A stretch of 26,706 nt of DNA from a virus, in the IMG/VR virus record IMGVR_UViG_3300032323_002089, positions 1 to 26,706 of that record; one strand, 5' to 3'. Below the pieces are notes generated by a model. That model had not been told where the DNA came from and ran no database searches. It was given only the letters and a program-made list of their open reading frames with translations. Below, in pieces: positions 1 to 26,706 of this stretch. The position numbers and the translations under genes are program-made. Position 1 is the stretch's first letter; each line of letters begins with the position of its first letter.

Positions 1-1018
1 GCGTCTCGCGGAGATCCATCGCGGCCGTCAGCGCGGCGGATTCGGCTTCGAGCGCCTTCGCCTCGGAGACGATGGAGGCGCGTTTCTCCTGGAGGTCGCA
101 GTCGCTGTTGATCTGCTCGGCTCGTTCGATCCTTGCGCGAATCGCGCCAAGGTCTATCGGCTCGCCCGGGTGGGCCATGTTGCGGAAGGCTAGCAACTTC
201 TCTACGCCTTCGCGTTCCGCTTTGTCGGCGGCCATGGTCGCGGCTGCGATGCGTCCAGCGAACTTATCGCGGACGGCTTGGATCTCCGCATCCATGTCAG
301 CCTGAAGCGCCTGAACGACGCCCGGTAGTTCGGCGCACAGCTTCTCGGCACTCTGCCGCGCCAGATTCGCCGCCTGCTCTGCGCTGGAACGCTTCCGCTT
401 CTCGACTTCGAGCGCGGCGTTGTAGCGCGACGCCTCTTCCATCTCGGCGGCGAGCTTTGCGACGTTCACACGGGCGGGCGGGTCTGCTGGCGCCTGGATG
501 CCTTCGGCCTGCGCCCGCAACACCTTCGCGCGCCGGTTGACGTCGGTCCGCTTCTCGAAGTCGGCCTTGTTCGCGGCTTCGAGCGCGTCGAGATCCACGT
601 CTACCTTCGCGATGACCTTGATCTCTTCGTACTGCTCCCGGGGCTTCTTCTTTGAGAAGGCGAGCGGGTCGAACGCGAGACGACCGATGAGCGCGTCGAG
701 CATCTTCTGCGGAGACGGGTAGACCGCGCCGTCCTTGTTCCGCACAACCATAGTGCCGCCGTGGCTGCCGGTGGCCGTGAACTTGCGCTCGACCACCATG
801 TCGCCAAGGTCGAGCCTGATCATGGCCTTGTCGGCACCCTTGCGGATGGGCACGGACTGAATCTCTTCCTTGCCGCCCAAGGCCCACCAAATCGCGTCCA
901 GTACGGAGCTCTTGCCGTGACCGTTCCGTCCGGTTACCTGCACCAGCGGGCCTTTCGGCGTGATGCGCACGGCCTTCAGCTTCTTTACGTTTTCTGCTTC
1001 GAGTTTAACGATTACCAT
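1..1018 (-). CDS. SMC/SbcC-like ATPase, N-terminal part (runs off left edge)
   Basis: The frame is open from the ATG at 1018 to the left edge, giving about 339 residues without a stop. The N-terminus has the AAA_23/SMC pattern: a short beta-strand start (MVIVKLEAENVKKLKAV), then a Walker A motif GRNGHGKS at residues 30-37 followed by SVLDAIWWAL. After about residue 150 the sequence becomes charged and alanine-rich with heptad character, as expected for the coiled coil of SMC, RecN or SbcC proteins. The Walker B half must lie beyond the window. The gene follows the RecE-like nuclease by 5 bases, so the two are likely co-transcribed. I infer a role in phage DNA recombination or end processing; whether a SbcD-like phosphoesterase partner follows cannot be seen. 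The family call (ATPase with coiled coil) is firm, the exact subfamily is not. Confidence 0.85.
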   Translation of the reverse strand, partial: MVIVKLEAENVKKLKAVRITPKGPLVQVTGRNGHGKSSVLDAIWWALGGKEEIQSVPIRKGADKAMIRLDLGDMVVERKFTATGSHGGTMVVRNKDGAVYPSPQKMLDALIGRLAFDPLAFSKKKPREQYEEIKVIAKVDVDLDALEAANKADFEKRTDVNRRAKVLRAQAEGIQAPADPPARVNVAKLAAEMEEASRYNAALEVEKRKRSSAEQAANLARQSAEKLCAELPGVVQALQADMDAEIQAVRDKFAGRIAAATMAADKAEREGVEKLLAFRNMAHPGEPIDLGAIRARIERAEQINSDCDLQEKRASIVSEAKALEAESAALTAAMDLRET

Positions 1019-1023
1019 GTCAC

Positions 1024-2025
1024 TTACGCACTCCATGCCAACTGTTTGAAATCCTCGTCGACTAGCGGGTCAATGAAGGCCCTTTGCCTCCAGGGACGGT
1101 CGCCAAAATGCCTCTCGCAAGTGGCGAAACGCTCCAGCATTCCCTCGACTTCCACTCGCGCGTTTTCCCACGCCATCAGTAACTGGCCCTGCACGGTCGG
1201 ACGGAACGTGCGAATGCGAACCTCGTGCGGCGGCGCGCTCTCGACGAACGCAAAGACGTAGTCGCGGCAATCCTTCATGGGCGCGCGCTCACCCTTGCCG
1301 TCGACGATTGACGCGACCAGCGAGTAGAAGTACGCGCGCTGGCGATAGCGAAAGTTCCAGATCGCCCGGGTGACGGATTCGTCGAAGCCGTAGCCCTCGC
1401 CGGCTGTGATCGTCTTCGGATCCAGAATGAACTTCTCGGCGAAGAAGTCGGGCCGAATCTTGAGCCGTAGCCCGGTCTTCGGGTCCGTGGCGAAGATGGA
1501 TAGTTCCCGCTTGCCCGGCTGGCTCAACAGGTGCTCCATCTGCGGCTCATTGCGAAGCGCCCGGGCAGCGGTCTCGACGCGCTCCCACGTCTCCGCGGTG
1601 AAGAGCGTCTTGCCCTCGTTCGCCTTCGCGTGCTCAGCCGCGAGCACGTCGGCGATCGGCACCGTGGGGTCAATCTCGTGGACTTGCCGGATCAGATCCT
1701 TTTTGAGCTTGCCCGGCTTCACGTCGCGCGACTTCAGCCAGCCGTTGACATCTTCGACGGTGCGGAGGGTGCCTTCCGGCAACTCCAGTTCCCGGTAGTA
1801 CCGCTTCTCAAACTCTGCCGGCTCCAGGATCGCCGTGTGCAGCGCCTGGCCGAACACGAGCGCACGGGAAGGCTCTTCTGGCTCGCGGTCCGGATTCCGG
1901 TGCAAGTGCCAGTAGCGGAGCGGGGAAACGACAAAGTCGTCGAGTGCGCTGGAACTGAGGCCGGGGGCTTTCTGGTACTCGTCGAAGGGCATCCCGTCGA
2001 TGACTTCGAAGGTGGCGGCGCTCAT
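1024..2025 (-). CDS. RecE-like PD-(D/E)XK exonuclease (exodeoxyribonuclease VIII type)
   Basis: This 333-aa protein resembles the putative exodeoxyribonuclease VIII family found in phage recombination modules. It opens with a typical start (DEYQKAPGLSSSALDDF, near residues 15-31), then FGQALHTAILEP with the conserved histidine near residue 63. The nuclease core shows IRPDFF (Asp near 193), LDPKT (Asp 202, Lys 204) and the helix RYRQRAYFY near 227-234, matching the D...DxK...QxxxY signature. The expected role is 5'-to-3' resection of double-stranded ends for single-strand annealing. Its ATG overlaps the previous stop (ATGA at 2022-2025), so translation is probably coupled. It sits directly before an SMC-like ATPase; a RecT-like annealing protein is not visible and may lie off the left edge. 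Confidence 0.85.
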   Translation of the reverse strand: MSAATFEVIDGMPFDEYQKAPGLSSSALDDFVVSPLRYWHLHRNPDREPEEPSRALVFGQALHTAILEPAEFEKRYYRELELPEGTLRTVEDVNGWLKSRDVKPGKLKKDLIRQVHEIDPTVPIADVLAAEHAKANEGKTLFTAETWERVETAARALRNEPQMEHLLSQPGKRELSIFATDPKTGLRLKIRPDFFAEKFILDPKTITAGEGYGFDESVTRAIWNFRYRQRAYFYSLVASIVDGKGERAPMKDCRDYVFAFVESAPPHEVRIRTFRPTVQGQLLMAWENARVEVEGMLERFATCERHFGDRPWRQRAFIDPLVDEDFKQLAWSA

Positions 2026-2321
2026 TGCTTCACGCTCGCTTTCGTGTAGTCGTCGCCGGCCGCCGGGGCCATATTCGCCACGAGTTGCTTGCGCACCTCC
2101 CCGAGCACGGCCAGCATCTCGGTCGCGTCGATGAGCGAACTCAGCAGTGTGTCTCGCACCGCCTGCACCATCTCCGCTCGCAGCGGGCGGTTCTGGAGGT
2201 GGAAGGCAGCGTCGCGGATCTGCTCGGGGGTGAGGCCAAGCGCCTGCGCGTGCTCGAATAGCCGACCGGCGTTGATGCGGTCCTGGATGTCCGTTTCCTG
2301 TTTTTCAGTTGGATTCGCCAT
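2022..2321 (-). CDS. hypothetical protein, 99 aa, upstream of the nuclease
   Basis: The protein is not recognised. It is mostly helical and charged, with no signal peptide or membrane segment (residues 10-85 read as amphipathic helices: LFEHAQALGLTPEQIRDAAF, then AEMVQAVRDTLLSSLIDATEML). AAGG lies about 8 bases before the ATG. It overlaps the preceding gene by 17 bases and the RecE-like gene by 4 bases, so it is embedded in the recombination operon and may be an accessory factor; that is inference from position only. Confidence 0.7.
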   Translation of the reverse strand: MANPTEKQETDIQDRINAGRLFEHAQALGLTPEQIRDAAFHLQNRPLRAEMVQAVRDTLLSSLIDATEMLAVLGEVRKQLVANMAPAAGDDYTKASVKQ

Positions 2322-2529
2322 AGCAGCGCCTTTCCACGCGAGAGCCGCCAGTCGGGCCGTTCTTTGGCACCGTGAAATAGTCGAGGATGTTTACCAGTGC
2401 TTTCTTTGTCTCTGGAGTGCCGCGCCGTGGATCTATTGGGGTAACTCCAAAATCCTGTTGCAGAACTTCCAGGATCATCGTGGCCGCTTCGTTGAACGCG
2501 GTCTTCTTGTTCCATTTGATTGACGACAT
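2305..2529 (-). CDS. hypothetical protein, 74 aa
   Basis: I place the start at the ATG at 2529 (MSSIKWNKKTAF) rather than an in-frame codon further upstream, because GGAGGTGG lies 8 bases before it and the stop of the ASCH gene overlaps it by one base. The protein has a helical middle (EAATMILEVLQQDFGV) and a basic C-terminus. No domain is recognised. Tight overlaps on both sides indicate membership of the early leftward operon. Confidence 0.7.
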   Translation of the reverse strand: MSSIKWNKKTAFNEAATMILEVLQQDFGVTPIDPRRGTPETKKALVNILDYFTVPKNGPTGGSRVERRCYGESN

Positions 2530-2903
2530 CAGATTTCCACCTCCACTTCGAAGAGTCCGAGTTGACCGCTCATCTCCCGGAACTGAAGCGGGCGCGGGTC
2601 TTTCAGTTGCCAGCCGACCGGGCCGAAGTACCACTTCGAAAGCGGCCCGTAAGCCATGCCGAACACGTCAACCATGCCGACGATTCCGCCGCGTTGGAGT
2701 TCGCCCATTGGTGGCACGGTCACGCCGAGACTGGCCGCGAACTGCGCCGCCTCGTCGTAGCTGATCTCGGTCATCTTCTTTGAGGCGTGAATGACGAGCG
2801 GCCCGCGGTGGCGCGTGGCCCACGTGCGGTTCGCGATATCCTTGCCGCCGTGAATGATCAGCCATGCCCACGGCTGCTGAACCGAAAGCGCCTTGACGAT
2901 CAC
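2529..2903 (-). CDS. ASCH-domain protein
   Basis: The 124-aa sequence matches the ASCH fold: KALSVQQPWAWLIIHGGKDI at the N-terminus, NRTWATRHRGPLVIHASKK near residues 26-44, then GGIVGMVDV and a C-terminal WYFGPVGWQL segment. ASCH proteins form a small beta-barrel of the PUA-like superfamily and are thought to bind RNA or modified nucleic acids; several are encoded by phages. Its ATG overlaps the previous stop as ATGA (2900-2903). The substrate cannot be told from sequence. Confidence 0.88.
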   Translation of the reverse strand: MIVKALSVQQPWAWLIIHGGKDIANRTWATRHRGPLVIHASKKMTEISYDEAAQFAASLGVTVPPMGELQRGGIVGMVDVFGMAYGPLSKWYFGPVGWQLKDPRPLQFREMSGQLGLFEVEVEI

Positions 2904-3337
2904 TTGGCACTCTCCAGCATCAGCGGCCCACGATTGGCTTCCGCCTCAAGCAGCGCCGCCCACACGGTTTTGCCGGGCGCAACCTCGCGATACGGCGCGA
3001 ACACTTCAGCCGGCTCGACCATTCCGGTTTCGATCAGCGCGAATTGCGCCTGGACCCACCGCAGAACGAGTCGCCATGCCGTGCGCTCGGCTTGTTCGCG
3101 AGAAACGTTCCCACGGCACTTGCGGCGCATCAGGCTCCACACAGGCTCGACGCGGGCAGGCATCGAATACAGCGCGGGCTCGGCACCCTTACGTGCCATC
3201 AGCCACTGGAGGCCGACGAGCCGCCCGCTCTCGTAGGTCTGATTGATCGACGTTGCGCCGTGGCGGATGAGGATTGAGACGATCTCGCCGGCGGTCTTCG
3301 ACGGATCGACTGACGTGGTTCCCATGTAGATGCTCAA
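2900..3337 (-). CDS. conserved phage early protein of unknown function, 145 aa
   Basis: The first in-frame ATG is at 3325 (MGTTSVDPSKTAGEIV), but it has no ribosome binding site. The TTG at 3337 has GTGGAG 8 bases upstream and overlaps the stop of the preceding gene (TTGA), so I prefer TTG, giving 145 aa instead of 141. The body has the arrangement DPSKTAGEIVSILIRHGA, then YESGRLVGLQWL, then a helical ERTAWRLVLRWVQAQFALIE and EVFAPYREV. From memory, similar small proteins are common in phage early regions; no activity is known to me. It overlaps the ASCH gene by 4 bases. Confidence 0.75.
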   Translation of the reverse strand: MSIYMGTTSVDPSKTAGEIVSILIRHGATSINQTYESGRLVGLQWLMARKGAEPALYSMPARVEPVWSLMRRKCRGNVSREQAERTAWRLVLRWVQAQFALIETGMVEPAEVFAPYREVAPGKTVWAALLEAEANRGPLMLESAK

Positions 3338-3495
3338 GCGGCACGCTCCACTTCTGCTTTGCGCACCTCGCCGAAGACGCTGCCGGAGCCATCTGAAGAG
3401 ATGGATGCCTCTAGCTCGTTGTCCGACCGCCACGGCCCCGGCGCGGCTGCGGCGTGCAGCGCCTCCAGCGCGTCCAGGTCCACTTGCCCGCTCAT
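3334..3495 (-). CDS. short Ead/Ea22-like early protein, 53 aa
   Basis: The ATG at 3495 is preceded by GGGAGGT 5 bases upstream and overlaps the previous stop as ATGA. The sequence starts MSGQVDLDALEALHAAA and contains PGPWRSD. A 'LxALxxAATPGPW' block is a recurrent signature of lambda Ea22/Ead-like early proteins, which are usually longer, so this is a minimal version. No catalytic residues are visible. Function is unknown. Confidence 0.65.
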   Translation of the reverse strand: MSGQVDLDALEALHAAAAPGPWRSDNELEASISSDGSGSVFGEVRKAEVERAA

Positions 3496-3668
3496 CGCGC
3501 ACCTCCCTCGACGATGTTCAGCACCTCGCGCGTCCACACGTGCCCGGTGTCGGCGCTCTCCAGGACGGCCCCGGGCGTGTCCAGCGCCGTGCGAACGGCT
3601 GCCAAGAACGCCTGCACAATCGGCCGCTTAGAGCCGTCCTTTTCGACGATGAAATACGTGGCTACCAT
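3492..3668 (-). CDS. hypothetical protein, 58 aa
   Basis: The start is the ATG at 3668, supported by GGGAG about 8 bases upstream; the same frame stays open further upstream but there it is only a shadow of the membrane protein gene. The protein reads MVATYFIVEKDGSKRPI, then a helix QAFLAAVRTAL, then TREVLNIVEGG. It is soluble and unrecognised. It overlaps both neighbours by a few bases. Confidence 0.65.
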   Translation of the reverse strand: MVATYFIVEKDGSKRPIVQAFLAAVRTALDTPGAVLESADTGHVWTREVLNIVEGGAR

Positions 3669-4177
3669 CTCGACAACTCCCTCTTCAATTCGCTTTTGAT
3701 CCTCGACGCGCACCCGGCGTGCATGTCGCCCACGGGCGAGCGGTGATACCTGAGGCCCACCAGCGTGGACCGGCAAACGTAGCAGCCGGCCGTGTGGCAG
3801 GACCGGCCCTCGTACCGCTGACGGGCCTTGCGTGCCTTGGACAGGCGGCCCATCACCACTGCCAGGCGGCGACGTTGGATCGCCTGACGGTCGCTGATGA
3901 GGCCGACCGGCTTGGAGCCCTCGACAACGGCAGGGGCCGGCTGCGTGCTCTTCGCCGGGATCAGCGATTCCCCGCGAAGCCAATCGTGAGCTTTTTCGCG
4001 ATGCCTCCAGAAGTCTTTCCGGGCAAGCGACTTCGCAATGAAGTAGGCCGACAGCCGCGCGTAGATGTCGATGCGGGACGGTCGCCATGGGGCGCCGGTA
4101 GCGACACCGAGTACGCCGATGAGAACGCCGAAGAGGATGAGGAGCGCGCCGATCGTGATCGTCAGCATGACGGCCAC
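3662..4177 (-). CDS. membrane-anchored protein with C-terminal Cys/His cluster
   Basis: The 171-aa protein begins with one clear membrane helix (MLTITIGALLILFGVLIGVL, residues 4-23), followed by a basic helical region (about residues 30-130). Near the C-terminus is CHTAGCYVCRST and later MHAGC, a set of Cys and His residues that could bind a metal. The ATG at 4177 (or 4168) overlaps the previous gene. No family is recognised. An anchor joined to a putative zinc site in a phage early operon suggests a host-envelope or signalling target, which is inference. Confidence 0.7.
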   Translation of the reverse strand: MAVMLTITIGALLILFGVLIGVLGVATGAPWRPSRIDIYARLSAYFIAKSLARKDFWRHREKAHDWLRGESLIPAKSTQPAPAVVEGSKPVGLISDRQAIQRRRLAVVMGRLSKARKARQRYEGRSCHTAGCYVCRSTLVGLRYHRSPVGDMHAGCASRIKSELKRELSRW

Positions 4178-4407
4178 GCTTTCGTTGCGATGACGACCAC
4201 GAGGCCCGCGATGATAAACAGCAGCAGGATGCAGGCGCCCTGCGCGGCATTGCGCTGTGTCGTGACCAGCAAAACCTCGTCGGCTGTTTCGGCGAGCACT
4301 TCGTTCTCGGCTTTCGCTACCTTCAGGGCCTGCTCGGCCTTGGTCAGTTGACCCTTGAGGTAACTGATCTCGATCTGCTCAATGGTTAGGCTCGGTGTCG
4401 TCACCAC
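4162..4407 (-). CDS. small coiled-coil membrane protein, 81 aa
   Basis: The N-terminal half is a regular heptad helix (IEQIEISYLKGQLTKAEQAL, then VAKAENEVLAETADEVLLV), the C-terminal half a membrane segment (ACILLLFIIAGLVVVIA, about residues 59-75) ending TKAWPSC. The start is GTG; two GTG codons in a row (4407 and 4404) overlap the stop of the upstream gene, so translational coupling is likely and the exact start is ambiguous. Function unknown. Confidence 0.7.
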   Translation of the reverse strand: MVTTPSLTIEQIEISYLKGQLTKAEQALKVAKAENEVLAETADEVLLVTTQRNAAQGACILLLFIIAGLVVVIATKAWPSC

Positions 4408-4553
4408 GCACCGCCCACTGCCACTTCGGCGACCTTGGCCGCGAACGCGCCGAGCGTCAAAATGATGAGCATCGCCACGTAGCCAAGGAACAAAATTGTG
4501 ATCGCCTTGATCGCGTTTTCTGGCGTGATCAGCCCAAGAATCTTCTTCGCCAT
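4401..4553 (-). CDS. small membrane protein, 50 aa
   Basis: This short frame starts with ATG at 4553 after GGGAGGG about 10 bases upstream and ends at TGA 4401-4403, inside the next gene's start. It reads MAKKILGLITPENAIKAITI followed by a hydrophobic helix (LFLGYVAMLIILTLGAFAA). A good ribosome site, a clean hydrophobic helix and the overlap with the next gene support it. Function unknown. Confidence 0.6.
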   Translation of the reverse strand: MAKKILGLITPENAIKAITILFLGYVAMLIILTLGAFAAKVAEVAVGGAW

Positions 4554-4829
4554 CCTCTCTATCCCTCCCATGTCACGTTCACCTATCCCCTGTTGGCCAC
4601 CCGAACCGGTTCACCGTTCCCGCGATGAAATTGCTCGGCCCGGATGCCCAACGGGAGGCCGTGTTGCCACGACTGCCCGTAAGTGCGTCTCGTAGTTGTT
4701 CCCTTGTTCGGCTTTCCTCTCTTCCTCCTCCGTGCGGAGGGCGGGCGGCTTGACGGCTAAAGGACATCGGCACTCATCAAGCCAACCGGCTGTTAAGCCA
4801 CCGCAAGCCACCCGCGCCCCGCACCGGGG
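4554..4829 (-). other. 276-base gap, one weak ORF (4611-4811)
   Basis: This stretch separates two small membrane-protein genes. The best minus-strand frame is 4611-4811, a GTG-started 66-aa ORF with no convincing ribosome site; its middle is Glu/Arg-rich. A GCCCC/GGGGC stem (4816-4830) overlaps the stop of the upstream gene but has no U-tract, so it is not a clear terminator. I do not call a gene here. Confidence 0.3.
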
Positions 4830-5039
4830 CTACCAAGCCTCCTTGCACTCCTTGAGTCGGTACGAATTCTCGATCCATTGACCGCCGCGCGTGGTGCAAT
4901 CGGCTTCCATGCGACGGTCTTCTGCGGCGGCCCAGACAATCAGACCGAGAGCAATTGCCACGACAGCAACCACTACGCAGATTGCGAATCCCAACAACGC
5001 TGCGTTTTGCGTTTGCTTTTCTTCGTCTTCGTGCTGCAT
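4830..5039 (-). CDS. small single-pass membrane protein with two conserved-looking cysteines, 69 aa
   Basis: AAAGGAGG stands 4 bases before the ATG at 5039, the best ribosome site of the early block. The protein has a charged start (MQHEDEEKQTQN), one membrane helix (ALLGFAICVVVAVVAIALGL, about residues 14-33) and a short exported or cytoplasmic tail with DCTTRGGQW and LKECKEAW. The C...GGxW...EC spacing could form a disulfide if the tail is outside. The family is not recognised. It lies just downstream of the PEP-CTERM gene, separated by a strong hairpin. Confidence 0.75.
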   Translation of the reverse strand: MQHEDEEKQTQNAALLGFAICVVVAVVAIALGLIVWAAAEDRRMEADCTTRGGQWIENSYRLKECKEAW

Positions 5040-5055
5040 GTTTCCTCCTTTGTTT

Positions 5056-5077
5056 GTGGGCCGGTAGACCGGCCCAC
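5056..5077 (-). repeat. perfect 9-bp stem-loop between PEP-CTERM gene and 69-aa gene
   Basis: GTGGGCCGG and CCGGCCCAC form a perfect 9-bp stem with a 4-base loop. No U-tract follows on either strand, so it is not a standard intrinsic terminator. It lies immediately ahead of the ribosome site of the 69-aa gene and could stabilise or end the PEP-CTERM transcript. Confidence 0.6.
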
Positions 5078-5090
5078 CCGTTGAGACTGG

Positions 5091-5585
5091 CTACCGCTTC
5101 GCGGCCCGGTAGCACCCAAAAGCCAGAAGCAGCCCGGCCATATGGAGCGTGCTTGGCTCTGGGACCGCCTCATACTTCACCGAGGCCGAAGCGTTGAACG
5201 GCAGCGGGTCCGAGCCCGGCCCGCCCGTGACCAGCGCGGAGAAGTTGGGCAGGCCCGCCACGTCCACCCAATCGCCCACGGCGGTGCAAGCGCCAAGCGT
5301 CTGGGTTGTGCCATTGGTGGCACCCGTCGCGGTGCATTCGAGGGCGGGAAAGCCAGCAGCGGCCAGCGAGAACAGCACGGCCATCGAAGGGCCAGCCGAG
5401 GAGTTGTCCTGGAACGAGCCCGACAGCACGAGCCGCGCACGAGCCGCAGCGGGGTCACCGGGGCAGGCGAACAGTTGAGAGCCCGCCGTGGCGCTATCGA
5501 CCACCGTCGATTGCGCGGGCGTGCACTGCACGATGCCAGCCTGCAACGCGCTGGCCAGCAAAACGGACGACAAAATAAGCTTCAT
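5091..5585 (-). CDS. secreted PEP-CTERM protein
   Basis: I start the gene at the ATG at 5585, with AAAGGA 5 bases upstream; the longer upstream frame is rejected because a hairpin terminator lies inside it. The 164-aa product has a Sec signal peptide (MKLILSSVLLASALQAG), a Ser/Thr/Gly-rich body with several cysteines, and a C-terminal sorting signal: VPEPST at about 141-146, a short hydrophobic stretch (LHMAGLLLAFG) and a basic end (RAAKR). PEP-CTERM tails are known to be cleaved by exosortase in bacteria that make exopolysaccharide or biofilm matrix. The product should therefore be exported and processed by the host. No enzymatic domain is recognised. Such a gene inside phage early genes looks like a lysogenic-conversion cargo gene. 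Confidence 0.88.
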   Translation of the reverse strand: MKLILSSVLLASALQAGIVQCTPAQSTVVDSATAGSQLFACPGDPAAARARLVLSGSFQDNSSAGPSMAVLFSLAAAGFPALECTATGATNGTTQTLGACTAVGDWVDVAGLPNFSALVTGGPGSDPLPFNASASVKYEAVPEPSTLHMAGLLLAFGCYRAAKR

Positions 5586-5602
5586 CTTTTCCTTTCGAGT
5601 CC

Positions 5603-5632
5603 AAAAATCGGGGCGGGTGCGTATCCCGCCCC
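5603..5632 (-). terminator. intrinsic terminator or attenuator ahead of the PEP-CTERM gene
   Basis: On the minus strand GGGGCGGG, a 7-base loop and CCCGCCCC form a perfect 8-bp GC stem, followed by ATTTTT (T-run 5607-5603). It ends only 18 bases before the PEP-CTERM start codon, so it would stop read-through from the 80-aa gene unless overcome. This arrangement resembles an attenuator. Confidence 0.75.
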
Positions 5633-5696
5633 AGGAACACCAATCCGTGCCCCAAGAGCGCGGCCCCGAGTGAGAGAGTGAGCCGCGCACCTGAAG

Positions 5697-5721
5697 GCCA
5701 GCCCACGAGGGGAGGGCTGGC
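5697..5721 (-). repeat. 8-bp stem-loop in the PEP-CTERM leader
   Basis: GCCAGCCC and GGGCTGGC form a perfect stem with a 9-base loop, with no U-tract. It lies just after the 80-aa gene and about 65 bases before the terminator hairpin, so the 145-base leader carries two consecutive hairpins. Confidence 0.5.
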
Positions 5722-5730
5722 TCCAAAGAC

Positions 5731-5973
5731 TCACGCGGCGTCGCGCAGCACCGACTGCACGCGACGCCGCGGCGAGCGACCGTCGACGTAGCAGGCGATG
5801 GCTTCGACCGGCGCACCGGCCTTGAAGCGGCTGACGATCTCGTATTCGCTGATCGGGGAGGCACGATTCGCGCCCCGATCTCGTGATGCTCCTGCGACTT
5901 GCGGCATGGGCGCTTGCTGGGCTCCGACCCTTGCGCCACGCTTAGACAGGATGCTGATTACGTTGTTTTTCAT
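5731..5973 (-). CDS. hypothetical basic protein, 80 aa
   Basis: GGAG lies 8 bases before the ATG at 5973. The protein starts MKNNVISILSKRGARVG, has a low-complexity middle, and ends with a helical ISEYEIVSRFKAGAPVEAIA then RSPRRRVQSVLRDAA. The 'EIVSRFKAGAPVEAIA' helix followed by a basic helix is faintly helix-turn-helix-like and could bind DNA, but I do not recognise a family. It is downstream of the RHH gene in the leftward early transcript. Confidence 0.65.
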   Translation of the reverse strand: MKNNVISILSKRGARVGAQQAPMPQVAGASRDRGANRASPISEYEIVSRFKAGAPVEAIACYVDGRSPRRRVQSVLRDAA

Positions 5974-6025
5974 CTGAGTTCTCCGAGGGTATTGGGCGTT
6001 TCCTCCCGGTCTTCCTCCGTGCCGT

Positions 6026-6109
6026 CTACGCGGCCTTGGCTGCGAGGAGCGCGAGTCCGAGTGCGGTCATAATGGCGAGCCGGACAAGCTGACGCTCTTC
6101 GGCGCTCAC
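6026..6109 (-). CDS. 27-aa hydrophobic micro-ORF coupled to the RHH gene
   Basis: A GTG at 6109 overlaps the RHH stop as GTGA, and the frame ends with TAG at 6026-6028. The product is about half a hydrophobic helix (RQLVRLAIMTALGLALLAAK). The exact overlap supports translational coupling, but the frame is short enough to be chance. Confidence 0.4.
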   Translation of the reverse strand: MSAEERQLVRLAIMTALGLALLAAKAA

Positions 6110-6264
6110 TGCCGAGTCCCCGCGCTCAGATAGTTCTGAAGCGCATCCACGGCAAGCTCTGAAATCTCACGGCGTTCCAGTGCGGCTGACGCCTTGACTC
6201 GCGCCCAGAGGTCTTCTGGTACAGTAATTTGTACTTTCTTTTCTGTTACCGCTTGCTGTTCCAT
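6106..6264 (-). CDS. ribbon-helix-helix (CopG/Arc-type) regulator, 52 aa
   Basis: The chosen start is ATG 6264 (MEQQAVTEKKVQITVPEDLW); an in-frame ATG at 6291 lies within the operator array. The strand KVQITVPE, helix DLWARVKASAAL and helix EISELAVDALQNYL match the beta-alpha-alpha RHH fold, which dimerises and reads DNA with the paired strand. There is no ribosome site, and a good promoter places transcription start within a few bases of the ATG, suggesting a leaderless message. It faces a second RHH gene across three palindromic operators, so it probably represses its own promoter and sets the leftward early transcript. Confidence 0.8.
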   Translation of the reverse strand: MEQQAVTEKKVQITVPEDLWARVKASAALERREISELAVDALQNYLSAGTRQ

Positions 6265-6272
6265 GTGAACCA

Positions 6273-6301
6273 AGTATGCGTCATGACGCATTTGGCGTCA
6301 A
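6273..6301 (-). promoter_or_regulatory. leftward promoter overlapping operators 1 and 2
   Basis: On the minus strand TTGACG (6301-6296) is followed after exactly 17 bases by CATACT (6278-6273), a 5/6 and 4/6 match to sigma-70 boxes. The predicted start near 6266 almost coincides with the RHH ATG at 6264. The -35 box lies within operator 2 and the -10 box abuts operator 1, so bound repressor would block polymerase. Confidence 0.65.
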
Positions 6302-6323
6302 GACGAATTTTGCGTCTTGACGC
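6278..6323. promoter_or_regulatory. three 12-bp palindromic operators at 17-bp period
   Basis: GCGTCATGACGC (6278-6289), GCGTCAAGACGA (6295-6306) and GCGTCTTGACGC (6312-6323) begin exactly 17 bases apart with AT-rich 5-base spacers. The first and third are palindromic or near-palindromic; sites 2 and 3 also form an 11-bp inverted repeat with each other. The array fills the space between two divergent RHH genes and overlaps the leftward promoter. Even phasing suits cooperative RHH dimers. Confidence 0.8.
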
Positions 6324-6347
6324 AACGAGGTGGGTAGGATTTTTCCT

Positions 6348-6800
6348 ATGTCGGCAGAAATACGATACACGGTCAGATTTGATCCAGCCGAGCACGAGCG
6401 GTTCCGCGTGCTCTACCCGGCGCGCGGCTACCGGACGCTACAAGACGCAATCCTTGCCGCGCTACGCCAACACCTCGACGCGACCCAGGACGTACTACAC
6501 CCACAATCTGACGGGGTGCAATCGACTCCAGGCCACGACTCGCGGCACAATGCCGGAGTGCCACCGGAGATCCGGCGAGCACTGGACGCCTTGACGGCGG
6601 CGATAGTCGCGTATGCCAGTCGAACGGTTCCCGGGGAACAAGATTCCAATGGTCCGCACGCCGATCCCGCAACAGCGCTTGCGGATGCTGAGAGACTTGC
6701 GGCAGAAGCAGCGCGAATTGCGGCTACTGGAAAGCCAGATAGCGGCGGAGGTGCTGGCGGAGATCGACGTGGGCGCCCCGGTAGAGGTGGGAAAGCTTAG
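6348..6800 (+). CDS. divergent RHH-like regulator with Gly/Ala-rich tail, 150 aa
   Basis: This is one of only two plus-strand genes. The start chosen is the ATG at 6348 (MSAEIRYTVRFDPAEHERF), 8 bases after AGGA; the in-frame codon at 6330 lies too close to the operators. RYTVRF, a helix and TLQDAILAALRQHL resemble the RHH beta-alpha-alpha fold. The remaining ~100 residues are Ala/Gly/Arg-rich and low in complexity, ending DRRGRPGRGGKA. It is transcribed away from the 52-aa RHH gene over a shared operator array, so a two-repressor switch is plausible. RHH assignment here is weaker than for its partner. Confidence 0.7.
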   Translation: MSAEIRYTVRFDPAEHERFRVLYPARGYRTLQDAILAALRQHLDATQDVLHPQSDGVQSTPGHDSRHNAGVPPEIRRALDALTAAIVAYASRTVPGEQDSNGPHADPATALADAERLAAEAARIAATGKPDSGGGAGGDRRGRPGRGGKA

Positions 6801-6861
6801 TCTCCGGGTGGAGGTCAGGCAGGCGGGGAGGAGTCAGCTTAGGCGGCTGATCGTGGAGTAA
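6649..6861 (+). CDS. coiled-coil protein overlapping the RHH gene, 70 aa
   Basis: The frame can start at 6613 or 6649; I use 6649 (MVRTPIPQQRLRML) because the segment before it looks unstructured. It has a strong helix (LRQKQRELRLLESQIAAEVL) followed by VGKLSLRVEV and a basic end. It overlaps the last ~150 bases of the 150-aa gene in another frame. The helix pattern looks like real protein, but no ribosome site is convincing. Confidence 0.5.
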   Translation: MVRTPIPQQRLRMLRDLRQKQRELRLLESQIAAEVLAEIDVGAPVEVGKLSLRVEVRQAGRSQLRRLIVE

Positions 6862-6868
6862 GCGTTTT

Positions 6869-6960
6869 TGGCGGAGAGTGGAGGATTTGAACCCCCGCAT
6901 CCCGCGAAGGATGGCTACCGGTTAGCAACCGGACGCCTTACCGGACTCGGCCAACTCTCC
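6869..6960 (-). tRNA. tRNA-Ser(GCT)
   Basis: A 92-base class II tRNA with 7-bp acceptor stem GGAGAGT/ACTCTCC, encoded CCA, anticodon loop TTGCTAA (anticodon GCT) and a long variable arm with CATCC/GGATG. One mismatch is seen at the base of the anticodon stem. It would read AGC and AGU serine codons. Confidence 0.9.
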
Positions 6961-6965
6961 AAAAG

Positions 6966-7052
6966 TGGCGGAAGGTGAAGGAATCGAACCCTATGGCTTG
7001 CGACCATCCCCGGTTTTCGAGACCGGTTGCCGACCATTCAGCGGCACCTTCC
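6966..7052 (-). tRNA. tRNA-Ser(CGA)
   Basis: An 87-base class II tRNA with acceptor GGAAGGT/ACCTTCC, encoded CCA, perfect anticodon stem CCGGT/ACCGG and loop CTCGAAA (anticodon CGA). The variable arm pairs ATGG/CCAT. The T stem has weak pairs. It reads UCG. Confidence 0.9.
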
Positions 7053-7069
7053 AAGGTTGAAAAGTGAAA

Positions 7070-7145
7070 TGGTGGAGTGGCTGAGATTTGAACTCAGACC
7101 CTTCGGGTGCGAACCGAGAGCTCTACCAAGTTGAGCTACCACCCC
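7070..7145 (-). tRNA. tRNA-Ala(CGC)
   Basis: A 76-base tRNA with acceptor GGGGTGG/CCACTCC, encoded CCA and anticodon loop TTCGCAC (anticodon CGC). The acceptor stem carries G3:U70, the main alanine identity element, which supports the call. It reads GCG. Confidence 0.9.
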
Positions 7146-7183
7146 AAGGTGGTTTTATGCTCGGCTGGATGATCGAGAGGAAG

Positions 7184-7258
7184 TGGAGCCGCAGGCAGGA
7201 CTTGAACCCGCAACCGACCGCTTACGAAGCGGCCGCTCTACCATTGAGCTACTGCGGC
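7184..7258 (-). tRNA. tRNA-Thr(CGT)
   Basis: A 75-base tRNA with acceptor GCCGCAG/CTGCGGC, discriminator T, encoded CCA and anticodon loop TTCGTAA (anticodon CGT) on a good stem. It reads ACG. It is the first tRNA of the cluster after the late terminator. Confidence 0.9.
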
Positions 7259-7324
7259 TCAAGGGCGTTCGTGTTGTGGATTCGAGGTTCATGCGAACGA
7301 TTTCAGTGTAGCACGCGGCAACAG

Positions 7325-7354
7325 AAAAAGCCCCGCCGCTTGCGCGAACGGGGC
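7325..7354 (-). terminator. intrinsic terminator after the late operon
   Basis: On the minus strand GCCCCG ... CGGGGC forms a GC stem with an inner CGC/GCG pairing and is followed by TTTTT (7329-7325). It lies 24 bases after the stop of the 1178-aa gene and about 65 bases before the tRNAs, so it should end the late message. The tRNAs may then need their own promoter; TACACT at about 7306-7311 is a possible -10 box but I see no firm -35. Confidence 0.8.
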
Positions 7355-7377
7355 CTAGGGCGGGCGAGGGGAGAACG

Positions 7378-10300
7378 CTACTTGAGCCTGCCGCCGCGCA
7401 ACGTGCCGCCGCGCATGATCGTTCCGGTTGCGCTGCCGCCACCACCGCCAGGCGCGATTGTGACACTGAACGATCCGCTTGCCGAACCTACGGTGTCGGT
7501 CACTCGCACTGTAGCCGCGCAGGTGCCAGCCGTTGGAGTCGCCCCGGAAAGCACGCCATTGCTGGCCAGCGTGAGCCCGCAAGCCGCAAAGCTCCCACTG
7601 GTTGTGTCCCACGTAGCCGCGCCAGTGACGGAAGCGGTGAACGTGAAGGTGTAGGGGGTGCCAGCCGTTCCGCCTGGCAGGGGTGATGTGCTGCTGATCG
7701 TCGGCGGTGACGGCGGGGCTCCGTCTTGTACCACGTCAATAGCCCCAGCGCCGATGCTGGCGCATGTCAGGGTGTTGTCTCCCGTCACGACCGCCACGTC
7801 GTTGCAGACCACGGTGCCGCCTAAGCGGACATCGTAGGTGCCAGCCGCAAGGCCAGAGGCCGTGTACCGCGTTGTTCCTGCCGTGGTGACCGCAGGGACC
7901 GAGGTCGCGAGCGTGGTCCCGCGAAGAAACATGACCGTTGCGCCGGCCATTGTTGCGCCGGTCCATGAGGAGTTCGGATTGAGGGCGGTGGGGCTGACTG
8001 CCGCCGCGCTCGTTCCGATCCGATGGATCGTCAGGTTCTCCAGCGATGTGGCGGACGAAGAGCACGAGCCAGAGCCAGGGCAGGCGCGCACTCGAAACGT
8101 CGTAGCCGGTCCACCGAGCGGTGAACTGTAGGTGCTGGTGTAGTGCATCGTGATGGGCGAGAGGAACGCCGTATCAATGGTCTTGGTCCCAGCCGCGTTG
8201 GCCGAGGCCACTGTTGCGCAGCCGCCACCGCCGCAGGCCGTCGAGCCCTCGCCCGCGTTGCCGCTGTTGACGTAGTGGTGGTACGTGTTCAGTTCTCGCC
8301 CGCTCGACGTGTCCAGCAGGTCGTAGATGAACAGGTATTGCTGTTCACCCGAGGCCTTGTGGTGGATGATGTGCCGCTCGTTGCGGGACACCGCCGAGCC
8401 CTGCGCGGACCACATAGGCGCAAGATCGAGCGACACGGCCATGTAGTCGCTTGATGTGCGCCCTTCGCGGTTCGGATGCCCAGCCCAGCGCGGCGTGGCG
8501 CTTACGTGGTGCTCGATAGATGACGCGCCGTACAGGTCCACGTATATGCCGCGATTGCGATTCAGTCCGGGGATGTGGAAGATGTTGCGCGTTTCATAGT
8601 CGGTGTTGTAGGCGCCCACCGCGCCCGCGTTTGCCGCGTTGAAATTGTCGGAGGCCATCAATAGATCGCCGCCGACGTTGATACTGTACTCGCCCGCGCG
8701 GCTGGCCGACTTATCGCCGATGAACCCGCCGCCGTCGATATCGATGGCCGTGTCTGTGTTAGACGGGTACGCCGTATTGCTCCAGCCCGTCCGCGAGATC
8801 ACGCGAGAGTAGCCAGTTGATCCGGACGGAGGGCACGATAGCGAGCCCTGGGTGGCGCAGGGGGTCAGGTCTACATCGCGGAAAATGAACTGCGTCGGCC
8901 CGCTGGTGTAATCGACGGGCGCAATGCGGGTATCCGTCATCAGGAACATTTCGGCGGCGTATAGGGGGTTCGGCACCGGCATGGATCGCACGTTGTTATA
9001 CCAGTGCATTGCCTTGCCGGATTCGGCGTGCGTTGGATCGAGGTAGGACGCCGCGATGAAGCCGGTGGCCCGACCCGATCCAAGGTCGAACATATTGATA
9101 GCGGCATCACCACCCCAGGGCACGATCAAATTGAGTCGTGAAGCGTTTGACCCAGGAGCCCACATGAACCTGTGGCCGGTGCCGAAGTAATCCAGGAACG
9201 GAGCGCCAGTGAGATCGGGGCCGCTCACGAAGCTGTTACGGAAAAGGGATACCGTCATCGGAACCGCGCGAGTCATGCGGGCGGGGTGGTAGTTGCCGCC
9301 GCCAGACGTGAATCCGGTCCAGTAGGCAGCCAGCCAAGGCCACGTGTAATCGAAGAAGTACACGGAGTTCTCAGACAGCATTCGGATAGCATCCGCGCTC
9401 TCATCCGCTAACACCGCTCCGATTGCCATCTTACTCAGCCCCTTCTGTACCACCATATTGCTGATGTTGCTCACGCCCGAGCCTGTCGTGGTGTTTCCGC
9501 CGGCCGTGGGGAAGTAAAGCGGGTGCGCCAGCGGGCTGCCGACGTGGTGATTCATGAAAGCCACGGCCCCACAGCGGCCCGTGGTCCACGCCGGAATTTT
9601 CGAGACGGCGCCTGACGGATTCCAGCCACCCGATACGGTGGCGCTTGTGTCGCTCGCGATGGAAACCACGTAGGCGTACTTCGCCTCGGTGCCATCGTAC
9701 GAGGTGCTTTGATCACGAATCATGTCTCCCACGGCAAGCTGAGAAAGAAAGCTCGTGCCCGTGCCGTTCATGGTGCCGTTCGCGCGCACGGACACCCCAG
9801 ACGAAGACACCGTGCCGGTAAGGTTGGTGCGGGTGGGCATCGTGCAGTCGCGCGTGAATGCGCCGTTCAGCATCTTGGCTGCGAACGTGGAGCGCTCGCC
9901 CGTGGTCATCTCTGAGCGAATCGCTGTGTACGCCTTCGCCGCGCTCCAGAGATAAAACCCGATGTAGTCGGACTCTGGGACTCCGCAGTTGCTCGTGGTG
10001 TCAATGCAGAATCCGCTTTGAAACGAGGTGTCGGCCTTGTTCAGTGAAGCCTTGGCCACCGTGAGAGCGGCGGTGTCAGCGCGGTTGATGTACCATGCCA
10101 GCGCGAACCGCGCCGCCTCCTCTAACCGAAAGTCGAACATGGGAAAAGCCGTCGCCGCCTCTACCGCCGCCCGGCTGGTCTGGACGCTGATCCATGCCGG
10201 GTTTCCGCCATGCGCCTGTCCAGACACGGTGAGGTCCGAATTGTTGTAAGTGCCATCGGTGACGTTCGCCGTGGTCCACGTGATCGTCGTAGATGTCGGC

Positions 10301-10914
10301 ACCGTCGCCACGGTGAAGAACGCGCTTGTGCTGGTGCTGGCCGTGGGGCAATTCAGATCGGCATCGCTCGCCGAGTACACGCATATCTTATTCCCAACCG
10401 CGTACCCGTGAGCAGACGTGAATGTCGCTGTTGCCGTGTTGCCAGAATCCACGATGCTGGTGAGTTTGCCGTTGTGGACAGCCGCCGCGAAGTGAATCAG
10501 GTTTGTGTTCTCGCCCAGCATGAATCTGGGGTGGGCGGTAAGTGTGTAGTCTGCGACCTTGCCAGCCACCTGCACGCCACCGGACCACACGAACGGGTTA
10601 CTGTCGCCGTTCGACCACGCGCCAGAACCAGCTACATCAACGTCTGAAGTGTCCGTGATCGTGAACGTGGTAGACGTGGGCGTGGCCTTCACCTTGCGAA
10701 GTCCGTTCGCCGCGAGGTTGCCGGCCACGTTCGCGATGCGGATGACATCGCCCACCGCGAAGTTATGCGCCGCCGCACACGTGATCGAGATGGGCGTCGT
10801 GTTTGATGCGCCCGGCGTCACAATCCGGCATTGCCGGTTGTTCTGCTGGCGAAGCTGCACTACGGTCTGCGAAAACCCCAGCGCGGCAAACAGGAGAAGA
10901 ATCAGGATTTTCAT
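7378..10914 (-). CDS. secreted heparinase II/III-like protein with Ig-like C-terminus, 1178 aa
   Basis: The protein opens with a Sec signal peptide (MKILILLLFAALGFSQ). Next come two or three related beta modules of the type AHNFAVGDVIRIAN...TTFTI (roughly residues 45-100, 150-230 and near 370-430). A helical toroid-like part includes EEAARFALAWYINRAD and GGGNYHPARMTRAV. A later part, ISRTGWSN then GEYSINVGGDLLMASDNF and HVSATPRW, resembles the C-terminal half of heparinase II/III-type polysaccharide lyases. It ends in a putative Ig-like domain (PPSPPTISSTSPLPGG, then GTPYTFTFTAS) and a Gly-rich basic tail. Lyase action on host polysaccharide is plausible, but catalytic residues could not be fixed by eye. 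It is the last gene of the late operon. Confidence 0.75.
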   Translation of the reverse strand: MKILILLLFAALGFSQTVVQLRQQNNRQCRIVTPGASNTTPISITCAAAHNFAVGDVIRIANVAGNLAANGLRKVKATPTSTTFTITDTSDVDVAGSGAWSNGDSNPFVWSGGVQVAGKVADYTLTAHPRFMLGENTNLIHFAAAVHNGKLTSIVDSGNTATATFTSAHGYAVGNKICVYSASDADLNCPTASTSTSAFFTVATVPTSTTITWTTANVTDGTYNNSDLTVSGQAHGGNPAWISVQTSRAAVEAATAFPMFDFRLEEAARFALAWYINRADTAALTVAKASLNKADTSFQSGFCIDTTSNCGVPESDYIGFYLWSAAKAYTAIRSEMTTGERSTFAAKMLNGAFTRDCTMPTRTNLTGTVSSSGVSVRANGTMNGTGTSFLSQLAVGDMIRDQSTSYDGTEAKYAYVVSIASDTSATVSGGWNPSGAVSKIPAWTTGRCGAVAFMNHHVGSPLAHPLYFPTAGGNTTTGSGVSNISNMVVQKGLSKMAIGAVLADESADAIRMLSENSVYFFDYTWPWLAAYWTGFTSGGGNYHPARMTRAVPMTVSLFRNSFVSGPDLTGAPFLDYFGTGHRFMWAPGSNASRLNLIVPWGGDAAINMFDLGSGRATGFIAASYLDPTHAESGKAMHWYNNVRSMPVPNPLYAAEMFLMTDTRIAPVDYTSGPTQFIFRDVDLTPCATQGSLSCPPSGSTGYSRVISRTGWSNTAYPSNTDTAIDIDGGGFIGDKSASRAGEYSINVGGDLLMASDNFNAANAGAVGAYNTDYETRNIFHIPGLNRNRGIYVDLYGASSIEHHVSATPRWAGHPNREGRTSSDYMAVSLDLAPMWSAQGSAVSRNERHIIHHKASGEQQYLFIYDLLDTSSGRELNTYHHYVNSGNAGEGSTACGGGGCATVASANAAGTKTIDTAFLSPITMHYTSTYSSPLGGPATTFRVRACPGSGSCSSSATSLENLTIHRIGTSAAAVSPTALNPNSSWTGATMAGATVMFLRGTTLATSVPAVTTAGTTRYTASGLAAGTYDVRLGGTVVCNDVAVVTGDNTLTCASIGAGAIDVVQDGAPPSPPTISSTSPLPGGTAGTPYTFTFTASVTGAATWDTTSGSFAACGLTLASNGVLSGATPTAGTCAATVRVTDTVGSASGSFSVTIAPGGGGGSATGTIMRGGTLRGGRLK

Positions 10915-10917
10915 GAG

Positions 10918-12393
10918 TTACCGTGCCGGTGACACTTGAATCCCGTAGTAATCCCACAGTGCAACCGTTGCTGTTCCATCTGTGGATTGCACGGACATCG
11001 CCGGATTGAAAGCGTAATTGTTTGGGATGGCCGCGATGGTGATATCGCAGCCTGACGCGCAGGCCGTGCGCTCGGTGGAGTAGGAGCCGCCGTCCACCTT
11101 CAGCGCGAACCTGTAGGTGCCAGCCACGAGCGTGCGGATGCGCACATGAACTACCGAGTTGGCCGTGGGCGCGACGGTCGTATCGAAGGTGTTGCATGTG
11201 CTATTGAGGCAGGCCACGAACATCCAGTTCGTGTCGGTCCCCGCCACGAACCGGAGGAACAACCCGTTCGTGGGGGTCGCCACGATGTCACCGTTACGGA
11301 AGAACCCGACGCGGTAACCGCTGGCTGCTGTCCGCTGCGGCTGGAACACAAAATGGGCCTCGAAGATTTCGGTGTTGATGTCTGGCAGGATAGTGCCATA
11401 CCCGTCAACATTGAGGGCGATGTAGCCCAGGGCGTTGGTGACCGAGTGCGAATACGTACATGGGATGCGCGCGTTGGTGATGTTGTTCGTGCCAGCGCTT
11501 GTCGAGATTGTTCCGCCTACCGCAACCCATCCGAGAGAGCCAATCTGCTGCGAGTTGGGCGAGCCCGCGCAGAACTCATCCACCAGCGGGGGCGGGGTGC
11601 CAGGGTCAACGGAAACGCTGCCACCACTAGGGGCGGTTCTCCATTGGTTATCGCCGTACAGGACTGTCGTGTTGTCCGCCGTGCCCGTACCAAGCCGCGC
11701 AGGGGGGACCGTGCCGGTAAGCTGTGTTGCCACGATGCTCTTATTCGTCAACGTCTGCGTGGCCGTAAGCGTCACCGCCGTGTCGCTGCCGGCGGGGAAC
11801 GTGGTCGTGGTGCCATCCTGCCAGCGGATGATGCGCTCGGTGCAGCCCGGCGAGTTCACCGACCGCTCGATAGCGGCGCTACCCGTCCAAAAGTACTGCG
11901 CGACCGTTACGCTCCCCGACGTCGCGCACAAGGCCAGCGACGGGAAGCCGGTGGGCAGTACCACCGTGCGCGGCGTGCTGTCCTGCGTGAACTCGAAGCT
12001 CAGCAGATCGCCCGCCGATGCCCCGCTCAGCGTCGAAGACGTGACATTGCTCGTGAGCGTCTGCGTCCACTGTTGAACGGCGGAGGATCGCGTGTATGTC
12101 GGCGTGGCAGAGTGGGTCACCGCCGTACGCGTGATCGAAGTTCCACCGCCGCCGCCGAGTCGCGTCCAGGTGTTCGTGCTGGTGCAGCCATACCAGTTCA
12201 GGCCGGGAGTCTCGTCGGTATCGAAGAATACCTCGCCAGCGGTGCAAGTGGCCGGAAGTGTGGTCCCCATTGGCGGCATCATTTGCCCGAGCGCGCGAAG
12301 TCTGCCGTAGATGCTGCGGTCTCCGTAGATGTCGCGCTGAGCGAGCGAGATGGACGCAAAGAGCAGTCCAGCGAGAAGAAGTCGAATGTTCAT
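10918..12393 (-). CDS. tail-fibre-like protein with Sec signal peptide, 491 aa
   Basis: The start is ATG 12393, giving signal peptide MNIRLLLAGLLFASISLAQ; AAGGAG lies about 12 bases upstream. After it comes CTAGEVFFDTDETPGLNWYG and CTSTNTWTRL. The middle has phage-fibre phrasing (TATQTLTNKSIVATQLTG, ARLGTGTADNTTVLYGDNQW). The C-terminal ~210 residues (from LVDEFCAGSPNSQQIGSLGW) look like a lectin-type beta-sandwich, with FEAHFVFQP and HVRIRTLVAGTYRFALKVDG. A receptor-binding or surface-binding role is likely. A signal peptide is unexpected for a fibre assembled in the cytoplasm. It stops 3 bases before the lyase-like gene. Confidence 0.75.
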   Translation of the reverse strand: MNIRLLLAGLLFASISLAQRDIYGDRSIYGRLRALGQMMPPMGTTLPATCTAGEVFFDTDETPGLNWYGCTSTNTWTRLGGGGGTSITRTAVTHSATPTYTRSSAVQQWTQTLTSNVTSSTLSGASAGDLLSFEFTQDSTPRTVVLPTGFPSLALCATSGSVTVAQYFWTGSAAIERSVNSPGCTERIIRWQDGTTTTFPAGSDTAVTLTATQTLTNKSIVATQLTGTVPPARLGTGTADNTTVLYGDNQWRTAPSGGSVSVDPGTPPPLVDEFCAGSPNSQQIGSLGWVAVGGTISTSAGTNNITNARIPCTYSHSVTNALGYIALNVDGYGTILPDINTEIFEAHFVFQPQRTAASGYRVGFFRNGDIVATPTNGLFLRFVAGTDTNWMFVACLNSTCNTFDTTVAPTANSVVHVRIRTLVAGTYRFALKVDGGSYSTERTACASGCDITIAAIPNNYAFNPAMSVQSTDGTATVALWDYYGIQVSPAR

Positions 12394-12409
12394 ATGTCTG
12401 GTGATCTCC

Positions 12410-13189
12410 TTAGCGGCCAACGATGCAATGCCCGATGGCTGAACCGACGAAAGCGAAAGTCGTGATATTGGAACTGGTAGCGGTTGCGGTTGAGTACCCG
12501 ATGCGCTGGCCCGTGTCGCTGTAGCAGCGGGCAAATACGGTTCCGTTGAGGTTGTGGGTAATCGCCAGCGAAGCGCCCGAGATTGCAGCGCCCGCCGTTT
12601 GCGTCACGAGGCTGCCGGATGGCAGTGTGTCGCCCACTACGACTGGATCGGAAGAGATGATGATGTTGCCCGTCTGCGCTGACGAGAAAGTGAGGACCAG
12701 GGCATACGTGGAAGGGTTGCAGGTTACGGTATCCGGCTCAACGGCGAGCCCACCCACCCAGACGGCGTAGGCCAGCGAGCAAGTATTTAGGTTGTGCGCC
12801 GCGGCGGCGATAGTCCACGTCGTCGCGGCCGGCGATATGGTCGCAGTGTAGGTGCCGACCACCGCCCCGCTTGCTCCGCCGCTGCCTGCCACCCCAGCGC
12901 GGCAAACCACATTTGTTCGCAGGCGGGAGAAGTTGGCGGTTACCGAAGATGTTGTGCGGTCGGTAAGAAACGGGATTCGTTGAGTGATCGGCGAAAGATC
13001 GCCAGTAACGTGCCCTCCGCTGAATCCGGTGCCACTGTCGCATGAAACGGACACAGAGCCGAGCGTGGCGCTATCGAGTCCAAGCGAAGAGATATCAATA
13101 ACCATTGCGGAAATCGGGCCGGCCGCTTCCTGCTGCACCTGTGCCGAGATAGGCAGGCACACGAGTAGCGCAATGAGAATCTTGGTCAT
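12410..13189 (-). CDS. secreted beta-rich protein of unknown function, 259 aa
   Basis: AAGGAG lies 8 bases before the ATG at 13189. A signal peptide (MTKILIALLVCLPISAQ) precedes a Ser/Thr/Gly-rich beta protein. It includes VGTYTATISPAATTWTIAAA near the middle and a C-terminal block SGASLAITHNLNGTVFARCY followed by ITTFAFVGSAIGHCIVG. The 'TTWTIAAAAHNLNTC' part resembles the beta modules of the 1178-aa neighbour. No named domain is recognised. It starts the run of three exported proteins and is probably translated with the fibre-like gene (16-base gap). Confidence 0.72.
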   Translation of the reverse strand: MTKILIALLVCLPISAQVQQEAAGPISAMVIDISSLGLDSATLGSVSVSCDSGTGFSGGHVTGDLSPITQRIPFLTDRTTSSVTANFSRLRTNVVCRAGVAGSGGASGAVVGTYTATISPAATTWTIAAAAHNLNTCSLAYAVWVGGLAVEPDTVTCNPSTYALVLTFSSAQTGNIIISSDPVVVGDTLPSGSLVTQTAGAAISGASLAITHNLNGTVFARCYSDTGQRIGYSTATATSSNITTFAFVGSAIGHCIVGR

Positions 13190-13221
13190 GGGTTGGCTCC
13201 TTGGGAGGGGTGGGGAAGGGT

Positions 13222-13244
13222 GGGGCCGGTTTCAGGTCGGCCCC
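13222..13244 (-). repeat. 7-bp stem-loop before the exported-protein genes
   Basis: GGGGCCG and CGGCCCC pair around a 9-base loop in the 65-base gap between the 58-aa gene and the 259-aa gene. No U-tract follows on the minus strand. It may modulate the downstream message. Confidence 0.4.
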
Positions 13245-13254
13245 AGTGTGGTGG

Positions 13255-13431
13255 TTAGCAGGGATCGCCAGGCGCGCCGCAAACCGGAGATGGCTCGTCG
13301 AACGTGGACACCACGCCGCCGCTGCCCGCTTCCTTCTTCTGTTTGCAGAACGCCTTGACCATTGCCTTGAGTTCGGCGATTTCCGCTTTGCTGAGGCCCG
13401 AGACTTCGAGCTTGATCTTCCACTTTTTCAT
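13255..13431 (-). CDS. small protein, 58 aa
   Basis: The ATG at 13431 (MKKWKIKLEVSGLSKAEIAE) has GGAGG 5 bases upstream and overlaps the previous stop as ATGA, so I prefer it over the GTG at 13437. A helix (SKAEIAELKAMVKAFCKQKK) follows a basic strand; the end carries two cysteines (PVCGAPGDPC). Unrecognised. Confidence 0.65.
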   Translation of the reverse strand: MKKWKIKLEVSGLSKAEIAELKAMVKAFCKQKKEAGSGGVVSTFDEPSPVCGAPGDPC

Positions 13432-13583
13432 GAGCACCTCCAGATGATGTAGCCGAGTAGTGGCACGTAGAGCGCCGCGGCACCGATGACTAACCAGCGC
13501 CGCCGCTTGTCAGCAGCCTGGAACTTTTGAACTTGGCGTTCGAGTGATCCCACCCGAACCTCTAGCCGATATTCGAGTGACAA
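13428..13583 (-). CDS. small coiled-coil/membrane protein with TTG start, 51 aa
   Basis: The frame runs from TTG 13583 to TGA 13428-13430. It begins (M)SLEYRLEVRVGSLERQVQKF, a heptad helix, then ADKRRR and a membrane helix (WLVIGAAALYVPLLGYIIW), ending RCS. Its stop overlaps the next start as ATGA. No ATG exists in frame, and the ribosome site is weak, but the composition is clearly protein-like. Near the endolysin it might belong to the lysis set. Confidence 0.55.
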   Translation of the reverse strand: MSLEYRLEVRVGSLERQVQKFQAADKRRRWLVIGAAALYVPLLGYIIWRCS

Positions 13584-13628
13584 TGTTCGCGGCCTGCACC
13601 GTCTCAATGCCGAATCCCCCTGAATTAA

Positions 13629-14210
13629 TTATGAGGGATTTATCCGCCTTTTCGATACGGTTTCGTTGATCGCCCACGCCAAGAAAAGGCCAGCAGAGCA
13701 CAGTAATGCAAGGGTGTTTACAGTTCCCACCCGTTCGCGGGTAACGGCGAATTGTTCGATGATTGCCCGAAATACCCGCATCGAATAGTAAGCCAGCAGC
13801 CACCCATGAACGCGCCCGACTGATGCCGCCGCCAGGAGCGCGCCAGTGCACCCGAATGAGCCAGCCTGCCTCACCATGAGAGCCGCCCGCCGTCCGGTGG
13901 GCCAAGCCTCCGAGGTAAGCACGATTGACCACGCCAGCGCCCCGGCGCCGATTGCCAGCCCGATCCCGAGCGGCGCGCCGCGGGTGGCAATTCCGATGGC
14001 CACGAACTGAAACACGAGCGAGAGCACTTCCGTGATCAGCCAGGTGTTGTAGTATGCCGGGCTCTTGATGGTGAGTTGCCACAGCGCCAGGCCGCGCAAC
14101 ACGTCGAAGATGAGGTACGCCGCCCACCAGTCGCGCCGACCGGATCGCCAAAGCGCGCAAACCAGCGCCGCCTCGGATGCCAAAGACAGGCCCCATGTCC
14201 AACGGATCAC
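13629..14210 (-). CDS. multi-pass membrane protein, 193 aa
   Basis: About five or six hydrophobic segments are visible (for example WGLSLASEAALVCALW, YLIFDVLRGLALWQL, LITEVLSLVFQFVAIGIA, LGIGLAIGAGALAWSIVL and TLALLCSAGLFLAWAI). The C-terminus is basic (SKRRINPS). Length and helix number are too large for a normal holin. It is not recognised. Position just after the lysis genes suggests membrane modification or exclusion, by inference. Confidence 0.75.
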   Translation of the reverse strand: MIRWTWGLSLASEAALVCALWRSGRRDWWAAYLIFDVLRGLALWQLTIKSPAYYNTWLITEVLSLVFQFVAIGIATRGAPLGIGLAIGAGALAWSIVLTSEAWPTGRRAALMVRQAGSFGCTGALLAAASVGRVHGWLLAYYSMRVFRAIIEQFAVTRERVGTVNTLALLCSAGLFLAWAINETVSKRRINPS

Positions 14211-14237
14211 GCTTTCAGTTTATGCAGAACCGCCGCT

Positions 14238-14561
14238 CTAACGCGGCAAGCTTCTCTTTGACTTGTCGTCTGAGGTCAGCGAGAGTTTGTTGAGGATGGT
14301 GCTCTGGCGTTCCTTCAACAGCACGATCGCGTCGCGCATCGTTTCCGAGTCGCCCGTCAGCTTCTCCGCCATGTGTTCCGTTGCTCGCGAGAAGCTTTCC
14401 AGCGCCTTCTCCACGACCACCATCACGCGCAGCATCTGCTCCTGTGCCGCTTTCGCGTCCAAGTGCAATTTCTGATTCTCGCGGTACAGGTGGACGAGCG
14501 CCCCACTCAGGGCCACGACCGCGGCGAAGAGCGCGGCGTTCAAGCTTTGAGGTTCCGGCAT
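14238..14561 (-). CDS. XhlA-like membrane/coiled-coil protein, 107 aa
   Basis: An N-terminal membrane helix (LNAALFAAVVALSGALVHLY, residues 7-26) is followed by a long coiled coil (ENQKLHLDAKAAQEQMLRVM and onward to about residue 90) and a basic end. This layout resembles hemolysin XhlA-type or i-spanin-like phage proteins. It lies directly after the endolysin, so a role in lysis is likely but not proven. Confidence 0.7.
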   Translation of the reverse strand: MPEPQSLNAALFAAVVALSGALVHLYRENQKLHLDAKAAQEQMLRVMVVVEKALESFSRATEHMAEKLTGDSETMRDAIVLLKERQSTILNKLSLTSDDKSKRSLPR

Positions 14562-14590
14562 TCGTTTTCACACTCGCTCCCTTGGGGTTT

Positions 14591-14992
14591 TTACCACGCG
14601 ATTGTCTTTCCGGTCATGTCATAGCGCCAGCGGGCGCGAGTGCCGCGGGCGTCCACGTGGAATCGGCCGTAGCCGAAGCCCACGCCGCCCTCGCGGAATA
14701 CGGGGATCATGTTCACCGCCGCGTACAGTTCAGCCGGCCGCACACTCATCACGAGGATGTCAGCCGCGTCTCCCTTGAGGTGCCGCGAGTTTAAGGCACC
14801 AAGCACACTGGGGCTTGCGTTGTGCTTGGCGCACCGGCACCCGCTGAGGATCTGAACCGCTCCCACGATGTTGCGGAGCGCCTGGAGGCCATCCACGAGC
14901 GCCGGCGACACGTCGCCAGGCTGGAGGCCGAATCCGCAGCCGCACTTGCAGGCAAACTCGGAGCGGCTAAAGTTGGCGGAAATATCACCCAC
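14591..14992 (-). CDS. endolysin, peptidase M15A family
   Basis: The 133-aa protein has SRSEFACKCGCG at the N-terminus, SGCRCAKHN near 50-58, SRHLKGDAAD near 69-78 and GRFHVD near 110-114. This matches the M15A (peptidase M15_3) layout, with His 71, Asp 78 and His 112 as zinc ligands. It should cut peptide cross-links of peptidoglycan to lyse the host. The start is GTG 14992 with GAGG about 7 bases upstream, overlapping the previous gene by 8 bases. No signal peptide is present, so a holin is needed for release. Confidence 0.88.
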   Translation of the reverse strand: MGDISANFSRSEFACKCGCGFGLQPGDVSPALVDGLQALRNIVGAVQILSGCRCAKHNASPSVLGALNSRHLKGDAADILVMSVRPAELYAAVNMIPVFREGGVGFGYGRFHVDARGTRARWRYDMTGKTIAW

Positions 14993-15194
14993 TGCGCCGC
15001 CTCATCTGGACCGTGATCGTTATGTCAACGGGCTTGCCGTCGAGCAGATCGTCAAGGATGGGCGCTTCGGCCAGCGCCGCGCGTGTGGCGAGCATGGCTT
15101 TCTCGGCCAGCGCCTCGCCCACTTCCTCATCGATCTTGCGGAACGGCCACGCCGCGCCCTTGCCGATCTTTTTGAAGAATCCGACGATGTTCAT
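14985..15194 (-). CDS. small amphipathic protein next to the endolysin, 69 aa
   Basis: The sequence starts MNIVGFFKKIGKGAAWPFRK, an amphipathic basic helix, then a helical acidic middle and DITITVQMRRRSG. It abuts the preceding stop and overlaps the endolysin start. Unrecognised; the N-terminus could be membrane-active, which fits the lysis region. Confidence 0.65.
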   Translation of the reverse strand: MNIVGFFKKIGKGAAWPFRKIDEEVGEALAEKAMLATRAALAEAPILDDLLDGKPVDITITVQMRRRSG

Positions 15195-15515
15195 TTACGC
15201 GCTCCTCTTGATCGAAGTCTTGTAGATGATCTCCTGCGATGCAAACGAGAAGACCGCGTTGACCACGAACTGCATCCAAGCGGAAGCCGAAGGCACCGTG
15301 ATCGTGAGCACGCCACCAGCGTCCACGCTCCCGCTCCATGCGACCGTGAGCCCGGCTGAAGTGGCAACGGCGATGATGCGCGAGAGCCAGCGGTTTAGGT
15401 CGTCGCTGTGCTCGTTGACCCAGGGCAAGAGGCTGGACCGCTTGGCGCATTCGATGAGCCGCGCCGCGATGTAGGCGATGGCCACTTGTTCGGTTAAAGC
15501 ATCGGTATGCATCAT
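15195..15515 (-). CDS. holin-like protein, 106 aa
   Basis: Two ATG codons in tandem (15515, 15512) follow GGAGGT and overlap the previous stop. The protein has a helical start (ALTEQVAIAYIAARLIECAK), a hydrophobic segment (LSRIIAVATSAGLTVAW, about residues 45-61) and a second one (AWMQFVVNAVFSFASQEIIY, about residues 79-98), ending basic. Small size, two possible membrane helices and placement two genes before the endolysin support a holin; similarity to a named family was not established. Confidence 0.55.
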   Translation of the reverse strand: MMHTDALTEQVAIAYIAARLIECAKRSSLLPWVNEHSDDLNRWLSRIIAVATSAGLTVAWSGSVDAGGVLTITVPSASAWMQFVVNAVFSFASQEIIYKTSIKRSA

Positions 15516-16261
15516 TGAACCTCCACGATGAACGCTTTGCGCGACGGGTCGAACGATCCCAGCGCACGCACGGCCGGCGCACAACGGCCCGGCTCCAGCA
15601 GCACGGCGGGCATGTCGCTGAGCCACGGCCCCGCGTCGTCGAATTGCCGCCGCTCCTGCGCACGGGCCGCGCTGTCGGCGTCGCCCACGAGCTTCAGCCC
15701 GCTGCCGATCACCGATAGGCCCGCCGCTTGCCAGCCGTTGAGCTTTAGCCCGCCTGACGCACCGAAGCCCAGCACCGCGCCCGCTACAGCCGGGGCCGCG
15801 ATACCGAGCACGCGCCAGAGGCCAGCCGCCCGCGATTGCGACCGCTCGACGGTGGGCCGCGCCAGCGTCTTATCGACAACGGAGATGCCAGAGGCGACTA
15901 TGGCCATTTCGACCTGGCCGGGGTCAAGCTCTTGCGGCGTCTTAGTGGTGTTGCAGATGCGGAGGCTGTACAGCGCCGCCCCTCGTGGAAATTTCCCGGT
16001 AAGGGACAACAGCGTTTCCGGTGGCATGCGCGACACCGCCACGGTCAAGCGGGGCGCTGGTTCGGCGTTGGGCGGAACGCCCACTATCATCCGCGTCCCC
16101 GGCTCCACAACCAAGCCAGTCTGCGCATCAACCGTCTCATTTTCTTTGACGGTTGCGGCCTGCGAGAACATGGCCACCACGCCCGAGAACTTGAGCGAGT
16201 GCGAGTCCCAGTCTTGCGCGAGCGCGGGCGCGGCCAGCAACAGAAGGATTCTAGCGGTCAT
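15512..16261 (-). CDS. exported protein with internal Gly-rich membrane segment, 249 aa
   Basis: The start is ATG 16261 with AAAAGGA close upstream. A signal peptide (MTARILLLLAAPALAQ) precedes a beta-rich domain (about residues 20-125). Next comes a hydrophobic Gly/Ala segment (GIAAPAVAGAVLGFGASGGL, about residues 150-170), then a helical region and a C-terminal strand block. It is not recognised. It overlaps the unknown gene upstream by 11 bases and the holin-like gene by 4. Export into the periplasm or inner membrane during late infection is expected. Confidence 0.7.
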   Translation of the reverse strand: MTARILLLLAAPALAQDWDSHSLKFSGVVAMFSQAATVKENETVDAQTGLVVEPGTRMIVGVPPNAEPAPRLTVAVSRMPPETLLSLTGKFPRGAALYSLRICNTTKTPQELDPGQVEMAIVASGISVVDKTLARPTVERSQSRAAGLWRVLGIAAPAVAGAVLGFGASGGLKLNGWQAAGLSVIGSGLKLVGDADSAARAQERRQFDDAGPWLSDMPAVLLEPGRCAPAVRALGSFDPSRKAFIVEVQ

Positions 16262-16913
16262 AGTCCTTTTGCCAATACAAGAACTGCGTTCCGGGTTGAC
16301 CGAAGATTCCCGAGATGGCGTACAGGTAGCAGCCGTACACATCGCCGCTGCCCTTCTCGGTGTACTTGTCGCCCGCCTTGGCCGTGCGCGAGGTGTTGCG
16401 GTAAGTCGGCCAAGCCCGGATAGGCGGCTTGATTTCTTCGCCCACCGGGGAAGCGCCCGCCGTCTCGGCCTCGAAAACGAACGGCTGGAATTGCGGCATC
16501 GGCACATTCGGCGTAGCGATCTGCCAGATAGCCACGAGCACCGAGTACGGCGTCAGGAGAATCTGGCGCACGTCGGCATCGTAGAACTGGCCATGCTTGA
16601 GAAAGCGGCACATGGTCGAAGTGCGCAGCGACGGCGCACCATTCGCCCCGGTGTTCACGATGGAAGCCCAATCGCCAATCGTTGCGCCGCTGCTGCGCTC
16701 GATGTAGTCAAGCGCCGCCTGCAACTCGGCATCTTCCCACTTGAGGTTTTTGAGGCGCGGGTGTTCGTTGTACACCCCGTTGCAGAGGTCGTTGGGGTCG
16801 TGGATGCCCTCGGCGGGCAATGGGCGGATGTTGCTCATGGGTGTCTCCTGTTTCTCTGGCGCGCCAAGCAGCGCGTCGATGATGGGGTGGAAGAATTGGG
16901 CGATGCGGGACAT
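16251..16913 (-). CDS. hypothetical protein downstream of the tailspike, 220 aa
   Basis: Two starts are credible: ATG 16913 (MSRIAQFFHPIIDALLG), just after the preceding stop, and ATG 16838 (MSNIRPLPAEGIHDP), which has the better ribosome site (CAGGAGA, 7 bases away). The body has WEDAELQAALDYIERSSGAT, RFLKHGQFYDADVRQILLTP and a Trp/Tyr-rich C-terminus. Unrecognised; it could be a virion or tailspike accessory protein by position. Confidence 0.65.
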   Translation of the reverse strand: MSRIAQFFHPIIDALLGAPEKQETPMSNIRPLPAEGIHDPNDLCNGVYNEHPRLKNLKWEDAELQAALDYIERSSGATIGDWASIVNTGANGAPSLRTSTMCRFLKHGQFYDADVRQILLTPYSVLVAIWQIATPNVPMPQFQPFVFEAETAGASPVGEEIKPPIRAWPTYRNTSRTAKAGDKYTEKGSGDVYGCYLYAISGIFGQPGTQFLYWQKDYDR

Positions 16914-16914
16914 G

Positions 16915-17244
16915 CTAGGCCCCGATGAGGTTGAGCCACGCGAGGCGAACCGCATAGCCTGGGATGGTGGTATCAATGTTGCGAGTGAACCACATACGCA
17001 CCCGCCACAGCGCCGGCGCGGGCAGCGCGGGGGCCTCCTCCGCTTCATCGTTGTGCCAATGCCGCCAGTATTCGAGGATCTGCTCCGCGCTCGGTTGCAG
17101 CGCCCCGACGAATGCCAACACTTCGCGCGTTACGGGCACGCCGAAGTCCGCTTCGGCTGCTTCGATTGCGCCCTTGGCCAGCACGGCCTGTTGCCGGGAC
17201 GCTAACCCGAGGGCGATTTGGTATTGATCTACGGTTAGTTTCAT
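16915..17244 (-). CDS. hypothetical protein, 109 aa
   Basis: It overlaps the tailspike stop as ATGA and has GGGA 7 bases upstream. The N-terminal part is helical (DQYQIALGLASRQQAVLAKG), the C-terminal part has YWRHWHNDEAEE and WRVRMWFTRNIDTT. Unrecognised. Coupling to the tailspike suggests a fibre-assembly or virion role. Confidence 0.65.
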   Translation of the reverse strand: MKLTVDQYQIALGLASRQQAVLAKGAIEAAEADFGVPVTREVLAFVGALQPSAEQILEYWRHWHNDEAEEAPALPAPALWRVRMWFTRNIDTTIPGYAVRLAWLNLIGA

Positions 17245-19739
17245 AGAGAGATCCCGTGGCTGTGCGCCGGGCTTCCGGCGCTGTCGGTCGAGCCGGTGTG
17301 CCCGTGGGTGGTGGAAGCTTTGCTATCGATCTGCGTTTGCAGATCGTCCAGCAAGGCGTAAAGGTCAAGCTCGACCGCAATCGCTCCGGCGAGGGATGCT
17401 TGGCTCAGGAAAGAAACTGCGTCACTTCCGTCGTTGACAAGAACGTCCCCGAGCCCGCCAGGGCAATTGACCTCCGTCGAGTCGCCCAAGTCGATGCGAT
17501 CCGCCCAAAGTCCGCCGCCCACGGCGCGTTTGATGGGCACGTTGTCGCCGCCCGTGATGTTCACTGACGTGCTGTCGCCAAGCGCCACTTTTTTGAAGCT
17601 CAGTGTGCGCGGGCCAGTGCCGGTGAGGTGCAGCACGTTGCCAGCGGAGCCATCGCCGGGAAGCTCTGGATTGACCGGGATATACGACCACCCCGTGTTT
17701 CCGGTGCCGCTGGTCTTGATCCACAACATGCGATCCGCCGCACCAGAGACGTCGAGATATTGCGAACCGGGCGCGGCAGTGCGCGTACCTTCCGGCGATC
17801 CGCTGCCGCCAGAAATCCAAGATGTGCTCAGGTTGCCCAGGAATATCTTGCCCTGAAGGAAAGCATCCCCGTTGCTGGCAATCGTCATCAATACAACGCC
17901 GTCGCGCTTGATCGCTAGGCTGGCCGATGGGTTGGCACCAGTGCGGTCAAACTCGATTTCCATGCCGCCATCGCCAGACAGGCGCGGGAAGCCAGAAGCA
18001 AGGCTCAGTTCCGCAGCGCCGCCCGATCCGCGAAACGAGTGACTACCGTCGATCTGGATTGGGCCGTCCAGGATGTACATTCCCTTGCGGCTGACCACAC
18101 CGTAGGAGGTATCGGCCACGGGCTCAAAATCGTTGTCGAGTCGCAAGATCTCGCGAGCGGAGTCGTAGTACATGCCGAACACTTTGGAGCCCGTCGCTGC
18201 CCCTGGTGCGTGGCCGTTCACCTCAATCAGGTTCGAGATGAAGTAGGCATTGACTGTGTTGGAAACCAGCAGCGCCCCAAGCGTGGCGCCGGTTGCCGTC
18301 TCTCTAAAATCGTAGTTGTTCTTTCCGGTGATCTGCCTGCACTCAAGCACGGAGAACCGCGCGCGGCTCCCGTTGCCGACGATCTGGCACTCGTAGGCGG
18401 TGCAGTTATCGATCCGCCCGCGAGTCACTGTGTCGTAAGTGACCGCCTCGTCATCTATGTCCCTGAAGGTGCAATCGACCGTATCGACTTGCTCGCAGTT
18501 GATCACTAACAGGCCGCGATACTCGCCGGCGGTTTTCTCCATGCGCTCGATACGCACCCGCTTCGCGTAGGTAACTTGCGCCTGATTGCAATCTTCGAGC
18601 GTTGCGCCAACTACCTCGATGTGCTCTGGGATGTTCCCGGCAGTGCCGCCGATGAAAAATCCGTTGTAACTCGGGCTTGAGTTGGCCCCCTTGATCTTGC
18701 CGGGACCTACTTTGATCCACGACGGGACGAACGTAGAGAACGCTGGTTCGTAAGCGATCACGAACCCGTGAGACAACGGGTCTTCGATCTGGTACCCGCG
18801 AACTTGGCAGTTCTTCGGCCCAACGATGCCGAAGCCGCGCCCGCGTGAGCCAACAGACTTCACGAACTCGTACACCACGTCCTCAACCTGCCCGGCTGGG
18901 TCACCAGCGTAGGACACAATCGCTGCCGTGTCGTCGCCCGTGTTGTAGCCGTTGATCGAATTTACGCGAACATTTTTCGAGCCGTTTGTGGTGTGCAGCC
19001 CATCCGCCATCGTGTTCTGGATGAACACTTCTCCGCCACGGACACGCTGCGAATTGGTGATGAAAATTCCAACGGTGTTGGAGCCGTCCACGTGGATGTT
19101 ATCGAAAGCAACATCAGTGCATCCACGAATGAGCAGCCGCGCATTTTCTTCGTTGTTCTTGCGCTCGTTGGCATCACATTCGAAGGCAAGGTCGAAGAAT
19201 CCGCACCCCGTGAGGTTGTTGGCGATCAGCGCCGAAGGTTGGCCGTCCGCGAAGGACGCCGAATAGAGAATCGACGACGCGCCGCGCCCGTGTAGGTGCA
19301 CGTGCGATTGCGCCGTGAGCCCGCCGCGGTAGAGATACCGGCCAGCGGGGACCAGTAGTGAACCCTCGCCGCGAACGAGGCAATTTTCATAGGCCGCGTC
19401 GATGGCCGCTTGGTTGTCGGTGCCGTACACACACTTCGCAGCCGACACCGTGGCCGTGGCTGAAACACTCAACTGCACGCGCGTGGCGCTCACCCTCGCG
19501 AGGCAGGTACCCACGAGCGGGTCAGATGTTGAGCCGTCCGCGCCGACGACGACGAACCACTTGCCCACCACGTCCGCCGTGAAGCCAGCCGAAGCGGAGT
19601 TAAGCAAATCCGTGCCTGAAGTCATCGCCGCATCGGTGAGAACCACGGCATCAGCGAGAGCGCCAAAGTCCAAGATGGAACGGAACTCGCCCAGCTTCTC
19701 GGCAAGGATTCGCGGGATGGCTGGGGTGAAGCTAGGCAT
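17241..19739 (-). CDS. tailspike with pectate-lyase-type beta-helix, 832 aa
   Basis: ILDFGA near residue 22 begins the pectate-lyase-superfamily pattern, but about 75 residues intervene before GTDNQAAIDAAYENC. Then VPAGRYLYRG and HVHLHGRG lead into a right-handed beta-helix of repeated turns (for example CTDVAFDNIHVDGSNTVGIF). The C-terminus, after about residue 560, has linker-like repeats (KKVALGDSTSVNITGG, DRIDLGDSTEVNCPGG) and ends with THGHTGSTDSAGSPAHSHG, His-x-His motifs typical of metal-threaded fibre tips. It is likely a trimeric host-binding or depolymerising spike. The stop of the hub-like gene overlaps its start by 8 bases. Confidence 0.85.
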   Translation of the reverse strand: MPSFTPAIPRILAEKLGEFRSILDFGALADAVVLTDAAMTSGTDLLNSASAGFTADVVGKWFVVVGADGSTSDPLVGTCLARVSATRVQLSVSATATVSAAKCVYGTDNQAAIDAAYENCLVRGEGSLLVPAGRYLYRGGLTAQSHVHLHGRGASSILYSASFADGQPSALIANNLTGCGFFDLAFECDANERKNNEENARLLIRGCTDVAFDNIHVDGSNTVGIFITNSQRVRGGEVFIQNTMADGLHTTNGSKNVRVNSINGYNTGDDTAAIVSYAGDPAGQVEDVVYEFVKSVGSRGRGFGIVGPKNCQVRGYQIEDPLSHGFVIAYEPAFSTFVPSWIKVGPGKIKGANSSPSYNGFFIGGTAGNIPEHIEVVGATLEDCNQAQVTYAKRVRIERMEKTAGEYRGLLVINCEQVDTVDCTFRDIDDEAVTYDTVTRGRIDNCTAYECQIVGNGSRARFSVLECRQITGKNNYDFRETATGATLGALLVSNTVNAYFISNLIEVNGHAPGAATGSKVFGMYYDSAREILRLDNDFEPVADTSYGVVSRKGMYILDGPIQIDGSHSFRGSGGAAELSLASGFPRLSGDGGMEIEFDRTGANPSASLAIKRDGVVLMTIASNGDAFLQGKIFLGNLSTSWISGGSGSPEGTRTAAPGSQYLDVSGAADRMLWIKTSGTGNTGWSYIPVNPELPGDGSAGNVLHLTGTGPRTLSFKKVALGDSTSVNITGGDNVPIKRAVGGGLWADRIDLGDSTEVNCPGGLGDVLVNDGSDAVSFLSQASLAGAIAVELDLYALLDDLQTQIDSKASTTHGHTGSTDSAGSPAHSHGISL

Positions 19740-21057
19740 ATGCGATGGTCACCGTTCCATCCGTGGATTCCGTGATGAGAGCACCCACATCCGGCCCGAT
19801 CCTCGAAATCTCCACAAGCCGCTCAAGCGGACCAGCGAGGCGCAAGCCGAACGGCAGATCGCTGGTGCAATTCACCGTATGGCGAAAGAAGTCGTCTTCT
19901 GCCGCAAAGGTCCACGCGCTATCAATCGACTCCACCTTGAACAGTCCCGCCAGCGCACTCGGGCCGTCCGTTAGGTCGATGGAGATGAGCATGCCGGGGT
20001 CCAGGTCGTCCGAGTTGCGCTCGACGTAGCTATCGGTGTCAAAGGTCACCTCGGTCGGGATGCTGCCGAACTGTGCGAGCAAGCCATTGCCGCGCGACTC
20101 TAGCCCCGCTCGCGTGTCAATGTAGCGGTCCTCGTGGATGGCTTCGATGAGGCCGGAATCACCCTGAATCGCGGCGCGCGCTGCGATCTGCGCGCTGTCC
20201 TGCGTCATGTACGTGTTGTTGAAGCGAACGCGGTACGTGGCCTCAAGCGCGAGTCCTGTTGATGGCGCCGATGGCGGGATGTAGTGCAGCCCCCAGCCCT
20301 CCACGTCGTAGTAGATGTCCTTGCCGGTGTCGATGCCGAATCGCCCAACGGTCAGCGGCGAGCCGTCGAGCGTGACCGTGGGCGCGCCCTCAAACGGGCC
20401 GTCGAACTGGAAGAAATCGCGCGTTGCGCCATCTGCCGTCCATGACTTCGTCAGTTCGCCGCTCGTGGTGTACTCTGTCCGCACGTACTGGCGGTTGCGG
20501 TAGTCGCCCATGCTCTTGCGAATTGAGATATCGCGCCAGTTGCGCGAGTTCCATGTCAGCGAGAACGGGGCTGGATTGACGGGCGAGGTGGCCAGCGGGC
20601 CGAAGTGCAGGGCTTTGTAGTAGTCGATCCAGAAAATGTAGCCCGTTTCGGTCGAGAGCTTGCGAAACCACTCAGTCACGGGGCGCATGCCGTCTTGCAG
20701 GCGGGCGGTGAGCAATGGCGTGGAGGCGATGTACCCCAGCGTGATTCCGTCGCCCGCGAGCTTGGCATTGTAGATCGTCTCGACCACGGTGTTAAAGGCG
20801 GTACCCTCCGGGAAAGAGCCGGCGTACAGCCGCCAATCCAGTAGCCGCGAGTAGTCCACGCACGAGATGCTGTACATGATCCCGGATTGGTTGCCGGGTA
20901 CGTACTTCTCCCTGACTTCTTCGACGTAGCCGCCGAACATCGCCCGCCGCCCCTCGATGAAGATGGGCTGGCCAGCCACGGGACGCCACGAGCCCTCGGT
21001 TTCGACCAGCTCTGCGCTCATTGTGGATCGCCCGTTGAGAGAGCGCCGGATGCGCAC
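19732..21057 (-). CDS. baseplate/hub-like tail protein
   Basis: The 441-aa form starts at GTG 21057 with AGGA 8 bases upstream. The sequence has SLNGRSTMSAELVE, PIFIEGRRAMFGGYVEEV and SCVDYSRLLDWRL, typical of tail proteins after the tape measure (gp27/hub-like beta domains). However, the frame stays open upstream to 21132, encoding ANQITLTIGAEDRTNKTRID, the first strand pair expected of this domain, with no ATG, GTG or TTG. An ATC at 21126-21124 with GAGGT 8 bases before it could be the true start (464 aa). It follows the tape measure gene, as expected for a distal tail protein. Confidence 0.75.
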   Translation of the reverse strand: MRIRRSLNGRSTMSAELVETEGSWRPVAGQPIFIEGRRAMFGGYVEEVREKYVPGNQSGIMYSISCVDYSRLLDWRLYAGSFPEGTAFNTVVETIYNAKLAGDGITLGYIASTPLLTARLQDGMRPVTEWFRKLSTETGYIFWIDYYKALHFGPLATSPVNPAPFSLTWNSRNWRDISIRKSMGDYRNRQYVRTEYTTSGELTKSWTADGATRDFFQFDGPFEGAPTVTLDGSPLTVGRFGIDTGKDIYYDVEGWGLHYIPPSAPSTGLALEATYRVRFNNTYMTQDSAQIAARAAIQGDSGLIEAIHEDRYIDTRAGLESRGNGLLAQFGSIPTEVTFDTDSYVERNSDDLDPGMLISIDLTDGPSALAGLFKVESIDSAWTFAAEDDFFRHTVNCTSDLPFGLRLAGPLERLVEISRIGPDVGALITESTDGTVTIAYA

Positions 21058-21115
21058 ACTGTCGATCCTGGTTTTATTGGTGCGGTCCTCTGCGCCAATC
21101 GTGAGCGTGATTTGG

Positions 21116-24100
21116 TTAGCGGAGATTGCGGGTTACCTCGGCCATGGCGTAGTCAATCGTGTCGCGGCTCGCGGGGCCGTAGAAATTGAGCGTGATGTTG
21201 CCACGCGCAATGCTGCCATCCCCGCGCAATAGCGGGTTGGTTTCGTTGCGCACCACGTCAATGAGCGTGCCGAGTCGCTCCCACACGTCATGGATGCGCC
21301 AAGCGTGGTCGTTGAGTAGCTGCATTTCTAGGCCGCGAATCACGGGTAGTTCAGCGAGGAAAAGGTTCTGCGCGCGCTCGACCAACTCTTTCAGGTGGAT
21401 CTGCGAGAACCGAGTCTCGTGCTCGATCAGGTCAAGGGATTTGTTCATGCCGGCCATCTGGAAATTGCCGACGATAGAGGAAACTGCCGTAGCTACGCCA
21501 GAGATGGCATTGACGATGCCGAGCACGCCAGACGAGGCCGAAGACGCAGCGCCGCCGCTTGAGGGCGCGCTGCTCAAGTCCCCGGCGGTCTGCGTGGCGT
21601 TGGCCGCTGCGCCAACAGCGGAGCCTCCGCCAGCGGTGAAGATGTCCTTGAGTTCCTTGCCGATCTCCTTGGCCTGCCCCAGGACGCCGCCTAGCCCCTT
21701 GCCTGAGATGAGGTCCGACAGCACGCCCGTGATGAACTCGCTAATGGCCTTGGTCGCGGGCTCGATAAACAGGCTGGTCGTCGCCTCGCCAAGCGACTTC
21801 AGCAGATTCTTGCCTTTCTCTCCCCAGGACATGTCGCCATCCCAAAGCGACTTGCCGATGTCCTGCGCAAAGTTCGTGATGACCGTGGAAACAGAGTTGC
21901 GGAAATCCCCCCAGCGGTTCGCCTGCTCGTCGAGCCCCTTGGACGTGGACTTGTTCGCCTGACCCATGAGCGAGTCAATCTCGGCGGGGATCTCTTCGCC
22001 CGCCGCCTTCGCCGCCTTGATCGCCGCGTCGGCCCATTGGCCAAATGCTTGCTCAAGCTCGTAAGCCGTCGCCTTGCCGCTGTCGCGGATGCGCTCGTAG
22101 TCCTTGAGGTGCTGATCCGCCATCCTTTTGAGGTCGGCGGTGCTGGTGACCCCAAGCCGTTTGTACGACTCGACAAGCTCATCGTTCGTCTTGATCGCGG
22201 CGCGCACCGAGGCAGGGATGCGATCGGTCAACGGGACGATGATATCGACCGTCTTCAGCGACTCCTGCCGCATCCGCTCGTGAGACTTGCTGTAGTCGAG
22301 CGAAAGCTCAAGCGTGCTCTGCTTTAGCCGCTCGCCCGCGTCGCGCCATTTGTTGTACGCTTCCTCGTTGTCTCGCGCCTGCTTCTTGGCCGTCTCCGAC
22401 TCGCGGCCAAGCCGCCTCAGCGCTTCCTCGTGCGCCTTCGTTCCTTGCTCTGCCGCAAGGATGGCCTTCATTTCCTTCTCGACCGCTTCAGCGAAGCTCA
22501 GCGTGTGCTTGCCCGTGGCCTTGGCCTGCGTGCCAACGCCAGCAATCGCAGCGGCGAGATCCTTGTTGCCCTTTACGGCAACCTTCACGGTGCCCGCGCC
22601 CTTGTCGAGCACGCCGAAGGAAATGCTGTTCTCCTTTGTCGCCTTCTTTAGCGCGTCAATATACTCGGTTACCGACTTGCCAGCCGCGTCTACCTGCACC
22701 TGCTGAACGCCGATTTGCCGATTGTGCTGAGCAATCGCATTCTCAAGAACCTTGATCGTGGTGGCTTGATCTTCGTTCGCTTTCTTGCCAGCCTGAAGCG
22801 CCGTTTCGAGCTTGCGGATTTCGGCGTCCAGTTGGCCAATCTCGGAGATGGCTTTGTAGATCGCCCAGCCGGCCACGGCAGCGCCGAAAGCAATGGCCAA
22901 CGGGCCAGCCGCGGCGAGCGCCGCGGTCAAGCCAGCGCCACCAGCGACGCCAATGGAGGCCGTCAGCGAAGTCACCGCGGCGCCTACTGTCGAGAACGCC
23001 TGAATCATGCCGCCAACAGCCAGCACGACGGGGCCGAACGCGGCCGCCGCCGCGGCAAGGCTGATAGCCACCGTTTTGATCGTCGGGTCAAGACTCGCAA
23101 ACCACTTCGCCGCATCGCCCAGCGCGGCCACGAGCGGATGGATGGATTGCAACAGGGCGTTGACGGTCGGCAGTAGCGCGGTGCCAATCTCGATGGCCGT
23201 CACTTTGAGCTCAGCGGTCACGCGCTCGAATGCGCGCGCCGAACTCTTCTCGATCTCATCGAAGGCAGCGCCCGCGGCGCCCGTCGAGTTGCGCAGCGAG
23301 TCAAGGTGGCCGCGCGCGATCACGGTTTTGTCGCCCGTCAGGCCGAGCACCGCGCCCAAGCCTTCCACGCGCCCGATGGCCTTGGTGAGAACTTCGACGT
23401 TGCCGCCCGCCGCCACCTGGAGCGTTTCTAGTGCGCCGTGCAGCCCTCTTGCGCCGATGAGTGCCTGGCCGCTCGAAAAGCCCGTCTGCGCCAACAGTGC
23501 GTTCATGTCCTTGTTGGGCGTGATGATGCCCACCATGGCCGAACGCAACGAGGTCATCGCCTCGGAAACTGAATAGCCCTGCGAGGTGAGCGTGGCCGCT
23601 GCCGCCAACAGATCCTTGAAGCCGATGCCAAGCTGAGCGGCAAGCGGGGTAGCAATCGAAATCGAAGACGCCAACTGCTCAAAGCTGAACTTGCCAAGGT
23701 TCACGCTCTGAAACATCGCGTCCGAGACTTCGCGCGCCTTGCCAAACTCGAGGCCGTAGGAGTTGATGATGCTGGTGAGCCCATCAACGGCCACTTTCGT
23801 GTCGGTGACGCCAGCGACCGCGGCCTTTGAGGCGACGGCCAAGAACTCCACCGCATTCTCTTTGGGCACGCCAGCGGAGATGGCCTCGTATAGCGCCGAT
23901 GCAGCCTTGGTCGCGTCGATGCCCATCGAGCGAGAGAGCGCCAGCACGTTCCCGGAAAGCTTCTCGAACTCGGCATTGGTAGAGGTGCCGAGCAAGGAAG
24001 TGACCTTGCGCATCTCAAGTTCAAAATCCTTGGCGAACGACGTCACCGCCGCGCCCGCGCCCACGAGCGGGAGCGTGATGCCGGCCGTCATGGCCGTGCC

Positions 24101-24256
24101 GAGCGTGGTCAGGTTGCTGCCGAGACGTTCGAAGCCAGAGAACGCTTTTTGGGCGTCCCGATCAATGGTGTTGAGTTGCTGTGAGACGGTGCCCATAGCA
24201 CGCTCAAAGCCATCGATCTTGGCTCCGACTTCGACAAAGATTGCAGGTAGCGCCAT
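21116..24256 (-). CDS. tail tape measure protein, 1046 aa
   Basis: The N-terminal part has the TP901-type tape measure pattern: FERLGSNLTTLGTAMTAGIT, then FAKDFELEMRKVTSLLGTST and ALYEAISAGVPKENAVEF, then SFEQLASSISIATPLAAQLG. A hydrophobic middle (about residues 400-470) and long coiled coils (about 480-720) follow, with a Gly/Ala/Ser-rich segment near 900-960. It sets tail length and helps DNA entry. A tail of about 1000 residues of tape suggests roughly 150 nm by the usual rule, an estimate only. It follows the tail chaperone by 3 bases. Confidence 0.93.
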   Translation of the reverse strand: MALPAIFVEVGAKIDGFERAMGTVSQQLNTIDRDAQKAFSGFERLGSNLTTLGTAMTAGITLPLVGAGAAVTSFAKDFELEMRKVTSLLGTSTNAEFEKLSGNVLALSRSMGIDATKAASALYEAISAGVPKENAVEFLAVASKAAVAGVTDTKVAVDGLTSIINSYGLEFGKAREVSDAMFQSVNLGKFSFEQLASSISIATPLAAQLGIGFKDLLAAAATLTSQGYSVSEAMTSLRSAMVGIITPNKDMNALLAQTGFSSGQALIGARGLHGALETLQVAAGGNVEVLTKAIGRVEGLGAVLGLTGDKTVIARGHLDSLRNSTGAAGAAFDEIEKSSARAFERVTAELKVTAIEIGTALLPTVNALLQSIHPLVAALGDAAKWFASLDPTIKTVAISLAAAAAAFGPVVLAVGGMIQAFSTVGAAVTSLTASIGVAGGAGLTAALAAAGPLAIAFGAAVAGWAIYKAISEIGQLDAEIRKLETALQAGKKANEDQATTIKVLENAIAQHNRQIGVQQVQVDAAGKSVTEYIDALKKATKENSISFGVLDKGAGTVKVAVKGNKDLAAAIAGVGTQAKATGKHTLSFAEAVEKEMKAILAAEQGTKAHEEALRRLGRESETAKKQARDNEEAYNKWRDAGERLKQSTLELSLDYSKSHERMRQESLKTVDIIVPLTDRIPASVRAAIKTNDELVESYKRLGVTSTADLKRMADQHLKDYERIRDSGKATAYELEQAFGQWADAAIKAAKAAGEEIPAEIDSLMGQANKSTSKGLDEQANRWGDFRNSVSTVITNFAQDIGKSLWDGDMSWGEKGKNLLKSLGEATTSLFIEPATKAISEFITGVLSDLISGKGLGGVLGQAKEIGKELKDIFTAGGGSAVGAAANATQTAGDLSSAPSSGGAASSASSGVLGIVNAISGVATAVSSIVGNFQMAGMNKSLDLIEHETRFSQIHLKELVERAQNLFLAELPVIRGLEMQLLNDHAWRIHDVWERLGTLIDVVRNETNPLLRGDGSIARGNITLNFYGPASRDTIDYAMAEVTRNLR

Positions 24257-24259
24257 CTG

Positions 24260-24634
24260 TTATTTGTTGGTCCGACCGTAGAACTCGAAGCGCATTTCCA
24301 TCGTCTTGGCCATCATTTCTTCGTGGCTAAGCCCGCGCTTCTTTTGGGCTTTCTTGGTCAGCGGGTTGAAAAAGTCCTTCCACCCGAGCACTTTGCTCTT
24401 TTTGTTGGTGCGGGCCGCGTTCCATGTCGTAGCGGCGAGCGTGCCAAATCGCTGGCTCCACACATCCTCTCGCTCGAAGAAGGCATCCAGGATGGCATCT
24501 GTTTCGCGCGGCGATAGCGCCCAGAACTCTTCGAGCGGGCCGATGTTTACTCGCCAGAATCCGATGAGCCGGACCCATTGCTCGATTGGGTCGCGGCCTT
24601 CGTAGGGCGGTGCTTTTCGTTGCGCGGGTCGGCC
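24260..24634 (-). CDS. tail assembly chaperone, second ORF (T-like, -1 frame)
   Basis: The frame opens after a TAA at 24635-24637 and has no good start before the GTG/ATG region near 24463. Protein-like sequence extends upstream of that (EQWVRLIGFWRVNIGPLEEF, then WALSPRETDAILDAFFERED), overlapping the chaperone gene for about 88 bases in the -1 frame. This is the gpG/gpGT layout, so expression is expected as a fusion of about 212 aa rather than from an independent start. It ends RTNK just before the tape measure gene. Confidence 0.75.
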   Translation of the reverse strand, partial: GRPAQRKAPPYEGRDPIEQWVRLIGFWRVNIGPLEEFWALSPRETDAILDAFFEREDVWSQRFGTLAATTWNAARTNKKSKVLGWKDFFNPLTKKAQKKRGLSHEEMMAKTMEMRFEFYGRTNK

Positions 24635-24897
24635 TTATTGCGTCCCGCCCATTCCTTGTTGATGTCGTCCATGAGCCCGGTAAGCAGCTCAAAATCCGCC
24701 AACGGCAGAAGCTCAAGGAAAGCTTCTTCGGTCAGGCCCGACTTGTCGGCGAGCGCGTGCCACAGGAACTCGCATGGCCCGATGCTCTTACCCGCTTGCG
24801 TGGCGCGGGCGATGCCAAGAAACTGCGCATTGGTGAGGCGGAACTCGCGTTCCGCCCCATCCAACGTTACGAACGTGATCGGCGTAGGGGTGTTCAT
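24547..24897 (-). CDS. tail assembly chaperone, first ORF (G-like)
   Basis: The 116-aa protein lies between the major tail protein and the tape measure gene. It begins with a strand pair (ITFVTLDGAEREFRLTNAQF) and helices (EEAFLELLPLADFELLTGLM), and ends in a Ser/Gly-rich tail (SSNGSGSSDSGE). In lambda-like phages the G protein and the G-T frameshift product bind the tape measure during tail assembly. Length, position and overlapping second frame all fit. Confidence 0.8.
   Translation of the reverse strand: MNTPTPITFVTLDGAEREFRLTNAQFLGIARATQAGKSIGPCEFLWHALADKSGLTEEAFLELLPLADFELLTGLMDDINKEWAGRNKADPRNEKHRPTKAATQSSNGSGSSDSGE
24613..24619 (-). other. candidate -1 frameshift slip site
   Basis: CGAAAAG in phase AAC GAA AAG lies inside the window where both frames are open (24634 to 24547). 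A -1 slip on AAG allows full re-pairing in the A site (AAA) but not in the P site (GAA to CGA), so it is not a canonical heptamer. It is the only A-run of four in the overlap. Confidence 0.4.
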
Positions 24898-24898
24898 G

Positions 24899-25366
24899 TT
24901 ACGCCAACAGCGAAGCGCCTTCCTCCTGGAACATCAGGTTCTGGTTGTACTGCACCGTCACATTGATTTCCTTGAGGCCGTCGATGGGGGCGGTGAGATC
25001 CCACAGCGATACGCGGCCCTGGAATTGGTAGGCGATGAAGGTCGAAGTGGCGAGCGTGGGGTCCACGGGCACCTCAACGCGGAACCAGTAAACCGCCTGA
25101 GAGACTTCGAGCGCCTTGAGTTGCATGTGGACGCTGCCCGCGTCCAAGTTGGCGCGCAGCGTAAACTCCAGATCGCGCACGTCAGCGAGGCCGGGGATAT
25201 ACGAGCGCTCGCCGGCCGCGCCGTGCACGTCGGCACTCACGCGGTCGCGCTCGCGGTTGGGAAGCTGACCCACGTCCCGGATTTCGGGGATGGTGGTCCA
25301 GGTTTGGGGGGAGCCGGAGGCAAAGCCGATTTTCACTCCCGAGCCGAGTTGTCCGCCAGAAGGCAT
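24899..25366 (-). CDS. major tail (tube) protein, 155 aa
   Basis: AGGAGA lies 7 bases before the ATG. The sequence starts MPSGGQLGSGVKIGFASG, then TIPEIRDVGQLP and GLADVRDLEFTLRANLDAGS, and ends INVTVQYNQNLMFQEEGASL. These are typical features of siphovirus tail tube proteins, which stack as rings on the tape measure. It sits between the tail terminator and the chaperone, the usual order. Confidence 0.85.
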   Translation of the reverse strand: MPSGGQLGSGVKIGFASGSPQTWTTIPEIRDVGQLPNRERDRVSADVHGAAGERSYIPGLADVRDLEFTLRANLDAGSVHMQLKALEVSQAVYWFRVEVPVDPTLATSTFIAYQFQGRVSLWDLTAPIDGLKEINVTVQYNQNLMFQEEGASLLA

Positions 25367-25376
25367 GATTGATCTC

Positions 25377-25763
25377 CTATCCAGTAATCAGAAATTCGAC
25401 CGGGAGCATTGCATACTCGCGATCTTGGCTCACAATTTCCGGACCCGACGCCCGGTAGTGAAAGTTGAAGCCGCCCTTGTTGCCGTCGAACACGTCGATC
25501 AGCTTGCGGCGAATGGTGTCAGCGGTTGAGTGGGCCGTGTTCCCGTTCGTGTGAATGGAAAACTGCCACGTGCCGTACTCCAGGGCATCCGCTGCGCCTT
25601 CCGCAATCGTGCGGTAGCGCTCATCGTAGACCCGCGTGAAAACCACATAGGGAAAGGCGATGTTTTGGTACAGGCCGCCTGGCTTGAAGCGAGCGGCGGG
25701 AACCAGTGCCGTGGCGCTGGAATCAGCGGACCACAGCGAGAAGATTTTTTCAGCGACCGTCAT
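25377..25763 (-). CDS. tail terminator protein (DUF3168/gpU-like), 128 aa
   Basis: The sequence FPYVVFTRVYDERYRTIAEG, then GTWQFSIHTNGNTAHSTADT and IRRKLIDVFDG, matches the DUF3168 layout of a strand, WQFSI and ADTIRRKL helix. Such proteins cap the tail tube and join it to the head. The ATG overlaps the preceding stop as ATGA. Confidence 0.85.
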   Translation of the reverse strand: MTVAEKIFSLWSADSSATALVPAARFKPGGLYQNIAFPYVVFTRVYDERYRTIAEGAADALEYGTWQFSIHTNGNTAHSTADTIRRKLIDVFDGNKGGFNFHYRASGPEIVSQDREYAMLPVEFLITG

Positions 25764-25930
25764 TGGATGCCATGCTCTTCCACTAGCTCTCTGGCGTCTG
25801 CCGAGTTATGAATAACGAGCACGGAGCCATCGGGCTCCCATTTATCCTTGGGGCCGCACCAGCAGATCAGGCCATCGAGCAAGTGCTCCCGGATGTCGTT
25901 CACTGGAACGATATGGTAGGTGCCCATCAT
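25760..25930 (-). CDS. 56-aa CWC-motif phage protein
   Basis: Two ATG codons in tandem (25930, 25927) overlap the stop of the gp10-like gene. The protein reads MGTYHIVPVNDIREH, then LICWCGPKDKW, and VLVIHNSADARELVEEHGI. From memory, small phage proteins with a CxC and a 'HNSxDxRE' end recur in many phage genomes, function unknown to me. The CWC with His 41 might bind a metal. It overlaps the tail terminator by 4 bases. Confidence 0.75.
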   Translation of the reverse strand: MMGTYHIVPVNDIREHLLDGLICWCGPKDKWEPDGSVLVIHNSADARELVEEHGIQ

Positions 25931-26340
25931 CGATACTTCTTCACGATTCCGGCGATGCCATCAGCGAAGATCTCGCGCACCTTGGCGCGGTTGGCTTGGA
26001 TGGCTGGCCGCATGAACAGTTGCGGGCCTGCCGGATGCGGTCCGGCGTGGCCAAACTCGACCAACTGACCATGCGGCGCGATCTCATGATTCACGCCCAC
26101 GATGGCGCTCGCCTTGCGCGGGTTGCCACGGTCAGCGAAGATTGCCCGCCGAAGTGCTCCAGTCTTGACCGGAGCCCGCTGCTTTGCCTCCACGCGGATC
26201 ACTTCAGCGGCATCGCGGGCGATCTCTTTGATCTCCGCGCCAGCCTTGCGCGCGTCTCCAGCGATATCGCGCACCAGTAGCGCGAGTTCTGCCTTCAGCT
26301 CAGGCAGTTTCCGAAAGGTTTGGTTAACGCGACGAGCCAT
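25927..26340 (-). CDS. HK97 gp10-like neck/head-tail protein, 137 aa
   Basis: The middle reads EAKQRAPVKTGALRRAIFAD and VGVNHEIAPHGQLVEFGHAG, the hallmark of the HK97 gp10 family (RxPvdTGxLrxSI ... YaxxvEfGt). An N-terminal helix precedes it and a C-terminal helix (KVREIFADGIAGIVKKYR) closes it. It belongs to the head-tail connector set and follows the joining protein with no gap. Confidence 0.88.
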   Translation of the reverse strand: MARRVNQTFRKLPELKAELALLVRDIAGDARKAGAEIKEIARDAAEVIRVEAKQRAPVKTGALRRAIFADRGNPRKASAIVGVNHEIAPHGQLVEFGHAGPHPAGPQLFMRPAIQANRAKVREIFADGIAGIVKKYR

Positions 26341-26673
26341 CTAGGCGGTGTATTCAGAGGCGAGCAAAACAAGTGATCTGCGCTGCTGCGTGGGGTCTTC
26401 GCAATCGAGGATGTTTAGCCGCCGCGTGCCCCACTGAATGAAGTCTTCGCGCTGCGGGGTGAAACTACCGAGCGGGCTATCGATCAAAACGCGAAACTTG
26501 GCCTCCGCGAACCGCTGCGCCGCAATCTGCAACTCGCGGCCCGTCAGGGCCTCCATCTGCGCCCACGCCGCGCCGATCTCGACGTTCGTTACCACGTCCT
26601 CGCCGCTCGCGTTTTGTGACGCGACGGTCGGGCGGTAGAACGTCAAACGAGTACGGCGCTGGCCTGCTGGCAT
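26341..26673 (-). CDS. head-tail joining protein (gp16/SPP1-type, H_T_join), 110 aa
   Basis: GGAG lies about 8 bases before the ATG at 26673. RRTRLTFYRPTVASQNASGE, then AAWAQMEALTGRELQIAAQR and GTRRLNILDCEDP match the phage head-tail joining family: a beta-barrel with 'W..v....g.e......'. It closes the portal side after DNA packaging. Confidence 0.85.
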   Translation of the reverse strand: MPAGQRRTRLTFYRPTVASQNASGEDVVTNVEIGAAWAQMEALTGRELQIAAQRFAEAKFRVLIDSPLGSFTPQREDFIQWGTRRLNILDCEDPTQQRRSLVLLASEYTA

Positions 26674-26676
26674 CTT

Positions 26677-26706
26677 TCAACTCCGAACAGATTCAGGCTC
26701 TTGAAC
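26677..26706 (-). CDS. possible C-terminal end of an upstream gene (partial)
   Basis: The last 30 bases read ...VQEPESVRS and end at TGA 26677-26679, 3 bases before the head-tail joining gene. By position this would be the end of a connector (gp6-like) gene. Too short to judge; a second frame is also open here. Confidence 0.3.
   Translation of the reverse strand, partial: VQEPESVRS

Follow-up and report, generated by a model that had tools for sequence, protein, structure and literature searches.

The window, that is, the whole 26.7-kb stretch of DNA analysed here, is a linear metagenomic virus fragment with its major genes nearly all on the minus strand, among them a gene for a PEP-CTERM protein (P0001; Table 1). 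To the left of this gene lie genes for exonuclease VIII and an SbcC-like ATPase, and to the right those for an Arc-like ribbon-helix-helix (RHH) protein, three tRNAs, the endolysin, the tape measure protein and the head closure protein. The earlier note, made from the letters alone, had placed a PEP-CTERM arrangement between the RHH and recombination genes of a phage. Its coordinates are exact, the signal, VPEPST, hydrophobic run and basic end are all present, the position given for the gene between those for RHH and recombination proteins is in essence correct, and the contig is genuinely that of a phage, with phage genes on both sides of the locus and not on one side only.

Table 1. Positions of the PEP-CTERM gene, its parts and its neighbours in the window, and of the exosortase pair found in another virus record
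Feature	Position	Strand	Details
AAA/SbcC-like ATPase	2..1036	minus	phrog_1499; AAA_23; runs off the contig
Exonuclease VIII-like recombination nuclease	1024..2025	minus	phrog_412, E 3.7e-53; DUF3799, 58 bits
69-aa protein, next downstream gene	4830..5039	minus	One hydrophobic stretch, with a AAAGGAGG site
GC-rich 9-bp hairpin between PEP-CTERM stop and next gene	5055..5079 (approximate bounds)	minus	z -3.6
PEP-CTERM protein gene	5091..5585	minus	ATG at 5585, stop at 5091; 164 aa
PEP-CTERM tail, residues 141-164	5094..5165	minus	VPEPST, hydrophobic run, RAAKR
Sec-type N-terminus, residues 1-17	5535..5585	minus	MKLILSSVLLASALQAG; by hydropathy and form
Terminator-like hairpin upstream of PEP-CTERM gene	5609..5633	minus	9-bp stem, then ATTTTTGG
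80-aa ORF, upstream neighbour of PEP-CTERM gene	5731..5973	minus	
Arc-like ribbon-helix-helix protein, probable regulator	6106..6291	minus	phrog_6506, E 1.7e-4; RHH_5, E 7.5e-4, below gathering
Endolysin, peptidase M15 type	14591..14992	minus	
Tail tape measure protein	21116..24256	minus	
Head closure protein Hc1	26341..26673	minus	phrog_25
Exosortase and PEP-CTERM pair of another phage (G021)	54,443-55,617 of that record (L167:10444-11618)	minus	

The PEP-CTERM gene and its neighbourhood

The purine-rich AAAGGAA directly 5' of the ATG constitutes a ribosome-binding site. A longer version with a GTG start (282 aa, 5939-5091) was rejected in favour of the ATG at 5585, which has this site; the longer frame would run into the 5731-5973 ORF and leave the signal peptide in the interior of the protein. 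The signal peptide, predicted from hydropathy and form only, has a 19-residue mean hydropathy of up to 1.8. The protein terminates in VPEPSTLHMAGLLLAFGCYRAAKR, and its tail reads VPEPST-LHMAGLLLAFGCY-RAAKR, so that all three PEP-CTERM parts, including a hydrophobic run of 13 residues, stand at the extreme C-terminus. The body is rich in Ser, Thr, Gly and Ala and holds no further membrane helices, with residues 63-88 mildly hydrophobic. A single-sequence AlphaFold2 model, only moderately trustworthy (pLDDT 64), has strands throughout the body, nine in all, followed by a C-terminal helix (144-163) that corresponds to the tail; as modelled, the protein would thus combine a beta domain and a membrane anchor. 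The fold search with this model returned weak beta-sandwich/lectin-like matches, none with E <0.001, which were not used as evidence.

Hairpins on both sides bracket the gene like a cassette, and the 145-nt gap that separates it from its upstream neighbour (5586-5730) folds unusually strongly (z -3.2). The 69-aa product of the next downstream gene has no family match above cut-off among the Pfam, PHROG and padloc models, and the padloc defence-system models gave no match. Further upstream, two small regulator-like genes start divergently at 6291-6330, namely the Arc-like gene on the minus strand and a plus-strand gene (6330-6800) with a weak, non-significant MobC-like match; the pair, upstream of the PEP-CTERM gene, may form a regulatory switch. 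A cluster of tRNA genes (Ser-gct, Ala-cgc, Thr-cgt; 6869-7258, minus) adjoins the probable early region. Lastly, four more proteins, encoded in the tail-to-lysis region on the minus strand (7378-10914, 10918-12393, 12410-13189 and 15512-16261), have Sec-signal-like N-termini (MKILILLLFAALGFSQ, MNIRLLLAGLLFASISLAQ, MTKILIALLVCLPISAQ and MTARILLLLAAPALAQ). Similar starts occur in the relative L002 (at 8013 and 8851) and in another phage, G021, where one precedes tail-fibre-like sequence (L185:18170). Since virions are assembled in the cytoplasm, exported proteins are unexpected inside a tail module.

The fragment is an incomplete genome with no phrog_1 integrase match and no exosortase above cut-off, and hence gives no grounds for calling the phage temperate or its sorting self-sufficient. 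As a linear metagenomic fragment, it might also be suspected of being an assembly artefact or of including host DNA. This explanation is largely refuted and scarcely credible, given the phage genes on both flanks, the nearly uniform strand of the major genes, the third-position GC of the PEP-CTERM gene (0.81, within the 0.69-0.83 of the other phage genes), and the circular closure of other phages that bear the same tag.

Model scores and chance expectation of the tail

The support of the hidden Markov models for the tail is borderline. In a six-frame search, PF07589 reaches 21.0 bits in the open frame (match 5115-5168) and passes its cut-off of 20.7, whereas on the 164-aa protein it scores 19.0 bits (E 0.0015). 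Likewise, TIGR02595, the model suggested beforehand as a check, gives 13.6 bits on the isolated tail against a cut-off of 16 and no match in the search of the fragment itself. The arrangement of the tail is rare. A tripartite end occurs in one of the 259 open frames of the window, that of the PEP-CTERM gene, and in none of the 1482 open frames across 23 related phage loci; after shuffling of residues, 0.025 ends of this kind are obtained per window when any PEP is allowed, and a VPEP[S/T] tail appeared in 0 of 3000 shuffled windows. The VPEPST tail together with the Sec-type N-terminus is therefore beyond chance expectation.

These figures bear on the explanation that the product is another kind of membrane protein, for instance a lysis or spanin-like factor, whose tail is merely PEP-CTERM-like. 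The borderline model scores would suit it, as would the existence of small viral proteins with an N-terminal lipobox and a C-terminal membrane helix, such as a 60-aa protein of the phage G029. However, the combination of VPEPST, hydrophobic run and basic end is specific, as the shuffled windows indicate, and the endolysin gene is 9 kb distant; a look-alike is accordingly very improbable.

Relatives of the protein and of the phage

No homologue of the 164-aa protein was found in INPHARED, IMG/VR, GTDB contigs, plasmids or related phages, and its body has no family match in profile searches. Because the body is without relatives in any of these collections, conservation offers no evidence of selection on it. 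As for the phage, neither exonuclease VIII nor the 1178-aa protein used as query retrieved related phages, and a further protein of the window, used to search plasmids and phages, gave no match either. The 441-aa tail protein retrieved two close viral contigs (53-57% identity) and 21 distant ones, and had no relative in any bacterial genome searched. The PEP-CTERM tail is absent from all 23 of these relatives, the close ones included (Pfam search; most are short fragments). The window proteins may have a somewhat acidobacterial flavour.

PEP-CTERM tails in other virus records

IMG/VR was scanned with two codon patterns for VPEPST[L/F] and the frames were then read; the counts are lower bounds. 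More than half of the VPEPST pattern matches were discarded as spurious frames or for want of a PEP-CTERM-like end. After the removal of spurious frames, at least 19 further records retained a tail with a hydrophobic run. Of 22 records searched with PF07589, among them the window, 16 passed the cut-off, hence at least 15 other virus records do so; it was passed by none of the 23 unselected relatives of the window phage and none of 14 control genomes. The bodies of these viral proteins are mostly unrelated to each other. Several of the carriers are closed genomes, as judged by terminal direct overlaps of 123 bp (G018), 127 bp (G019), 135 bp (G021) and 160 bp (G029), and this circular closure removes host contamination as a general explanation. 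G015 has a terminal overlap of only 34 bp and is perhaps closed, attachment-site repeats being also conceivable.

The neighbours of the PEP-CTERM genes vary: a Cas4-like exonuclease and a helicase in G019, a helicase in G033, a PurZ-like synthetase in G028, a ribonucleotide reductase in G031, and an integrase in G021 and G029. In G028, probably a modified-base phage, the protein (L180:3661-4236, minus) belongs to the MHFG family (NF038119, 191.5 bits, cut-off 100) and its gene sits between those for the PurZ-like synthetase and a metallophosphoesterase. The 60-aa protein of G029, a 96-kb record (L172:9231-9413, minus), is encoded about 0.6 kb downstream of the integrase. Its two sorting tags, the lipobox-like N-terminus (LFLAGC) and the PEP-CTERM tail, make up nearly all of it. 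With the same tag in many unrelated phages, phages seem to use the bacterial surface-sorting route.

With regard to the earlier note, which named homologues in other phages as possible support and envisaged a prophage that changes the host surface, the window protein itself has no homologues, but other phages, closed genomes included, do carry PEP-CTERM genes; similarly, integrase-proximal PEP-CTERM genes in other phages fit a role in lysogens, while the fragment itself has no phrog_1 match.

An exosortase encoded by a phage

One carrier, G021 (IMGVR_UViG_3300020061_000007, a closed genome of 61,727 bp that also has genes for terminase, portal, major head protein and integrase), encodes an exosortase next to its PEP-CTERM gene. 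The latter codes for 220 aa (PF07589, 35.1 bits), its stop overlaps the start of the exosortase gene, and the pair is flanked by the integrase and an HNH endonuclease. The exosortase (P0002, 171 aa) matches PF09721 with 124.5 bits (cut-off 25.7) and TIGR04178 with 68 bits (cut-off 23), and stays below the TIGR02602 cut-off (90.8 of 105.55). It is a short form, without the N-terminal part of the model (match from position 106). The invariant motifs of EpsH are Cys-x-Gly, Asn-x-x-Arg and His-x-x-x-Gly (Haft et al. 2006; PMC1569441), and P0002 carries all three, as CAG, NVVR and HQGAG. No similar exosortase was found in INPHARED (tblastn) and no close relative in IMG/VR (pattern search), so that the case for a phage exosortase rests on one genome. 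No other PEP-CTERM record has an exosortase above cut-off, and most of these phages would therefore rely on the host enzyme.

Placement beside the integrase

A phrog_1 integrase is present in 6 of 20 PEP-CTERM records, and in four of these six (G015, G018, G021 and G029) the midpoints of the two genes are 1.3-1.4 kb apart. Under uniform placement, so many genes within 1.5 kb would have a P of 1e-4 with the records treated as circular and of 0.002 with them treated as linear (3/6), figures to be read with a threshold picked after the data were seen and with few records. With G018 left out as a check, since its ORF has an odd 70-residue tail, P becomes 0.001 (circular) and 0.02 (linear). The placement is thus suggestive rather than proof, and it fits lysogenic-conversion cargo or a role in lysogens.

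This recurrence has to be weighed against the explanation that a host PEP-CTERM gene was acquired by chance and, expressed or not, is useless to the phage. Bacterial hosts have many PEP-CTERM genes without sequence relationship to each other (PMC1569441), the window protein has an orphan body, and the gene is missing from the closest phage relatives, which are fragments. However, the tag recurs in unrelated phages, next to the integrase with a frequency above that of uniform placement, the frame, start and ribosome-binding site of the window gene are intact, and its third-position GC matches that of the other phage genes. A useless passenger is, on these grounds, unlikely.

Alternatively, the phage protein could flood the host exosortase and block the display of host PEP-CTERM proteins, leaving an exposed surface or dispersed flocs during infection. 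The probable early region of the window and the G019 and G033 copies that adjoin replication or recombination genes are compatible with such a decoy, and some viral examples are almost pure tag (60 aa in G029, 84 aa in G023). Nonetheless, the window protein has a 120-residue body, apparently folded according to the model, which a decoy does not need, and an exosortase of its own, as in G021, would counter saturation. We regard saturation as quite improbable.

Proposed function

The explanation that we favour, and consider reasonably probable, is that the window gene is phage cargo for a secreted surface protein that is processed by a host exosortase and displayed on the envelope, where it most likely alters the surface of the infected cell. 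In the model proposed for bacteria, the protein is exported by Sec and held by its tail helix until the exosortase cleaves it at PEP and transfers it further (Haft et al., PMC1569441). By analogy with this PEP-CTERM/EpsH pathway, the window protein would cross the inner membrane by Sec and be anchored there by the helix at its C-terminus, the PEP motif facing the periplasm; an exosortase supplied by the host would cut at PEP and hand the protein on, so that it would finally sit on the outer membrane or beyond it. Its beta-rich body may then give the cell, infected or lysogenic, an altered surface, most probably in the phage's favour against competing phages or through cell aggregation. Superinfection exclusion would be the single most likely benefit and the most economical one, with effects on aggregation second, although this part of the proposal is speculative and rather doubtful.

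More generally, and tentatively, phages, temperate and possibly lytic, may have repeatedly recruited the exosortase route for placing their own proteins on the host surface, some of them bringing a dedicated exosortase with its one substrate as a two-gene conversion cassette by the integrase, and others, the window phage included, relying on the host enzyme; we hold this possible, if somewhat short of probable. If phages do use this route, prophages could steer the surface properties of bacteria in soil and sludge, and a phage exosortase with a single substrate would be a minimal system for exosortase specificity.

Comparison with known systems

Work on PEP-CTERM proteins has dealt with them as components of the host envelope and of the floc matrix. 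In Zoogloea, for example, they are needed for floc formation (PMC9012009). Within the open-access literature, nothing was found that treats phage-encoded PEP-CTERM proteins or exosortases as a strategy, the sole relevant remark being that Yellowstone viral contigs contain 13 TIGR03118-family proteins with an exosortase-interaction domain, listed as gene transfers (PMC11003980). These are likewise putative exosortase substrates in virus contigs, but they form one named family and were reported with no enzyme and no discussion of a phage strategy (PMC11003980); the window protein does not match the TIGR03118-type exosortase-interaction model. The MHFG family is phage-borne in G028, with a body unrelated to that of the window protein.

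The surface genes that temperate phages carry as morons resemble the present cases in being cargo near the integrase in G015, G018, G021 and G029, and in the window in being set off by hairpins. They differ with regard to the exosortase route, and the window gene lies upstream of recombination genes in a fragment without an integrase match. Lastly, with the bacterial PEP-CTERM/exosortase system (EpsH, XrtA; PMC1569441) the window protein shares the N-terminal signal, an orphan body, the PEP motif, the membrane stretch and the basic end, and G021 shares an enzyme of the EpsH type that bears C-x-G, N-x-x-R and H-x-x-x-G. Unlike their bacterial counterparts, these genes are encoded by phages, occur once or twice in a phage where a bacterial genome has many, and lie away from exopolysaccharide clusters, and the tail of the window protein scores at the cut-off.
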